Made by a program: the position numbers and the translations under genes
The notes under the pieces: model-generated
The model's input: the letters and a program-made list of their open reading frames with translations, nothing else
The model's database searches: none
What the model was told of the DNA's origin: nothing
Part shown: piece by piece, positions 1 to 64,000 of the stretch
Position numbering within the stretch: position 1 is the first letter of the stretch
Layout: each line of letters begins with the position of its first letter
Assembly (NCBI GenBank): GCA_947500415.1
Contig: CANMRT010000002.1
Span: 124,001 to 188,000 of the forward strand
From: an uncultured Roseicyclus sp.
GTDB taxonomy: Bacteria; Pseudomonadota; Alphaproteobacteria; Rhodobacterales; Rhodobacteraceae
Reading direction: 5' to 3'
Length of the DNA stretch: 64,000 bases

Positions 1-197
1 TCCTTCGTTTTCTCTGCCGCGTCGATGGTGATCTGATCTTCGGTCTCATCCCGGGATTCGATGCCCAGATCGTAGTAGAGCAGGTCGATATCAAGATAGG
101 GCAGGATCAGCTTGTCCTTGATGAAAGCCCACATGATGCGGGTCATCTCGTCGCCGTCCATCTCGACGATGGGGTTGTCTACTTTGATTTTGGTCAT
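1..197 (-). CDS. icd: NADP-dependent isocitrate dehydrogenase, dimeric type (N-terminal part, runs off the window)
   Basis: Only the first 65 codons are visible; the gene continues beyond base 1. The N-terminus reads [20 protein letters not shown], which is the opening of the homodimeric, eukaryote-like NADP isocitrate dehydrogenases (isocitrate to 2-oxoglutarate, TCA cycle, cytosol). [10 protein letters not shown] is the conserved first beta strand and turn of that fold. It lies downstream of, and on the same strand as, a complete monomeric isocitrate dehydrogenase, so the cell seems to encode two unrelated enzymes for one reaction. The ATG start is at 195-197. Family assignment is firm; whether the rest of the gene is intact cannot be seen. 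Confidence 0.93.
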
Positions 198-267
198 GTC
201 TGGATCCCGGTCGGTCGCGGTTGTGTTTGGTTAGAGCGGAGTGGGGGGCTTGAGGCAAGGGGTGGGG

Positions 268-324
268 CCTTGCCGGGATGGCATATGGCCCACCCGCCCG
301 CCCCCATACGCCATCCCGGCAAGG
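268..324. repeat. Long inverted repeat, 21-base arms
   Basis: The left arm (268-288, starting CCTTGCCGGGATGG) is the reverse complement of the right arm (304-324) with a single mismatch, around a 15-base C-rich loop. On RNA this makes a very stable hairpin. There is no U-tract on either side, so a classic intrinsic terminator is not evident. It could end monomeric IDH transcription Rho-independently in a GC-rich genome, protect an mRNA end, or be a dispersed palindromic element. Confidence 0.75.
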
Positions 325-416
325 GGCAGGTGTGGCGAAGAGTTGAGGGTTCGATTTTTGCTGAGAGGCGGTTCAGGGGCAGGTGTGCTCTTGAACGCGC
401 CTTGTCGAGGGTTTTC

Positions 417-490
417 CGAGTCGTGGGGCAGTCAAGGACAAGCGGCCGGAGGGCCGTCGCTGGCGCGATCCTTGACAGCCCCAAGACTCG
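417..490. repeat. Long inverted repeat with nested inner hairpin, dispersed-element type
   Basis: Arms 417-438 and 469-490 are 22 bases long and complementary except at two positions. The inner segment folds again around CGGCC/GGCCG near 443-456. It sits 12 bases beyond the stop codon of the monomeric IDH gene. This size and nesting fit a dispersed intergenic palindromic element, possibly serving as a transcript 3' end. I have an impression of similar sequences in other Rhodobacterales intergenic regions but cannot confirm it here. Confidence 0.7.
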
Positions 491-502
491 GGGAGCGTGA
501 GG

Positions 503-2695
503 TTAGCCGATGATGCGGTTGAGCGTGGCCGAGGGGCGCATGACCGAGGCGAGTTTCGCGTCCTCGTTCATGTAATAGCCGCCGGTATCCACTGCACTGC
601 CAGCGCCTGCGTCGAGTTCTGCGATGATAGTCGCTTCGTTCTCGGCCAGCGCCTGCGCCATGGCGGCGAACTCAGTGGCGAGGTCGGCGTCGGGGCCGTT
701 TGCCAGCGCCTCGGCCCAGTAGCGGGCGAACCAGTAATGGCTGTCGCGGTTGTCGGGCTGGCCGACTTTGCGACCGGGAGAGCGGTTGTCATCGAGGATG
801 CCTTGGGTGGCTTGTTCGACCGCGTCGCCGAGGACTTGGGCTTTGGCATTGCCTTTGGCGTCGGCGAGGAACTTGAAGCTTTCGCCGAGAGCGCAGAATT
901 CACCGAGGCTGTCCCAACGCAGGTGGTTTTCGGCGTGGAGTTGCTGGACGTGTTTGGGGGCGGAACCGCCCGCACCCGTTTCGAACAGACCGCCGCCCTG
1001 CATCAGCTTCACGATGGAGAGCATCTTGGCCGACGTCGCCAGTTCGAGGATCGGGAAGAGGTCGGTCAGGTAATCGCGCAGCACGTTGCCGGTGATGGCG
1101 ATAGTGTTCTCGCCCTTGGTGATGGTCTCGAGCGAGGCGCGGGTGGCTTCGCGGGGTGCCATGATCTCAAATTTATCAGCAACACCAGCAGCTTCCAGGA
1201 TGGGCTTCACGTATTGGATCAACTGCGCGTCGTGGGCGCGGCTCTCGTCCAACCAGAAGATGGAGCGGTAGCCGGTGGCCTTTTGGCGGGATATCGCAAG
1301 CTGCACCCAGTCTTCGATGGGGGCCTTGCGGGCCGACGCCGAACGCCAGATGTCGCCCGGCTGTACGTCATGGCTTTGCAGGATTGTGCCGTCATCGAGG
1401 ATCATTTTGACGATGCCGGCCTCCGCGATCTCGAAGGTCGTTGGGTGGGAGCCGTATTCTTCGGCTTTCTGCGCCATCAGGCCGAGATTCTGGACGGTGC
1501 CTGCGGTGGCGGGGTTCAGCGCGCCATTGGCTTTGAAGAAGTTGATGCTTTCGTCATAAACGGGCGCGTAGCTGTTGTCGGGGATGACGCAGACGGCATC
1601 GGCTTCCTTGCCGTCCGGACCCCAGCCCTTGCCGCCCGCGCGGATCAGCGCGGGCATGGAGGCGTCGATGATGACGTCGGAGGGGACGTGCAGGTTGGTG
1701 ATGCCGCGGTCGCTGTCGACCATGTACATCGGCGGGCGGTCGGCCATGGTGGCGTCGATGGCGGACATGATCTCGGAGTTGCCGTTCACACGTTCCAGCA
1801 GGTCGCCGAGGCCGGAATTGGGGTTCACGCCAAGCGCCTTCATCTCATCACCGAAATGGTGGAAGACGGGGGCGAGGAAAGTTTTGACGGCATGGCCGAA
1901 GATGATCGGGTCAGAGACCTTCATCATGGTGGCCTTCATGTGGAGCGAGAAGAGAACGCCTTCGGCTTTGGTCTTCTCGATCTCGTCGGCCAAGAAAGCA
2001 TCGAGGGCGGCGGCGGACATGTAGGTGGCGTCGACCACTGTGCCTGCGGGGTAGGAGAGGCCGTCTTTGAGGGTCTTGGTGCCGTTGGCGGTTTCCAGCA
2101 CGATCTTTGCGCCGGTCGCCTCGGTCAGGGTCGCGGAGACTTCGTTGGAGCGGAAATCGCCGCCGGACATGGAGGCGACGCGCGTCTTGCTGTCAGCGCT
2201 CCATTCCCCCATGCGGTGCGGGTTGTTCTGGGCGTAGCTTTTGACGGCGGCGGCGGCGCGGCGGTCGGAATTGCCTTCGCGCAGGACCGGGTTCACAGCG
2301 GAGCCTTTGATGCCGTCATACTTGGCGCGGATGGCCTTATCTTCATCTGTCGACGGGGCCTCGGGGTAGTCGGGCAGCGCGTATCCCTTGGCCTGAAGCT
2401 CCTCAATCGCGGCGACAAGCTGCGGGACAGAGGCGGAGATATTGGGAAGCTTGATGACATTGGCGTCGGGCGTTTTCACCAGTTCACCAAGTGCTGCGAG
2501 GTCGTTGGAGATGCGCTGATCCGCCGTCAGATGCTCGGGGAAGGTGGCGAGGATGCGGCCCGCCAGCGAAATGTCCTTGGTGCCCACGGTGATGCCCGCG
2601 GCGGAGGCGAAACGCTGGATGATGGGCAGGAGAGAGGCCGAGGCGAGCTCGGGCGCTTCGTCAACCTTGGTGTAGATGATGTCGGGATTTGTCAT
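503..2695 (-). CDS. icd: NADP-dependent isocitrate dehydrogenase, monomeric type
   Basis: A 730-residue protein matching the length and sequence of monomeric isocitrate dehydrogenases, which catalyse isocitrate plus NADP+ to 2-oxoglutarate, CO2 and NADPH as single chains of about 740 residues. Recognisable segments include [12 protein letters not shown] at the N-terminus, [12 protein letters not shown] (substrate-binding region) and [14 protein letters not shown]. The family is unrelated in length to the dimeric enzyme encoded just downstream on the same strand. The start ATG is at 2693-2695. A perfect GGTATAC inverted repeat lies 72 bases upstream and could be an operator. The gene is most likely transcribed on its own, because hairpins follow its stop. 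Confidence 0.96.
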
Positions 2696-2766
2696 GGCGC
2701 GTGCCCTCCGGTCCGGGGTGGGAGAATTTGAGGCGGTTCTAGCGGAGGACGGGCGGGCAGGGAAGG

Positions 2767-2784
2767 GGTATACGATTGTATACC
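2767..2784. promoter_or_regulatory. Perfect 7-4-7 inverted repeat, candidate operator of the monomeric IDH gene
   Basis: GGTATAC, a four-base spacer, then GTATACC form a perfect palindrome about 70 bases before the minus-strand start at 2695. Short GTATAC-type palindromes are typical operators of GntR-family regulators, but no regulator gene is adjacent. It could also serve the plus-strand gene at 2893. The symmetry is seen directly; the function is inferred. Confidence 0.5.
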
Positions 2785-2892
2785 GTGCGCGGAGTGTCGC
2801 GGGTTGAGAGCACCGAGACGCCCAAACACTTTTGGTCCCACAAAACCACGATCCTTCAATGAGCTTTAACGATTCTTGTCTACCGGAAGGGT

Positions 2893-3228
2893 ATGTTGAG
2901 TCGTCTGAGATCCGTATTGCTGGGATTTGCCGTTGTGATCATGGGCTTTGCCGCCTTGCCGGTCAGCCTGTTGTTCAGTGCAAGGCCCGTGGCCGGTGCC
3001 CCGGTTTTGGTTGTTGCTCCGCCCTGGGGGGCGGCAGGCGACGCGGCTCAAATCGTACAGACCGAAAGGGGCCGTTTGATCGGACCGGTGCAGGCATCTT
3101 TTGCGGTTCTGGCCCTGGTCGATGATCCAGCGCGGTTGAGCCGGGCTGGGGCCTGGGCGGTACTGGATGGACGACGGATTGCGCGGTTGTGTGGCTTCGC
3201 CATGCCTGCAGAAAGGAACCTGCCATGA
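2893..3228 (+). CDS. Small membrane or secreted protein of unknown function
   Basis: A 111-residue product with a hydrophobic N-terminal segment (about residues 7-36, [20 protein letters not shown]), suggesting a signal anchor, followed by a short hydrophilic tail. I do not recognise a family. The ATG follows GGAAGGG, a plausible ribosome binding site. Its stop codon overlaps the ATG of the chemoreceptor gene (ATGA at 3225-3228), so the two are probably translationally coupled and the small protein may work with the receptor. Confidence 0.65.
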
Positions 3229-4784
3229 CCATTTTAAGCAGTGGCGATGGGACTGTGGTGGAACGACGACTTGCCCGGGGGCTGAGCCTTATCCTGATCC
3301 CGGCGGTCGGGCTTAGTGCCTGGGCGATGGGAGGGGCGATTTGGCCATTGCTGACCATCGCGAGCGCGCTGGCGGCTGCCGGATGGCTAGCCAATGGTCT
3401 ACAAGGTCGGGCCGAGTCCATACTTCTGGCGCTGGTTTTAGTTGGGCAAGGCATGGCGTTTACTGCCGCCTTCGCAGGCCATCCCTGGCAATTGGACAGT
3501 CATATGCTGTTCTTTGCCCTGCTTGCGATTGTTGCGACGCTGCGTTGCATCGTGGCGTTGCTTACGGGGGCTGCCGCGGTCGCGCTGCACCACCTGGTCC
3601 TCAGCCTAGTGATGCCTGCCCTGATCTTTCCGGTTGCAAACCTGGCCGAGGGGCTTGGCCGGGTCGCCTTTCACGCCTGCATTGTGGTCTTGGAAGTGAC
3701 CTTTCTGGCCGCCATGATCGTGGTCACACAACGTCAGGCGAAAAGCGCACGCAGCGCGCAGGACAAGGCCATCGCGGCAGCTTCCCATGCTGAAAAGGCG
3801 CGCAAACAGGCCGAGAGCCTGCAACATTCTGCAGATGCCGCCAGCAAAGCCTCGCGCGCGATGACGGATGTTCTGGGCCAAAATCTGGAACGTTTGCTGG
3901 CCAGTGATCTGACCGGTCGCATCGGCAGCGCTGCACCTGAGGACTACACGGAATTGGCCAGGACCTATGACGTGGCTGTCGAACATCTGGCAGATGCGCT
4001 GCGCGAGGCGCAGGACATTGTGGTGCGGTTCGAGCTTGAGGCTGGAAACGCTGCCCGGATGACGGATGCCATGGCCCTTCGGTTTGAGCGTCAGGCGCAG
4101 GAAGTCACCGAAACGGCCAATGCCGTCCGGGAATTGACCGCGTCTGTTGGGCAAACCTCAGAGGCGATCATCGATGTTCGCGCGCGGGCCGAAACCGCAA
4201 GCGTCAAGGCCTCGGAAGGGGCCGGGATCGTGCGCGCAGCAGTGGACGCGATGTCCGAGATCCGGTCATCCTCGGGCGAAATCGAAAAGATCATCCATGT
4301 CATTGAGGAGATATCGTTCCAAACCAACCTCCTGGCGCTGAACGCCGGGGTCGAAGCCGCGCGCGCGGGGTCGGCCGGGGCAGGGTTTGCGGTGGTTGCG
4401 ACCGAAGTGCGCGCGCTGGCCCATCGCACGTCTGAAGCGGCCAACCAGGTCAAAGGATTGATCTCCACCAGTGCGTCGAAGGTCACAGAAGGCGTGAACC
4501 TTGTGGACCGCGCGGGTGGAGCGCTGGAAGAGATTGAGGCCGTCGTCGTGAAGGCCAGCGCGCAGGTCAATGACATTGCCCATGAGGCGACATCCCAAAC
4601 CAATGCGCTTCAGGTCATGACGGAGAGCATCGATGTGATTGATGCCGCGATACAAACGTTTGTCAGCCAAACCGAAGAAATATCTGCCAACAACACAAAG
4701 ATTGCAGCGGACGCAGCCGTGCTTGAACGACGGCTGAGCGGCTTTGACCTTAGTAAGACACCGGCACTGGGGAAAGTCGCCTGA
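3225..4784 (+). CDS. Methyl-accepting chemotaxis protein with multi-helix membrane sensor
   Basis: A 519-residue transducer. Residues 15-165 hold about six hydrophobic helices and no periplasmic ligand domain, so sensing is probably membrane-integral. The C-terminal half is a coiled-coil signalling domain with the hairpin-tip motif [20 protein letters not shown], where canonical receptors usually read NAAVEAA, followed by [21 protein letters not shown]. The tip binds CheA/CheW. An ATG at 3225 behind AGGA was chosen over an upstream in-frame ATG at 3189, because it overlaps the preceding stop. No che genes are adjacent; the only other chemotaxis-like gene in the window is the CheB relative at 42776. 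Confidence 0.9.
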
Positions 4785-4793
4785 GCGTTAGTG

Positions 4794-5498
4794 CTAAGTG
4801 CCGCTCGAGTTCGCGCTCAACGCCGCAGACAGCGTTTCGCCCAGGCGCACCATCGCCTCCAATTGATCGGCGGATTTGATCGTGGCCTTGAGGTTGAGCT
4901 GCAGGCCGTCGGGCGAGCGGATGATCGTGGGCATCGCACCTTTGGGCATGGCCTGGCTGGTGTTGGCGAGCGCCTCATGGAAGGCGATTGGCAGGAGGGC
5001 TTCGCGGGCGTCCGGCGTGGCAAGGATGGCACCGGCGGCGCCCACGGCCTCAACGGCATCAAGCTCAGACGCGCGGTCGGCCACGACGCCGAAGAAGGTC
5101 TTGGACATGTGCTGACCAATTACGCCGTCGCCGGTGGCGTTCAGGAACCGCTCCATTTTCGCGGCTTTGTCGTCGGATATCGCAAGGCTCATCACGGCAA
5201 GACCTGAAGGGATGCCAGCGGCGGGGTCCGTCCAGGTGAGAGTGCGTTTGTCGGAAGTGCTCTCAGTCGTGGAGCCATATTGCTCCTCAACAATCCAAGC
5301 GCCGTCGCGTGGCGAGATTTGGGTGATCGTGGTGTAGCCGCTTTCATCCGTGGTCACATCATGCCGCCAGCCGTTCTTCTGCGCGATGGCATGAACGTTC
5401 GCCGCCTTAGCCTTTGATCTGCGCGCGGCGAAGATCATGAACGCCGCACCCGCAAAGCACGCGATGATCAGGATCGGGATCATGATGTTGAAGTCCAT
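4794..5498 (-). CDS. Membrane-anchored hypothetical protein
   Basis: A 234-residue protein with one N-terminal transmembrane helix (about residues 5-25, MIPILIIACFAGAAFMIFAA) and a soluble remainder of mixed composition ending in a serine/alanine-rich tail. I recognise no catalytic motif or named domain. Its stop lies 9 bases from the stop of the convergent chemoreceptor gene. The steady coding character and a clear ATG support a real gene; no function is proposed. Confidence 0.75.
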   Translation of the reverse strand: MDFNIMIPILIIACFAGAAFMIFAARRSKAKAANVHAIAQKNGWRHDVTTDESGYTTITQISPRDGAWIVEEQYGSTTESTSDKRTLTWTDPAAGIPSGLAVMSLAISDDKAAKMERFLNATGDGVIGQHMSKTFFGVVADRASELDAVEAVGAAGAILATPDAREALLPIAFHEALANTSQAMPKGAMPTIIRSPDGLQLNLKATIKSADQLEAMVRLGETLSAALSANSSGT

Positions 5499-5597
5499 GG
5501 GGGTGCCTCGGATCAGCGGGAATAAGCTCGTGGTTTGTCCCGCGAACTTATCGTCACTGGCCGTGACATCAAGGCATGGAAATCCGCCAGAGCGGCC

Positions 5598-5825
5598 TCA
5601 GCTGCTGCCGGATTTCTCGGCGATGATCGACTCCAGCAGTGCGCGGGCGCGGCGTTCGGCCATGATGGTGCGAACGGACGTGCGGAACAGTTCTTCTGTG
5701 GTGGGCGATGAGGCCCCCACGGACCGCGCGATGGTCTCGGGCAGGGTTTCATCACCGAGCCTGTCGGCGGCGTCCACCGTTTCGATGGCGAGTTGCTCGG
5801 CGAGGGATTGGGCGAGGCTGCTCAT
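5598..5825 (-). CDS. Small conserved-type hypothetical protein
   Basis: A 75-residue acidic helical protein with no membrane segment and no motif that I recognise. It starts 9 bases after the stop of the alpha/beta hydrolase gene, on the same strand, so the two form a small operon. The amphipathic N-terminal half (SLAQSLAEQLAIETVDAA) suggests a helical adaptor or chaperone-like fold, but that is only an impression. Confidence 0.6.
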   Translation of the reverse strand: MSSLAQSLAEQLAIETVDAADRLGDETLPETIARSVGASSPTTEELFRTSVRTIMAERRARALLESIIAEKSGSS

Positions 5826-5834
5826 GGTGCGTTC

Positions 5835-6488
5835 TTACCGTGTATTTTCCGTCAGGCGACGGCGGACGTAGGTTTGGACGTGGTCGATCATGGGGTCCAT
5901 GGCCGGGTCTTCGAAGAAGTGGCCCGCGCCCTCCATCTCCTCATGGGTGATGGTAATGCCCTTCTGCTCGTGGAGCTTGTCGACGAGGATGCGGGTATCT
6001 TGCGGCTTGGCCACGCGGTCGGCAGTGCCGTTGATGATGAGGCCGGACGCGGGGCAGGGGGCCAGGAACGAGAAGTCGTACATATTGGCGGGCGGCGAGA
6101 CGGAGATGAAGCCGGTGATCTCGGGCCGGCGCATCAGAAGCTGCATCCCGATCCATGCACCAAAGGAGAAACCCGCAACCCAGCAGTGCTTGGAGTTTGG
6201 GTTCATCGATTGCAAATAATCGAGCGCGGAGGCGGCATCGGAAAGCTCGCCAATGCCCTGATCGTATTCACCCTGGGACCGGCCCACACCACGGAAATTG
6301 AAGCGCAGTACCGTGAAGCCCATCTGGTGAAAGGCGTAGTGCAGATTATAGACCACGCGGTTGTTCATGGTGCCGCCGAATTGCGGGTGGGGATGAAGAA
6401 CGATTGCGATGGGGGCGTCTTTGGCTTTCTGGGGGTGGTAGCGGCCTTCAAGCCGGCCTTCGGGTCCGGGGAAAATAACCTCGGGCAT
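5835..6488 (-). CDS. Alpha/beta hydrolase (dienelactone-hydrolase-like)
   Basis: A 217-residue single-domain serine hydrolase. The nucleophile elbow GFSFG places Ser at residue 108; HPHPQFGGTM near residue 32 is the oxyanion-hole loop of this COG2945-type group; Asp in GTADRV and His in GAGHFF complete the triad. The substrate is unknown, probably a small ester or lactone in the cytosol. The start ATG follows a strong GGAGA ribosome binding site. It is first in a two-gene minus-strand unit and is divergent from the iscR-suf operon, sharing a 190-base promoter region. Confidence 0.85.
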   Translation of the reverse strand: MPEVIFPGPEGRLEGRYHPQKAKDAPIAIVLHPHPQFGGTMNNRVVYNLHYAFHQMGFTVLRFNFRGVGRSQGEYDQGIGELSDAASALDYLQSMNPNSKHCWVAGFSFGAWIGMQLLMRRPEITGFISVSPPANMYDFSFLAPCPASGLIINGTADRVAKPQDTRILVDKLHEQKGITITHEEMEGAGHFFEDPAMDPMIDHVQTYVRRRLTENTR

Positions 6489-6547
6489 CCTGTCTCCTTC
6501 ACAAGCGTTAGACGGCGGCGGCTTTCTTGACGGGCCGCGTGCAGGTC

Positions 6548-6564
6548 TTTAGAACGATTCCAAA
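6548..6564. promoter_or_regulatory. ICE-like palindrome (candidate Irr binding site) upstream of iscR-suf
   Basis: TTTAGAA-CGA-TTCCAAA is a 7-3-7 inverted repeat with one mismatch between arms. It resembles the iron control element bound by Irr in alphaproteobacteria (TTTAGAA-N3-TTCTAAA, as I recall it), differing at one base. It lies 115 bases before the iscR start and 60 bases before the divergent hydrolase start. Irr control of the isc-suf operon is known or predicted in rhodobacteria; binding here is inferred. Confidence 0.55.
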
Positions 6565-6678
6565 TTGGGGCGCGCAAAGTGGCGGGCGCCCCGGGGCTGA
6601 TCCGCAGTTAAGCGGGAGGGCCGGAAAGGTCAATCTATCAAGCAGTTTTGCAAGGTAGGATTTCGGGGAGGGCGGCCC

Positions 6679-7137
6679 ATGAAACTGAGCACCAAAGGAC
6701 GTTACGCGATGGTGGCGATGGCCGATCTGGCGTTGCAGCCGAGTGACGCGCTGACGCCGCTGTCGGATTTGTCGAAGCGGCAGGATATTTCACTGCCTTA
6801 TCTGGAGCAGTTGTTCGTGAAGCTCAGGCGCGCGGATCTGGTGGCCTCGGTCCGGGGGCCGGGTGGCGGATATCGCTTAGCGCGCGCGGCGAATGACATC
6901 CGGGTGGTGGAGATTTTCGAGGCGGTGGATGAGACCGTTTCGGCGCTGCACACCGGCGCGGGGGCCTCTGGCGGTGCGTCGGGCAGTCGGGCGCAGAGTC
7001 TGACGAACCGCTTGTGGGAGGGACTCTCCGCCCATGTCTATGTGTTCCTGCATCAGACAAGGCTGTCGGATGTGGTGAAGAACGACCTTGTGCCGTGTCC
7101 GGCGGTGCCGAACTTGTTCGAGTTGGTGGATGAATAG
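6679..7137 (+). CDS. iscR: IscR-type Rrf2 family regulator with a single cysteine
   Basis: A 152-residue Rrf2 regulator, first gene of the iron-sulfur assembly operon. The winged helix is clear: MKLSTKGRYAMVAM at the N-terminus, ISLPYLEQLF recognition helix, VRGPGGGYRLAR wing. The three clustered cysteines that ligate [2Fe-2S] in E. coli IscR are absent; the corresponding loop is glycine/serine-rich (about residues 90-105). The only cysteine is Cys140. Rhodobacteraceae IscR proteins are known for having a single cysteine yet still sensing Fe-S status and repressing iron genes. It probably autoregulates this operon. Confidence 0.92.
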   Translation: MKLSTKGRYAMVAMADLALQPSDALTPLSDLSKRQDISLPYLEQLFVKLRRADLVASVRGPGGGYRLARAANDIRVVEIFEAVDETVSALHTGAGASGGASGSRAQSLTNRLWEGLSAHVYVFLHQTRLSDVVKNDLVPCPAVPNLFELVDE

Positions 7138-7227
7138 AGCGATGTGCCATCGGGTGCTGCGTGAGATCTTCATTCGCAGAAATGGACGGTGCGAGATTTC
7201 GTGTGAAAATTCGTTGGGCACAGACTG

Positions 7228-8268
7228 GTGAGAGACCGGGCCTATCTGGATTGGAATGCGACCGCGCCTTTGCGAGCTGAAGCACGCGCGGCGATGTGCG
7301 CGGCCATGGAGCTGGTTGGCAACCCGTCGTCGGTTCACACCGAGGGCCGCGCGGCCAAGGCGATGATGGAGCGCGCGCGGCGTCAGGTGGCCGAGGCGCT
7401 GGGGGCGCAGGCAGCGGACGTCGTGTTTGTATCGGGCGCCACGGAGGCCGCGGCCTTGGCCATGTCGGGCCGCGATTTGAGTGTTGCGGGCGTGGAGCAT
7501 GATGCGGTGCTGGCCTGGGGGACAGAGGATTTGGCCGTTTCACGGGAGGGTGCTGTGGAGGTGCCGGAGCCCGCGCGCGCCTGTGTGCAAGTGGCGAATT
7601 CCGAAACGGGTGTTTTGCAGGATTTGCCGGACGGGCTGGCGGTGAGTGATTGGACGCAAGGGTTCGGAAAGATCCCGCTGGCCTTCGATTGGTCCGGTGT
7701 GGAGATGGCTTTTGTCTCGGCCCACAAGATTGGCGGGCCCAAGGGTGTGGGCGCGTTGGTGATGAAGCGGGGCCTTGATGTGGAAGCGCGGATCAAGGGC
7801 GGGGGGCAGGAGATGGGCCGCCGCCACGGGACCGAGAACCTGATCGGGATTGCTGGATTTGGGGCCGCGGCCGAGGCCGCAGCGCAAGATTTGGCGGCTG
7901 GCGCCTGGGCCGGGGTTGAGAAACTTAGAAATATTCTAGAAAAGACTCTGGAAGATGCCGCGCAATCGACTATTTTTGTCGGGAAAGGGTCTGACCGCCT
8001 GCCGAACACCTCGATGTTCATCACCGAAGGGTGGAAGGGCGAGACCCAGGTGATGGCGATGGATCTGGCTGGATTTGCTGTCTCGGCAGGCTCGGCGTGC
8101 TCCAGCGGCAAGGTGAAGGCCTCGGGCGTTTTGCGCGCCATGGGATACACGGAGGACCAGGCGGCTTGCGCGTTGCGCGTGTCGCTGGGGCCAGAGAATA
8201 CGGAAGGGCAGGTCATGGCGTTTTGCGACGCATGGCTGGCGGCCCGAGCGAAGAAATTGGCGCGGTGA
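7228..8268 (+). CDS. Cysteine desulfurase, IscS/NifS type
   Basis: A 346-residue PLP enzyme that removes sulfur from cysteine for Fe-S cluster assembly. YLDWNATAPL and GNPSSVHTEGR are typical of the class I (NifS/IscS) group; the PLP lysine is Lys167 in SAHKIGG; the persulfide cysteine is Cys291 in SACSSGK, in the class I longer loop. The start is GTG at 7228. The gene is somewhat shorter than E. coli IscS (404 residues). A second, class II desulfurase (SufS) ends the same operon, so two sulfur donors serve one scaffold. Confidence 0.9.
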   Translation: MRDRAYLDWNATAPLRAEARAAMCAAMELVGNPSSVHTEGRAAKAMMERARRQVAEALGAQAADVVFVSGATEAAALAMSGRDLSVAGVEHDAVLAWGTEDLAVSREGAVEVPEPARACVQVANSETGVLQDLPDGLAVSDWTQGFGKIPLAFDWSGVEMAFVSAHKIGGPKGVGALVMKRGLDVEARIKGGGQEMGRRHGTENLIGIAGFGAAAEAAAQDLAAGAWAGVEKLRNILEKTLEDAAQSTIFVGKGSDRLPNTSMFITEGWKGETQVMAMDLAGFAVSAGSACSSGKVKASGVLRAMGYTEDQAACALRVSLGPENTEGQVMAFCDAWLAARAKKLAR

Positions 8269-8289
8269 AGACCGCTTGGAGGGTTTGAG

Positions 8290-9807
8290 ATGAGTGCAAT
8301 GGACACCGATGTGGCCGTCAAGGACGGCGTCGATCAGGATACCGTGGATGCCGTCAAGGACCTGGGCGGAAAGTACAAATACGGCTGGAACAACGACGCC
8401 ATCGAGATGGAATACGCGCCCAAGGGCGTGAACGAGGATATCGTCCGGCTCATCTCGGAGAAGAATGGCGAGCCGGAGTGGATGCTGGATTGGCGTCTGC
8501 AGGCGTTCAAGCGCTGGAAGCAGATGCAGGAACCGGAGTGGGCGATGGTCGACTACCCGGCCATCGACTATCAGGACCAGTATTATTACGCGCGCCCCAA
8601 GAGCATGAAGGAGAAGCCGAAGTCGTTGGATGAGGTCGATCCGGAGCTGCTGCGCACCTATGAGAAGCTTGGCATCCCCTTGAAGGAACAGGCGATCTTG
8701 GCGGGTGTTGAGCCTGCGCCGGAAGACCGCAAGGTTGCCGTGGATGCTGTGTTTGACTCCGTTTCCGTTGGCACGACGTTTAAGGCTGAATTGGCGAAGG
8801 CGGGGGTTATCTTCTGCTCGATTTCTGAGGCGATCAAGGACCACCCGGAGCTGGTGAAGAAGTACCTCGGAAGCGTTGTACCGATCACGGACAATTTCTT
8901 TGCGACGTTGAATTCGGCGGTCTTCTCGGATGGGTCCTTCGTTTACATCCCCCCTGGCGTGAAGTGCCCGATGGAGCTGTCCACGTATTTCCGCATCAAC
9001 GCGGAGAATACCGGGCAATTCGAGCGGACGCTGATTATCGCGGATGCGGGATCCTACGTGTCGTACCTCGAGGGCTGCACGGCACCGATGCGGGACACCC
9101 ATCAGCTGCACGCCGCTGTTGTCGAGCTGGTCGCCCATGATGATGCGGAGATCAAGTATTCGACGGTGCAGAATTGGTATCCCGGCGATGAGAACGGCAA
9201 GGGCGGGATCTATAATTTTGTGACCAAACGCGCCGATTGCCGGGGCGACCGCTCCAAGGTGATGTGGACGCAGGTGGAGACAGGTTCTGCCGTCACATGG
9301 AAGTACCCGTCCTGCATCCTGCGCGGCGATGACAGCCAGGGCGAGTTCTACTCCATCGCCATCGCCAACAACATGCAGCAGGCCGATACCGGCACCAAGA
9401 TGGTGCATCTCGGCAAGCGCACGAAGTCCCGGATCGTGTCCAAGGGGATCAGTGCCGGTAAGGCGCAGAATACCTATCGCGGGCTGGTTTCCATGCACGC
9501 GAAGGCGAAGGACAGCCGCAACTACACGCAGTGTGACTCGCTGCTGATCGGCGACAAATGCGGGGCCCATACGGTGCCTTACATCGAGGTGAAGAATAAC
9601 TCGTCTCGGGTGGAGCATGAGGCGACGACGTCGAAGGTCGACGATGACCAGATGTTCTATTGCCAGAGCCGTGGGATGGACGAGGAAGAAGCCGTCGCCC
9701 TGATCGTGAACGGCTTTGCGCGTGAGGTGTTGCAGGCCTTGCCGATGGAGTTTGCGATGGAAGCGCAGCAACTGGTTGCGATTTCGCTGGAAGGGTCCGT
9801 CGGTTAA
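8290..9807 (+). CDS. sufB: Fe-S cluster assembly scaffold protein SufB
   Basis: A 505-residue SufB with the usual length. Typical stretches include [11 protein letters not shown] near the N-terminus, [24 protein letters not shown], and the C-terminal [19 protein letters not shown]. SufB forms the SufBC2D complex on which clusters are built in the cytosol. In most suf operons sufC follows directly; here four other reading frames lie between sufB and sufC (9814-12587). Confidence 0.97.
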
Positions 9808-9813
9808 CCGACC

Positions 9814-10077
9814 ATGCCTGCCGAAGCTGACATTGGGGTTCCCTTGACCGATAGCGACGACATCCAACCCAGATCGCCCCGTCGTCGGGCGTTCGCCATG
9901 GCCGTACTGGCCGTGGCTACCGGTGCGATTGGTATCTCAATGACCGTGGCCGGCGGGTTCTGGGGCTCAGGTGACAGTTCCAACCCGCTGGACCCCACGC
10001 ACTTTGGCGCGGGCACGGCGGACTCGCCCTATTGCAATCGGGATGGCGGATTCAGCCTTTGGCGTCCGGTTTGTTGA
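9814..10077 (+). CDS. Possible small single-pass membrane protein inside the suf operon
   Basis: An 87-residue frame beginning 6 bases after the sufB stop and ending 10 bases before the FkbM methyltransferase start. A basic patch (PRSPRRR) precedes a hydrophobic segment (about residues 28-50, AVLAVATGAIGISMTVAGGF), giving an inside-positive anchor with a short outer tail ending in tryptophan and cysteine. No family is recognised and no strong ribosome binding site is seen. Tight spacing in an operon supports it; the short length keeps confidence moderate. Confidence 0.5.
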   Translation: MPAEADIGVPLTDSDDIQPRSPRRRAFAMAVLAVATGAIGISMTVAGGFWGSGDSSNPLDPTHFGAGTADSPYCNRDGGFSLWRPVC

Positions 10078-10087
10078 GGGGGGTGAG

Positions 10088-10987
10088 ATGAGCGTTGGAT
10101 TTCACCCGGATCGCGCGAAGGCGCTGATTGACATTCTGAAGCCCGTGCGGCTGACGCGCGTGGTGGATATTGGCGCGAACCCGCTGGACGAGACGCCCTA
10201 CAAGGGATTGCTGTCGATCGGTGGGTGCGATGTCTGGGGATTTGAGCCGCAGGAGCAGGCTTTTGACCGGTTGATCGCCAACAAGGGACCCCACGAGAAC
10301 TACATTTGTGCGGCTGTGGGCGACGGCAAGACGGCTGAATTGAAGATCTGTGCCGACAGCGGCTACACCTCGCTGCTTGAGCCAAACCCGGCGTACATTG
10401 ACGGCATTGGCCAGGCCAAGGACCGGATGCGGGTGGTTGAGCGGGTCGAGATGAAAACGTCACGCCTTGATAGCCTGAAGGACTTGCCGGATTTCGATCT
10501 TCTCAAAATTGACATCCAAGGCGGCGAGCGGGCGGTGTTCCGGGGCGGGCCGAAAAAGCTGAGCAAAGCGCTGGCTGTGATCACCGAAGTCGCCGCTGTG
10601 CCCCTATACGTGGACCAACCCGTGATGGGCGAACAAATGGTGGAGCTTGGTAAGCATGGCTTCCACCTTCACAAGTTTCTGTTCCTCAAGACTATTGGCT
10701 ATCGCAACCCGTGGTCTGGCCGTTTGAAGCGCGGGCTTTATCGCAGCCAGCTAAGCGATGGCGACGCGGTCATGGTGCGCGGATTGATGGACATCAAAGG
10801 CCTGGAAGACGAGGAGCTGAAGCATCTGGCGATCTTGTGCGACAGCGTTTTGCTGACCCAGGATCTGGGTGTGACGGCGATGGCCGAGCTGATGCATCGC
10901 GGCGTTTTGCCTGAGGCGCGTTTGCATGACTACGTCGACCTGCTGCCCAAGGTATCGCCCCGACCGGTGGAGACGGCTGCGCAATGA
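10088..10987 (+). CDS. FkbM family SAM-dependent methyltransferase (first copy)
   Basis: A 299-residue protein with the Rossmann methyltransferase signature VVDIGANPLDETPY (motif I), the acidic FEPQEQAF loop and LLKIDIQGGE, the hallmark of FkbM methyltransferases. These usually O-methylate sugars or secondary metabolites. The ATG at 10088 follows GAGGGGGGTGAG, a strong ribosome binding site, and was preferred to an in-frame start at 9971 that overlaps the small upstream frame. It overlaps the next methyltransferase by 4 bases (ATGA). Its presence inside a suf operon is unusual. Confidence 0.85.
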   Translation: MSVGFHPDRAKALIDILKPVRLTRVVDIGANPLDETPYKGLLSIGGCDVWGFEPQEQAFDRLIANKGPHENYICAAVGDGKTAELKICADSGYTSLLEPNPAYIDGIGQAKDRMRVVERVEMKTSRLDSLKDLPDFDLLKIDIQGGERAVFRGGPKKLSKALAVITEVAAVPLYVDQPVMGEQMVELGKHGFHLHKFLFLKTIGYRNPWSGRLKRGLYRSQLSDGDAVMVRGLMDIKGLEDEELKHLAILCDSVLLTQDLGVTAMAELMHRGVLPEARLHDYVDLLPKVSPRPVETAAQ

Positions 10988-11784
10988 GTGAGGCCTTGGC
11001 CCATACCGCCCTGGCGAAAGCCGGACGGCTGTTGCGCAAGGGAGATGCGCAGCGCGCGCTTCTGGCCAATGCGGCCGAGGTGCTTGAGGGCTTGCAGCTG
11101 ACCGAGGCGGAGATTGAGGGGCGCGAGGTTACCTTCGCCACCAACATGTTGCGCGACCCGATCCAACGCCGCCATCGCAAGGGCAAGTTCTTTGAACCCG
11201 AAGAATTGCGCCTGATGGCTCGCTACTTGCCCGAAGGCGGAACGTTCGTGGATATCGGGGCGAATGTGGGGAACCACACGATCTACGCCGGGCTGTTTCT
11301 GGCGGCCCGTCGGATCATTCCGATTGAGCCGAACCCATTGGCGTGCCGTTTGTTGATGCTCAACATCGTGCTCAATGGGCTCAGCGATCAGATCGTGTTC
11401 GATCATATCGGTGTGGGTGCTGCGGATGTTGCCTCCGAAGGGTTCGCTATGACCGAGCGGCGCAAAAACCTTGGCGCGTCACGCATGGTCGCGGGGCAGG
11501 GCGATATTCGCACCGTGCGCCCCGATGAAGTGCTGCGCGATGAGACGCCCGATTTCATCAAGATCGACGTCGAAGGCATGGAGATGGACGTGCTGCGCGG
11601 TTTGCAGAAGACCATTCGCCGCTGTCGTCCGGTGCTGTTGGTGGAATGTGATCGCGAGAATATCCACGACTTTGCCGATTGGCGGTTGGCCAATGGGTTC
11701 CAAATCCCCGCGTCGATCAAGCATTACGCGGAGAACCGGAATTTCCTTTTGGTGCCGGAAGAACGTGCGGAGGAGTTCGCATGA
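10984..11784 (+). CDS. FkbM family SAM-dependent methyltransferase (second copy)
   Basis: A 266-residue FkbM enzyme: FVDIGANVGNHTIYAG (SAM-binding motif I, canonical form with GNHT), IEPNPLACRLL and FIKIDVEGMEMDVLRGL. An N-terminal helical extension of about 75 residues (KGKFFEPEELRLMARYL before the Rossmann core) may bind the acceptor. It is coupled to its neighbours by 4-base ATGA overlaps at both ends. It is divergent enough from the preceding FkbM gene that the pair need not be a recent duplication. The acceptor is unknown; a polysaccharide is likely given the next gene. Confidence 0.88.
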   Translation: MSEALAHTALAKAGRLLRKGDAQRALLANAAEVLEGLQLTEAEIEGREVTFATNMLRDPIQRRHRKGKFFEPEELRLMARYLPEGGTFVDIGANVGNHTIYAGLFLAARRIIPIEPNPLACRLLMLNIVLNGLSDQIVFDHIGVGAADVASEGFAMTERRKNLGASRMVAGQGDIRTVRPDEVLRDETPDFIKIDVEGMEMDVLRGLQKTIRRCRPVLLVECDRENIHDFADWRLANGFQIPASIKHYAENRNFLLVPEERAEEFA

Positions 11785-12587
11785 GTGCTCCGTTGCGTCT
11801 TTATTATTGGCCCGCGCCGAATTTTGGTGACGCACTGAGCCACTTGATTGTCGAGCATGTTTCCGGCCGGAAGGTGGAGCAGGTGCGCCCGAAACAGGCG
11901 GAGCTGTTCGCGTTGGGTTCGCTGATGCATGTAATCTCCAAGCATTGGACAGATCACGCGCGGGGCGAGGGGCCAATCCTGTGGGGGACCGGGCTGCTGA
12001 ACCCATTCTACCGCAAGGATTTCCTTGAGAATGTGCGTGTGCGGCTGTTACGCGGGCCGGTCTCGGCGGCGTTTCTGCGGTTGAAGATGACGGAGTTCGG
12101 GGACCCCGGCCTGCTGACCGATGATGTGATCCCGCCCTTGGGCGAACGCCAGGATCGCATCGCCATCCTGCCCCATCACAGCCAGATGGAAGACCCGCGG
12201 TTCGTGGACATGGTGGAGGGCGACCCGGCACTGCATCTGATTGACGTGCGGCTGGACCCGGTGACGGTCTGCCGTGAGATTGCGGCCTCCCGCCACGTGT
12301 TCTCGGCCAGCCTGCACGGGCTGATCGTGGCCGATGCTTACGGCATTCCGAATACCTGGATGGACCCCGACAAACAGGGCCGTCTGAAGTACCACGACTA
12401 CGCCGCGTCGATCGGGCGCGACATGATCTATCCCGTTGAAATCGAAGATGTTCCCGCCGCCGCACGCCACGTGCGCGACCGGGAATTGCCCTATGCTGAA
12501 GGGATCGCGCGTTGCCGCGAGAGCCTTCTGCGCCATTTCCCGGCAGAGCTGCGCGCTGCCCAACCTGATGAGGTATCCCATGCTTGA
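11781..12587 (+). CDS. Polysaccharide pyruvyl transferase family protein
   Basis: A 268-residue protein of the pyruvyl transferase (CsaB/GumL-like) group. MSAPLRLYYWPAPNFGDAL gives the characteristic N-terminal NFGDAL motif; ILWGTGLL, RLLRGPVSAAFL and SASLHGLIVADAYGIP are further family marks, the last being the GT-B-like C-terminal substrate site. Members add ketal pyruvate from PEP to sugars of exopolysaccharides or cell-wall polymers. It overlaps the preceding FkbM gene by 4 bases and sufC by 8 bases, so it is an integral part of the operon. Confidence 0.85.
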   Translation: MSAPLRLYYWPAPNFGDALSHLIVEHVSGRKVEQVRPKQAELFALGSLMHVISKHWTDHARGEGPILWGTGLLNPFYRKDFLENVRVRLLRGPVSAAFLRLKMTEFGDPGLLTDDVIPPLGERQDRIAILPHHSQMEDPRFVDMVEGDPALHLIDVRLDPVTVCREIAASRHVFSASLHGLIVADAYGIPNTWMDPDKQGRLKYHDYAASIGRDMIYPVEIEDVPAAARHVRDRELPYAEGIARCRESLLRHFPAELRAAQPDEVSHA

Positions 12588-13335
12588 GATCAAAGGCCTG
12601 GCCGTCAAACTGGAAGAAGAAGACAAGCAGATCCTGAAAGGTGTCGACCTGTCGGTTGAGGCCGGCAAGGTGCACGCGATCATGGGGCCGAATGGCTCGG
12701 GCAAATCGACGCTGTCCTACGTGCTCTCGGGCCGCGATGGCTATGAGGTGACCGGCGGCTCTGCCTCGCTGGAAGGTGAAGACCTGCTGGAGATGGACCC
12801 CGAAGAGCGCGCGGCGGCGGGCCTGTTTCTGGCGTTCCAGTATCCGGTTGAGATCCCCGGCGTCGGCAACATGACCTTCCTGCGCACGGCGCTGAACGCG
12901 CAACGCAAGGCACGCGGCGAGGAAGAGATGAGCGCGGGCGATTTCCTGAAGCTGATCCGCGCCAAGGCGAAGGACCTGAAGATCGACGCCGACATGCTGA
13001 AGCGGCCTGTGAATGTGGGCTTCTCGGGTGGTGAGAAAAAGCGGAACGAGATCCTGCAGATGGCGATGCTTGAGCCGAAGATGTGCATCCTGGATGAGAC
13101 GGACTCAGGGCTGGACGTCGACGCGATGAAGCTGGTGTCCGAGGGCGTGAATGCGCTGCGCAGCGAGGGGCGCGGGTTCCTTGTTATCACCCACTATCAG
13201 CGCCTGCTGGACCACATCAAACCCGATGTCGTGCATATCATGGCAGACGGTCGCATCGTGAAAACAGGTGGCCCTGAGCTTGCCCTTGAGGTCGAGAAGA
13301 ACGGCTATGCCGACATTCTGGCGGAGGTGGCGTAA
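12580..13335 (+). CDS. sufC: Fe-S cluster assembly ATPase SufC
   Basis: A 251-residue ABC-type ATPase. Walker A is GPNGSGKST; the signature region is NVGFSGGEKKRNEI, specific to SufC; Walker B is MCILDETDSGLD; the H-loop is VITHYQR. SufC powers conformational change of SufBC2D. The ATG at 12580, reading MLEIKGLAVKL, was chosen over an in-frame start at 12436 because family members start here. It overlaps the pyruvyl transferase gene by 8 bases and its TAA overlaps the sufD ATG. Confidence 0.97.
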   Translation: MLEIKGLAVKLEEEDKQILKGVDLSVEAGKVHAIMGPNGSGKSTLSYVLSGRDGYEVTGGSASLEGEDLLEMDPEERAAAGLFLAFQYPVEIPGVGNMTFLRTALNAQRKARGEEEMSAGDFLKLIRAKAKDLKIDADMLKRPVNVGFSGGEKKRNEILQMAMLEPKMCILDETDSGLDVDAMKLVSEGVNALRSEGRGFLVITHYQRLLDHIKPDVVHIMADGRIVKTGGPELALEVEKNGYADILAEVA

Positions 13336-14636
13336 TGGCGGCTCCTGCTGCGAAGATGGATCTGACCGAGGCGCGGATTGCCACGCTGTCGATGCCGGAA
13401 GGGGCGGCTTGGGCGACTGACGCGCGCAACGCCGCCTTGGCTCGCGTGCGCGAGATGGGCTTGCCCACGCGCCGCGACGAATACTGGCGCTACACCGATC
13501 CCGCGACACTGACGCAGGCGAGTGCGCCGCGTGCCGCGATCTTTGATGACCGCGACGAGCCGCCGGTTTTCGGCGACATCGACAAGCTGAACATTGTGTT
13601 TGTCGATGGTGTCTTCTCGCCCGAGAAATCCGATCCGCTTGAAATGGCGGGGCTGGAGATTGAGCGGTTGTCGGATGTGCTGAGCACGGACATCCATTGG
13701 GCCAAGGACCTCTACGGTGTGCGGGAAACGGCGGGTCAGGACCCCGTGGCGCGTCCGCTCGCGGCGCTGAACACAGCCTTTGCCACCGATGGCGTGGTGA
13801 TCCGCGCAACCGGCAAGGCAGAGCGGCCCGTGTGCTTCATCTACCTGCACCGCGATGAGACTTCGGACGCGACGCTGCATCATTTGGTGAAGGTCGAGAC
13901 CGGGGCTGAAGTGACGATCCTGGAAATCGGACCGGCTGCCGCGCGCTTCAACAAATGCATGGAAATCGACGTGGCCGATGGCGCGGCGTTTCACCATGTG
14001 CGTGCCCAGGGCCGGGACCATGAACGCCGGGCAGCGACCCATATGTTTGCGCGCGTCGGTGCCGATGCGCTTTACAAAAGCTTCACACTGACAGCCAACG
14101 GTGTGATGACGCGCAACGAGCATGTCATTGAAATCGTGGGTGATAATGCTTCCGCCCATGTGGCGGGTGCGGCCCTTGGCGATGGTGCCAGTGCGCCATT
14201 CCATCACGACGATACCGTGTTCATCACCCATGATGCACTGAATGGCGAAAGCCGGCAGGTCTACAAGAAAGTGCTGCGTAACGGGGCTGAGGGCGTGTTT
14301 CAGGGCAAGATTCTAGTCAAGGAAGGCGCTCAGAAAACCGATGGCTATCAGATCAGCCAATCGCTGTTGCTGGACGAAGATTCGAGCTTTCAGGCCAAAC
14401 CCGAGCTTGAGATCTACGCCGACGACGTGGCCTGTTCCCATGGCTCCACCACCGGTGCAATTGACGAAGAGGCGTTGTTCTACCTCCGCTCACGCGGGGT
14501 GCCGACAGAGATTGCAACGGACCTGCTGGTCATCGCGTTTCTGGCCGAAGCCATCGACGAGATCGAAAGCGAGGCGCTGCGCGAGGACATTATCGCGCGG
14601 TTGATGCATTGGCTGGAGCGGCGCAGGCAGGGCTGA
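13335..14636 (+). CDS. sufD: Fe-S cluster assembly protein SufD
   Basis: A 433-residue partner of SufB and SufC. The C-terminal beta-helix region carries YQISQSLLLDEDSSFQAKPE and CSHGSTTGAIDEEALFYLRS, typical of SufD and including the conserved CSHG. The N-terminal part RRDEYWRYTDP is also typical. Its start overlaps the sufC stop (TAATG), so it is translationally coupled. Confidence 0.96.
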   Translation: MAAPAAKMDLTEARIATLSMPEGAAWATDARNAALARVREMGLPTRRDEYWRYTDPATLTQASAPRAAIFDDRDEPPVFGDIDKLNIVFVDGVFSPEKSDPLEMAGLEIERLSDVLSTDIHWAKDLYGVRETAGQDPVARPLAALNTAFATDGVVIRATGKAERPVCFIYLHRDETSDATLHHLVKVETGAEVTILEIGPAAARFNKCMEIDVADGAAFHHVRAQGRDHERRAATHMFARVGADALYKSFTLTANGVMTRNEHVIEIVGDNASAHVAGAALGDGASAPFHHDDTVFITHDALNGESRQVYKKVLRNGAEGVFQGKILVKEGAQKTDGYQISQSLLLDEDSSFQAKPELEIYADDVACSHGSTTGAIDEEALFYLRSRGVPTEIATDLLVIAFLAEAIDEIESEALREDIIARLMHWLERRRQG

Positions 14637-14641
14637 AGCGA

Positions 14642-15214
14642 ATGGCATTGGTCAACGATATCGTACGCTCCTACAGGCGTCCGCGCCCCGTCTTCGGCGG
14701 GTTGCTGGCGCGTGGGGCGGACGACAAGACCGGCCTTGTTTTTCTGCTTTTGGCGATGGCGTTGGGGTTCGTGTCGCAATTGCCGGGCGTCTCACGCCGG
14801 GCCAATACACCGGACCCGGAATTGGACGCCGCGATCATTGCCGAGCGCGATGACGTGCGCCCGATCGAAGGCGTTGAGGTGCCCGAAGGTCTGGTGGACG
14901 CGAAGTTTCAGGCACTCATGTCAGCCGAAATCATGGTGTGGTTCCTGATCTTGCCGCTGGTCTTCTACGGTGTCGCCATGTTGGGCCATCTGGCCATGCG
15001 CGCCTTTGGGCGCAAGCCCGACACCACAGCCTCGCGCCTTGCGCTGTTCTGGGCCTTGGTGGTGGCAGCACCTTTGAAGCTGCTGCACGGGTTGGTTCTG
15101 GGCATGATCGGGCCAGGGTCATCGTTAACGCTGGTGGGCTTCATCTGGTTCGCGGTGTTGATGTGGAACTGGACGGCAAACTTGCGTGTCGCAGGGGCGG
15201 AGGCGGCAACATGA
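14642..15214 (+). CDS. Yip1-like integral membrane protein (first)
   Basis: A 190-residue protein with about four hydrophobic segments (residues 31-47, 95-117, 132-152 and 158-178). The organisation resembles Yip1-domain proteins, as does the following gene, with which it overlaps by 4 bases (ATGA at 15211). A soluble loop of about 45 residues (TPDPELDAAIIAERDD) separates the first and second helices. The ATG at 14642, 5 bases after the sufD stop, was chosen over an in-frame ATG at 14609 inside sufD. Its function in the suf operon is unknown. Confidence 0.75.
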   Translation: MALVNDIVRSYRRPRPVFGGLLARGADDKTGLVFLLLAMALGFVSQLPGVSRRANTPDPELDAAIIAERDDVRPIEGVEVPEGLVDAKFQALMSAEIMVWFLILPLVFYGVAMLGHLAMRAFGRKPDTTASRLALFWALVVAAPLKLLHGLVLGMIGPGSSLTLVGFIWFAVLMWNWTANLRVAGAEAAT

Positions 15215-15810
15215 GAGACCTTCTGAACCTGCCTTACCTGCTGACCCTCGCGCGGCAGACGGTTTCGGATCCAAGGACAGGGGCCGAGGAGATCCTGGCC
15301 CTGAACCTTCCGCGCGCGGCCCTGTGGCTGGCGTTTGCGTTGATGGTCGTCCTTTCGATGATCTTGGGCGAGTTGGTGGCGCTGGTGCTTGGCCAGCCTG
15401 AGGAAGGCCCGCTGACCGGGCAGACGCCGCTGGTCCTGGGCCTGATGCAGGGCGCGCTGCTGTTCCTCGCGGTCCACGCGATCACCCATATCGGGCGCAT
15501 TTTCGGCGGCACTGGCAGTTTCGACGGTGCGCTGGCGCTGGTCACATGGCTGCAATTCATCTTCCTGATCCTACAGGCCATCCAATTGGCGTTGGCGTTG
15601 GTTGTTCCGCCCTTGGCCGTCGTTGTCTCGCTTCTCGCGATTGCGCTTTTCTTCTGGCTGTTGAGCCACTTCATTACCGTGCTGCACGGTTTCGCCTCGG
15701 TCGGGCAGGTCTTTCTCATGACCCTGCTCAGCTTCGTTGGCATCATCTTTACCCTCAGCCTTGTCCTGACGCTTCTTGGACTTGGCCTTCCCACGGGAAC
15801 CCCGACATGA
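15211..15810 (+). CDS. Yip1-like integral membrane protein (second)
   Basis: A 199-residue protein with a short amphipathic N-terminus (LLNLPYLLTLARQTVSDPR) and about five hydrophobic helices, the arrangement of Yip1-family bacterial proteins. The N-terminal amphipathic segment DPRTGAEEIL is the conserved entry region in this family. It overlaps the gene before it and sufS after it by 4 bases each. Its role is unknown; conserved placement between sufD and sufS would hint at a membrane link for Fe-S assembly or metal/sulfur transport, but that is inference. Confidence 0.78.
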   Translation: MRDLLNLPYLLTLARQTVSDPRTGAEEILALNLPRAALWLAFALMVVLSMILGELVALVLGQPEEGPLTGQTPLVLGLMQGALLFLAVHAITHIGRIFGGTGSFDGALALVTWLQFIFLILQAIQLALALVVPPLAVVVSLLAIALFFWLLSHFITVLHGFASVGQVFLMTLLSFVGIIFTLSLVLTLLGLGLPTGTPT

Positions 15811-17030
15811 GCTACGATGTGAACGCGATCCGCGCCGATTTCCCGATCCTGTCGCGCGAGGTGAATGGCAAACCCTTGGTCTACCTCGACAACGGTGCCT
15901 CGGCCCAGAAGCCTCAAGTGGTGATCGACGCGATCACTCAGGCTCATTCGATGGAATACGCCAATGTGCACAGGGGCCTGCATTACCTCAGCAATCTTGC
16001 GACTGAGAAATATGAGGGCGTGCGAGGCACCATCGCACGGTTCCTGGGCGCGGCGGATGAGGAAGAGATCGTTTTTACCTCCGGCACGACCGAGGGCATC
16101 AATCTGGTCGCCTACGGATGGGCCATGCCGCGTATGGAGGCGGGGGACGAAATCATACTAACCATCGCCGAGCACCACGCCAATATCGTGCCCTGGCATT
16201 TCCTGCGCGAACGGCAAGGGGTGAAGCTGGTTTGGGTGGATGTGGACGCCAATGGCGATCTGGACCCGCAGGCGGTGATCGACGCGATGGGGCCGAAGAC
16301 CAAGCTGGTGGCAATGGCGCATATGTCGAACGTGCTGGGGACGGTCTTTGACGTGAAGGCTGTGGTTGAGGCGGCGCACGCGCGTGGGATAGCCGTGCTG
16401 GTCGACGGTTCTCAATCGGCGGTGCACATGCCGGTGGACGTGGATGACCTCGGCGCGGATTTCTACGCGATTACGGGGCACAAGCTTTATGGCCCCAGCG
16501 GATCCGGAGCGATCCATATCCGAAAAGAGCGCATGGCCGAGATGCGGCCCTTCTTGGGCGGCGGCGACATGATCCGCGAGGTGCATCGTGACGAGATCAC
16601 CTGGAACGACCCGCCGATGAAGTTTGAGGCGGGGACGCCCGGGATCGTGCAACAGATCGGCCTTGGCGTGGCGCTGGAGTATATGATGGGCGTGGGGATG
16701 GACGCGATTGCGGCCCATGAGGCGGACCTTGCGGCCTATGCCACGAGCCGCCTCAATGGGCTAAACTGGCTGAACGTGCAGGGGAAATCGACGACAAAGG
16801 GCGCGATTTTCAGCTTCACGCTGGAAGGGGCCGCCCATGCCCACGACATCTCAACCGTGCTCGACAAGAAGGGCGTCGCGGTTCGGGCCGGACACCACTG
16901 CGCGCAGCCTCTGATGGAGCACATGGGGGTGAACGCCACCGCGCGCGCCAGCTTTGGCATGTACAACACGCGGGCCGAGGTGGATGTGCTAGTCGAGGCG
17001 TTGGAACTTTGCCACGAGCTGTTCGCCTGA
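15807..17030 (+). CDS. sufS: Cysteine desulfurase SufS (class II)
   Basis: A 407-residue class II desulfurase. YLDNGASAQKP, VHRGLHYLS, EHHANIVPW and the PLP lysine Lys226 in ITGHKLYGPSG are SufS/CsdA marks; the catalytic cysteine is Cys365 in RAGHHCAQP. It is the last gene of the operon: a hairpin follows, then a convergent peroxidase gene. No sufE, sufA or sufT is found downstream within the window, so the sulfur-acceptor and carrier proteins must be encoded elsewhere or replaced. The start at 15807 overlaps the preceding stop (ATGA). Confidence 0.95.
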   Translation: MSYDVNAIRADFPILSREVNGKPLVYLDNGASAQKPQVVIDAITQAHSMEYANVHRGLHYLSNLATEKYEGVRGTIARFLGAADEEEIVFTSGTTEGINLVAYGWAMPRMEAGDEIILTIAEHHANIVPWHFLRERQGVKLVWVDVDANGDLDPQAVIDAMGPKTKLVAMAHMSNVLGTVFDVKAVVEAAHARGIAVLVDGSQSAVHMPVDVDDLGADFYAITGHKLYGPSGSGAIHIRKERMAEMRPFLGGGDMIREVHRDEITWNDPPMKFEAGTPGIVQQIGLGVALEYMMGVGMDAIAAHEADLAAYATSRLNGLNWLNVQGKSTTKGAIFSFTLEGAAHAHDISTVLDKKGVAVRAGHHCAQPLMEHMGVNATARASFGMYNTRAEVDVLVEALELCHELFA

Positions 17031-17038
17031 CCGGGAAG

Positions 17039-17071
17039 GGATCGGCAGAGCCTTCGAGGCCCCGCCGATCC
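17039..17071. terminator. Hairpin between convergent sufS and peroxidase genes
   Basis: GGATCGGC (17039-17046) pairs with GCCGATCC (17064-17071), with an inner GCC/GGC extension around TTCGA. It lies in the 50-base gap between two converging stop codons and could terminate from both sides. There is no U-tract, so the assignment rests on position and stem strength. Confidence 0.5.
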
Positions 17072-17080
17072 GGGTGAGTG

Positions 17081-18574
17081 TCAGGCGCTGGGGCCACACC
17101 AAAGCGCCTCTTTCTGGGGCAGCGCATCGCGGTTGGCTTCGACGAAAGCCATCATGTTTGCCATGGTTGCGAAATCAGGTAGCGGTTGGAAGCCATCGAT
17201 ATGGACGTAGCTTTCCGGGTCGCACCGCAAGAGTCGCGCGATGACTGAGGCCACGATTGTGCCGCCGACCTTGTCCAGCTTGCCGCCGGCATTGTCCGCC
17301 TCTTCCAGGCAATAGAACCACAGCGGCGTCTTTGCGATGTGGTGATCGGCCAATGTCTGGGGCACCGGAAGCGGTGTGTGCCCCAGAAGGCCCGCAAGGC
17401 GTTGTCCGTTGGGCAGATGCAGGGCGAACCTGTCACGCAGGATGTTGCGAAGGGGCAGTTTCTTGGCCTGGGTTGCGTTCACTGGCGTGCCGTCGGGCAT
17501 TGTGAAGCCGTCCGTCACAAACGGCAGTTCGAACAAAGACGCGGCCACGCTGGTGCCGACGGGCCGTGCCTTTTGAGCGCTGGGGCCGAAGAATTCACCC
17601 ATTTCGATATCGTGGCTGTCATCGCGTGGCTCGAAACCCTGTTTGGCAAAGAACAACTGCTCCGGCCCGCCCGATTTCAGGCGGTATCCGTCCTGTGCAG
17701 TTGCGTGGCCGAACCGATAGGCCGCACCCGAAAACTCCACCGGCATGATCGGAGCATCGGCGCCGAAGGGGTCCGTGGCCATGCAGTCGTCGATGATCGA
17801 CTGCACCACAACTTGCGGCAGGAAATCGGTGATCGTGATGAATTGGTAGTGCAGTCGGATGAAGCGGCGGACGATTTCGAAATCGCTCATCGGTGGCAAG
17901 ACCTGATCGCTCCAGACATCGTCGGACGTGCCTTCCATAGCCTTGGATTTCACAGTCTGTCCCAAAGGCGTATTTGCGATCACCTCGTTCAACAGGATGT
18001 TGTGAAGGCAAATAAATCCGCCCTGAACCTGGCTGACGAAGATGTTCTCGTCGTTGCGCGGATCTCCGATCAGGGCCGTGCCCTTACAATTGCGGGCAAG
18101 GTCCAGCGGGCTGTCGGCGCGTCCGAACAGAAGAAAGCCTTCGTGGTGCTTTCCGGTTGTATCTGTCCACCCGGTATAGAGATGCGGGCTGGCCTCAGGC
18201 CCGTCGCCATAGACGCAATCGAGGTCGAGATTTGGGGTGCGAATGTTGCGAATGTTGCGCGGGTCGGCGACGGTTCCGATGGCCGAACTGGCATCCAGCG
18301 TCACATCGTGATCGAGGAACTGGCCGAAGAACGTCATGCCCGCATCGGCCGGGCCTTCCAGCCTGTCGTTCACCAGCATATCGGCCACAAGCGCGTCGAA
18401 GATGGCGATAAGATCGGCTTTGTTCCCGCTCCAAATCAAGGGGTTCGCGGGGGCCAGGCGCCCGAAGAATTCGGGCAGGACAGAGGTGGCATGGGTATCG
18501 TTGAGGGCATGGCCGTCGAGGCACGCTTTGGTAAAGCGGTCCAACCGACCCAGCCCATGATGAATATGGGACAT
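17081..18574 (-). CDS. Animal-type haem peroxidase
   Basis: A 497-residue protein of the peroxidase-cyclooxygenase superfamily. The distal histidine is His89 in FGQFLDHDVT; Arg173 in DPRNDEN is the likely catalytic arginine; the proximal haem ligand is His290 in YRFGHA. No signal peptide is visible from the chosen start, although bacterial members are often exported by non-classical routes. The ATG at 18572-18574 behind GGAG was preferred to an in-frame upstream ATG giving a 41-residue cysteine-rich extension. Such enzymes make hypohalous acids or oxidise organic substrates with H2O2. It is monocistronic. Confidence 0.87.
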   Translation of the reverse strand: MSHIHHGLGRLDRFTKACLDGHALNDTHATSVLPEFFGRLAPANPLIWSGNKADLIAIFDALVADMLVNDRLEGPADAGMTFFGQFLDHDVTLDASSAIGTVADPRNIRNIRTPNLDLDCVYGDGPEASPHLYTGWTDTTGKHHEGFLLFGRADSPLDLARNCKGTALIGDPRNDENIFVSQVQGGFICLHNILLNEVIANTPLGQTVKSKAMEGTSDDVWSDQVLPPMSDFEIVRRFIRLHYQFITITDFLPQVVVQSIIDDCMATDPFGADAPIMPVEFSGAAYRFGHATAQDGYRLKSGGPEQLFFAKQGFEPRDDSHDIEMGEFFGPSAQKARPVGTSVAASLFELPFVTDGFTMPDGTPVNATQAKKLPLRNILRDRFALHLPNGQRLAGLLGHTPLPVPQTLADHHIAKTPLWFYCLEEADNAGGKLDKVGGTIVASVIARLLRCDPESYVHIDGFQPLPDFATMANMMAFVEANRDALPQKEALWCGPSA

Positions 18575-18756
18575 GGAAAATCTCCGAAAGTATACAAAAG
18601 GGGCCTGCCGGCAGCGCAGAACACACGCGCAGCTCCGCTGCAGGGTCTTCAATGTCGTAAAGCAATAATGCGAAACGCTTATACGTTGTTCGCGCAATAA
18701 TGGTTAACGGAGACCGTTGGGCTGCAAGTTGTGCGGGTATCCGCCGACCGTGCCGT

Positions 18757-19374
18757 TCAGGCGTCTGGCGTAATCAGCCCCAGACCGCGCAGGTAGATGC
18801 CGATGCCAGCCTCCAGCAAGTCTTCGGGCGGGAAGGGGGCGTTGGCTCCGGGACGACCACGCGCGAAGAGTTCGACCACGCCGTGGCTCATGGCCCAGAT
18901 GTGGGCGGAGAACATCGAAGGGGGCGGGCGCTTTTCGGGGGGGATGTGAGCCGAGAGCGCCTCGGCTGCGCGTTCCAGAACGTCGCGGGATTTGTTGGCA
19001 GCTGCGGCCAGTTCGGGTGTGGCGTTGGCGGAGGTGCCGGATTCAAACATTGCCATGTAGTGGCCGGGAAACTTGCGCGCGAAGGCAAGGTAGGCGCGGC
19101 CTGTAGCCTCGAACGCGGCAAGCGCCGTTGGCTGGCCGCTGTTGTAGGCGTGGTCCATCAGATCGGCGAAAATCTCATGCCCCTGACGCGCGCATTCCGC
19201 GATCAGGTCTTCGCGGCCTTCGAAGTGCCGGTAGACGGCTGCGGGGGTCACGCCCGCATTCTTGGCCGCCTCCGACAGGGTAAAACCGGTCGGGCCCTTC
19301 GCCTCGATCAGGCGCAGGGCGGCGTCAACAAGCGCCTGCTTGAGGTTGCCGTGATGGTAGCCGCGTTTGGGCAT
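18757..19374 (-). CDS. TetR/AcrR family transcriptional regulator
   Basis: A 205-residue TetR-like regulator. The DNA-binding domain (residues 8-55) reads NLKQALVDAALRLIEAKG, then FTLSEAAKNAGVTPAAVYRH, the usual TetR helix-turn-helix; a WHG-type C-terminal domain follows. The start ATG at 19372-19374 overlaps the stop of the PPK2 gene (TAATG), so it is the second gene of a two-gene unit. An upstream in-frame start would run back through ppk2 and was rejected. The ligand is unknown. Confidence 0.88.
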   Translation of the reverse strand: MPKRGYHHGNLKQALVDAALRLIEAKGPTGFTLSEAAKNAGVTPAAVYRHFEGREDLIAECARQGHEIFADLMDHAYNSGQPTALAAFEATGRAYLAFARKFPGHYMAMFESGTSANATPELAAAANKSRDVLERAAEALSAHIPPEKRPPPSMFSAHIWAMSHGVVELFARGRPGANAPFPPEDLLEAGIGIYLRGLGLITPDA

Positions 19375-20261
19375 TACTTTGCCACGTGCCCCGGATTGCT
19401 CCACAGCTCCGGTCCGCCTGCGATCTGAGGGTCTGGAGCACCAACAAGCTTTTCGTCTTTGCCATCGTATTCCAATCCCTGCAGAACCGCGCGGATCACG
19501 GCAAGACGCGCGCGGCGTTTGTCGTCGGAACGGATCACCGTCCACGGCGCGGCTGTGGTATGGGAGCGGTCCAACGTTTCGGCAATCGCATCGGAATAGG
19601 CATCCCAGCGTTGCAGGCCTTCGACGTCGATCCAGCTGAGCTTCCATTGTTTAAGCAGATCGCCCTCGCGGTCGAGGAAGCGGCGCAGTTGCTCGGCGCG
19701 ACCCACGTTCAGCCAGATCTTCGTGAGGTGGATGCCGTCCTGCACCAGTGTCGACTCAAAGCCCGGAAGCTGCGCAAAGAAGGTCTCGCGCTGTGCATCA
19801 GTGCAGAAGTCGAAGACCTTCTCGACCACGCCGCGATTGTACCAGCTGCGATCAAAAAGGCGGATTTCTCCGGCGGCCGGCAGGTGTTGGATGTAGCGTT
19901 GGAAATACCATTGTCCGGCTTCACGTTCGGTGGGCTTTGACAAAGCCACAACACCGGCGGCGCGCGGGTTCAGGTTCTCGCGTATCCGCTTGATTGCACC
20001 ACCTTTACCAGCGGCGTCACGGCCCTCGAATACCACGGCGATGCGGGCTCCGGTTTCGCGGGTCCACGCCAGCATTTTTACCAGTTCGATCTGGAGGGCG
20101 GCCAAATCAGCCTCGTATTCCTCCCGATCCATGCGCTTTTCATACGGATAAGACGGGTCCAACACGCGACCCTTCTTGGCACTCTCGATCTGATCACGCA
20201 CCCAATCGGGGGCGAGGTCGTCGAAATAGGCGGTTATCGCACCGACGTGTTTGTTGCTCAT
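19374..20261 (-). CDS. ppk2: Polyphosphate kinase 2
   Basis: A 295-residue PPK2, class I length, using polyphosphate to phosphorylate nucleoside diphosphates (or the reverse). Walker A is [10 protein letters not shown] (about residues 79-88); the Walker B/lid region has [28 protein letters not shown] is another conserved stretch. It is coupled to the TetR gene downstream, suggesting that phosphate-polymer metabolism is co-expressed with a regulator. Enzyme direction (GDP or ADP preference) cannot be read from sequence alone. Confidence 0.92.
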
Positions 20262-20336
20262 GGTCTTCTGCCCGCCTCTGGAGGGGTTCGCATCTGCGCG
20301 AATGTTATTCCCTATTACATTAGGGGCTTATGGGGC

Positions 20337-21305
20337 TTAACGCAAACCTGCCGCGACGTTCAGACGGTCGATTGCAGCCACGACCGCGTCCGGATCGGCA
20401 TGGTGAGGCATGTGGCCGACGCCTTCCATGACGACAAGGTTCGCGCCGGAAATGGCCTGCGACAGAGGTTCCGAATGGATCGACAGGGGCACCGTGATGT
20501 CGGCGTCCCCATGCAGGATTTCGGTCGGGACGGAAATATCAGGATAGCGCGGGACCATGGCCTCGATCTGCGGCAGAAGGCGCGTGCGCTGGCGGGCGTT
20601 TTCCAGAAGTGAGAAGCGGCGCAGGACAAGGCCGGTGCCGTAGTGGTCTTCGTAGCCGTCTGGCGCGGTCTGCGGCGAAAAGGTGCCTTCGATTGCAGCG
20701 GTCACGGTCTCGTCGGGCACCCAGGCAGACAGAAGCGCCGCCATGATCGGGCCGGAGATCGGGTTGCCAAGAAGCGTGTAGTAAAGGCCCTGGCTGCCTT
20801 CCCAAGGGTTTGAGGCGCCTGCCAGCACCAGCAGGCCACCGATGTCGTCGGGGCGGTAGACGGACCAAGCGAGCGCAACCGAGCCGCCATACGAATGGCC
20901 CACGACGATTGGGTCCGCGACCTCCAAGGCCAGTGCGGCGTCGGCCAACAGGCGCGCCTGTTCCTCAGCCGTTGCATTGCGTCCGATCATGTCGGTGTAG
21001 CCGAGCCCCGGACGGTCGAAGGCCAACACGCGGTAGCGGTCCGACAGGCGCCCTACGATTTCCAGCGTCCAGTCGTTCACGTTGCCCGACGCTCCGTGGA
21101 TCAGGACAACCGGTGGGGCATCGCGTGGACCTTCGTCGATGTAATGCACGCGCACCGGGTCGCCGCCGCGTGGGTTGGCGACCTCGACGAATTGACCGGC
21201 AGGCGGAAACGCGGCCTCTGTCGCAGCCTCACGCGCTGCGGCGCGCCAGAGTGTGACGGCCGCAACCACTGCGAGGAGGATGGCACATCCGAGGAGAAGC
21301 TTCAT
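20337..21305 (-). CDS. Alpha/beta hydrolase, membrane-anchored
   Basis: A 322-residue hydrolase with an N-terminal membrane anchor or signal ([20 protein letters not shown]). The oxyanion region is HGASGN near residue 70; the nucleophile is Ser138 in GHSYGG; the acid is Asp in HGDADITVP and the base His in GVGHMPHH. The family covers many small-substrate hydrolases. The start ATG at 21303-21305 overlaps the stop of metA by 4 bases (ATGA), so they are probably translated together, although no functional link is known. Confidence 0.85.
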
Positions 21306-22243
21306 TTCCGAAGGTCCGTGCTTGCCAGCCCGATCTGATCCATGTCGTAGGGCGTCGTCAGATAGAGCTCGGACACCCAATTCCCGTAAAGCAGGTGCGC
21401 ATGAGATCGCCAGCGGTTCATCGGGTCGCGCGCTGGATCGTCGTCGGGGTAGTAGTTCACGGGCACGTTGATCGGTGTGCCCGCGTCGACGTCCCGGTCG
21501 TATTCCTGTTTCAGCGTGTCACTGTCGTATTCGAAGTGGTTGAACACATAGAGGGCGCGATGGGCGGTATCCTCAACCAAGGCAGGGCCAACGTCTTCGG
21601 ATGATATCAGCGTGGTCATGCCCGCCGCTTCCATCTCAGCCCGCTGCATCTCGGTCCAGCGGCTGACGGGCATCAGGACATCATCGGAGAACCCGCGCAG
21701 ATAGGGCGAGGCAGGAGCAAGGTTCTGGTGGCGGAAGCAGCCAAAGGCCTTCGCATCCAGGATGTGCTTGGCGACCCCATGGAAGTGATAGGCCATCGCC
21801 ATGCCACCCCAGCAGATGCCGAAGGTGGAATGGACGTGCGTCTGGGTCCAGTCCATCACGCGCGTTAGCTCATCCCAATAGGTCACTTCTTCAAACGGCA
21901 GATGCTCGATCGGGGCGCCGGTGATCAGCAGGCCGTCGAATTTCTCACCGCTCTCCTCGACCTCCGAGAACGGGCGGTAGAATTCGGCCATATGCTCGGA
22001 CGAGGTGTTCTTTGTCTCATGCTCGGACATGCGGATCAGCGAGAATTCGATCTGCAACGGCGACGCCCCGACCAGGCGCGCGAATTGCGTCTCGGTCTGG
22101 ATCTTCTTTGGCATCAGGTTCAGCAAACCAATGCGCAAGGGGCGGATGTCCTGCTTGGACGCGCTATCCTCGGGCATGACCATAACCCCCTCGCGGGAGA
22201 GGATGTCATAGGCGGGCAAGCTGTCGGGGAGTTTGATGGGCAT
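21302..22243 (-). CDS. metA: Homoserine O-acetyltransferase (MetA family)
   Basis: A 313-residue MetA-family enzyme, first committed step of methionine synthesis. [14 protein letters not shown] and [16 protein letters not shown] are family hallmarks; the nucleophile is Cys144 in FGICWGG. Residue 113, aligned to Gly111 of E. coli MetA, is Glu (TGAPIEH). Glu at that site is known to give acetyl-CoA rather than succinyl-CoA specificity, so acetylation is predicted. The ATG at 22241-22243 is chosen because family members begin MPIK. The gap to the upstream gene is only 34 bases, leaving no room for a SAM riboswitch. Confidence 0.93.
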
Positions 22244-22277
22244 TTGTCTGTGATGCGCTTTGTTTGGGACGCCGGAG

Positions 22278-23156
22278 TTAAGCCTTGGCGCGGGTCTTGC
22301 CAAGGGCTGTGGCGATCATCTCTTCGGCATCGGCGGCGTCACGCACGGTTTCAACGTCGGCGGCGGTGACGCTGACGCCCCAGTTCTGCGCCATCGCACG
22401 ATAGATCGGCGCGCGGTGGTGGATGACCTTGGAGAAGGCGTGAACGGCGAAGGCGTCGGGGTCAACCTCAGCTTCGGACGCGCCGGTTTCATCCAAATAG
22501 CCGCGCCACAGAGCATCCAGCATCTCGGGCTGGTAGTAGATCGGCTTGGGGTTCGACTTGAAACGACGGATGAGCTCGGCCTCGTGCCCCTCAGGACTTT
22601 CGATCCAGACCATCAAGGTCTGACTAGACAGCGCGCTCAATACCTCATCGGCGGCATCAGAGGGGTCCACGACCTCGCAGATCGATCCGCCGGTATCGCA
22701 GATGAAATTCGCGTAACCGTAGAGCGCGCGTGCGCGGTGGATGAAGGGCAGCGTGTCGAGCAGCGCGTTGACTTCGGCCCGCCGGTGCAGGGCTTGGCGA
22801 CGCTTGTATTCCTCAAACGGCAATCCACCTTTGGCCGGATCGCCGGGCTTGCCAAGGTAAGTCGACAGCGGTGCGAGATTTCCAAAGGTGATGTTGGAGC
22901 CGATGTAGATCGAGTCCGAGCGGAACAGCTCTGCCAGGAACGGCACCTGCATGGCTTGCGACTTGAGATTGTCGGTGATGTGTTCGCCCATGTAGGCGGT
23001 GCCAATGCGGTAATCGACGGAGTAGTGGAACCAATCGCCCTGCGCGCGCAAAAGGCTGGCGAGCACGGTTTTCCCCAGCCCCGACATCCCGAACACCGTG
23101 ATGTGCTTCTCAGCGGCATCGCGGAACGCGGCCGGGCTATCGTAGAGCAATTTCAT
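22278..23156 (-). CDS. P-loop ATPase of unknown role
   Basis: A 292-residue protein with a P-loop near its N-terminus (GMSGLGKT, residues 23-30). [17 protein letters not shown] and [13 protein letters not shown] are conserved-looking stretches that I do not associate with a named family. The ATG at 23154-23156 ([11 protein letters not shown]) is preferred; an in-frame ATG at 23196-23198 would add 14 basic residues and is possible. It is downstream of two small secreted-protein genes on the same strand and upstream of metA. A nucleotide-dependent kinase or ATPase activity is likely, substrate unknown. Confidence 0.75.
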
Positions 23157-23207
23157 GGGCGCAGGCTTGCCACGGGCACGCCGCCCGAAGCAAGCCATGT
23201 CAGGGCC

Positions 23208-23582
23208 TTAGCGGTACCAGACGCCCTGATTATAGGCTTGGCCAGCATGCACGACCCGCGATTGCTGGCGCAGATAGTAGCCCTGGTTCTGGTAGAACAG
23301 GTTCCGCTGAACAAAGGCGCTGTCGGACATTCCATGATGCGTCGCCCAATTGTTCACGCCACCCGGTGCCGGGCCAAACGTTGCGTGGTAATGAACTTGT
23401 CCGTTGATCACGGCGGCGTCCACCTGGATCGGCACAAGGGGCTGATAGAAGCCTTCGTCGAAGAAATATTGGTAATCGTGATGGGGTAGCCAGCCGGTAG
23501 TGTTTTGTTGCGCCGTTGAGGCTGTAGTCGTGGCCAGGGTCAAAACCAGAGCAGCCAGTGCAGAAAAGAAGACAGATTTCAT
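23208..23582 (-). CDS. Small secreted protein with an HG-repeat domain (first paralog)
   Basis: A 124-residue precursor: a signal peptide (MKSVFFSALAALVLTLATTTASTAQ) then a compact repeat-like domain. DYQYFFDEG, YHATF, WATHHGMSDSAF, QNQGYYL and a C-terminal GVWYR follow the spacing seen in the bacterial tandem repeat domain (BTRD1, polyglycine-hydrolase type). Usually this unit is repeated many times; here it is essentially one copy. The ATG at 23580-23582 was chosen over an upstream in-frame ATG (23592-23594) because a signal peptide then starts cleanly. It is paralogous to the next gene. Confidence 0.75.
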   Translation of the reverse strand: MKSVFFSALAALVLTLATTTASTAQQNTTGWLPHHDYQYFFDEGFYQPLVPIQVDAAVINGQVHYHATFGPAPGGVNNWATHHGMSDSAFVQRNLFYQNQGYYLRQQSRVVHAGQAYNQGVWYR

Positions 23583-23621
23583 GGTGTGTCTCACTTCAAG
23601 TGAAATGGAAAAAGAAAGGGA

Positions 23622-23996
23622 TCAGCGCAGCCAGATTGCCTGGTTCGCGACCCGGCCTGAGGAGCTGACAAAGCGTTGATGATGGCTTAGCCGATAGCCC
23701 TGCGCGCGATACTGTTGATCACGTTGCTGAAACGAGGCATCGGACAATCCATGATGCGTCGCCCAACCGACACCCGGCGGAAGCGGATCGAAATTGGCAA
23801 AGTAGTAGATCTGGCCATAGAACTCAGCGGCTTCCAGATAGGTCAGCAGAAGGCCGCGGCCCTGAACCTGATTTTGAAAATATTGCTGGTATTCAGAGCC
23901 CGTCATCCATTCGGTCGTCACTGTCTGAGCCTGCACATTCGAAGCGGAATGTGACATCAACAGGGCCGCAAGCCCCGCCATTACAATCTGTTTCAT
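23622..23996 (-). CDS. Small secreted protein with an HG-repeat domain (second paralog)
   Basis: A 124-residue precursor, the same length as its neighbour, with the signal MKQIVMAGLAALLMSHSASNV and matching landmarks: EYQQYFQNQ, YYFANF, WATHHGLSDASF, RAQGYRL and AIWLR at the end. The two genes are separated by about 40 bases on the same strand and clearly arose by duplication. The mature proteins are about 100 residues and probably periplasmic or extracellular. No enzymatic residues can be identified. This gene is upstream in the pair. Confidence 0.77.
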   Translation of the reverse strand: MKQIVMAGLAALLMSHSASNVQAQTVTTEWMTGSEYQQYFQNQVQGRGLLLTYLEAAEFYGQIYYFANFDPLPPGVGWATHHGLSDASFQQRDQQYRAQGYRLSHHQRFVSSSGRVANQAIWLR

Positions 23997-24088
23997 TAAT
24001 TCTAGTCTCTCGAAATAGGGTTGAAGGGCAGCCCACCGTTCCGAAAAAGTTTACGCCGCGTCAGGCCGCTCGCCAAGAAAAAACCGCT

Positions 24089-24994
24089 CTACCGGTTACG
24101 CAACATTCCGAAGATACGCCCATCGATCACGATCAATCCAAGCGCCAAAAGGCCGAAGCCTGCGAAGGCAGATGGGGCCAGACGCTCACCCAACACCAGG
24201 GCACCAAGTAGGATGGCCACCGGCGGGATCAGCAGCGTAACGAGCATCGCATTGCCGGACCCGGCCAGCGTGATGATGCGGTAGTAAAGCAGATAGGCGA
24301 GGGCCGTGCCCACGATGCCGAAATAGATGATGGCGGCCCAGGTCTGGGGCAGGGTGGGGACCTGCGGGACACCGTCGACAAGGATCGTGACCGGCAGGAT
24401 GATGACGCTGGCGCCGGTGAGCATCCCTGCGGCCGAGACCTGAGGCGGCAAGTGCGACATGGTCTTGCGCGCCCAGGCGGCGGCGAACGCGTATGAAATC
24501 GTGCCACCGATCACCGCCAGTTGCGCCAATGAGCGGATGTCGAACTGCTGAAAACTCTCTAATCCGATGGCCACAGCCACGCCGAAGAAGGCGATAAGAA
24601 CGCCAATGGCCTTGCGCATCGTCAACCGCTCGTCGGCAAAGACGGCGGCTGCGACAAGGACGCCGAAGATGGCCGTGCCCGCGTTGAAGATCGACGTCAG
24701 GCCGGTCTCAATGAACTGCTGACCCCAGGCCATCAGGCCGAAGGGGATCACGTTGTTCAGAAGGCCCATGACCAGGAACGCCCCCCAGATGCGCCGATCG
24801 CGAGGGACGGCGAGGCCCCGGATCAGGACGTAGGCCCAAAGGATCAGGCAGGCCCAGACCACGCGGTGTGCCACGAGGGTCAGGAAGGGCAGCTCTTCCA
24901 GGCCCAGTTTGATGGCGAGGAACGACGCGCCCCAGATGGCACCGAGGAGGGCCATCAAAGTCCAGGCGTGGGTGCTGACGGAGGTTTGGGTCAT
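24089..24994 (-). CDS. DMT superfamily (EamA) transporter
   Basis: A 301-residue inner-membrane protein with ten hydrophobic helices in two EamA repeats. The first repeat starts with LMALLGAIWGASFLAIKLG, the second with AVIGGTISYAFAAAWARK. PPVAILLGALVLGERL near the end is the usual EamA signature region. Such proteins export small metabolites or amino acids. It appears monocistronic; the next gene upstream on this strand ends with a terminator at 25057-25088. Confidence 0.88.
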   Translation of the reverse strand: MTQTSVSTHAWTLMALLGAIWGASFLAIKLGLEELPFLTLVAHRVVWACLILWAYVLIRGLAVPRDRRIWGAFLVMGLLNNVIPFGLMAWGQQFIETGLTSIFNAGTAIFGVLVAAAVFADERLTMRKAIGVLIAFFGVAVAIGLESFQQFDIRSLAQLAVIGGTISYAFAAAWARKTMSHLPPQVSAAGMLTGASVIILPVTILVDGVPQVPTLPQTWAAIIYFGIVGTALAYLLYYRIITLAGSGNAMLVTLLIPPVAILLGALVLGERLAPSAFAGFGLLALGLIVIDGRIFGMLRNR

Positions 24995-25056
24995 GGATTT
25001 GGTCTAGGTGCTGAACCGTGGCGGCGCGACCCGGAACTTGCGGTTCAGACAAAGAA

Positions 25057-25088
25057 AAACCCCGCGCACCGGACGGCACGCGGGGTTT
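25057..25088 (-). terminator. Intrinsic terminator of the FadL-type porin gene
   Basis: AAACCCCGCG and CGCGGGGTTT (25057-25066 and 25079-25088) form a perfect stem around a 12-base loop, and on the minus strand the stem is followed by further U residues. It lies 20 bases after the porin stop codon. Confidence 0.85.
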
Positions 25089-25108
25089 GGAATAGATTGA
25101 TCGCTGGC

Positions 25109-26212
25109 TTAGAAGTTGTAGCCGAGGCGGAAACCAACGCCGAGCGCCGAGTTGTCGGTGAAATTGTTGAACGCAACTTCTGTCGTCGCATCACCCAGGA
25201 TGGTGTAATTGATGCCGCCTGTAATGTTCACGGCTTCAGTGATGTCATACGATGCCGCAAGCGACAGGCCGATGGACCCATCGGTAGGCGCCAGGTTGGA
25301 GGCCAGATCGCCCGAAGACGCCTCATAGGTGATGCGCCCGATCAGGGCCAAGTCTTCGTTCAACCGACGCGCACCGCCAAGCATCCAAGTGAACGTGTCG
25401 TCGTTGCTGATCGTTCCCAGAGCCGAAAGCGTCGGGATGTCTGCTTCGGACCAATCCGTCCAACGCACCGAGCCCATGACCAACGTGCCTTCAGCAACGC
25501 CGGACTGAACCGCCAATTCCAAAGACTGCGGCAGCGAGTAGGACGTTGTCGTGCCAGTTGGCGGGCCCAATGCGGGGCCACCGCTGTTCACGATCCGGTT
25601 CTCGTGATCGGTTGCGGAGTGATATGTAACGGTCGCCCGAAGTGCGATATCCGGGATCTCATAGGCGGCACCGAGGGTATAGCCCCACGCCCCGTCCGCT
25701 TCGTAGTCGAGTGTTTCGTTTGCGGCGATCGGCGCAGGGCCGACATTGCCACCCGCAATGAAGTTGATCTGCGCGTCCATGACGACATAGCGCAGGCCAC
25801 CGAATACACTGATGCGATCGGTCGCCTGATACCGGAGATAGGCCGCAGCAGACACACCACTCAGCGTTGCGTTAAAGTTACGGAATGGAAAACCGGGAGT
25901 GGAATTTTCGTAGGAGATGTCGGCGCCGAACGCGTCCGAATAGACAAACGCCAACGACAATTGGTCGGTAAGGTCCGTGCGATAGGCAAATCCGAATGTG
26001 GAGTAATCTTCGGCCATATCGCCCGAAGGAATAGTTCCTGCGGCATTCGTGCCGGTCACTTCCGGGCGCACCATGCTGTAGCTGAATTCCGCGTAGTCGC
26101 CGTCTTCGAACAGCGGCGAGATGTTGAAGCCGTTGCGGTCGATGCCGCCGGCAGTCGCGATGCTTGTGGTGGCCAGCAGCGCTGCGGCTGCGGTGAGTGT
26201 GTAGCGGGTCAT
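25109..26212 (-). CDS. Outer-membrane transport protein, OmpP1/FadL family
   Basis: A 367-residue outer-membrane beta-barrel precursor. The signal peptide (MTRYTLTAAAALLATTSIATA) precedes GGIDRNGFNISPLFEDGDYAE, typical of the N-terminal hatch region of FadL-like proteins. Alternating hydrophobic strands run to a C-terminal GFRLGYNF ending in Phe, the barrel-insertion signal. These carry fatty acids or other hydrophobic compounds across the outer membrane. Single gene with its own terminator. Confidence 0.88.
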   Translation of the reverse strand: MTRYTLTAAAALLATTSIATAGGIDRNGFNISPLFEDGDYAEFSYSMVRPEVTGTNAAGTIPSGDMAEDYSTFGFAYRTDLTDQLSLAFVYSDAFGADISYENSTPGFPFRNFNATLSGVSAAAYLRYQATDRISVFGGLRYVVMDAQINFIAGGNVGPAPIAANETLDYEADGAWGYTLGAAYEIPDIALRATVTYHSATDHENRIVNSGGPALGPPTGTTTSYSLPQSLELAVQSGVAEGTLVMGSVRWTDWSEADIPTLSALGTISNDDTFTWMLGGARRLNEDLALIGRITYEASSGDLASNLAPTDGSIGLSLAASYDITEAVNITGGINYTILGDATTEVAFNNFTDNSALGVGFRLGYNF

Positions 26213-26351
26213 GAGTGCCTCCCCGACCTGTATGTCCCAAAGTGTTCTGCCAATACTAAAGGCGGAAAAGGGCCGATCCGGTCAAATATTCCGCAACGTC
26301 AGGACGGGTGCAGGGGCAAGGAAGCCCGGGGCCTGTGTCACAAAAGCTACA

Positions 26352-27245
26352 CTAACGCGCCGATTGGCTGCGTTTGTGCTCGGCCAGAACATTCACGTAG
26401 TTGGCGCCGAATATCATCACGGCCCCCAAAACCACGGCCCATTCCAGGGGTTCACCGTACAGAACGTAAGCCAATGCTCCGATCACGGGCAGGCGGATGA
26501 AGTCGATGGGCATGACCACGGAAGCGGGCGCCAGAGAGATTGCGGAGGTCAAGCTGAAGTGGGCCACCAAGCCTGAGACGGCCACAACCACCACCCACGG
26601 CCATGCCGACAGGGAGGGCCAGGCCATCACGCCATCGTAAAGGCAAAAGGCCAAGCCCAGAACCAGTTGGATCGTGGTCAGCCAGAACAGGATACAGGTG
26701 ATCGATTGATCCCGCGTAAGGCGTTTGGTGAAAATCGCAGTGATCGCAAAGGCCAAGGCCGCAGTTGCCGCCGCGACCATGCCCGGCGAAATCGGGGCGG
26801 ATCCCGGGCGCAACACAATCAGCACGCCGATGAACCCGGCCACCCCGGCCAGCGCCTTCACCCATGTCAGCCGTTCCCCCAGAAAGATCGCAGCAAGGAC
26901 CATCACCCAAAGGGGCGAGGTGAATTCCAATGCGAAGACTTGGCTCAGCGGGATGACACCCACCGCCCAAAACCACAGATTTTGCCCCGTGAAATGGAAG
27001 ATGTTGCGCAAGGTGTGGTCGCGCATCCGATCCGTCTTGATCTGCCGCAGGGTGCCCGCAAACGCGCCAATAACCAGTATCAGCACGAACCCGATCATTG
27101 AGCGGTACGTCATCAGCTCAAACGTGCTCAACGATGTCGAAAGCTCGCGGCCCGCAATGGCCATGGACGAAAACGCCACAACCGCGCCGGTCATCCACAA
27201 GGCGGCGAGGGGAACGTTCGACGGCGGGGCAGAGGGTGCGGACAT
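26352..27245 (-). CDS. DMT superfamily (EamA) transporter
   Basis: A 297-residue membrane protein with about ten helices in two EamA halves. FHFTGQNLWFWAVGVIPLSQ and FTSPLWVMVLAAIFLGERLTW are the first-repeat signature of the RhaT/YedA-like group, distinct from the exporter at 24089. The start is uncertain: ATG at 27245 (MSAPSAPP) is used; an in-frame ATG at 27263 would add six residues. The substrate is unknown. Confidence 0.86.
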   Translation of the reverse strand: MSAPSAPPSNVPLAALWMTGAVVAFSSMAIAGRELSTSLSTFELMTYRSMIGFVLILVIGAFAGTLRQIKTDRMRDHTLRNIFHFTGQNLWFWAVGVIPLSQVFALEFTSPLWVMVLAAIFLGERLTWVKALAGVAGFIGVLIVLRPGSAPISPGMVAAATAALAFAITAIFTKRLTRDQSITCILFWLTTIQLVLGLAFCLYDGVMAWPSLSAWPWVVVVAVSGLVAHFSLTSAISLAPASVVMPIDFIRLPVIGALAYVLYGEPLEWAVVLGAVMIFGANYVNVLAEHKRSQSAR

Positions 27246-27315
27246 GCGCGCGACTTTAGACATGCTACCAGTGCAGGCCAGCGGCAAATGGACGATGGAT
27301 TGGTCTGCAACGAAA

Positions 27316-27342
27316 AAGGGCTGCCCGTGATGAGCAGCCCTT
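27316..27342 (-). terminator. Intrinsic terminator downstream of the first Omp paralog
   Basis: AAGGGCTGC (27316-27324) pairs with GCAGCCCTT (27334-27342); read on the minus strand the stem ends in a run of U. It sits 26 bases beyond the stop of the beta-barrel gene at 27368. Confidence 0.85.
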
Positions 27343-27367
27343 CGGTAATTTTTGTCGGCTGTTCAGG

Positions 27368-27994
27368 TCAGAACCGGAAGCCCGCGCGAAGCGTTGCGGT
27401 GTTCAGGGTCGACTCGTAGTCGAAACCGCCCGCACTGCCTTCCACTTGGCGCCCGGTGATGTCTGCGCCGAGGAACAGGCTTTCATTGACGTTGTATTCA
27501 ACGCCCACGCCGTAGTTGAACCCGGTCATGTCGAAAGCGGCAGCGCCCATGGCGGATGCTGTGGACCAGCCCGCAGCGCCGTAGATCATCATATCCTGAT
27601 AGGCGACCATGCCCACACGGCCGCGCACATCGAGAATCGAGTCAATTTCAAAAGCTCCTGACGCATCGGTCAGGTCGACGTGAAGGTAGCGAACCTCGCC
27701 GCCGAACACGGTGCTTCCATTCTGGACGTTATATCCTGCGAATGCGCCATAGACCGGCCCATCGAAAGTCAGCGTGCGTGACGTTGGAGCGGTCACCTGG
27801 GGGTTGGTTGTTTCCTCAACAAATCCGTCGCCGTAACCAAGCTCGATGCCGCCATAGAAGCAGTCGAAGTCCTGCGAACAGCGCTCAGGTTCGACGTAAA
27901 CAGGCGGTGCTGGTGGAGGGACGTCCGCAGGGCCCGCGAAGGCTGCGGTGGTTGATACGAAAAGAATGGCAGTCGTCGTCGAAAGACGGGTCAT
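27368..27994 (-). CDS. Small outer-membrane beta-barrel protein (Omp25-like), paralog 1
   Basis: A 208-residue precursor: a short signal, then a proline-rich lead (PPPAPPVYVEPERC), then an eight-stranded type barrel ending TLNTATLRAGFRF with terminal Phe. FAGYNVQNGSTVFGGEVRYLH is shared with two more genes at 28216 and 29764. Two cysteines bracket a short loop near the mature N-terminus (CSQDFDC), probably a disulfide. Small porin-like barrels of this kind are structural outer-membrane proteins. It is followed by a terminator. Confidence 0.83.
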   Translation of the reverse strand: MTRLSTTTAILFVSTTAAFAGPADVPPPAPPVYVEPERCSQDFDCFYGGIELGYGDGFVEETTNPQVTAPTSRTLTFDGPVYGAFAGYNVQNGSTVFGGEVRYLHVDLTDASGAFEIDSILDVRGRVGMVAYQDMMIYGAAGWSTASAMGAAAFDMTGFNYGVGVEYNVNESLFLGADITGRQVEGSAGGFDYESTLNTATLRAGFRF

Positions 27995-28215
27995 TGCAAA
28001 ACTCCGAAATTGAGTGCGTGAGCATTCGTGATTGGTATCATAATCGCACGGCGGACCGGACTAGACCAGACCAGATGAATACGACCCCGGGTTCAGTCGA
28101 TATTTCGCTTGGTGAAATGCGGGCTGTGTTGCCAAAACAACACTGTAAAGGGCTACACCCTTAACGAAAAGGGCGCCTTGGCAACGGTTTCTCCCGCCGC
28201 TAAGGCCTTGGTTTG

Positions 28216-28839
28216 TCAGAACCGCAGACCGGCCCGCACAGTCAAAGTGTTCACGTCAGCCTCGTAGTCGAAGCCCGCGGTTGAGCCCTCCAGTTGGCGT
28301 CCGGTGTAATCGAGGCCCAGAAAGAACGTCTCGGTCAGGTTGTATTCGGCGCCCACGCCATAGTTCACGCCCGACATATCGACCGGCCCACCAAGGCCAC
28401 CGTCGCCATCGCCAAACGAATACCCAAGCGCGCCGTACAACAGGATGTTGTCGGAGGCCGCAAAGCCCAGACGCGCGCGCGCGTCGATGACAGAGTCCAT
28501 GGTGAAGCCTGTGGCTGGATCCTCCAGATCGAGGTGCAGGAACCGAACCTCGCCACCATAGACAAGGTTGCCGTTCTGGAAGTTGTAACCCGCGAAAGCT
28601 CCGAAGACTGAGCCATTATCGAGGTCGAAAGCTTCTTCCGGATCACCTTCTTCCTGTTCGAAGCCAGTGATCATGGAGTGGCCGTATTCGATGCCGACGT
28701 AGAAGCACTCGAACGGTTGAGCGCAGCGCTCAGGCTCAACGTATACGGGCGGTGGCGGTGTTGGGACTTCCACGGGGCCTGCGAAGGCGGCAGAAGTTGG
28801 TAAAAGCAATAGGGCAGTAAGTGTCGAAACACGTCTCAT
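28216..28839 (-). CDS. Small outer-membrane beta-barrel protein (Omp25-like), paralog 2
   Basis: A 207-residue close paralog of the protein at 27368: same signal type, PPPPVYVEPERCAQPFEC lead with the cysteine pair, FAGYNFQNGNLVYGGEVRFLH, and the ending DVNTLTVRAGLRF. The near identity of the N-terminal and C-terminal regions with divergence in the loops is what tandem duplication with surface-loop change produces. It has its own upstream spacing of about 90 bases from mazG, so it may have its own promoter. Confidence 0.83.
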   Translation of the reverse strand: MRRVSTLTALLLLPTSAAFAGPVEVPTPPPPVYVEPERCAQPFECFYVGIEYGHSMITGFEQEEGDPEEAFDLDNGSVFGAFAGYNFQNGNLVYGGEVRFLHLDLEDPATGFTMDSVIDARARLGFAASDNILLYGALGYSFGDGDGGLGGPVDMSGVNYGVGAEYNLTETFFLGLDYTGRQLEGSTAGFDYEADVNTLTVRAGLRF

Positions 28840-28927
28840 GTGTGCAGCTCCTTGAAAAATAATCGGAACGTCTGGTCGTAAAATGCCCGATCACTATGTC
28901 ATGGCTGCAATAGGCCCACCAGCCTGC

Positions 28928-29725
28928 CTAAAGACCTTTCCGTTTGGCTGTGTCCCAAAGGTCGTCCATCTCTTGCAGGGTGCTTTGTTCGGGACTTGAA
29001 GAACGCTCCGCAAGGTTTTGTTCTATATACTGAAAGCGGCGAACGAATTTGGCGTTGGCGCCGCGCAAAGCCACCTCTGGATCGACCTTGAGGTGCCGCG
29101 CCAGGTTCGCCATGACAAACAGCAAATCGCCCATCTCCTCGGCGATCTTGTCTTGCGGCAGGCTATCGCGCGCCTCGGCCAATTCACGGGCCTCTTCCGC
29201 AATCTTGTCCAGAACCTGCCCGATCTCCGGCCAATCGAATCCCACCCGCGCGGCGCGCTTTTGCAGCTTCTCAGCGCGCATCAGGGCAGGCAGACCCAGC
29301 GCCACGTCATCCAGCACACCGCCCTTGGCCTTTGCCGCACGCTCAGCAGCCTTCACGGTTTCCCAATCCGCCACCTGTTGGTCAGCAGATTTGGCGTTGC
29401 TCTCGTCGCCAAACACATGGGGGTGGCGGGCGATCATCTTGTCGCCAATGGCACGCGCGATGTCATCGAAATCGAACAGGCCCGCATCCTCGGCCATTTG
29501 CGCGTGAAAGACAGATTGGAACAGCAAGTCGCCCAACTCGCCCTTCAACTCCTCCATATCGCCGCGCTCGATGGCGTCGGCGACCTCATAGGCCTCTTCA
29601 ATGGTGTAGGGCGCGATCGACGCAAAGGTCTGCTCCACATCCCAGGGGCAGCCATGCTCGGGGTCGCGCAACCGCGCCATGATGGCGCGCAGGCGGTTCA
29701 TCGGGTCGGTTGGCAGTTCATCCAT
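28928..29725 (-). CDS. mazG: Nucleoside triphosphate pyrophosphohydrolase MazG
   Basis: A 265-residue full-length MazG with two homologous domains. The N-terminal one carries CPWDVEQTFASIAPYTIEEA and GELGDLLFQSVFHAQ, the C-terminal one KIAEEARELAEA and KIAEEMGDLLFVMANLARHL, both with the EExxE...D metal-binding arrangement. It hydrolyses non-canonical NTPs or ppGpp-related nucleotides to monophosphates plus PPi. It is embedded among outer-membrane barrel genes with no obvious functional tie. Confidence 0.95.
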   Translation of the reverse strand: MDELPTDPMNRLRAIMARLRDPEHGCPWDVEQTFASIAPYTIEEAYEVADAIERGDMEELKGELGDLLFQSVFHAQMAEDAGLFDFDDIARAIGDKMIARHPHVFGDESNAKSADQQVADWETVKAAERAAKAKGGVLDDVALGLPALMRAEKLQKRAARVGFDWPEIGQVLDKIAEEARELAEARDSLPQDKIAEEMGDLLFVMANLARHLKVDPEVALRGANAKFVRRFQYIEQNLAERSSSPEQSTLQEMDDLWDTAKRKGL

Positions 29726-29763
29726 GGCGCAAGGGATGCGTCATGGATGCGGTCAGGGCAAGA

Positions 29764-30417
29764 TCAGAAGCGGAAGCTTGCGCGCAGGGTCAGCGTGTCG
29801 AGTTCCGCCTCGCGGTCGAAGTTGCCGGGCTCGATCGTCCCCGACAATTCACGCATCGTGTAATCCACACCCAGCACGACCCGCTCAGTCAGCTGCAACT
29901 CAGCGCCGAGGCCGAGCGAGAAGCCGGTGAAATCGGCCTCGGCCTCAGGCGGCACGGCAAGCACCAAGGTGTTGTAATGCGCATGGCTGTAGCCAACGGC
30001 CCCGTAAAACAGCGCCGTGCCGTAGGTCATGCCCGCACGCGCGCGCACGTCAAGCAGCGTGTCGAAATTGGTCGCGGGGCCACTTATCACGCTCTCGACG
30101 CCATCGATCTGATGGTAGGCAATTTCGCCCCCGTAGACGACGCGTCCGTTTTGCAGGTTGTAGCCCGCGAAAAGTCCCATGACGTTGCCATCGGTAAATT
30201 CGGTTTCAGAGTTTGCGATGGCTGGATTGATCGTGACCGCCTCAACGCGACCGTAGCTGAGCCCGGCGTAAGCTCCGGACCAATCGGTTACAGGCGCAGG
30301 TTCTGCAATCACAACCGGGGCGGGCGCGGGGTGGGCTTGTCCACCTTCGGCGGAAACGGACGTCGGAAGCGCGAAAAGGGCGACAGCGGCGGTCAGGGCG
30401 GAAAGTTGCAAACGCAT
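29764..30417 (-). CDS. Small outer-membrane beta-barrel protein (Omp25-like), paralog 3
   Basis: A 217-residue precursor with signal peptide MRLQLSALTAAVALFALPTSVSA and a proline/alanine lead. WSGAYAGLSYGR, FAGYNLQNGRVVYGGEIAYHQ and the end LDTLTLRASFRF match the two barrels at 27368 and 28216, but it lacks their cysteine pair and is less similar overall. The ATG at 30415-30417 was chosen because a longer in-frame reading upstream has no signal peptide. It precedes mazG by 38 bases on the same strand. Confidence 0.82.
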   Translation of the reverse strand: MRLQLSALTAAVALFALPTSVSAEGGQAHPAPAPVVIAEPAPVTDWSGAYAGLSYGRVEAVTINPAIANSETEFTDGNVMGLFAGYNLQNGRVVYGGEIAYHQIDGVESVISGPATNFDTLLDVRARAGMTYGTALFYGAVGYSHAHYNTLVLAVPPEAEADFTGFSLGLGAELQLTERVVLGVDYTMRELSGTIEPGNFDREAELDTLTLRASFRF

Positions 30418-30562
30418 GAAATCACCAAATTTATTGAGCAGCTGCCGAAAGCTATTTCCGGATTTCATGAAAGCCAAACGCCTCGTGCCTTGTGTCACTA
30501 GATAGCCCGGCGCCGTTGCGGCCCTGCCACAGCTCTGCCACGGTGGTGGAAAGGAGAGTCCC

Positions 30563-31723
30563 ATGCCCGTCATCAACTCCATCGCCGCCATGGCCGACGA
30601 CCTCAAGACTTGGCGCAGGCACCTGCATGCCAAACCCGAACTTATGTTTGATTGCCATGAAACGGCGGCCTTTGTGGTGGAGCGGTTACGGGAGTTTGGC
30701 ATCACCGACATCCATGAGGGCATCGCAACCTCAGGCGTTGTGGCGATCATCGACAGCGGGCGACCGGGGCCAACCATCGGACTGCGTGCCGATATGGATG
30801 CGCTTCCGATGGACGAGATCACGGGGGCTGCCTATGCCTCCACCGTAAAAGGCAAGATGCATGCCTGCGGCCATGATGGGCACACCACGATGCTTTTGGG
30901 CGCGGCAAGGTATCTGGCCGAGACCAAGAACTTCTCAGGCCGTGTGGCGCTTATCTTTCAGCCCGCCGAAGAAGACGGCGGTGGCGGAGAGGTCATGGTG
31001 CAAGAAGGCGCGATGGATCGTTTCGACATCGAGCGTGTCTTTGCCATCCACAATGTCCCCGGCCAGCCCTTTGGCCAGATGTTCACGACACCCGGGCCGA
31101 TCATGGCGGCAGTTGATACCTTTTACATCGAAATCGAGGGGCGGGGTGGCCACGGCGCTTACCCCCATGAAACCATTGATCCAATCCCACCCGCGCTCGC
31201 CATCGCGCAGGCCTTTGCGACCATCGTGTCACGCAATCACCGACCGGCGGACGATCTGGTCGTCTCGGTCACGCAGATACACTCAGGTTCCGCCAGCAAC
31301 ATCATCCCGGGCGAGGCCTTTGTGAACGGCACCGTGCGCACCTTTGACCCGAGCGTTCAGGACATGGTGGAGCGCCGAATGAAAGAGATCGTGGCAGGCA
31401 CCGCTGCGGCTTATGGGGTGGACATAAAGCTGAACTACGAACGCGGCTATCCCGCGACCGTGAATGACCCGGGCCAGACCGCCTTTGCCGCCGATGTGGC
31501 GCGCGATGTCGTGGGGGCTGCGCAGGTCATCGACGACGCTGGCCCAGAAATGGGGGCGGAAGATTTCGCCTATCTGCTGCAGGCAAGACCCGGCGCGTAT
31601 CTGTTCCTTGGTGCAGGCGAAGGGGCGGGGCTGCATCACCCGGCCTACGATTTCAACGATGAGATTTCGCCGATTGGGGCCAGTTTCTTTGCCCGCCTTG
31701 TCGAAACAGCGCAGCCCGCATGA
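30563..31723 (+). CDS. M20 family amidohydrolase (hippurate hydrolase/carboxypeptidase type)
   Basis: A 386-residue metallo-amidohydrolase. LRADMDALPM, HACGHDGHTTMLLGAA (metal-binding His/Asp), FQPAEEDGGGGEVMV and GRGGHGAYPHETIDP (dimerisation domain) are the marks of the HipO/AmhX group that cleave N-acyl amino acids such as hippurate. The ATG follows GGAAAGGAGAG. It overlaps the next gene by 4 bases (ATGA), so a two-gene unit is likely. Confidence 0.92.
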   Translation: MPVINSIAAMADDLKTWRRHLHAKPELMFDCHETAAFVVERLREFGITDIHEGIATSGVVAIIDSGRPGPTIGLRADMDALPMDEITGAAYASTVKGKMHACGHDGHTTMLLGAARYLAETKNFSGRVALIFQPAEEDGGGGEVMVQEGAMDRFDIERVFAIHNVPGQPFGQMFTTPGPIMAAVDTFYIEIEGRGGHGAYPHETIDPIPPALAIAQAFATIVSRNHRPADDLVVSVTQIHSGSASNIIPGEAFVNGTVRTFDPSVQDMVERRMKEIVAGTAAAYGVDIKLNYERGYPATVNDPGQTAFAADVARDVVGAAQVIDDAGPEMGAEDFAYLLQARPGAYLFLGAGEGAGLHHPAYDFNDEISPIGASFFARLVETAQPA

Positions 31724-32952
31724 TTGGCAAATGGTTCTGGACGCTGCGCAGCGTGCTGCGGCGGCTTTGGGTGCGTGTCGCGGCCTTCGCGGCGCTTGCC
31801 GTGGTCGTCGCGGTCATGGCGCCTGCGTTGTCTCGGTTCGTGCCCGAGGGGTGGGCCGACATCCTTGGCGGTGACGCGGTTGATCAGGTTCTCAATATCC
31901 TGACCAACTCGATGCTGGCGGTCACCACCTTCTCGCTTTCGATTGCGGTGAATTCCTATATCGCAGCCTCCAGCACCGCCACGCCCCGCGCAATCGCCCT
32001 GCTGCAAGAGGATCATACAACACAGACCACGCTCGCCACGTTCCTTGGCGCCTTCGTCTATTCCATCGTGGCCCTGATCGGCCTGAATGCCAGCTACTAT
32101 GATGAGGGCGGCCGGGTCGTTCTATTTGGGGCCACGATCCTTGTCATAAGCGTTGTTGTCTTCACACTTCTGCGGTGGATCGCCTATCTGCCGAACTTTG
32201 GTCGGATGGAGAACACGCTCGACCGCGTTGAGGAGGCGGCGCGCAACGCACTGCAAACCCGGTTGGACACCCCGCATTTGCAAGGCCATCCAAGCGACGG
32301 AAAAATCCCCGATGACGCGGTTCCGGTGAAGGCCGATCAAACCGGCTACGTCCAGCATGTCGATATGCAGGAGCTGCAGGACTGCGCCGATGCGAGCGGC
32401 GCACATATATGGCTTTCAGCGCTACCCGGTGATTTCGTGCACCCGGCAAAGCCATTGCTCTTTGTCCAAGGCGATACGCCGGATGATGACGAATGCGAAG
32501 TTTTGCGAGCGGCCATCACGCTCGGACGCGCGCGCGATTTTGATCAAGATCCGGTCTTCGGCATGTTGGTTCTGGCCGAAATCGCATCACGCGCTTTATC
32601 GCCGGGCATCAACGACCCCGGGACCGCCGTTGCCGTGATTGGGCGACAGGTTTCCGTGCTGTCGGAATGGCGCGCAATTGAAAAGCAGGACATCGAATTT
32701 GACCGCCTTCATGTTCCGTCAGTCAATCCGGCTGAAATGCTGGATGCTGCTTTTCGCCCAATTTTGCGGGACGGCGCCAAGGTGTCAGAGGTTCAGGTGA
32801 GCCTGATCGGCGCCCTTAATGGCCTGGCCACGCATTCACCCGAGGTGTTCGCGGACGCGGCGTATTCATTCCTGAGTGACATCGATGCTGAGCTTGCGAA
32901 CGCTTCGCTGAGTGATTGGGACCGTGCGCGGATTGCAGAGGCACGCGACTAG
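31720..32952 (+). CDS. DUF2254 family membrane protein
   Basis: A 410-residue protein: an N-terminal helix (LWVRVAAFAALAVVVAVMAP), further helices around residues 55-80, 105-125 and 130-150, then a large cytoplasmic part containing PVKADQTGYVQHVDMQEL, a segment typical of DUF2254. LSPGINDPGTAVAVI is another strongly conserved stretch. Its function is unknown. It is co-translated with the M20 hydrolase upstream. Confidence 0.83.
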   Translation: MIGKWFWTLRSVLRRLWVRVAAFAALAVVVAVMAPALSRFVPEGWADILGGDAVDQVLNILTNSMLAVTTFSLSIAVNSYIAASSTATPRAIALLQEDHTTQTTLATFLGAFVYSIVALIGLNASYYDEGGRVVLFGATILVISVVVFTLLRWIAYLPNFGRMENTLDRVEEAARNALQTRLDTPHLQGHPSDGKIPDDAVPVKADQTGYVQHVDMQELQDCADASGAHIWLSALPGDFVHPAKPLLFVQGDTPDDDECEVLRAAITLGRARDFDQDPVFGMLVLAEIASRALSPGINDPGTAVAVIGRQVSVLSEWRAIEKQDIEFDRLHVPSVNPAEMLDAAFRPILRDGAKVSEVQVSLIGALNGLATHSPEVFADAAYSFLSDIDAELANASLSDWDRARIAEARD

Positions 32953-33013
32953 GCGTGTTTCAACTGCGGTGCGAAGGTGAACAGACACGCCGAAGGCATG
33001 GAATTCCTGCGGA

Positions 33014-34201
33014 TCAGGCAGCTTCAATCAAACTGCGGCGTGGGTTGCGTGCATGCCGCTCTACAAGGCGGCGCAACCTGTGACCTTTCAGAAGATCTCT
33101 GGCGGGACGGATCGCAGGCAAATCGGGGAACAGTGCCGTGATCTCGGCCATCGCTTCCGCCCCAAGCCGCTCACGCGCCATCTGCCCAAGCAAAAGGCTT
33201 TCGCTGGCGCAGCCTTCCGCAAAAACAATCTCATGCTGATCGAACAGCATGTGGAAATACGTAACTGGGGCCGCGTCAAGGCGCGAGACACCGGGCAGGG
33301 GCAGCAGTTTGACCGCAGGCACCAAGACGCCCTCTGGCCCGAACATGCGCGACGCAATACGGGACTGTACCAAGATGCGGTGTTGGGGTGACACATCCAG
33401 GTCGCGTGCCGGAACGTCAGGGCTGAACGCACCCTTTTGAATACGGATCGGGCAAAGCTCTGGTGCTGCCATAAGCGTGGCACGGCTCTGCGGGCTGCGC
33501 CCTAGCCACCGCAGCGGCTGCAAACCATTCTCGTGGGTGACGATCAAATCGCCGGCCTTCAGCTCTTCAATCGGACGCTCGCCTGTGTCGGTCAGGATCA
33601 ATGTGCCCTGTACGAAACAGACCGGGCCGGGGGTGTTCGGGGTTGGCGTGGGGTCATTGACCAGATCGCCGTTGGCGTCCCGTGCGATACTTGTCGCGTT
33701 AGGGGCATCAGAGGTTGTGCTTTCCGAACCGATAAGCGTGGTGCCCATGAAATCCGGGTCGCTCGGCAGCGCCAGATTGCCCGGATGATTGGGACCGTAC
33801 TCTAGCGCAATGAATTCGCCGGTGACGTCGTTGACGAGGTAAAGCGTGTCAAAGCGGGTGTTTTCGCCATCCTCAAGCAGACCCTGATTGGAGTTGTTGT
33901 CGGGAAGTCCGGCATCGAAAAAGCCGGCGGGTGGCGTGCCATCGTACTGTCCAATGACCGTCGCGGTTCCACCGCTGGCGATTGTTGCTGGTGGAACGTC
34001 GCCCCAATCAAACAACTCACCGCGCTTGGCACTCCACAGTGAATAGTTGCTCAGATCAATCGGCGTGCCGCTGGCATTTTGGATTTCGACGAATTCGTCA
34101 GCCTTGTTGGCGCCGCCGTCGCCGTCCGTATCGAACGCACCACCACCGGCATTGTCCGCCAGGATTTCACTAAAAAAGAGACCGTCAAGAAAAGCTACCA
34201 T
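33014..34201 (-). CDS. Lamin-tail-domain plus Hint-domain protein
   Basis: A 395-residue protein of two parts. Residues 5-140 resemble a lamin tail domain (FFSEILADNAGG, DEFVEIQNASGTPIDLSNYS), an Ig-like fold of secreted bacterial proteins. Residues 195-350 are a Hint (intein/hedgehog-type) domain, Hint_2-like: it begins with Cys195 in VCFVQGTLILTDTG and continues with GDLIVTHENG and DVSPQHRILV (His274, block B-type). No classical signal peptide is seen, so export may use a type I route. Hint domains of this kind are frequent in Rhodobacteraceae; autoprocessing at Cys195 is possible but unproven. Confidence 0.82.
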   Translation of the reverse strand: MVAFLDGLFFSEILADNAGGGAFDTDGDGGANKADEFVEIQNASGTPIDLSNYSLWSAKRGELFDWGDVPPATIASGGTATVIGQYDGTPPAGFFDAGLPDNNSNQGLLEDGENTRFDTLYLVNDVTGEFIALEYGPNHPGNLALPSDPDFMGTTLIGSESTTSDAPNATSIARDANGDLVNDPTPTPNTPGPVCFVQGTLILTDTGERPIEELKAGDLIVTHENGLQPLRWLGRSPQSRATLMAAPELCPIRIQKGAFSPDVPARDLDVSPQHRILVQSRIASRMFGPEGVLVPAVKLLPLPGVSRLDAAPVTYFHMLFDQHEIVFAEGCASESLLLGQMARERLGAEAMAEITALFPDLPAIRPARDLLKGHRLRRLVERHARNPRRSLIEAA

Positions 34202-34280
34202 GCGAGCGAGCTACGCAGACAATTTGACCGAAATCGTTAGGAATTTCGTCAATATTCTGGCAGCGCGGAATGCCGCTTGT

Positions 34281-34793
34281 TTAGTGCTCTTCCGCCCGCA
34301 AATACTTGCGCATTCCGTAGAGGAGCGGATCGCCATCTGGGGCCACACGCACCGACTCGACCGCGCCGATACAGATATGGTGGGTGCCGTGCCGTTCCGC
34401 CGAAATGATCCGGCAATCGAAACTGACGAGGGCCTCCGTCAATGACGGCGCGCCGGTGGCCAGAACCTCAACCTCTACGGCGTTGAACTTGTCGCCCCCT
34501 GGTGCCGGCCTGCGGGACGAAAACACATCTGAAATGTCCGTCTGCCCAATCCGCAAAACGTTGATGCAGAAACAGCCGTTCTCAAGCACCAAAGGCAGCG
34601 CCGAGGAGGACGCATTCAGGCACGTCAGCATAGTGGGTGTTTCGCCGTCGGCGGAGATCGACGTCATCGCCGATACTGTCACACCACCTCGCCCCGCAGG
34701 GCCGTCGGTTGTCACAACGGAAACGGAGGCCGCAGACCGGCTCATCCCTTCCAGAAACTGTGCTTTCAGATCGTCTGATCCGCCCATACCCAA
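34281..34793 (-). CDS. Flavin reductase family protein
   Basis: A 170-residue single-domain flavin reductase like those partnering two-component monooxygenases (HpaC type). VSVVTTDGPAGRGGVTVSAMTSISADGETPTMLTCL is the FMN-binding fold start; FCINVLRIGQ and the late HHICIGAVESV are family landmarks (quoted here in pieces). The start at 34793 or the next ATG (34787) are both plausible. No oxygenase component is nearby. It is divergent from the agmatinase-family gene with 125 bases between. Confidence 0.83.
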   Translation of the reverse strand: MGMGGSDDLKAQFLEGMSRSAASVSVVTTDGPAGRGGVTVSAMTSISADGETPTMLTCLNASSSALPLVLENGCFCINVLRIGQTDISDVFSSRRPAPGGDKFNAVEVEVLATGAPSLTEALVSFDCRIISAERHGTHHICIGAVESVRVAPDGDPLLYGMRKYLRAEEH

Positions 34794-34918
34794 GCCTCAT
34801 TCTTCGCGCCCGTGACCATCGCGCAGGGCCACCCCGCGCACAAGATGGATCAATTCGCACTTTCGTCCCGTGAAATCTGCGGTGTAGCAAGGGGGACGCG
34901 GCGTGAAAGGCAAAGCAC

Positions 34919-35881
34919 ATGGCATTGGAAGACGCAAAGGGCGAAGTGGACGGGGCGTTCACAAGGGACTCGCTCAAAGGGCATTCGTTTGAGAACACCT
35001 TCGCGGGCGCACCTTCGTTCCTGCGGCGGCGCTACACCAAGGACCTCAGCGGCGCTGACGTCGCGGTTACGGGCATTCCCTTCGATCAGGCCGTCACCAA
35101 CCGCCCCGGCACCCGTCTCGGCCCCCGCGTAATCCGTGAAGCGTCGCTGTTGCAACCCTATGACCCGCCCTTCGGCTGGGACGGCTACAGCCCGCTCGAG
35201 GCGCTGGCGATTGCCGATTACGGCGACATGGCCTTCGACTACGCCCACACCGCCGATGTCCCCGCCCGGATCGAGGCGCATATCGCAGACATCCTCGGAG
35301 CAGGGGCCGCAGCAATAACCTTAGGCGGCGATCATTCCATCACGCTCCCGATCCTGCGCGCCCATGCAGCGGTCCACGGTCCCCTCGCACTGATCCAGGT
35401 CGATGCCCATACCGACACCTGGCCCGATGATGACCCCGCCCGCATCGACCACGGCACCTTCTGCTACACGGCGGTGAAAGAGGGGCTGATCGATGTGACG
35501 CGATCGTCCCACATCGGCATCCGCACGGTGGTAGACGACAACCTCGGCATCCACATTCACAGCGCGCGTGACGTGCACGAGGCCGGGGCATCCGCCATTG
35601 CCGCCGCCGTGAAGGCGCGCGCGGGCGACGCACCGGTCTACCTCAGCTTCGACATTGACGGGCTTGATCCGGCCTTCGCACCCGGCACCGGCACGCCGGT
35701 CTGGGGCGGCCTTAGCAGCGCACAGGCGGCCATCCTGCTGCGTGAGCTGGCGGGGATTAATCTGGTAGGCGGTGATGTGGTGGAAGTGTCCCCGCCTTTT
35801 GATACCGCTGGTATCACTGCCGTTGCGGGCGCTCATGTGGCGATGGAGCTTCTGTGCCTTTGGGGCTGGACACGGCGCTAA
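34919..35881 (+). CDS. speB: Agmatinase/ureohydrolase
   Basis: A 320-residue ureohydrolase. The manganese ligands are in LGGDHSI, QVDAHTDTW and SFDIDGLDPAFAPGTGTP, the three standard motifs. Agmatinase (agmatine to putrescine and urea) is the usual assignment for this alphaproteobacterial group; related guanidinobutyrase or guanidinopropionase activity cannot be excluded from sequence alone. Single gene with an ATG at 34919. Confidence 0.86.
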   Translation: MALEDAKGEVDGAFTRDSLKGHSFENTFAGAPSFLRRRYTKDLSGADVAVTGIPFDQAVTNRPGTRLGPRVIREASLLQPYDPPFGWDGYSPLEALAIADYGDMAFDYAHTADVPARIEAHIADILGAGAAAITLGGDHSITLPILRAHAAVHGPLALIQVDAHTDTWPDDDPARIDHGTFCYTAVKEGLIDVTRSSHIGIRTVVDDNLGIHIHSARDVHEAGASAIAAAVKARAGDAPVYLSFDIDGLDPAFAPGTGTPVWGGLSSAQAAILLRELAGINLVGGDVVEVSPPFDTAGITAVAGAHVAMELLCLWGWTRR

Positions 35882-35952
35882 ATCCGGTGGACCGAACACC
35901 CGGCTTACCGTATTCAAAAACGCAGCACGCATGAATGAGGCTTCCTGAGCAG

Positions 35953-36894
35953 ATGCCCAACCGTCGCCGACCCAACCGCGAAACCCGCGCCGTTGCGCGT
36001 GAGATTTCCTATGCCAATTCTGCCTCCACCAAAGGCGGCCGGGCGATGATCCGCGTGATGGAAAATACCACCGGACGTATGCGTTTGATCAAACAGGCCG
36101 ATGGCTACGATCAGGAAGTCCGGCAGGGCCGCGATTTCTGGCAGGTCATGGTCGAACGCTACGGGCTTGAACTGAACGTGGTCGGCGGCTCCCTATCCAA
36201 TATTCCAGCCGAGGGCCCCGTGGTCCTGATCGCCAACCACCCCTACGGCATCCTTGACGGGCTGATGATGGGCCACATCCTCAGCCAGGCACGCGGCGAT
36301 TTCCGCATTCTGGCCCATCAAGTGTTTCGCAAGGCCGAAGACCTGAACCGCGTGATCCTGCCGGTATCCTTTGAAGAAACCAAAGAAGCGCTCGCCCAAA
36401 ACATCAGCACCCGAAAGATAGCGCTGAAGTATCTGGCCGACGGCGGCGCGATTGGTGTCTTTCCAGGTGGAACCGTCAGCACCGCTGCCAAACCCTTTGG
36501 CCGCCCCATGGATCCGGTCTGGCGCAGCTTCACCGCACGCATGATCGCGAAGTCCGACGCCACGGTCGTTCCCATCTTCTTCGATGGCCACAACTCCCGC
36601 CTGTTCCAGCTGATGAGCCATCTACACTACACGCTGCGGATGGGTCTCCTCATCAAGGAATTCAAGAAACGGGTGAACAAGCCCGTGGACGTTGTGGTGG
36701 GAAAGCCGATCCCGCGCGAAGACCTGAAGGAATTGGCGGGCGATGCGAAGGCCCTGATGGAGCATCTGCGGCTCACGACCTATGCCCTCTCGCCCCGCCC
36801 GATGGATCCAACCGCGCGCGGGTTCGAATTTGAAGACAAGCACCGGGACCCCGATGAGAAATCGTCCCGCATGACCCTGAAGGACAGATACTGA
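35953..36894 (+). CDS. Lysophospholipid acyltransferase family protein
   Basis: A 313-residue acyltransferase. The catalytic HX4D motif is in [11 protein letters not shown], and FPGGTVSTA (usually FPEGT) follows in the substrate-binding block. It may acylate lysophosphatidate or lyso-ornithine lipid. ATG at 35953 is preferred to one at 35935. Its TGA overlaps the murI start (TGATG at 36892), so the two are translationally coupled. Confidence 0.84.
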
Positions 36895-37706
36895 TGGCCG
36901 TTGGCATTTTCGATAGCGGGCTGGGTGGCCTGACCGTTCTGGACGCCGTGCAAAAGCGCCTGCCGGACCTGCCGATCCTTTACTACGGCGACAATGCCCA
37001 TACGCCTTACGGCACACGCGTGCCCGACGACATCTATGATCTGACAACGGCGGGTGTTCAGGCGATGTTTGATCGGGGCTGTGATCTCGTGATCCTGGCT
37101 TGCAACACGGCCTCGGCCGCCGCCCTGCGCCGGATGCAGGAGGGCTGGGTGCCCGAAGGCAAGCGCGTGTTGGGGGTTTTCGTGCCGCTGATCGAGGCAC
37201 TCACCGAACGCAACTGGGGCGACAATTCCCCGCCCCGCGAAGTTGCGGTGACCGACGTGGCCCTGTTTGCGACGCCCGCCACAGTATCCAGCCGTGCGTT
37301 CCAGCGTGAACTGGCCTTCCGCGCCATTGGTGTGGATGTCGAAGCGCAGCCCTGTGGCGGTGTCGTCGACGCCATCGAGGACGGCGACATGATCCTCGCC
37401 GAAGCGCTGGTGCGCAGCCATGTCGATGCATTGAAGCGCCGGATGCCGAACCCCCAGGCGGCGATCCTAGGCTGCACCCACTACCCACTGGTCGAAGACG
37501 TCTTCCGCGCGGCCCTCGGTGACGATGTGGCAGTCTATTCGCAGCCGTCGCTCGTGGCAGACTCGTTGGCCGATTACCTTGAACGGCGACCCGAGATGCT
37601 GGGAACCGGCGAGCCCGCGTTTCTGACCACGGGTGATCCGAAATCGGTGGAGGCGAAGGCGACGCTGTTTCTTCGGCGGAAGATCACCTTCGAAGCGGTC
37701 GACTAG
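36894..37706 (+). CDS. murI: Glutamate racemase
   Basis: A 270-residue cofactor-independent racemase providing D-glutamate for peptidoglycan. The catalytic cysteines lie in [16 protein letters not shown] and [26 protein letters not shown] and [11 protein letters not shown] are the N-terminal substrate motifs. It is coupled to the acyltransferase gene upstream, giving an envelope-synthesis pair. A GC-rich imperfect stem follows the stop, before the next gene. Confidence 0.94.
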
Positions 37707-37750
37707 ACCCCGGCCTTGCGGCGGGGGTGATCTCGCCAGATGGTGGGGCC

Positions 37751-38332
37751 ATGTTCAAATCTGTCCTCGTATTTTTGCTGGCTGCAGCATTTGCCGACCC
37801 GCTGGCCGCCCAAGCGCCTATCCTTTCGGTCCCATCCCAGGTGCCTGCGACCGGCAACGCTGAACGCGCGGACCCTGCCGCCTGGCAAGCCGCCATGCCG
37901 TCGCTTGAAATTGTGGCCGCCTTTATCGCGGAAAAGGAGGAACGCGGCGAGGGCGGAGCACATATCCCCCGCGCCACATCCGAATTCGCAAGCGGGGAAG
38001 AGGTTTATTTCTACGTCTCCATGGCGAACGTCGCGCGTGATCCGGTCGGCGAGCTGGACGCGCGCTTTTCCATCGCGCTCCGGGCGCAGGTGCGAAACGA
38101 AACCGGCGAAGTGCTTAGTCCGTGGTTGGACATCCACCGCTATGAGGGGGACATGACCATGTCGCCCGATGATCCCGAGTACTTCCAGAACTGGATCACC
38201 GGCGGTCTTGCCCCTGAACTGCCGCCGGGCCGCTACCAGTTGGTGTTGGAATTCACCGATATGCAACGCCGCGAGGACCGCGCACGCGTCCCGGTCGAGG
38301 TGGTCCTGGACCTCGTCTACCCCGAGCCGTAG
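37751..38332 (+). CDS. Secreted hypothetical protein
   Basis: A 193-residue precursor with the signal peptide MFKSVLVFLLAAAFADPLAAQ. The mature part is mixed alpha/beta with EEVYFYVSMANVARDPVGEL and RYQLVLEFTDMQRRED, suggesting a beta-sandwich, but I recognise no family. The ATG at 37751 was chosen because it gives the signal peptide; an earlier in-frame ATG at 37727 does not. It is probably periplasmic. Confidence 0.72.
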   Translation: MFKSVLVFLLAAAFADPLAAQAPILSVPSQVPATGNAERADPAAWQAAMPSLEIVAAFIAEKEERGEGGAHIPRATSEFASGEEVYFYVSMANVARDPVGELDARFSIALRAQVRNETGEVLSPWLDIHRYEGDMTMSPDDPEYFQNWITGGLAPELPPGRYQLVLEFTDMQRREDRARVPVEVVLDLVYPEP

Positions 38333-38369
38333 ACGCGTTTTTGTGCAAGCTCGACTGCGCCGCGTGCAT

Positions 38370-38409
38370 TACAATTGTAGTTACAGAAAAACTACAGGAT
38401 CACTACAGG
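38370..38409. promoter_or_regulatory. Array of ACTACA/TGTAGT boxes upstream of argC
   Basis: A 10-base perfect palindrome (TACAATTGTA, 38370-38379) overlaps an inverted repeat TGTAGTT...AACTACA (38376-38382 and 38390-38396), and ACTACAGG is then repeated directly at 38391 and 38402. This is about 110 bases before the argC start. The clustering suggests an operator or overlapping binding sites, but I cannot name the regulator. Confidence 0.45.
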
Positions 38410-38517
38410 TTGAGGACGTGGGTTTCGGGGTGGTGATGGGCCTATCACGAGTGGTGATTTGAACGCCCTGCCGAATTGCCTTAAAGCCCGCCCACAACCT
38501 CCAGAAGGGCAAGGGAC

Positions 38518-39546
38518 ATGACCAAGAACATCGCGATCCTAGGGGCCTCCGGCTATACCGGTGCTGAGCTCTGCCGCCTGATTGGCGGGCACCCGGATAT
38601 GCGTATCGTGGCTCTGACCGGCGACCGTAAAGCAGGTCAGCCGATGGCGTCCGTCTATCCCTTCCTGCGGAGCGCTGGCCTGCCCGATTTGCAACGCATC
38701 GAGGATGTGGATTTTTCTGGGGTTGATTTGGCATTTTGTGCTCTGCCACATGCGACTTCACAAAGCGTTATCAAGGACTTGCCGCGCGACCTTAAAGTTG
38801 TGGACTTGTCGGCTGACTTCCGGCTTCGGGATCCAGCGATGTATCGCAAATGGTACGGCAAGGACCACGACGCGCCGGAGTTGCAGGCGGAGGCTGTTTA
38901 CGGTCTGACCGAATTCTATCGCGACGAGATCCGGCAAGCGCGCCTTGTGGCGGGCACAGGCTGCAACGCGGCCACCGGCCAGTTTGCCCTGCGGCCCCTG
39001 ATCGCAGATGCCATAGTCGATCCGGACGAGATCATCATTGATATGGTTGTGGGCGTCTCGGGCGCTGGCCGGAGCTTGAAAGAGAACCTTCTCCACGCGG
39101 AGCTGAGCGAAGGCGCCAACGCCTATGCCCTCGGCGGCACGCACCGCCATTTAGGTGAGTTCGATCAAGAGTTTAGCCTTCTGGCTGGCCGCCCCGTCGA
39201 AGTGCAATTCACCCCGCATCTCGCTCCCTTCAACCGAGGCATTCTTGCGACCGTCTATGTGAAGGGCGACGCGCAGGCGATCCACGCGGCACTCAACTCC
39301 GCCTACGATCACGAAGCGTTTATCGAGGTGCTTCCAATGGGTCAGGCCCCCTCGACACATGACGTGCGGGGCACCAACTATTGTCATATCGGTGTTGCGG
39401 CAGATCGGCGGGCAGGACGCGCGCAAATCGTGGCGGCGCTGGACAATTTGTGCAAAGGCTCCTCAGGGCAGGCGATCCAGAACGCCAACCTGATGCTGGG
39501 GCTGGAGGAGACCGCAGGGCTCATGGGCCTCGGAGTGTTTCCGTAG
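38518..39546 (+). CDS. argC: N-acetyl-gamma-glutamyl-phosphate reductase
   Basis: A 342-residue arginine biosynthesis enzyme that reduces N-acetylglutamyl phosphate. [16 protein letters not shown] is the nucleotide-binding start; [10 protein letters not shown] and DLSADFRL follow; the catalytic cysteine is Cys149 in [10 protein letters not shown], the rhodobacterial variant of the more common PGCYPT loop. [15 protein letters not shown] and [16 protein letters not shown] complete the family pattern. It precedes ccmE by 12 bases. Confidence 0.95.
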
Positions 39547-39558
39547 GGAGAGAACGCG

Positions 39559-40005
39559 ATGCGGAGTTTGAAACGGCAACGGCGCATTCAGGTGATCCTA
39601 TTGGCTGCGGTCGCGCTTGTCGGCTCGACAGGGCTGATCATTTGGGCCTCGCAAGATGCGTTCAACTTCTTCCGTCCTCCCGCAGAAATCGCCACCAACC
39701 CGCCGCCACCCAACGAAGTTTTTCGTATCGGCGGCCTTGTCGAAGAGGGCACGTTGGTGCGCGGCGCGGGGGAGACGATCACCTTCAGCGTGACCGACGG
39801 CGCGGCGTCTATTCCGGTCAGTTACACCGGCATCTTGCCGGATTTGTTCAATGAAGGTGAAGGCATGGTCGGCACCGGACGGTTGGTCGACGGTGTATTC
39901 GAGGCCACCGAAATCCTGGCCCGCCATGACGAGACCTATATGCCAGCCGAAGTGATCGAGGCGCTGGAAGAGCAAGGCGTCTACCGCGATCCGGGCGAAA
40001 GCTGA
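39559..40005 (+). CDS. ccmE: Cytochrome c maturation haem chaperone CcmE
   Basis: A 148-residue CcmE. A single N-terminal membrane helix (about residues 11-30) anchors a periplasmic OB-fold domain. The covalent haem-binding histidine is His123 in LARHDETYMP, with Tyr127 forming the HxxxY motif. FRIGGLVEEGTLVRG is the usual beginning of the OB fold. It follows argC closely on the same strand. The other ccm genes are not in the window. Confidence 0.94.
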   Translation: MRSLKRQRRIQVILLAAVALVGSTGLIIWASQDAFNFFRPPAEIATNPPPPNEVFRIGGLVEEGTLVRGAGETITFSVTDGAASIPVSYTGILPDLFNEGEGMVGTGRLVDGVFEATEILARHDETYMPAEVIEALEEQGVYRDPGES

Positions 40006-40129
40006 ACGCTCAATCGCACCTCAGCCCTCTCGGCCTTCCTCGCAGTTGAACCATTTTCGGTAATACTTCCTTAACCCTGCCATGGTGGATTCCGAGGCTC
40101 AGGACCAATTGAGCATGGAGGGGCGAGCC

Positions 40130-40741
40130 ATGCAGTCGGTTCGAACCATAGCAGAAGAAATCGTGGCCCGCGAAGGTGGGTTTGTGAACGACCCCGATGA
40201 TCCGGGCGGCGCGACGAAGCATGGTGTGACGATCCACACGATGCGGTCGCTTGGCCTTGATCTAGACGACGACGGCGACGTGGATGTGGCCGATGTGCGC
40301 CGCGTAACACCGGAACTGGCGACCGATCTGTTCATCGAGCATTACTTCACACGGCCCCGCCTTCACCTGCTGCCGGAGCCGTTGCAGGCCACCGTCTTCG
40401 ACATGCAGGTCAACGCAGGCTCCAACGCCGTACGCATCCTCCAGCGGTTGCTCAGGGATATGGGCCTCGACATTGCAGTGGACGGCGCCATTGGCCCGCA
40501 AACGGCCCGTGCGGCACATGCAGCCTTGGCGCAGGCGCCGGATCATCTGGTCGACGCGTACGGGATCGTGAGGCGCAATTACTACTACCGTCTTGCCGAC
40601 CGCCGCCCGGCCAGCCGCAAATACGCGCGCCGTCGTAACGGCGGGAAGGGCGGTTGGATCGTGCGGGCGGAGGAATTCATCTCCCCCCGCTACCGTCTGA
40701 CCGAAGCGCAGCACCGTGAAAGGACATCCGAATGGCGTTGA
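40130..40741 (+). CDS. GH108-type muramidase, gene transfer agent endolysin-like
   Basis: A 203-residue peptidoglycan hydrolase. EGGFVNDPDDPGGATKHGVT carries the catalytic Glu15 of glycoside hydrolase family 108 (N-acetylmuramidase), and the C-terminal half (VDGAIGPQTARAAHAAL) is a peptidoglycan-binding domain. Strong GGAGGGG places the start at 40130, rather than upstream in-frame ATGs. With the holin gene that overlaps its 3' end by 10 bases it makes a lysis cassette like that of the Rhodobacter capsulatus gene transfer agent, which is also unlinked to the capsid genes. Confidence 0.87.
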   Translation: MQSVRTIAEEIVAREGGFVNDPDDPGGATKHGVTIHTMRSLGLDLDDDGDVDVADVRRVTPELATDLFIEHYFTRPRLHLLPEPLQATVFDMQVNAGSNAVRILQRLLRDMGLDIAVDGAIGPQTARAAHAALAQAPDHLVDAYGIVRRNYYYRLADRRPASRKYARRRNGGKGGWIVRAEEFISPRYRLTEAQHRERTSEWR

Positions 40742-41274
40742 TCGACACGGGCTTCAGCGAGACGGTTGAAGGGATCGGCGAGGCGGCAGAAGGCCTGTCG
40801 GAAGTCTTCGTTCCAAATGCCACGCGCGCCATGGAACTGGCGGCGGAAATCCATCAAGCGACGCTTGCGACCGCAGCGGCGGAATTCGAATTCTCCGGAA
40901 CCGGTTGGTTCGACAGGGTGATCAACGGGCTTAATCGCTTGCCACGTCCGATGCTGGCCTTGGGAACCTTGGGGTTGTTCATCCACGCGATGGCTGATCC
41001 GCAGGGATTCGCCGCAAGGATGGTGGGCCTGCAGGAAGTGCCCGAGCCATTGTGGTGGCTCTTGGGGGCTATCGTCAGTTTCTACTTCGGTGCGCGGGAA
41101 TTGCATTACACGCGCAACACAAGGGGCCGTGGTCCTGCATCCGGGACGGGCCACACGCCGCGCCAAAGGCGGCGTTTGCGGGATCGTTTGGGGGGCATCT
41201 TCCGCCGCAGGCAGCGCGCCGCACCCGAAACGGGGCCAGAAAACCCGGCCCTAAGTGAATGGCGCGGAAACTAG
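40732..41274 (+). CDS. Holin family protein (GTA 3TM type)
   Basis: A 180-residue protein with an amphipathic N-terminus, then two or three hydrophobic segments (about residues 76-92, 100-125) and a very basic C-terminal tail (TPRQRRRLRDRLGGIFRRRQR). This is the pattern of the three-TM holins associated with gene transfer agent release. It overlaps the muramidase gene by 10 bases. The stop codon shares a CTAG with the stop of the convergent dipeptidase gene. Confidence 0.82.
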   Translation: MALIDTGFSETVEGIGEAAEGLSEVFVPNATRAMELAAEIHQATLATAAAEFEFSGTGWFDRVINGLNRLPRPMLALGTLGLFIHAMADPQGFAARMVGLQEVPEPLWWLLGAIVSFYFGARELHYTRNTRGRGPASGTGHTPRQRRRLRDRLGGIFRRRQRAAPETGPENPALSEWRGN

Positions 41275-42638
41275 CGCCAGTCGGTGGGTTTGGTTCCTGC
41301 AATGCTTCCGAGGATTGCCGTCATCAGGCCTGTCGCCTCGATCAGTAGCTTTCTGGGAAGGTGTTCATTGGGCGCATGCTGCGAACATCCCGGATAAGAA
41401 TGCGGCACCCAGATCGTAGGAAGCCCGAGCGTTTCCCGGAAGATGTCATTGGGCAGCGAGCCGCCAAGTGACGGTAATATCGCAGGTGGGTGGCCAAGCG
41501 CCTCCTCGGCGGCCTTGGCAATGCGGGCCACGGCGGGGTCATCCACGGGCGTGGCACTGGCGCTGAAGGCCGGGCCCTCGGGCGTGATGGTGATGTCCGC
41601 GTATCCGTTTACGTCCAGGTGGCGGCGCAAGGCGTCCCTCAGACCCGCTTCCGGTGTTCCCGGTGCGTAGCGAAGTTGCAGCCAGGCGGTGGCCTCAGCC
41701 GGGATCGCGTTGACAGGTGCGGGCGGGTGGCCGGCATGAAGGGCCAGGACTTCCGCAGAAGACCACGCATGAATGCGCTCTGCAGGGCTGAGGTCCGGAA
41801 CGCCCCAATCCGCGTCCGCGGCGCCCTCAACCGGGACGATGTCCCGCAAAGCCGCACGCGTGGCATCGGGGATTTCGCCCGGTGTCCAATCGGAGATTTG
41901 CAATGCGCCATTCGCATCGACGATCGTGGCTAGGGCATGGGCCAGCTCGAGCGCGGGATTGCGCAGCGCGCCGCCAAAATTGCCCGAATGCCGCCCGCCG
42001 TCGCGCCGCTTGAGGGTGAGCTTGTAGGTCACACCGCCCCGTGCACCGAGGAATAGGGTAGGGGTGTTCGCCGCAACACGCGGGCCGTCCGAGGCGAGAA
42101 GCAGGTCGGCGGAAAGCGCCTCAACATGTTGCGCGCATAATTCACCGAGGCCCGGTGAGCCGATCTCTTCCCCCATCTCGATCAACCAGGTCACGTTGAA
42201 CCCAAGCGCCCCGCGCGCAGCCAACAGCGCCTCGATCGCAGTCAGGTTCACGAGGAACTGGCCCTTGTTGTCTGCGATGCCACGCCCGAACCAGGTTTCG
42301 CCGCGTTCCGTCAATGTCCACGGATCACGCCCGTCCGCCCAGTCACTCGCCATGCCCGGCACGACGTCACCGTGAGAATAGCTAAGCACGGTGGATAGAT
42401 CTTTTGCCTCGTGCCGACGCGCGATCAGGAAAGGGTGGGGGCCGATATCGTGGCGTGTGGTGGTAAAGCCAAGGTCCTGCAACCATTGAGAAATGCAGGT
42501 CAGATAACTCTCGATCCAAGCCGCAGCGTCAGGAGCGTTGGCATCCGTCCGTGCGGCAATCAGCTGCGCCAACCGGTCCCGAAAGCGTGGCTGTTCAGCG
42601 TGTTGTCGTCCGGTGCGTGCAAGGTCTGTAGGTGTCAT
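41271..42638 (-). CDS. M20/M28-type dipeptidase
   Basis: A 455-residue metallopeptidase. Metal-binding residues are in VLSYSHGDVVPG, RGIADNKGQFLVNL, EMGEEIGSPGL and the late SHAPNEHLPR-like segment SQHAPNEHLP; RDGGRHSGNFGGALRNP marks the dimerisation domain. It cleaves dipeptides or acylated amino acids. The start ATG at 42636-42638 was chosen, ignoring a six-residue upstream extension. Its 3' end abuts the holin gene. Confidence 0.88.
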   Translation of the reverse strand: MTPTDLARTGRQHAEQPRFRDRLAQLIAARTDANAPDAAAWIESYLTCISQWLQDLGFTTTRHDIGPHPFLIARRHEAKDLSTVLSYSHGDVVPGMASDWADGRDPWTLTERGETWFGRGIADNKGQFLVNLTAIEALLAARGALGFNVTWLIEMGEEIGSPGLGELCAQHVEALSADLLLASDGPRVAANTPTLFLGARGGVTYKLTLKRRDGGRHSGNFGGALRNPALELAHALATIVDANGALQISDWTPGEIPDATRAALRDIVPVEGAADADWGVPDLSPAERIHAWSSAEVLALHAGHPPAPVNAIPAEATAWLQLRYAPGTPEAGLRDALRRHLDVNGYADITITPEGPAFSASATPVDDPAVARIAKAAEEALGHPPAILPSLGGSLPNDIFRETLGLPTIWVPHSYPGCSQHAPNEHLPRKLLIEATGLMTAILGSIAGTKPTDWR

Positions 42639-42775
42639 CGTCCAGCGGCCTTCCATCGTATGTTTTCTAGGGGCAATTGCACCGCGGAACCATAGGTCGA
42701 CTGTTTGTTAAGAAATGCCCGCTATGCCGATCCTCGTGGTGGCGGGGGAAACCGCAGGCTGTGCGACGGGCTGAG

Positions 42776-43756
42776 ATGGCGTTTCTGCGAAGCAAACTTT
42801 TGGGCATCGTCATCGTTGATGACATTCAAAGTCGCGCGCAAAGCATTCGCGCCGCGTTGGATCGGGATCGGCGATTCGCGACCGGCGCTGTGATGCTTGG
42901 ATCATTGAACGAGGCCTACGTTCACATTGAGCGCTCACCGCCCGATTTGGTCATGGTGTCCGCAAATCTGGCCCAATCCGATGATTTCTTGATGGTCGAG
43001 GCCTTGTTGAAAATGCTGCGCAAGCCGCACATCGTCATTGGCCGCGCTGATGTTTCCGAAGCGGATGTTCAAAGAAAATGGGCTGAGAGGGAACATGTGA
43101 CCGCATTCCTTGACCGGTTGGATGCTCATTTGAACGGCGCACGGGCGCGACCTGCGCGCAAACCAGTGCAAAGCAATGGATCTGGGCCAATGGTGCTGAT
43201 CGGAAGCTCCACCGGCGGGATCGAAGCACTGGAAAGGATCTTCCGAACGTACCCGCGGGATTGCCCCGCCACGATGGTTGTGCAGCACATAAAGCCACAT
43301 TTCCTTCCAGCGCTGGTGGATCGGTTGGATCACATCTGTGCGGCTGAGGTGGTCGAAGCGGGCGACCACATGCCCGTCTCGCGTGGCATGGTCGCGATCG
43401 CACCTGGTGGCCCGCGGCATCTGGAATTCACCAGCCGACACCATTTGGCCTTGGTCGACGGTCCTCCGCGACGTGGGCATCGCCCCTCGGTCGACCATCT
43501 CTTTTCGTCCGCGGAACCATTTGCCACAGATGTCGTGGCGGTTATCTTGACCGGCATGGGTAGTGACGGGGCGGCAGGATTGGCATCGCTGCGGGCGAAA
43601 GGTGCCTGGACTATCGCTCAGGATCAGGAAAGCTCAACCGTTTACGGGATGCCTCTCGCGGCGATCAAGGCAGGTGGCGTTTGCGAGGAACTGCCCGTGG
43701 ATCGTATTGGAGAGGCGATTTTGAAGGCTGCGTCCCGTCAGAGGATTGGAGCGTAA
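42776..43756 (+). CDS. CheB-type methylesterase with degenerate receiver domain
   Basis: A 326-residue protein-glutamate methylesterase. The C-terminal catalytic domain (residues 138-320) has Ser145 in IGSSTGG, His171 in VVQHIKPHF and Asp264 in LTGMGSDGAAG, the complete CheB triad. The N-terminal 120 residues resemble a receiver (IVIVDDIQSRAQSIRAAL), but the phosphoacceptor position in PDLVMVSANLAQ is Ser62, not Asp. Phosphorylation control is therefore probably lost. No cheR, cheA or cheY is adjacent. The ATG at 42776 was chosen over an in-frame start at 42677. Confidence 0.88.
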   Translation: MAFLRSKLLGIVIVDDIQSRAQSIRAALDRDRRFATGAVMLGSLNEAYVHIERSPPDLVMVSANLAQSDDFLMVEALLKMLRKPHIVIGRADVSEADVQRKWAEREHVTAFLDRLDAHLNGARARPARKPVQSNGSGPMVLIGSSTGGIEALERIFRTYPRDCPATMVVQHIKPHFLPALVDRLDHICAAEVVEAGDHMPVSRGMVAIAPGGPRHLEFTSRHHLALVDGPPRRGHRPSVDHLFSSAEPFATDVVAVILTGMGSDGAAGLASLRAKGAWTIAQDQESSTVYGMPLAAIKAGGVCEELPVDRIGEAILKAASRQRIGA

Positions 43757-43799
43757 TCGGCGGTAACCTCGTTGGATTTGCACCGGATTAAGCGTATTG

Positions 43800-43831
43800 C
43801 CTACCAAGTAGTAGGTAGCTACGTTGTAGGT
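43800..43831. promoter_or_regulatory. Palindromic leader of the cupin-oxidase-TetR operon
   Basis: CCTAC...GTAGG (43800-43804 and 43811-43815), a perfect GTAGCTAC palindrome (43815-43822) and a further GTAGG at 43826-43830 form a dense cluster about 60 bases upstream of the cupin start. The operon ends with a TetR gene, so this is a good candidate for its autoregulatory operator. Confidence 0.55.
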
Positions 43832-43887
43832 GGCTTGTCTTGCATCGTCGGTCAGCTGGCCACCGCTTCTTCCGAAAAGGATCGCTC

Positions 43888-44565
43888 ATGGAACTGAACG
43901 CAGATTTCTCGCGGCGCGTGGTCGTGCACTCCGAACAGCTACAATGGACTGCGTCGCCAATGCCCGGTGTCGATCGACGCATGTTGGATCGCATCGGCGG
44001 AGAAGTGGCGCGCGCGACATCCATTGTTCGCTATGCTCCAAACAGCAAATTTTCAGCGCATACCCATACAGGGGGCGAAGAATTCATAGTGTTGGACGGG
44101 GTCTTCCAGGATGAACATGGCGACTTCCCCAAGGGCACTTATGTCCGCAATCCGCCCACCACGTCCCATACGCCGGGCTCTGCCCATGGATGCACGATCT
44201 TTGTGAAGCTCTGGCAATTCGACATGGCCGATCGCACTCAATTTCGAAAGACAATGGCCGATGAACTGCCGGTCTCAGAGAATGGTGTCGCAACAACGAT
44301 CCTGCACAAGGACGCACGCGAGATCGTCAGTTACAGCCATGTAGAGGCCGGTGCCGAATTTGGCAGTTCCCACACCGGTGGGATCGAGTTGCTGGTGATC
44401 GGTGGGACATTGACGGAAGGCGGTGAGACCCTCGGCAAAGGCACGTGGTTGCGGTTGCCCGAAGGCGAACAACTTGTGGCCGTTGCAGGGCCGGATGGCG
44501 CGAAGGTCTGGATGAAGACGGGCCATCTTCCCTATGCAACCGCACCTTCCGTCGCCGGTCTTTAG
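43888..44565 (+). CDS. Double cupin protein (ChrR-like)
   Basis: A 225-residue protein with two cupin modules. The first has [30 protein letters not shown]-type spacing (metal-binding HxHxxGEE, then H), the second [14 protein letters not shown]. The architecture matches ChrR-like cupin domains, here without the N-terminal anti-sigma zinc domain. A metal-dependent enzyme or sensor of reactive oxygen/peroxide is possible. ATG at 43888 was chosen for the [11 protein letters not shown] start. It is the first gene of a three-gene operon with an oxidase and a TetR protein. Confidence 0.85.
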
Positions 44566-44569
44566 CGCA

Positions 44570-45643
44570 ATGACGACACTTGTCATTGGCGGCGGGCTGT
44601 CGGGTTTGGCCTTGGCCGAAATGCTAGAGGCTCGCGGGCGCGATTATCTAATGATCGAAGCGCGAGACCACTTTGGCGGCCGCATCATGACTGAATTTCA
44701 CGGGGCGGGCTATCTCGACATGGGACCAGCCTGGTTTTGGCCCGGGCAACCTCGGATCGTGGCGTTGATCGACCGTTTGGGGTTGCAAAGATTTGAACAA
44801 TTCACCAATGGCCTTTTGACGTTTGAGGATGAGCAGGGCCGGGTCGAACGGGGCAGGGGGTTCGCGTCCATGCAAGGATCGTGGCGTCTGTCCGGTGGAA
44901 TGGCGGCGCTGACACAAGCGATTGCCGAAGGCTTGCCTGAAAATCGCAAACGCCTCGGCGCACAGGTCGTTCAGCTGTGTAGGACCAAGCAAGGCGTCCG
45001 CGCGACGCTATCGAATGGGGAACTGCTGGAAGCGGACGAAGTCGTTCTGGCCATGCCACCCCGTATCGCCGCCAAGATCACGTACATACCCGCACTGCCC
45101 GATCTCACCCTCTCCGCCATGCAATCTGTTCCAACATGGATGGCAGGGCAGGCGAAGGCGGTGGCGGTCTATGAAACCCCGTTCTGGCGGGCAGACGGAT
45201 TGTCAGGCGACGCGATGAGCTGTTGCGGCCCCATGGTCGAAGTTCACGATGCCTCACCCGCCAGAGGCGGGCCATTTGGGCTCTTCGGTTTCATTGGCGT
45301 TCCTCCGCGCGAGCGGCAAGATGAGCAGGTCTTGCGGAAGCAGCTGCTCGCGCAATTAGAACGGCTGTTTGGCAAAAAGGCCGCGGAACCCCTGAAGCTC
45401 TACGTGAAGGATTGGGCAATCGACCCGCTCACCGCCACACCTGCCGACCATGCCCCGCTCTATGCCCATCCAACCTATACGCTACCAAAAGCGATGCAGA
45501 ACCTTTGGAATGGCAAATTGCACTTTGCCGGCACCGAAGTTGCGCCCCAATTTGGTGGCTACCTTGAAGGCGCTTTGGAGGCCGCTGAAAATGTGATGGA
45601 GGGGTTGGGTATGCGAACTGCCCGTGATGCATATGCCAACTGA
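44570..45643 (+). CDS. FAD-dependent amine oxidase family protein
   Basis: A 357-residue flavoprotein: LVIGGGLSGLALAEML is the dinucleotide-binding GxGxxG start; EARDHFGGRI is the second FAD contact; the C-terminal HFAGTEVAPQFGGYLEGALEAAENV is the third, typical of monoamine oxidase-like enzymes. It is shorter than classical MAO. No signal peptide, so cytosolic. It starts 5 bases after the cupin stop and overlaps the TetR gene. The substrate is unknown, possibly an amine or a phytoene-type compound. Confidence 0.87.
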   Translation: MTTLVIGGGLSGLALAEMLEARGRDYLMIEARDHFGGRIMTEFHGAGYLDMGPAWFWPGQPRIVALIDRLGLQRFEQFTNGLLTFEDEQGRVERGRGFASMQGSWRLSGGMAALTQAIAEGLPENRKRLGAQVVQLCRTKQGVRATLSNGELLEADEVVLAMPPRIAAKITYIPALPDLTLSAMQSVPTWMAGQAKAVAVYETPFWRADGLSGDAMSCCGPMVEVHDASPARGGPFGLFGFIGVPPRERQDEQVLRKQLLAQLERLFGKKAAEPLKLYVKDWAIDPLTATPADHAPLYAHPTYTLPKAMQNLWNGKLHFAGTEVAPQFGGYLEGALEAAENVMEGLGMRTARDAYAN

Positions 45644-46202
45644 CACCAAAACAGCCTTATTGGATTCTGCAGAACGCGCAGCGCGTCGGCACGGATTTGA
45701 TGGGTTTAGCTATGCGGATTTGTCGGCCGATGTCGGGATCCGAAAAGCCAGCATTCACCATCATTTCCCCACCAAAGCAGATCTGTCAGTGGCGATGATG
45801 GAACGCTACTTCGACGTGTTTCGAACGGCCTGTGCTGACATCGACGCGACCCATGACAGCGGCGGCGCGCGTATGCGCGCATTGATTGATCGCTACCGCC
45901 TTGCAACAAATGGCGGGACAAGCCTTTGCCTGTGCGTGGCGTTTTCAACTAGCCGCGAAAGCTTGCCAATCGACGTAATTGTCCAACTCCGAAGGTTCCG
46001 CGAGATGATGTTGGGTTGGATCGGGGCTGCGTTCGCGACGGGACAGTCAGATGGAAGTATCGCGAACGTCGATGAACCGGAGGTTGAGGCCGCCGCAACC
46101 CATGCCCTTTTGGAGGGCGCGCAATTGGCGGCGAGGGCGTCGGAAGATCTTGCGTTCTTTGATAATGCGGTCCGATTGATCACCCAACGCCTACGCGGCT
46201 GA
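45633..46202 (+). CDS. TetR/AcrR family transcriptional regulator
   Basis: A 189-residue TetR repressor with the helix-turn-helix FSYADLSADVGIRKASIHHH in residues 24-44. The gene overlaps the oxidase gene by 11 bases; several in-frame starts (GTG 45624, ATG 45627, ATG 45633) are possible, and the last is used here. It is the final gene of the operon that starts with the cupin, and probably represses that operon through the palindromes at 43800-43831. Confidence 0.87.
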   Translation: MPTDTKTALLDSAERAARRHGFDGFSYADLSADVGIRKASIHHHFPTKADLSVAMMERYFDVFRTACADIDATHDSGGARMRALIDRYRLATNGGTSLCLCVAFSTSRESLPIDVIVQLRRFREMMLGWIGAAFATGQSDGSIANVDEPEVEAAATHALLEGAQLAARASEDLAFFDNAVRLITQRLRG

Positions 46203-46301
46203 GGTGCCTCTGGATTGCCCACAATAGACCGCGCACACTCGGACAACACACCGTAGCTGCCGCTGAGAGCGTTGGAATTGCGCAACGTGTTATGAAGCGA
46301 G

Positions 46302-46391
46302 TGGCGGAGAGACAGGGATTCGAACCCTGGGTAGGCTTACACCCACAACGGTTTTCGAGACCGCCCCGTTCGACCACTCCGGCACCTCTCC
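46302..46391 (-). tRNA. tRNA-Ser (anticodon CGA)
   Basis: Read on the minus strand the gene starts GGAGAGGTGCCGGAGTGG, has a CGA anticodon in TCTCGAAAACC, a long variable arm (GTTGTGGGTGTAAGCCTAC), the T-loop GGTTCGAATCC, and an acceptor stem closing with TCTCTCC, discriminator G and an encoded CCA. Length 90 with CCA, as expected for a class II tRNA. It reads UCG codons. Confidence 0.95.
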
Positions 46392-46566
46392 GCGGCTTGG
46401 GACGTCGTCCGTGGGCGGCGGGATAGCCGCAAGCGATGCCCCGCGCAAGGCCCATCTCTGTGAAAACTGATTTGACGCCCGCGTGAAATCCGGCAGGATC
46501 ACCGACAATCGCATGGGAGGCCGTCAAAATGGTGATACCGATGCCGAAAATCGTATCGGAGAGCTT

Positions 46567-47433
46567 ATGATCCGCCCCATTCTACTTGCGCTGATGCTGC
46601 TCGCGCCGCTTGCAAGCACAACGCATGCCCAGTCGGTCGCCCCAGTGCAGGCCAGCACTCTTGCACAAGACGCGCCTGAGCTTCACGGCATGTTCGAAGC
46701 CATGGGGTTGTACGACATCCTCGACATCATGGCGATTGAACATGCGCAGGGGGCAGAAGCGCTTGAGACGAACATGTTCCCGGGGCGGGGCGGTCAAGCC
46801 TGGCTTGCCCGTGTCGGGGCTTTGCACACGTCCGAGCGAATGACTGCCCTTTTTGAGGCGAGTTTTCCGCAAGACGCCATGACCTCCGCCGAGATCACGG
46901 CCGTCACCACATTCATGGAGTCCGATGCAGGCCGCCGCTTGATTGAGGGCGAAGTGGCTGCGCGACTGGCGTTTCTGGACGAAGATGCCCTTGGCCGTGG
47001 CACAGATGCCCTTTTGATGGCCATGGAAACGGAAGACGTCCGCCTCGATACACTCATGGAGTTCAATGAGGTTAACGATCTGGTCGACCGCAATGTCTCG
47101 GGGGCGCTGAATGCACGGTTTTCGTTTTTTCGGGGGCTCGTGGATGGCGGTGCATTCGCTGACGAAATGCCTGAGGACCTGATGGTTGCCGATGTTTGGG
47201 CGCAGGAGCCTGAGGTGCGGCAAAGCACCGTTGAATGGCTTTTCTCGTTCCAGTTCCTAGCCTACGCCGACGTCGGCAACGGAGATCTTGAGGCCTATGT
47301 CGCGCTGTCCCAATCCGAAGCCGGGCAAGCCCTGAACGCAGCCCTCTTTCGGACCTTCGACGATATGCTCGGCACGTTGAGCTACGAGGTCGGATACGCG
47401 GCAGCAGGTTTCATTGCCAGTGAAGAGCTGTAG
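46567..47433 (+). CDS. DUF2059 family secreted protein
   Basis: A 288-residue precursor with the signal MIRPILLALMLLAPLASTTHA and an all-helical mature part containing two similar segments: AEITAVTTFMESDAGRRLIE and AYVALSQSEAGQALNAALF, the repeat typical of DUF2059 (FMES-DAG-R type motifs). The role is unknown; the protein is likely periplasmic. ATG 46567 gives the signal peptide, whereas an upstream in-frame start does not. Confidence 0.8.
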   Translation: MIRPILLALMLLAPLASTTHAQSVAPVQASTLAQDAPELHGMFEAMGLYDILDIMAIEHAQGAEALETNMFPGRGGQAWLARVGALHTSERMTALFEASFPQDAMTSAEITAVTTFMESDAGRRLIEGEVAARLAFLDEDALGRGTDALLMAMETEDVRLDTLMEFNEVNDLVDRNVSGALNARFSFFRGLVDGGAFADEMPEDLMVADVWAQEPEVRQSTVEWLFSFQFLAYADVGNGDLEAYVALSQSEAGQALNAALFRTFDDMLGTLSYEVGYAAAGFIASEEL

Positions 47434-47635
47434 GGCAAGACAGCCCAGCCAAACCCGCTTGACAAGACGCCTTGCCTCCAGCACATAGCGGCCTCCAACA
47501 CGGCTGGGATTCCCGGTGCTGATGGATATGGTAATGAACGTCCCCAAATGGGACGCGCTGTCCAAGGCGGGCGAAACGCCACGAAACGCTGCAAGCATGC
47601 AGGGCCATACGACGCGGGAAATGAAGGATAAGCCT

Positions 47636-48337
47636 ATGTTCGCTGTCATGAAGACAGGCGGCAAGCAGTACAAAGTCCAAGCGGGTGACAAACTCCGCGT
47701 GGAAAAGCTTGCAGCAGAGGCCGGTGAAACGGTCCAGTTCAATGAAATTCTGATGCTGGGTGGTGACAGTGCCACGGTTGGCGCGCCACTTGTAGCTGGT
47801 GCCGCCGTTCAGGCCACAGTTGTAGACCAGATCAAGGGTGAGAAACTCATCCACTTCGTAAAGCGTCGTCGTAAGCACTCGTCGAAGCGCAAGAAGGGTC
47901 ACCGCCAGCAGCTTACGCTGATCGAGATCACCGAGATCCTCGAAAAGGGTGGCGACAAGTCCGGCGTGAAAGCCGCCGTTGGCGCAGGCTCTGTTGCTGG
48001 CGTGGCCGTTGCTGCCGCCGCTGCCAAGCCCGCCAAGAAAGCGAAGAAAGCTGAAGCGCCTACGGCTGAGGCACCTAAGGCTGAAAAGCCCAAGGCCAAA
48101 AAGGCAGAGCCCGCTCCGGCACCTGCTGCCGCGGCTGGCGCCGATGACCTCAAGCAATTGTCCGGTGTTGGACCTGCGCTTGAGAAGAAATTGCACGCGG
48201 CTGGCGTCACCACTTTCGCGCAAATCGCCGCCTGGGGCGCCGATGATATCGCGGCCATGGATGAAAAACTGTCATTCAAGGGCCGGATCGAGCGTGAAGG
48301 CTGGGTCGAGCAAGCCAAGAAAATCGTCGAAGGCTAA
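47636..48337 (+). CDS. rplU: 50S ribosomal protein L21 with a C-terminal helix-hairpin-helix extension
   Basis: A 233-residue L21. The first 100 residues are the ordinary ribosomal protein (MFAVMKTGGKQYKVQAGDKL to KRRRKHSSKRKKGHRQQLT). An Ala/Lys/Pro-rich linker (about residues 120-170) leads to a C-terminal domain of about 60 residues, DDLKQLSGVGPALEKKLHAAG, which is a helix-hairpin-helix fold as in H3TH/DUF4332 proteins. E. coli L21 has only 103 residues. Rhodobacteral L21 proteins are frequently extended like this. It is followed by rpmA 12 bases later. Confidence 0.95.
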   Translation: MFAVMKTGGKQYKVQAGDKLRVEKLAAEAGETVQFNEILMLGGDSATVGAPLVAGAAVQATVVDQIKGEKLIHFVKRRRKHSSKRKKGHRQQLTLIEITEILEKGGDKSGVKAAVGAGSVAGVAVAAAAAKPAKKAKKAEAPTAEAPKAEKPKAKKAEPAPAPAAAAGADDLKQLSGVGPALEKKLHAAGVTTFAQIAAWGADDIAAMDEKLSFKGRIEREGWVEQAKKIVEG

Positions 48338-48349
48338 GGAGAGAGACAC

Positions 48350-48619
48350 ATGGCACATAAAAAAGCAGGTGGTAGCTCCCGCAACGGTCGCGACAGCGCA
48401 GGCCGCCGTCTTGGTATCAAGAAATTCGGTGGCGAAGCTGTTATCCCGGGCAACATCATCGCGCGTCAGCGCGGCAACAAGTGGTGGCCAGGTGAAGGCG
48501 TCGGCGAAGGCAAGGATCACACGATTTTTGCAACCGTCGAAGGCAGCGTGTCGTTCCGTAAGGGCTTCAAAGGCCGCACATTTATTTCCGTACTCCCAGC
48601 CTCCGAGGCTGCCGAGTAA
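48350..48619 (+). CDS. rpmA: 50S ribosomal protein L27
   Basis: An 89-residue L27 of normal size: [20 protein letters not shown] at the N-terminus and [19 protein letters not shown], which contacts the peptidyl-transferase centre. It has a GGAGAG ribosome binding site 12 bases after the rplU stop, the universal rplU-rpmA arrangement. A stem-loop terminates the unit. Confidence 0.97.
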
Positions 48620-48647
48620 CCGCCCGCTTCCAGGGTAAGATTTTCAG

Positions 48648-48671
48648 GGGGCCGGCGAAAACGTCGGCCCC
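48648..48671 (+). terminator. Stem-loop terminator after rpmA
   Basis: GGGGCCGGCG and CGTCGGCCCC (48648-48657 and 48662-48671) form a ten-pair stem with one G-U and an AAAA loop, about 28 bases beyond the L27 stop. Only a weak T-rich tail follows. Confidence 0.65.
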
Positions 48672-48776
48672 TTCGCATTTCTGTAACCGCTCTTGTGCAA
48701 GACAGCCGTGATCCCCACCTGTGGAGGCAGGGATGAGAGGCCAACAAGAGCAATCGGTTCGGAGGAGGACCGAGAT

Positions 48777-49340
48777 ATGAAACAGGAAACGATCCTGCGC
48801 ATGCCCCCTGCGGTTGGCGCCACTCAAATGTATATTGAAACGCCCCGCATGCTTTTGCGCCCTATGCAGCCGTCAGACGCAGGTCTGATCGCGCATTATC
48901 ACGCTGACAAGCGCGTGGCCGAAATGACGACCTCCATTCCCCATCCGCTGCCGCCCGGAGCGACCGAAAGCTTCATGGGTAAGTTCCTGCGCGACGACGT
49001 GGAACACATCGCCTGGGTTATGGACGCCAGCACCTATGGCGGAGCAGAGGTTTTGGGCATTATTTCCCTAGATCAGATGGACCGAGGCCAATCCGAGATC
49101 GGCTATTGGGTGGCACCCGCGATGTGGAACACGGGCTTCGCGTCTGAAGCCGTGCATGCGCTGGTTGATGCGAACCCGCTGAAGAACAAAACGATCTTTG
49201 GTTCGGTCTTCCAAGACAACCCAAGCTCGGCGCGTGTTCTGACGAATGCGGGGTTCGATTACCTTGGCGACGCGGAGGCGTTTTCGGTTGCGCGGGCCGC
49301 CAAAGTTGCGACGTGGACTTACCTCAAGCGTTTGGCGTAA
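48777..49340 (+). CDS. GNAT family N-acetyltransferase
   Basis: A 187-residue RimJ-like acetyltransferase. TPRMLLRPMQPSDAGLIAHY is the N-terminal family pattern; EIGYWVAPAMWNTGFASEAV is the acetyl-CoA binding region (a variant of GYWI...GxGxA); NPSSARVLTNAGFDYLGD follows. The target, a protein N-terminus or a small amine, is unknown. A GGAGGAGG site precedes the ATG at 48777. The gene lies between rpmA and obgE, which are often neighbours. Confidence 0.88.
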   Translation: MKQETILRMPPAVGATQMYIETPRMLLRPMQPSDAGLIAHYHADKRVAEMTTSIPHPLPPGATESFMGKFLRDDVEHIAWVMDASTYGGAEVLGIISLDQMDRGQSEIGYWVAPAMWNTGFASEAVHALVDANPLKNKTIFGSVFQDNPSSARVLTNAGFDYLGDAEAFSVARAAKVATWTYLKRLA

Positions 49341-49360
49341 GAGGCAGGCGTCTGGACGCG

Positions 49361-49412
49361 AGGGGCCAGCCCCTCGCACTCCCCGGAGTTGTATGGCCAA
49401 GATGAAGGGGCG
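49361..49412. repeat. Dispersed intergenic repeat, copy 1 (upstream of obgE)
   Basis: A short GC-rich hairpin (AGGGGCCAGCCCCT at 49361-49374) is followed by the 28-base core 49381-49408, which begins CCCCGGAGTT and ends GGCCAAGATGAAGG. The same core occurs at 52965-52992 with three differences, also after a GC-rich hairpin. Such copies recur in Rhodobacterales intergenic regions, to my knowledge. Confidence 0.75.
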
Positions 49413-49446
49413 CGCGCAGGCCTTATGGTTGCGCGTGCAATTTTAG

Positions 49447-51578
<2,132 letters not shown>

Positions 51579-51643
51579 TCCTCTCTTCCCAATCCGGAAA
51601 AACCCCATATTCTGCCCGCAACACCCGATAAGGAGGGGTCGCG

Positions 51644-52912
51644 ATGAAAGACCTGACCGAGAATATTCCCGCCCTCATGGCAGACATCGGCGCGCGCGCG
51701 AAAGCGGCAGCAGCGGAATTGGCCTTTGCACCAGCCGACGCAAAGGCCGCGGCATTGAACGCGGCGGCGGATGCGGTCTGGGCGCGGCGGGATGAGATCA
51801 TCGCCGCCAACGCGCAGGACATGGACTTCGGGCGTGACAAGGGCCTGTCTGCGGCAATGCTCGACCGGCTGATGCTGGACGAGGCGCGGATTGACGGCAT
51901 TGTTGGCGGGCTGCGCGCCGTGGCGGGGCAGGATGATCCTGTTGGCCAAACCATGACCGAATGGGACATGGAAAGCGGGCTCCACATCCAACGTGTGCGC
52001 ACGCCCCTGGGGGTGATTGGCGTTATCTATGAAAGCCGCCCCAATGTGACGGCAGATGCCGGCGCGCTGTGCCTGAAATCCGGCAATGCGGTGATCCTGC
52101 GCGGCGGGTCAGAGAGCTTTCATTCGTCGGCTCTGCTGGTGGATTGTCTCAAGGACGGGCTGCGTCAGGCTGGCTTGCCGGAAGATGCGGTTCAACGGGT
52201 CCCGACCCGTGACCGGAGCGCTGTTAGCGAGATGCTGACCATGACCGACACCATTGATGTTATCGTGCCGCGCGGTGGCAAAGGGCTGGTTGGTCTTGTG
52301 CAACGTGAAGCACGGGTGCCGGTGTTCGCGCACCTCGAAGGGATCTGTCATATCTATGTGGATGCGGCAGCGGATCCTGAGAAAGCACTGAAGGTAGTCT
52401 TGAACGCCAAGACCCGCCGCACGGGTATTTGCGGCTCGGCGGAATGCCTGCTGATCCATCGCGATATTTTCGAGACCATTGGGCAAGGCGTGATCCGCGC
52501 GCTCCTGGATGCAGGTGTCGAGGTGCGTGGCGACGCGCAGGTTCAGACCATCCCGGGCGTGACAGCGGCCGCAGACGATGACTGGGGATGTGAATTCCTT
52601 GACATGATCATCGCCGCGCGGGTTGTCGATGACATCGACGCCGCGATTGCGCACGTCCGCGACTATGGCTCTAACCACACCGATGCGATCCTGACCGAGG
52701 ATGACGCCGCCGCCGCGCGGTTCTTCCAGCGGCTCGATAGCGCGATCCTGATGCGAAACGCCTCCACGCAATTTGCCGACGGCGGCGAATTTGGCATGGG
52801 TGCCGAAATCGGGATTGCCACGGGCAAAATGCACGCGCGTGGTCCTGTTGGGGCGGAGCAGCTGACCTCGTTCAAATATCTGGTCACGGGCGACGGGACA
52901 ATTCGCGCCTGA
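51644..52912 (+). CDS. proA: Gamma-glutamyl phosphate reductase
   Basis: A 422-residue NADPH-dependent reductase giving glutamate-5-semialdehyde for proline. [58 protein letters not shown] (catalytic Cys in GICGSAE) and [20 protein letters not shown] are the family landmarks. An ATG follows GGAGGGG at 51644, 65 bases after proB. It ends before the intergenic repeat. Confidence 0.96.
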
Positions 52913-52931
52913 CGGCCAGTCGTTGTAAGTG

Positions 52932-52995
52932 GGGAGGGGGCGCTGCCCCCGCTGTTTCACAGCCCCCCGGAGTTTTTCGGCCAAGATGAAGGGAC
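52932..52995. repeat. Dispersed intergenic repeat, copy 2 (upstream of the MetC-like gene)
   Basis: GGGGGCGCTGCCCCC forms a hairpin (52936-52950) ahead of the core 52965-52992, which ends GGCCAAGATGAAGG. The core matches copy 1 at 25 of 28 bases. The GAAGGG at its end lies about 10 bases before the MetC-like start and may act as that gene's ribosome binding site. Confidence 0.75.
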
Positions 52996-53002
52996 GCCCG
53001 CA

Positions 53003-54193
53003 ATGAGCGACGGACGCAACCAAAAGACCGGCACTTTGGTGCGGCGCGCGGCCTTGCGGGAAGGTGTTAGCCGTCCGGTGGTGACCCCTATCCAGCCTTC
53101 GGTCGTTTACGCTTCTCCGTCAATCCAGACGCTCCACGCGCAATATGAGGGCGGAGCCCATGGCTACACCTATGCGCGCGAGGGGCACCCGAATGCGGAG
53201 CTATTGGCCCGCAAAATCGACGCGCTTGAGGGCGCGGACGGCGGCCTTGTTCTCGGGTCCGGGATGGCGGCGGTGTCGGCCACGATCATGGGCTTGCTAG
53301 GGCAGGGGGATCATATCCTCGGCGGCAACCAACTCTATGGCCGCTCGCTGCGATTGATGCATCAGGATCTGGCGCGCTTCGGGATCGCAACGTCGGTGGC
53401 GGACCCAACGAACGTCGAAGCAATGCGGGCCGCGTTGACGCCTGAAACGAAAATGATCCTGGTAGAGGCCATTTCCAACCCCACGCTCCGGGTCGCCGAC
53501 ATGGCAGGAATCGTGGCGCTTGCGCAGGAGGCCGGTGTGATCCTGGCCGTGGACAACACCTTCACCACGCCACTGGCCTACCGGCCGCTCGTTGAGGGCG
53601 CGGATATCACCATCCACTCCGTCACGAAATTGCTCGCCGGGCATTCCGACGTGACCCTTGGCTATGTCGCAGCGCGCGACCCCGACCAGATGCGCGCGAT
53701 CTATGATTTCGCCGTGACGGTCGGCATGACGCCCGCGCCAAACGAATGCTGGCTGGCCGAACGCGGCCTCTACACGTTCCCTTTGCGGTTCGAGAAGGCG
53801 CAGGCCAACGCCGCCGCCCTCGCGGATTTTCTGGCAGATCACCCCAAGATCGCGCGTGTGCTCTATCCGGGCCGCGCGGATCACCCCGACCACGCACGCG
53901 CGCAGGCTCTGACGGGCGGAGCATTCGGAAATATGGTGAGTTTCGAATTGGTTGAGGCGACGGAAGCCGCCGCCGACCGTATGGTGCAGGCCGCGCCGGA
54001 TCTGCCATTTGCACCAACGCTGGGGGATGTCGGCACGACGCTTAGCCATCCGGCCTCGTCAAGCCACCGGGGTCTGACGCCCGATGGGCGCGCGGCTCTG
54101 GGAATTAGCGATGGCTTCTTCCGCGTCTCTGTAGGGATCGAACCGATCGAACTGTTGATCGAGGATTTCTCAGCGGGCCTCGCCGCAGTCTAA
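53003..54193 (+). CDS. metC: Cystathionine beta-lyase/gamma-synthase-type PLP enzyme
   Basis: A 396-residue PLP enzyme of the Cys/Met metabolism family. YTYAREGHPNAELLA, DNTFTTPLAYRPLVEGADI and SVTKLLAGHSDVTLGYV (Lys in SVTK binds PLP) are the standard motifs. The best guess is cystathionine beta-lyase (cystathionine to homocysteine); gamma-synthase or O-acetylhomoserine sulfhydrylase are not excluded. It is unlinked to metA, which is at 21302. Its stop overlaps the convergent gene. Confidence 0.86.
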   Translation: MSDGRNQKTGTLVRRAALREGVSRPVVTPIQPSVVYASPSIQTLHAQYEGGAHGYTYAREGHPNAELLARKIDALEGADGGLVLGSGMAAVSATIMGLLGQGDHILGGNQLYGRSLRLMHQDLARFGIATSVADPTNVEAMRAALTPETKMILVEAISNPTLRVADMAGIVALAQEAGVILAVDNTFTTPLAYRPLVEGADITIHSVTKLLAGHSDVTLGYVAARDPDQMRAIYDFAVTVGMTPAPNECWLAERGLYTFPLRFEKAQANAAALADFLADHPKIARVLYPGRADHPDHARAQALTGGAFGNMVSFELVEATEAAADRMVQAAPDLPFAPTLGDVGTTLSHPASSSHRGLTPDGRAALGISDGFFRVSVGIEPIELLIEDFSAGLAAV

Positions 54194-54609
54194 ACTAGGT
54201 GCAGCGCGCTTGCGTCGCTAAGGCAAATGATGTCGACCTCGACATCGCCCGCCTGCGCCAGCATTTCGGCGCGGATCAATGGGATGTCCGGCATTGATGG
54301 TGCAAGGATCAAATAGCGCCCCCGGAAAGCGGCGTCCTTTAGATGCATGAGCAGATCTACAGCGTCAAAGCCCGGCGCGAAAAGGGGTGAAAGCACCAGT
54401 GCGGGCGAGCATTTGCCAGTCAAGGCTGCCAGCGCGACCTCACCCATCGCGATGTGGCGTACCTTTGCTGTTGGCGCCAGAACGTGTCGGGGCAGGGTGT
54501 CTCGCACGCCCATAGGCAAAGCAACCGTCAGAACGGAAGGCTCCGAAGCCCAACCTGACACTGCAGCTGGATCAGCGGATCGGAAGGATTTGCTTTGATC
54601 GCTATTCAT
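54190..54609 (-). CDS. Hypothetical protein next to the phosphate regulon
   Basis: A roughly 139-residue protein that I do not recognise. It has a hydrophobic core resembling a response-regulator fold (LVLSPLFAPGFDAVDLLMHLKD, RGRYLILAPSMPDIP) without obvious phosphorylation residues, and is divergent from phoR. The start is uncertain: ATG at 54609 is used, but in-frame starts at 54666 and GTG 54690 would extend it. Its stop overlaps the metC-like stop by a few bases. Confidence 0.6.
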   Translation of the reverse strand: MNSDQSKSFRSADPAAVSGWASEPSVLTVALPMGVRDTLPRHVLAPTAKVRHIAMGEVALAALTGKCSPALVLSPLFAPGFDAVDLLMHLKDAAFRGRYLILAPSMPDIPLIRAEMLAQAGDVEVDIICLSDASALHLV

Positions 54610-54801
54610 GGTCGCTCGCATAGCGCGCAGTGTCCCGGCATCCCGGTGATCGCGCACCCCTTTCATCTCGATCTTAGCAGGCGATTTCACTGACTTCTAT
54701 TGCAACATTTTCATTTGCAAGGAATGGCTGCATTGCGCCACAGATCGGAATCGGGCCAAAGCCAAGGCGCACGCAAAATGAAGTTTTCGGGGAGCGCCCC
54801 C

Positions 54802-55842
54802 ATGCCAAGCCAAACAATCGACGCCCTTCTGGATGCCGTACCGGACCCAATGGTGCACATAGACGCCAGCGGTGCGATCGCCCACGCCAACGACGCAGCA
54901 CTGACAGTGCTAGGGACGTGGATCCTTGGCCGCAGCCATGATGCCGCGTTGCGCCAGCCGTCATTGCTGGACGCGGTGGGGGTCGTGCAGGCGGGAGAAC
55001 CAACTGCAGAGGCGCGGTATGAGCGCTCCGAGCAAACAGGCGTGACTGAATACAAGGTGCGGATCACGGCGGTGCAAGCCGATGGCACACGCTCCTTGCT
55101 GCTCCACTTCACCGACATCACGCATCTGCGCGAAGCCGAAGAAATGCGCCGCGATTTCGTCGCCAACGTCAGCCATGAATTGCGCACGCCTTTGACCGCC
55201 GTGATGGGTTTCATCGAAACGCTTCGCGGCCCTGCGAAAGACGATCCCGGAGCGAAAGACCGCTTTCTGGGCATCATGGGGGAAGAGGCGCGGCGCATGA
55301 ACCGGCTCGTTTCCGATCTGTTGTCGCTCAGCCGTGTAGAGTCTGAGGAACGCATGCGACCGAGTGAGGCGCTGAATGTCGCGGAGGTGCTTCAGGCAAC
55401 CAAAGCCTCTCTCAAACCCCGCGCGGACGATTCCGGCAATAAAATCCTCCTCGACCTTCAAACCGAAGAAACCACCGCAACGGGTGACCGCGATCAACTT
55501 TTGCAGGTCTTCCTCAACCTCACTGAGAACGCTCTGAAATATGGCGGCCCGGACAAACCCGTGACCCTGCGCCTCAGCCGGGGGGAGGGGCGCGGTGCCA
55601 TGAAAGGGCCGGTGCTGAAGATCGATGTGCTCGACCAGGGCGAGGGCATCGACAGCCTCCATCTGCCGCGTCTGACTGAGCGATTCTACCGGATCGACGC
55701 CCACCGTTCCCGCGAGATGGGGGGCACGGGCCTGGGGCTGGCGATTGTGAAGCACATCGTCAACCGCCACCGCGGGCGGCTCAAAATCACCTCCGAAAAG
55801 GGGCAGGGGAGCACTTTCTCCGTGATCCTCCCGGCGGTCTGA
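54802..55842 (+). CDS. phoR: Phosphate regulon sensor histidine kinase, soluble form
   Basis: A 346-residue kinase with a PAS-like domain (residues 5-105, DALLDAVPDPMVHIDASG) and HisKA plus HATPase domains: the phosphorylated His125 is in VANVSHELRTPLTAVMGF; the N box is LNLTENALKYGG; the G1/F/G2 boxes follow (DQGEGID, FYRID, GGTGLGLAIVK). Unlike E. coli PhoR there is no N-terminal membrane segment from the chosen start at 54802, behind GGGGAG. Its gene precedes the pst operon and the Pho box. Confidence 0.92.
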   Translation: MPSQTIDALLDAVPDPMVHIDASGAIAHANDAALTVLGTWILGRSHDAALRQPSLLDAVGVVQAGEPTAEARYERSEQTGVTEYKVRITAVQADGTRSLLLHFTDITHLREAEEMRRDFVANVSHELRTPLTAVMGFIETLRGPAKDDPGAKDRFLGIMGEEARRMNRLVSDLLSLSRVESEERMRPSEALNVAEVLQATKASLKPRADDSGNKILLDLQTEETTATGDRDQLLQVFLNLTENALKYGGPDKPVTLRLSRGEGRGAMKGPVLKIDVLDQGEGIDSLHLPRLTERFYRIDAHRSREMGGTGLGLAIVKHIVNRHRGRLKITSEKGQGSTFSVILPAV

Positions 55843-55858
55843 ACCTCCATCCCCGTCG

Positions 55859-55887
55859 CTGTCATAAAACTGTTACGCAACCGTCAC
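55859..55887 (+). promoter_or_regulatory. Pho box (PhoB binding site) upstream of pstS
   Basis: CTGTCATAAAACTGTTAC (55859-55876) is an almost perfect Pho box: two CTGTNA-type repeats 11 bases apart. A third similar repeat, CCGTCAC, begins 22 bases after the first at 55881. It lies about 95-120 bases before the pstS start, so PhoB encoded at 61453 should activate pst from here. Confidence 0.85.
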
Positions 55888-55980
55888 AAAAGCATTGCGA
55901 GCCGTCCTTAGGCGGGGCGTCAACGGAGGTCGACACGCGCCTTCGGGATGTCTGACAAACCAAGTGGAGAGAGTTCCAAC

Positions 55981-57018
55981 ATGTCTTTCGCAAAGCTCAG
56001 CGTTTCGGTTCTGGCTGTTGCCGCCGTTTCCGTAACCGCAGCCGCCGCCCAAAGCCGCGACAACGTTCAGATCGCCGGGTCCTCGACCGTTCTGCCCTAC
56101 GCCACGATCGTCGCCGAGGCCTTCGGTGAAAACTTCGAATTCCCGACCCCTGTGGTCGAATCGGGTGGCTCGTCCACCGGTCTGCGCCGTTTCTGCGAAG
56201 GCGTGGGTGAGAATACCATCGACATCGCCAATTCCTCGCGCTCGATCCGCGAGAGTGAGATTGCGACCTGTGCCGAAAACGGCGTGACCGACATCATCGA
56301 AGTGCGCTTCGGCTATGACGGCATCGTCTTCGCCTCCGACATCAACGGCAATTCCTTCGAATTCACTCCGTCCGATTGGTACATGGCGCTCGCCGCCGAG
56401 CTTCCGGTCGATGGCGCGATGGTTGCCAACCCCAACAGCAACTGGTCGCAAGTAAACGGTGATCTGCCGGATCAGGAAATCGCCGCCTTCATCCCCGGCA
56501 CCCGCCACGGCACCCGCGAAGTCTTTGATGAGCGTGTGATCCTTCAGGGTTGCGAAGACACGGGCTCCATGGCCGCCATGATGGAAATGGGCATGGATGA
56601 GGATGCGGCCGAAGAGGCCTGCATGGAAATCCGCGCCGACGGCGTGTCCGTGGACATCGACGGCGATTACACCGAGACGCTGGCCCGCATCGATGCGGAC
56701 GCCAACGGCATCGGCGTCTTCGGCCTCGCGTTCTACGAAAACAACACAGACCGTCTTCAAGTCGCCACTATGAACGGCATCGTGCCCACGGTGGATGCCA
56801 TTGCGACCGGCGAATATCCCGTCTCGCGCCCGCTCTTCTTCTACATCAAAGCGGCTCACCTGGGCGTCATCCCCGGCCTTCAGGAATACGCAGACTTCTT
56901 CGTCAGCGACGATATCGCAGGCGACTGGGGCCCGCTGGCCGCCTATGGCCTCGTGGCGGATCCTGAGCTTGCCGCAACCCAGGCCGCTGTCGCCGACGGC
57001 GTGCTGATGGGCGAGTAA
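55981..57018 (+). CDS. pstS: Phosphate ABC transporter substrate-binding protein PstS
   Basis: A 345-residue precursor with signal MSFAKLSVSVLAVAAVSVTAA. VQIAGSSTVLPYAT and VESGGSSTGLRRFCEG are the phosphate-binding PstS motifs (Ser/Thr/Asp ligands); the mature protein is periplasmic. ATG 55981 follows GGAGAG. It is separated from pstC by 76 bases that hold a strong stem-loop at 57044-57064, which may stabilise pstS mRNA. Confidence 0.94.
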   Translation: MSFAKLSVSVLAVAAVSVTAAAAQSRDNVQIAGSSTVLPYATIVAEAFGENFEFPTPVVESGGSSTGLRRFCEGVGENTIDIANSSRSIRESEIATCAENGVTDIIEVRFGYDGIVFASDINGNSFEFTPSDWYMALAAELPVDGAMVANPNSNWSQVNGDLPDQEIAAFIPGTRHGTREVFDERVILQGCEDTGSMAAMMEMGMDEDAAEEACMEIRADGVSVDIDGDYTETLARIDADANGIGVFGLAFYENNTDRLQVATMNGIVPTVDAIATGEYPVSRPLFFYIKAAHLGVIPGLQEYADFFVSDDIAGDWGPLAAYGLVADPELAATQAAVADGVLMGE

Positions 57019-57043
57019 AACCCTAACGCTTGAACCATCCGGG

Positions 57044-57064
57044 CGGGGCCGCTAGACGGCCCCG
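57044..57064 (+). promoter_or_regulatory. Stem-loop between pstS and pstC
   Basis: CGGGGCCG, CTAGA loop, CGGCCCCG: eight perfect pairs 26 bases after the pstS stop. There is no U-tract. Such an intercistronic hairpin could attenuate transcription or protect the pstS 3' end, giving more binding protein than permease. Confidence 0.65.
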
Positions 57065-57094
57065 TCTGCCCCTCTCGCGCACCGGAACACTGCC

Positions 57095-58546
57095 ATGCTC
57101 TGGATACTCCTCGCCCTGATTTTCCTTGGACTGCTCGGCTATGTGCTCGGGCGCCAAAGGGCCGTGGCCAGTGCCAGCGGCGACGTGCGCGAACTGCATT
57201 CTCTTCCGAATTACTACGGGTTGAACGTCACGCTCCTGACGCTCGTGCCCGCGCTGCTGGTCTTGGGCCTTTGGCTGATCGTGCAGCCGATCATCGTTGA
57301 ACGCACCGTCGCCGGTCAAATCCCCGCCTCCTTCATGGAGCAGGTCGAAAACCCAACGCTTTTGATGACCGAAGTGCGCCGTCTGGCCGGTGGCATCGAA
57401 ACCGCCATCGAACGCGGTTTCCTGAATGTCGAAGACGCCGCAAACCTCGCCTCCGACACCGACATTCGCGCGCAACTGGCTGAGGCGGGCGTGGCGCTTG
57501 GTGCGGATGTGAGCACGGAAGTGCTTGCCGCCGCTCAAGATTTCCGCGCCATGAACGCCACTGGCGCCACATGGATGCTGATCGTCGTCTTCGCGCTGGC
57601 CTTCGCGGGCCTCGCCTATTCCTACGTGCGCACGCACAAGGATCTGCGCGCGCGCAACCGGGTTGAATACGCGATCCTCTCCATCCTGATGATCGCCTCG
57701 ACCCTCGCAATCCTGACGACCGTGGGCATCGTCCTGTCGATGCTCTGGGACACGCGGAATTTCTTCCAGCTCTACCCATGGCAGGATTTCTTTTTCGGCC
57801 TCGAATGGCGCCCCAGCTTCGAAGGCGGCTCCGAGCTTGGCCTGATCCCGCTTCTCTGGGGCACGCTCTACATCTCGCTCATCGCACTTCTGGTCGCCGT
57901 CCCAATCGGCCTCTTCGCCGCGATCTACATGGCCGAATACGCCACCAAACGCGTGCGCTCCGTCGCCAAGCCGCTGATTGAGGTGCTGGCGGGCATCCCA
58001 ACCATCGTCTACGGCCTCTTCGCGCTGATCACCGTTGGCCCCATGCTCCGCGACTACTTCGCGCAGCCGCTGGGGTTAGGCGACAGCTCGTCGAGTGTCA
58101 TGACGGCGGGCATCGTCATGGGCATTATGCTGATCCCATTCGTGTCCTCGCTCAGCGACGACATCATCAACTCCGTCCCGCAAACCCTCCGCGATGGCTC
58201 TTACGGCCTCGGCGCCACCCAATCGGAAACCGTGAAGCAGGTGATCCTGCCCGCAGCCCTCCCCGGCATCGTTGGCGCAGTCCTGTTGGCCGCCTCCCGC
58301 GCCATCGGCGAGACGATGATCGTGGTCCTCGGGGCAGGGGCCGCGGCCCGGCTCGACCTCAACCCGTTTGAGGCGATGACCACCGTGACCGTGAAAATCG
58401 TAGGCCAGCTGACAGGGGACACGGATTTCTCCAGCCCCGAAGCCCTCGTCGCCTTCGCCCTCGGCCTGACGCTCTTCGTCATCACCCTCGGCCTCAATAT
58501 CTTCGCGCTCTACATCGTCCGCAAGTATCGGGAGCAGTACGACTAA
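57095..58546 (+). CDS. pstC: Phosphate ABC transporter permease PstC
   Basis: A 483-residue permease, longer than the 319-residue E. coli PstC because of an N-terminal extension with three membrane helices and a periplasmic helix-rich loop (residues 1-185). The permease core carries IYMAEYATKRVRSVAKPLIEVLAGIPTIVYGLF and the EAA loop GLGATQSETVKQVILPAALPGI. Inner membrane. Stop and next start overlap (TAATG). Confidence 0.93.
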   Translation: MLWILLALIFLGLLGYVLGRQRAVASASGDVRELHSLPNYYGLNVTLLTLVPALLVLGLWLIVQPIIVERTVAGQIPASFMEQVENPTLLMTEVRRLAGGIETAIERGFLNVEDAANLASDTDIRAQLAEAGVALGADVSTEVLAAAQDFRAMNATGATWMLIVVFALAFAGLAYSYVRTHKDLRARNRVEYAILSILMIASTLAILTTVGIVLSMLWDTRNFFQLYPWQDFFFGLEWRPSFEGGSELGLIPLLWGTLYISLIALLVAVPIGLFAAIYMAEYATKRVRSVAKPLIEVLAGIPTIVYGLFALITVGPMLRDYFAQPLGLGDSSSSVMTAGIVMGIMLIPFVSSLSDDIINSVPQTLRDGSYGLGATQSETVKQVILPAALPGIVGAVLLAASRAIGETMIVVLGAGAAARLDLNPFEAMTTVTVKIVGQLTGDTDFSSPEALVAFALGLTLFVITLGLNIFALYIVRKYREQYD

Positions 58547-59901
58547 TGACCGATATGCCGATCTCAACCGCGCCCAAGCGTAGCCTCTATGCGCAGGACG
58601 CCCGCACCAAGAAACGCAACCGGGCCGAGGCACGCTTCCGCACCTATGGCATGGCCGCCGTTCTGACGGGCATCCTGGCGCTGATCGTTCTGCTGACGTC
58701 CATCCTTGGAAACGGTCTTAGCTCGTTCCGCCAAACTTATATCTCCTACCCGATTGAACTGGCCGCCGAACGGTTGGACCCGGAAGGCAACCGCAATCCT
58801 GAAGAGATGGCCTCCGTCACCACCTTCGGCTACGTCCCAGTGCTGGCCATGTCGCTTCAAGCCTTCCTTGAGGGGGAGGGGATTGAGCATTCCATGGGCG
58901 GGCGCGAACTGGCCGCGATGCTTTCGGAAGAGGCCCCCGCACAGATCCGAAATATGGTCTTGGCGAACCCCGATCTCATCGGCACAACCATCGACGCGCA
59001 GATCCTTGTGGGTGGCCGCATCGACGGCTTCTTCAAAGGCCGCGTGACTATGGAAAGCGCCGAACGGGACCGCAACGTCTCGGTCGCGCAACTGGAACTG
59101 GCGCAGGTGCTGGCAGACCTCGGCATCGTGGAAACCCGCTTCAACTGGGACTTCATCACCTGGCCCGATGCCTCCGGTTCCCGCCCTGAAGCGGCAGGCC
59201 TTGGCGTGGCCATCATCGGGTCGTTCTACATGATGCTCGTCGTGCTCGCCCTGGCGCTGCCCATCGGCGTCGCGGCCTCCATCTACCTCGAAGAATTCGC
59301 GCCAAAAAACCGTCTGACTGACCTGATCGAAGTCAACATCTCGAACCTCGCGGCGGTGCCCTCCATCGTCTTCGGCATCCTTGGCCTAGCTGTCTTCATC
59401 AATTTCATGAACTTCAACCAATCCTCGCCTCTCGTCGGTGGTCTGGTCCTGACGCTCATGACGCTCCCCACAATCATCATCGCCACCCGCGCCAGCCTCC
59501 GCGCCGTGCCCCCCTCGATCCGGCAAGCCGCCCTCGGCCTCGGCGCATCCAAAATGCAGAGCATCTTCCACCACGTGCTGCCGCTCGCCATGCCTGGCAT
59601 CCTGACCGGCACGATCATCGGTCTGGCCCAGGCGCTTGGCGAAACAGCCCCACTTCTGCTGATCGGAATGGTCGCCTTCGTGCGCGAGTATCCCGACTTC
59701 CTATCGACGCATTCCAACACATTCCCCCTGATGGGCGACGGCGCAACCGCGCTGCCCGTTCAGGTCTATAGCTGGACACAACGCTCGGACCCTGCCTTTG
59801 TGGAACGAGCCTCGGGCGCGATCATCGTGCTGCTTGTGTTCCTTTTGATGATGAACCTGATCGCCATCCTTCTGCGGCGACGGTTCGAGAGACGGTGGTG
59901 A
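58546..59901 (+). CDS. pstA: Phosphate ABC transporter permease PstA
   Basis: A 451-residue permease, also extended (E. coli PstA has 296): residues 1-220 include one helix ([20 protein letters not shown]) and a large periplasmic DUF3333-type domain. The core carries [35 protein letters not shown] and [22 protein letters not shown]. It forms the translocation pore with PstC, and is coupled to pstC by a one-base overlap. Confidence 0.93.
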
Positions 59902-59924
59902 GACGGCCCATGGAGGACGGAAAC

Positions 59925-60722
59925 GTGAACGATATGAGCGGGATTGACCAAGGCGTCGCCGTGACCGGCACCAAGATGAAAGCGCGCGGCGTGGACGTCT
60001 TCTATGGCGACAACCACGCCATCAAAGAGGTCGACGTCGACATTGCCGACAAGACCGTGACGGCCTTCATCGGTCCCTCGGGCTGTGGCAAATCCACCTT
60101 CCTGCGCGTGCTGAACCGCATGAATGACACGATCGACATCTGCCGCGTCGAAGGGGATGTGACGCTTGAAGGCGAAGACATCTACGACCCCAAGGTCGAC
60201 CCGGTGCAGCTGCGCGCGAAAGTCGGCATGGTCTTCCAGAAACCCAATCCGTTCCCCAAATCGATCTTCGACAACGTGGCCTACGGTCCCCGCATCCACG
60301 GCCTGTCCCGCAACAAATCCGACCTTGAGGAAATCGTCGAAAAGTCGCTGCGCCGCGCGGCCCTTTGGGATGAGGTTAAGGACCGCCTCAACGCGCCCGG
60401 CACAGGCCTCTCCGGCGGCCAACAGCAGCGTCTGTGCATCGCGCGCGCCGTTGCCACCAGCCCCGAAGTCTTGCTGATGGACGAGCCATGCTCCGCCCTC
60501 GACCCCATCGCCACGGCACAGGTCGAAGAACTCATCGATGAGCTGCGCAGCCGCTTCTCCGTCGTGATCGTCACCCACTCCATGCAGCAGGCCGCGCGCG
60601 TCAGCCAGAAGACCGCGTTCTTCCACCTCGGCAACCTTGTGGAATTCGACGACACCGACACGATTTTTACCAACCCCAGCGATCCGCGCACGGAAAGCTA
60701 CATTACCGGCCGCATCGGCTAA
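59925..60722 (+). CDS. pstB: Phosphate ABC transporter ATPase PstB
   Basis: A 265-residue ATPase: Walker [12 protein letters not shown]-loop VFQKPNPFP (diagnostic for PstB), signature [14 protein letters not shown], Walker [15 protein letters not shown]-loop [14 protein letters not shown]. The start is uncertain. GTG at 59925 sits 8 bases behind GGAGG and is preferred; ATG at 59910 and 59934 and GTG at 59895 are also in frame. Confidence 0.95.
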
Positions 60723-60738
60723 GCATAGGGCAGGGGCC

Positions 60739-61449
60739 ATGGCACATTCAGACCATATCGTCAGCAGTTTCGACCGCGACCTTGAAGGCATTCAGGCCAA
60801 GATCATGCGCATGGGCGGCATGGTCGAAGAGGCGATCAGCAAATCGGTTGAGGCGCTTGAAGCCCGCGATGTCGAGCTTGCCCGCACCGTGCGCAAAGCC
60901 GACAAGGCCATCGATGCTCTGGAAGAGCAGGTGAATGAAGACGCCGCGCGCATCATCGCGCTGCGCCAACCTATCGCGTCGGACCTGCGCACCGTGCTGA
61001 CCGTCTTCCGCGTCTCCGCCAATCTTGAGCGGATCGGCGACTACGCCAAGAATATCGCCAAACGCAGCCAATCGGTGATCGAACTCGAACACATCCCCGG
61101 CACCGCCAAGGCCCTGAAACGGATGGCCCTTCAGGTGGAGCTGATGCTGAAAGACGTGCTCGACGCCTACATCCAGCAAGACGCGGATCTGGCCGAAGAT
61201 GTCCGCCAGCGTGACCTTGAGGTGGACCAGATGTATTCCGCGCTTTTCCGCGAATACCTGACCCACATGATGGAAGACCCACGCAACATCACCCCCTGTA
61301 TGCACCTGCATTTCATGGCCAAGAACATCGAACGGATGGGCGATCACGTTACCTCCGTGGCCGAACAGGTGATCTATCTTGTCACCGGTGAAATGCCCGA
61401 CGATGACCGCCCGAAGGAAGACAAAACACCCTACGTGCAGGGCGCGTGA
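60739..61449 (+). CDS. phoU: Phosphate signalling protein PhoU
   Basis: A 236-residue PhoU with the two three-helix repeats. The E/DxxxD-type metal motifs lie in RKADKAIDALEEQVNEDAARII and its second-repeat counterpart VRQRDLEVDQMYSALFREYL; ASDLRTVLTVFRVSANLERIGDYAKNIAKR-type helices follow (seen here as two pieces). PhoU mediates signal transfer between PstSCAB and PhoR. Start at 60739 was chosen (MAHSDHIVSSF). It precedes phoB by 3 bases. Confidence 0.95.
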   Translation: MAHSDHIVSSFDRDLEGIQAKIMRMGGMVEEAISKSVEALEARDVELARTVRKADKAIDALEEQVNEDAARIIALRQPIASDLRTVLTVFRVSANLERIGDYAKNIAKRSQSVIELEHIPGTAKALKRMALQVELMLKDVLDAYIQQDADLAEDVRQRDLEVDQMYSALFREYLTHMMEDPRNITPCMHLHFMAKNIERMGDHVTSVAEQVIYLVTGEMPDDDRPKEDKTPYVQGA

Positions 61450-61452
61450 TCC

Positions 61453-62139
61453 ATGGCCGGTGAACCCGTCGTTCTGGTGGTGGAGGATGAACCCGCGCAA
61501 CGCGAGGTTCTGGCCTACAACATCCGCGCCGAAGGCTTTGACGTTCTCACCGCCGCCGCAGGCGATGAGGCGCTGGAAACCGTGCGTGAGACACCACCCG
61601 ACGTGATCGTCCTCGACTGGATGCTGCCCCATGTCTCAGGCATCGAGGTCTGCCGCCAGCTCAAGATGGGCACAGACACCTCCAAGATCCCGATCATCAT
61701 GCTCTCGGCCCGCTCTGAGGAAACTGATAAGGTGCGCGGGCTTGAGACTGGCGCCGACGATTACGTCACCAAACCCTATTCTGTGGCCGAACTTCTGGCC
61801 CGCCTGCGCACCCAATTGCGCCGTGTCCGCCCATCTACGGTGGGCGAGCGGCTCGACTATGAGGATATCAGCGTCGATCTGACCGAACACCGCGTCTACC
61901 GATCCGACGAGGAACTGCACCTAGGCCCAACAGAATTCCGCCTTTTGACCGCCTTCATGGAACGCCCGGGCCGTGTTTGGTCTCGCGAGCAACTTCTGGA
62001 TCGAGTCTGGGGCAGGGACATCTATGTCGACAGCCGCACCGTCGATGTCCACGTGGGCCGATTGCGCAAAGCCTTGAAAGCCGGTGAGGCAGGCGATCCC
62101 ATCCGCACAGTGCGCGGCGCAGGCTATGCGTTAGGTTAA
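61453..62139 (+). CDS. phoB: Phosphate regulon response regulator PhoB
   Basis: A 228-residue OmpR-class regulator. The receiver has the acidic pair in VVEDEPAQ, phosphoacceptor Asp55 in VIVLDWMLP and Lys in VTKPY; the C-terminal winged helix includes LGPTEFRLLTAFMERPGRVWSREQLLDRVWG. It binds Pho boxes such as that at 55859. Its last 9 bases overlap the end of the convergent amidohydrolase gene. Confidence 0.95.
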   Translation: MAGEPVVLVVEDEPAQREVLAYNIRAEGFDVLTAAAGDEALETVRETPPDVIVLDWMLPHVSGIEVCRQLKMGTDTSKIPIIMLSARSEETDKVRGLETGADDYVTKPYSVAELLARLRTQLRRVRPSTVGERLDYEDISVDLTEHRVYRSDEELHLGPTEFRLLTAFMERPGRVWSREQLLDRVWGRDIYVDSRTVDVHVGRLRKALKAGEAGDPIRTVRGAGYALG

Positions 62140-63060
62140 CGTCAGGCTGTAAGCTTTTGTTGCTGAATGGATAAACACGTCGTTACGTGCATTAATCGGT
62201 ACTGCGTTCGCAATCTCTTCAATGCAATTCTGATACGGTTTCACAAGCTTCTCGACCGGATAATTGCTGCCCCACATCACGCGTTCCGAGCCGAAACTGA
62301 CCATGATGTCGTCGATGTAAGGCTGAACAGCCGCCGCGCCAAATTTGTCCCAACCGCTGTCATACATGCCCCAGCCGCTGAGCTTGATCCATGTATTTGG
62401 CCGTGCTGCCATCAGCGCAACCGCCTCCGTCCAAGCCTCATAACCCTCAGCGCGCTGATCGTAGGGACAAAGCGCATGGTCGATGATGACACGCAGGGCA
62501 GGGGTCGCGGATAGCGTCTCCACCGCCAGTTCCGCCTGCTCAGGATACATCTGCAGGTCGAACGTCAGCCCGTCACCCTCCAACCGCTTCAACCCCTCAC
62601 ACCATTGTTTTTCCTTCATAAAGTCGCGCGGCGCAAAGCTGAGATCAGGTCGATGGTCCAAGCGGCCAACGATCTGACGAATACCGCAGAACCCATTGAA
62701 CGCCGCATGTCGCGCGAGCGTTTCTGCCAGATCGTCAGCGCTCAAATCCGACAATCCAACAATCTTAACCGCATGACCACACCGATCCGCCTCAGCCTGA
62801 ACAAAAGCCGTCTCAGCGACCGGATCAGGTAGGGCGCCATCGGTCTGCACATGCACCGTGGCACGTGGCGAAACCTCAGCCTCCGCCAGAAACTCTTCCA
62901 TCAGATAGTCGCGCTGAATCGGCGTCGGATCGCCAAACGGCTTGGGCGCACCAATGTCGCGCAGCCATACGTAACCGACGTCGTCTCCGCGGCTTTCAGG
63001 CGCCCAAACGTGGTGATGCGCGTCGATATAGCCGGAAGGGAGGAGGTCTTTCAGCGCCAT
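62131..63060 (-). CDS. Amidohydrolase family protein (metal-dependent lactonase type)
   Basis: A 309-residue TIM-barrel hydrolase. YIDAHHHVWAPES is the N-terminal HxH metal site; the C-terminal part has IIDHALCPYD, TWIKLSGWGMYD and VMWGSNYPVEKL, the pattern of the COG3618-type amidohydrolases that open sugar lactones (for example L-fuconolactone). Probable role: degradation of a lactone intermediate. It lies in front of an AT-richer upstream region (63061-63148) likely to hold its promoter. Confidence 0.87.
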   Translation of the reverse strand: MALKDLLPSGYIDAHHHVWAPESRGDDVGYVWLRDIGAPKPFGDPTPIQRDYLMEEFLAEAEVSPRATVHVQTDGALPDPVAETAFVQAEADRCGHAVKIVGLSDLSADDLAETLARHAAFNGFCGIRQIVGRLDHRPDLSFAPRDFMKEKQWCEGLKRLEGDGLTFDLQMYPEQAELAVETLSATPALRVIIDHALCPYDQRAEGYEAWTEAVALMAARPNTWIKLSGWGMYDSGWDKFGAAAVQPYIDDIMVSFGSERVMWGSNYPVEKLVKPYQNCIEEIANAVPINARNDVFIHSATKAYSLTLT

Positions 63061-63148
63061 GTCTCACATTCCATTTAGCCAGTAATCTTGATTATGTTAA
63101 ATATAGAGATAGTAGCGACTAACGTTACAAAGCAATGACTTAAGCCGT

Positions 63149-63164
63149 TGTGCACGCGTGCACA
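63149..63164. repeat. Perfect 16-base palindrome
   Basis: TGTGCACGCGTGCACA is self-complementary and lies immediately downstream of the RidA stop codon (63168-63170), between that gene and the promoter region of the amidohydrolase. It may be a hairpin at the RidA transcript end or a dimeric-regulator binding site for the amidohydrolase promoter. Confidence 0.7.
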
Positions 63165-63167
63165 GGC

Positions 63168-63509
63168 CTATGCCACGGCCGCTGTGACGATCATCTCCAC
63201 CTTCAACACGTCCCGCGCGAGCTTTGCTTCACCACAGGCGCGCGCCGGCGCATGACCTTCGGGCACCCAGGCGTTCCAGACTTCGTTCATTGCCGCGAAG
63301 TCCGCCATGTCCGCCAGCCAGATCGTCACCTGCAACATATGCTCGCGGCTCGATCCTGCTTGCTCCAGCAACGCATCCACACGGCGCAAGCACTCAACGG
63401 TCTGCTCGGTGATGTTAGCGCCCTCGCCCACCTGACCAGTCAGATACACGACGCCATTGTGCTTGACGATCTTCGACGACCGCACACCTGGTTCAATCCG
63501 CTCAATCAT
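63168..63509 (-). CDS. RidA family protein (reactive intermediate deaminase)
   Basis: A 113-residue member of the YjgF/YER057c/UK114 family. [20 protein letters not shown] and [22 protein letters not shown] follow the family pattern; the C-terminal [16 protein letters not shown] carries the Arg that contacts the carboxylate in deaminating members. RidA removes reactive enamine/imine intermediates. ATG at 63507-63509 overlaps the prpE stop by 4 bases, so the two genes are coupled. Confidence 0.85.
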
Positions 63510-64000
63510 CCGACCAATCCCTTTGTCTTCAAGACATCCGCAATCTCATCCAGGATCGCCGGATCATCAATCGCCGCCGGCATCTTGTAGGCCTCGGCAT
63601 CCGCGATCTTCTGCATCGTCCCACGCAGAACTTTGCCAGAGCGTGTCTTCGGCAACCGCTGTACCGCCACAGCGGTCTTGAACGCAGCCACAGCACCAAT
63701 CTCAAACCGGACCATCTTTACCAGCTCGGCACAGATCTCATCCTCCGGCCGGTTCACACCCGCTTTGGTCACAAAGAACCCAAGCGGCATTTGGCCCTTA
63801 AGATCATCGGCCTTTCCAACAACTGCGCATTCCGCAACGTCCTTGTGATGTGCGAGAACCTCTTCCATCGCTCCAGTAGACAGCCTGTGGCCCGCCACGT
63901 TGATGATGTCGTCCGTGCGCGCCATGATGTGGAGATAACCGTCTTCATCTATGACACCGGCGTCGGACGTCGCATAATATCCTGGGAAATCATTGAGATA
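63506..64000 (-). CDS. prpE: Propionyl-CoA synthetase (C-terminal part, runs off the window)
   Basis: The 3' part of an acyl-CoA synthetase; the reading frame continues beyond base 64000. The visible 164 residues begin [20 protein letters not shown] and include [20 protein letters not shown] and the acylation-site region [14 protein letters not shown], whose lysine is the usual acetylated residue. The pattern is closer to PrpE/ACSS3 than to acetyl-CoA synthetase. It activates propionate for catabolism. Only the C-terminal domain is seen, so activity cannot be judged fully. Confidence 0.87.

Follow-up and report, generated by a model that had tools for sequence, protein, structure and literature searches.

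Why should genes of glycan type lie inside an operon for Fe-S cluster assembly? In the window, the 64,000-nucleotide stretch of contig CANMRT010000002.1 (uncultured Roseicyclus sp.) analysed here, two FkbM-family methyltransferase genes (F1 and F2) and a pyruvyl-transferase-like gene (PT) stand between sufB and sufC, as a sequence-only reading had noted and as direct reading and Pfam confirm. We considered whether this block is real, how it compares with the same position in related genomes, and what its presence there might mean. The features of the operon are as follows.

6519-6678, + strand: upstream region of iscR, containing TTCTTGACG, TTTAGAACGATTCCAAA and AAAGGTCAA
6524-6532, + strand: TTCTTGACG, upstream of iscR
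6548-6564, + strand: TTTAGAACGATTCCAAA, Irr-box-like, upstream of iscR
6627-6635, + strand: AAAGGTCAA, upstream of iscR
6679-7137, + strand: iscR-type Rrf2 regulator (NCBIfam TIGR00738 above cut-off; TIGR02010 IscR under its cut-off)
7228-8268, + strand: iscS-type cysteine desulfurase (NCBIfam, under equivalog cut-offs)
8290-9807, + strand: sufB (NCBIfam SufB equivalogs above cut-off)
9814-10077, + strand: small ORF of 87 aa, first passenger, between sufB and F1; relatives in three congeners
10088-10987, + strand: F1, FkbM-family methyltransferase, 299 aa (PF05050, 56.5 bits)
10984-11784, + strand: F2, FkbM-family methyltransferase, 266 aa (PF05050, 67.1 bits; TIGR01444 above cut-off)
11781-12587, + strand: PT, pyruvyl-transferase-like protein, 268 aa (PF04230, 31.5 bits)
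12580-13335, + strand: sufC (NCBIfam TIGR01978 above cut-off; own Shine-Dalgarno-like GAGG)
13335-14636, + strand: sufD (PF01458)
14642-15214, + strand: Yip1-like membrane protein 1 (PF04893, 28.3 bits, barely under the cut-off of 28.6)
15211-15810, + strand: Yip1-like membrane protein 2 (PF04893, 50.1 bits)
15807-17030, + strand: sufS (NCBIfam TIGR01979 above cut-off)

The block is intact and recurs in congeners

F1 and F2 exceed the PF05050 cut-off of 22.7 bits, which places both in the FkbM family, and PT exceeds the PF04230 cut-off of 25.3. The tight packing described earlier is present as well, with ATGA overlaps at 10984 (F1/F2) and 11781 (F2/PT) and an 8-base overlap of PT with sufC (ATGCTTGA, 12580-12587). 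All three frames are intact and evolve under purifying selection, with dN/dS between 0.04 and 0.14 in the three congener pairs computed. The block was found again, in the same order and place and with F1, F2 and PT called as open genes, at congener loci L038, L040, L044, L047, L048 and L049; this recurrence rules out a misassembly or the oddity of a single genome with broken frames. The 87-aa ORF that precedes F1 has no Pfam or NCBIfam match, and its relatives in the three congeners share 81, 67 and 59% identity with it; by eye it has one hydrophobic stretch. A scan of genome contigs with F1 found one near relative.

Variation is concentrated between sufB and sufC

In 109 genera of Rhodobacteraceae, between 26 and 3182 bp separate sufB from sufC, with a standard deviation (SD) of 766; the SD is 5 for the sufC-sufD gap, 24 for iscS-sufB, 101 for iscR-iscS (n=108) and 124 for sufD-sufS (n=105). 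These genera are the ones found among the best 150 for both sufB (of 281) and sufC (of 286), out of 295 searched, and the sample therefore leans to conserved suf genes. G157, with sufB and sufC on different contigs, was left out, and the rates exclude 12 congeners and the 29 loci that were fetched through F1, F2 or PT matches. In other families of the class the sufB-sufC gap has a median of 38.5 bp and exceeds 600 bp in 2 of 78 genomes. That survey took in 133 genomes, 84 with each gene. G000 and G210 were excluded as members of the window's own family, G363, G375 and G404 because sufB and sufC are on different contigs, and G353 and G373 for having just one of the two genes; an additional sufB piece in G358 and an additional suf copy in G384 (gap 20) were also set aside. 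The longest sufB-sufC gap seen was 3893 bp. These measurements show that the variable slot is limited to the sufB-sufC gap and, in our sample, nearly to Rhodobacteraceae, and its changing content within conserved flanks is that of a variable cassette.

Called slot genes, at most 7 to a slot, form 57 arrangements in the 109 genera, and 258 of the 259 share the strand of the operon. Their families comprise YbjQ/UPF0145, FkbM, PT, a methyltransferase-like family (MTx, PDB 3cvo) and small membrane proteins, together with cupin, DMT_6, GFA, another methyltransferase and many small proteins without a Pfam match. MTx is among the commonest slot enzyme families (27 of 109 genera) and matches the solved chain PDB 3cvo, 'Methyltransferase-like protein of unknown function', at E 9.2e-92; a search at E 1e-20 found no match to it in the genome that contains the window. 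A gene called as FkbM, PT or MTx occurs in 49 of the 109 genera, so glycan genes are not what the slot mainly holds. The slot families scanned, among which many small membrane proteins have no assignment, include no polymerase, flippase or export gene such as a dedicated polysaccharide locus would have. The codon-based gene caller misses some genes (PT was recovered afterwards in L090 and L178, and 20 uncovered stretches longer than 300 bp were counted in 19 of 150 loci), so that all per-family counts are lower bounds.

The sequence-only reading took the overlap with sufC to mean that SufC translation depends on the block, which was not borne out. A Shine-Dalgarno-like (SD-like) motif, GAGG in the window, stands at the right distance before sufC in 102 of 109 genera (about 17% for random sufB positions), the last passenger overlaps sufC in 2 of the 101 genera with a called passenger, and the passenger set differs from genus to genus while sufC is constant. 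Since sufC has an SD-like motif of its own, obligatory translational coupling is rejected as stated.

Slot loyalty, phylogeny and exchange

Relatives of the block genes are found mostly in the slot. F1 is located there in 29 of 42 genera having a homologue, F2 in 34 of 45 (the F2 of G272 had no placement), and close PT homologues in all 14 genera, a count that leaves aside five weak PT matches (G017, G040, G089, G107 and G265). The MTx search covered 213 genera and gave 45 matches at E up to 1.8e-43. Of these, 33 could be placed and 32 are in the slot; the other 12 have no known suf position, and 18 weaker places stand outside the tally.

The distribution of F1 and F2 on the core tree looks random, with 16 changes for 18 presences of F1 (16.9 when shuffled) and 14 changes for 16 presences of F2 (15.2 when shuffled). 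PT presence has a weak core-tree signal (7 of 200 shuffles were as low), and the presence of MTx and YbjQ retains such a signal. Supported splits conflict with the core tree in 11 of 17 cases for F1, 7 of 14 for F2, 1 of 7 for MTx and 0 of 3 for PT, whose patristic correlation with the core tree is 0.83. The Yip1-like proteins 1 and 2, which served as control genes, conflict in 11 of 17 and 7 of 17 supported splits over 104 taxa; on the F1 taxa alone, protein 1 has one conflict among 3 supported splits and protein 2 none in its single supported split. Since the F1 and F2 conflicts are not above these controls, the gene trees do not show excess transfer, and we dropped the argument that they prove horizontal transfer. 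On the F1 tree, slot rows group together (7 changes against 13.9 shuffled), and the well-supported branches of this quick tree force at least three changes between slot and elsewhere.

Exchange is visible in one congener pair, WIN-L038. Fourfold differences there number about 53 of 273 for F1 and F2 together and 386 of 940 for five core genes (p 1.8e-11, with the counts worked back from rounded rates), and third-position identity, 0.81 for F1 and 0.84 for F2, is the highest of the homologous called genes in 20 kb, the next being 0.75. This shows that in this pair the F1-F2 segment is younger than its flanks and was exchanged more recently. Of 78 congener pairs, most of them near saturation, this is the one that carries the low-divergence signal; recombination in the flanks has one positive pair in its favour beside gene trees at control level. 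All 13 genomes of the genus, the window's own included, have a GTA_TIM match; gene-transfer-agent particles carry about 4 kb of DNA.

Putative functions of the passengers

The F1 alignment has nearly invariant D27, G29 and A30, and that of F2 invariant D90, G92, N94 and G96, residues compatible with a SAM-binding loop in each. PT carries NFGD and SLHGL motifs that are invariant in 22 rows, and PF04230 matches all 22 aligned slot members (E 0.01); neither an NCBIfam model match nor a convincing sequence relative in the PDB was found for it. Outside the slot, F1 has FkbM-GT2 fusions, GT2 genes or FkbM genes as neighbours in 5 of the 9 cases tested (the neighbours in the other 4 lack a Pfam match), and in L160 MTx is fused to a GT2 domain. 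This genomic context hints at a glycan role. As named by eye, the F1 relatives elsewhere form small modules beside housekeeping-looking genes. F1 and F2 match a single PHROGs methyltransferase family of unknown role. An anti-phage system was considered and rejected, PADLOC giving only a weak match of F2 to mad2 (E 0.0011).

Regulation of the operon

Letters upstream of iscR in the window are putative Irr and IscR boxes. Of 148 upstream regions, 62 contain the 9-mer TTCTTGACG and 52 the 9-mer AAGGTCAAT, against 4 for the top shuffled 9-mer; the Irr-box-like TTTAGAACGATTCCAAA is merely similar to the recurring ACCTTAGAA. Both kinds of box are placed upstream of iscR in the part of a published account drawn on here, which also has E. 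coli IscR controlling the surface structures fim and flu (PMC6956336). Within the block, promoter- and terminator-like counts are not above those of shuffled sequence, and Rfam has no match in the window other than a tRNA at 46305-46391; an internal promoter, terminator or RNA element was rejected on these grounds.

The slot gene of R. sphaeroides, RSP_0439, offers a guide to expression. In the portions of the accounts used here it is co-transcribed with sufB, and its expression changes along with sufB and sufC (PMC4618611, PMC4176601, PMC3413700), with lower or negative values under some conditions. By analogy, the block enzymes are likely to be produced whenever the iron-stress operon is active.

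An explanation for the block

We think it probable, if by no means assured, that the block is what currently occupies a variable passenger slot, maintained by Rhodobacteraceae within an otherwise rigid isc-suf operon, and that it encodes suf-coexpressed surface-glycan enzymes subject to flank-mediated turnover. Passengers would be transcribed together with suf and would consequently increase when iron is limiting and under oxidative stress, like the slot gene of R. sphaeroides. F1, F2 and PT, as predicted methyl- and pyruvyl- (or related) transferases, may jointly decorate a cell-surface glycan. Modules would enter, leave and swap through homologous recombination within sufB and sufC, the conserved flanks, and ordinary gene loss would contribute to turnover, with a mobile element playing no part. 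The earlier reading had offered a surface polymer made under iron stress and cargo using the operon as alternatives; this explanation merges the two and leaves both open.

It is unlikely, though a serious contender, that the sufB-sufC junction is simply a permissive niche, tolerant of insertions, whose hitchhikers gain steady expression with no tie to iron or oxidative stress. The heterogeneous passengers in their many arrangements, and the F1 relatives beside housekeeping-looking genes elsewhere, would suit such a niche; however, the loyalty of subfamilies, complete for PT, and the rarity of the slot outside the family exceed what tolerance alone would give, unless vertical descent explains both. 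Descent is the basis of a marginally less likely account, in which an early set of F1, F2, PT and MTx was lost in most lineages, with little exchange. The near absence of PT and MTx conflicts with the core tree, the core-tree signal in MTx and YbjQ presence and the grouping of slot rows on the F1 tree are all consistent with it, but the random-looking presence of F1 and F2, the gene order that varies between slots, the younger F1-F2 segment in WIN-L038 and the changes between slot and elsewhere on the F1 tree are not.

Operon position and tight packing could also point to a direct role in building Fe-S clusters, or in the modification of SufB, SufC or some other Fe-S protein. We consider this very improbable: an FkbM gene was not found in 80 of 109 slots and PT not in 99, yet the suf genes are kept throughout, and the block families are glycan-type. 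Least credible of all is recent foreign cargo delivered by a mobile element. Patchy distribution would fit, but mean slot GC lies within about 1 to 2 points of its neighbours, which disfavours recent foreign DNA, and F1, F2 and PT are under purifying selection. Neither integrase nor transposase was found among slot genes of at least 100 aa, with at least one member per cluster scanned and two opposite-strand calls outside the scan, and the window's block contains only short imperfect repeats, unlike an integrative-element hotspot.

Relation to known systems and significance

Capsule and O-antigen loci have housekeeping flanks and variable glycan-type content, and are exchanged by flank homology. 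The slot resembles them in its variable content within conserved flanks and its glycan-type enzymes, but differs in its small size of at most seven called genes, in the lack of polymerase and flippase in the scanned families, in having glycan-type genes in only 49 of 109 genera and in being embedded in a core stress operon. Muricauda belongs to a different phylum from Rhodobacteraceae. A published precedent from that genus is momL, which like the block occupies the sufB-sufC gap in the orientation of the suf genes; it is a single gene, encoding an AHL lactonase, and the part of the report used here calls its location unique and shows no survey across relatives. Closer at hand, RSP_0439 of R. 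sphaeroides and a small ORF of C. crescentus are non-suf genes located between sufB and sufC and carried by the suf transcript, in accounts whose relevant parts do not describe the scale of the slot, its families or its restriction to one gap (PMC6956336, PMC4618611, PMC11475020). Our search of the open-access literature found no description of a family-wide sufB-sufC slot in Rhodobacteraceae, and did not find FkbM tied to the suf operon or to Rhodobacterales.

A core operon would be expected to be closed to cargo. Here the sufB-sufC junction is open family-wide, in an operon whose sufC-sufD gap has an SD of only 5 bp, and the slot is a natural system in which to study how cells add stress-regulated functions by operon borrowing. 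It also places families of unknown function, namely the PDB 3cvo family, YbjQ/UPF0145 and the PF04230 subfamily, in a likely regulated context, and gives a concrete way to probe whether surface glycans of Rhodobacteraceae are linked to iron status. A more speculative thought, which we hold to be rather unlikely, is that the slot is a stress-inducible surface-variation locus, with short glycan modules swapped through their homologous flanks between strains, possibly in gene-transfer-agent particles, whose DNA load is close in size to the longest gap, and expressed only when stress turns on suf. If this were true, the cell would alter its surface exactly under iron or oxidative stress.

Architecture of the block

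The sequence-only reading placed two FkbM-family methyltransferases (F1 and F2) and a pyruvyl-transferase-like protein (PT, PF04230) between sufB and sufC, and rereading of the coordinates confirms the arrangement exactly to the base, with ATGA overlaps at 10984 (F1/F2) and 11781 (F2/PT) and an 8-base overlap between PT and sufC.

Features of the block, by window position
8290-9807, sufB, from reading of the sequence
9814-10077, ORF of 87 aa upstream of F1, with relatives in three congeners
10088-10987, F1, above the FkbM-family cut-off in Pfam
10984-11784, F2, above the FkbM-family cut-off in Pfam
11781-12587, PT, over the Pfam cut-off of polysaccharide pyruvyl transferases
12580-13335, sufC, from reading of the sequence

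The sufB-sufC junction is open in Rhodobacteraceae

The same reading proposed a survey of suf operons for the block. When the operon was measured in 109 genera of Rhodobacteraceae, the block generalised into a variable slot between sufB and sufC, with a median gap of 1189 bp (range 26 to 3182, SD 766). The median gap is 27 bp between iscS and sufB (SD 24), 2 between sufC and sufD (SD 5), 70.5 between iscR and iscS (SD 101, 108 genera) and 1076 between sufD and sufS (SD 124, 105 genera), where two Yip1-like genes are the usual content (exactly two called genes longer than 120 aa in 104 of 150 loci). Thus, judged by the standard deviations, sufB-sufC is the only open junction of the five, with the other four nearly fixed. 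Outside the family, in 78 genomes from as many other families of Alphaproteobacteria, the median sufB-sufC gap is 38.5 bp, and only two genomes exceed 600 bp.

We found no prior description of the slot as such in the open-access papers searched. A single small ORF between sufB and sufC is reported for Caulobacter crescentus (PMC11475020), and section 3.1 of Nie et al. (PMC6956336) mentions that ORFs lacking annotation vary somewhat in Rhodobacteraceae. The slot resembles variable cassettes between fixed flanks; unlike the usual ones, it lies inside a core stress operon and its content is loyal to the site.

Slot content and its loyalty to the site

In the 109 slots, a codon-based caller predicted 259 genes, and 258 of these lie on the operon strand; run with different settings on 150 loci, it predicted 397, five of them on the opposite strand. 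The slots hold YbjQ/UPF0145 (PF01906; 69/109), a family of roughly 175-aa membrane proteins (31), FkbM (29), the methyltransferase-like family MTx (27) and PT (10, nine from the caller plus locus L090), and eight lack any called gene. There are 57 arrangements with minor families pooled and 72 unpooled. MTx has a PDB match (E 9.2e-92) in 3cvo, which is titled 'methyltransferase-like protein of unknown function'. A further 28 operon-strand genes of at least 100 aa fall outside the five largest clusters; 21 were scanned, and the other seven are cluster-mates of these. They include a cupin, DMT_6, GFA, another type of methyltransferase and a fusion of GT2 to MTx; most of the rest have no Pfam match, and no integrase or transposase was among the 28. 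In the slot of L178 (gap 1525 bp) the caller missed PT and recovered just the C-terminal 42 aa of MTx, where its genome (G038) has a near-full match without stops. The start was therefore miscalled, and slot gene counts are lower bounds.

F1 homologues (E 1e-20) occur in 42 of 295 genera, 29 of them in the slot; F2 homologues (E 1e-20) occur in 45 genera, 34 in the slot, 10 elsewhere (position taken from the locus, contig or coordinate) and one unplaced. PT has homologues (E 1e-15) in 21 genera, and all 14 at 43% identity or higher lie in the slot; two of the seven weak matches were fetched (L186 and L187), and their stretches lack sufB. For MTx, 45 places at E ≤1.8e-43 (213 genera) divide into 32 in the slot, one elsewhere and 12 unplaced. 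Among 13 genomes of the genus, the slot holds an F2-type gene (60% identity or above) in all 13, PT in 11 and F1 in seven, six of these at 60% identity or more.

One stop falls within the matched stretch in the F2 copies of genomes G084, G155, G158, G177 and G247, the PT copy of G212 and the F1 copies of G117 and G189; some of these may be decaying genes, or matches overrunning the end. Within the genus, ten genomes match both parts of the GTA_TIM model and three (G000, G301, G304) only its C-terminal part; the three may carry a different GTA-like gene.

Turnover and probable exchange

We compared presence changes on a core tree built from SufB, SufC, SufD and SufS with 200 shuffles. The 18 presences of F1 require 16 changes (mean of the shuffles 16.9, 56/200 as low) and the 16 of F2 require 14 (15.2, 41/200); both genes are thus gained or lost as fast as genera diverge, their location nonetheless constant. 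A tree signal, weak to clear, is retained for PT (8 changes for 10 presences; 9.6, 7/200), MTx (18 for 27; 24.1, 0/200) and YbjQ (23 for 69; 32.5, 0/200). Gene-tree conflict with the core tree was not greater than in the Yip1-like controls. Mean GC is 0.596 in the 95 slots longer than 400 bp; sufB (0.580), sufC (0.587) and the Yip1 region (0.616) differ from this slightly but significantly.

On a quick tree of F1, slot and outside positions alternate with seven changes (shuffled, 13.9), at least three of them forced by well-supported branches. The slot F1 of L173 clusters with outside-slot copies, and its partner shares 33% identity across 188 residues with the F1 partner in L171, outside the slot, as though a module had shifted between sites.

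F1 is 97% identical to its copy in the congener locus L031. Against this congener genome (L031/L038), third-position identity is 0.81 for F1 and 0.84 for F2, and 0.545-0.690 for ten other measured genes of the operon region. The best other gene in the 20-kb stretch reaches 0.75, so F1 and F2 stand out, though the background is not zero. The high-identity segment declines gradually on the F1 side and ends sharply at the F2/PT junction, from 0.96 to 0.62 between neighbouring 50-codon blocks. Fourfold-site differences, in counts reconstructed from rounded rates, are about 53/273 for F1 plus F2 against 386/940 for five core genes (p 1.8e-11), and F1 plus F2 also differ from PT (p 7e-4). General synonymous constraint is ruled out as the cause, since this is the only one of 78 pairs flagged for low divergence. 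The similarity points directly to exchange, in this one case.

Two stretches of the window have no counterpart at that place in L031: about 2838-4837, upstream of the operon, with a called gene at 3504-4784, and about 17088-18837, where an animal-haem-peroxidase-like gene (PF03098; 17081-18697, minus strand) lies immediately downstream of sufS.

Expression and translation

Upstream of iscR, a set of 9-mers recurs among 148 loci (TTCTTGACG in 62, ACCTTAGAA in 54, AAGGTCAAT in 52; top shuffled 9-mer, 4), and the window has TTCTTGACG and AAGGTCAAT exactly and ACCTTAGAA as a variant. No prominent internal promoter or terminator was seen in the block. In R. sphaeroides, RT-PCR is reported to amplify the sufB-RSP_0439 junction, and in an iscR mutant RSP_0439 shifts like sufB and sufC (log2 0.67, 0.67 and 0.68; PMC4618611). 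It is also described as clustering with both genes, induced when iron is depleted in the presence of oxygen and repressed when oxygen is absent, the first table column giving 1.49 against 2.60 and 1.75 for sufB and sufC (PMC4176601); parallel values for RSP_0439 and the suf genes appear in PMC3413700. By analogy, the window's block likely behaves like RSP_0439.

The interpretation first put on the block holds in part. It had made SufC translation dependent on the block, which is not required: sufC has an SD-like motif of its own in 102/109 genera, so independence from the passenger is possible.

Possible action on glycans

Among the 13 loci with F1 outside the slot, we scanned nine neighbours of the gene. 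FkbM-GT2 fusions account for two (L161, L168) and GT2-bearing genes for two more (L175, L177); the neighbour in L164 is a further FkbM gene, and no Pfam match was obtained for the remaining four (L163, L169, L171, L172). Inside the slot, L160 has a GT2 domain fused to an MTx domain. Judged from sequence, these neighbours and the fusion favour action on glycans.

In L161, L164, L168, L175 and L177, F1-type genes and their glycosyltransferase or FkbM partners form small modules beside housekeeping-looking genes, the module in L177 adjoining rpoC- and rpsL-like genes (named by eye, as are the other housekeeping neighbours). Scattered glycan modules of small size may be a general feature of Rhodobacteraceae.
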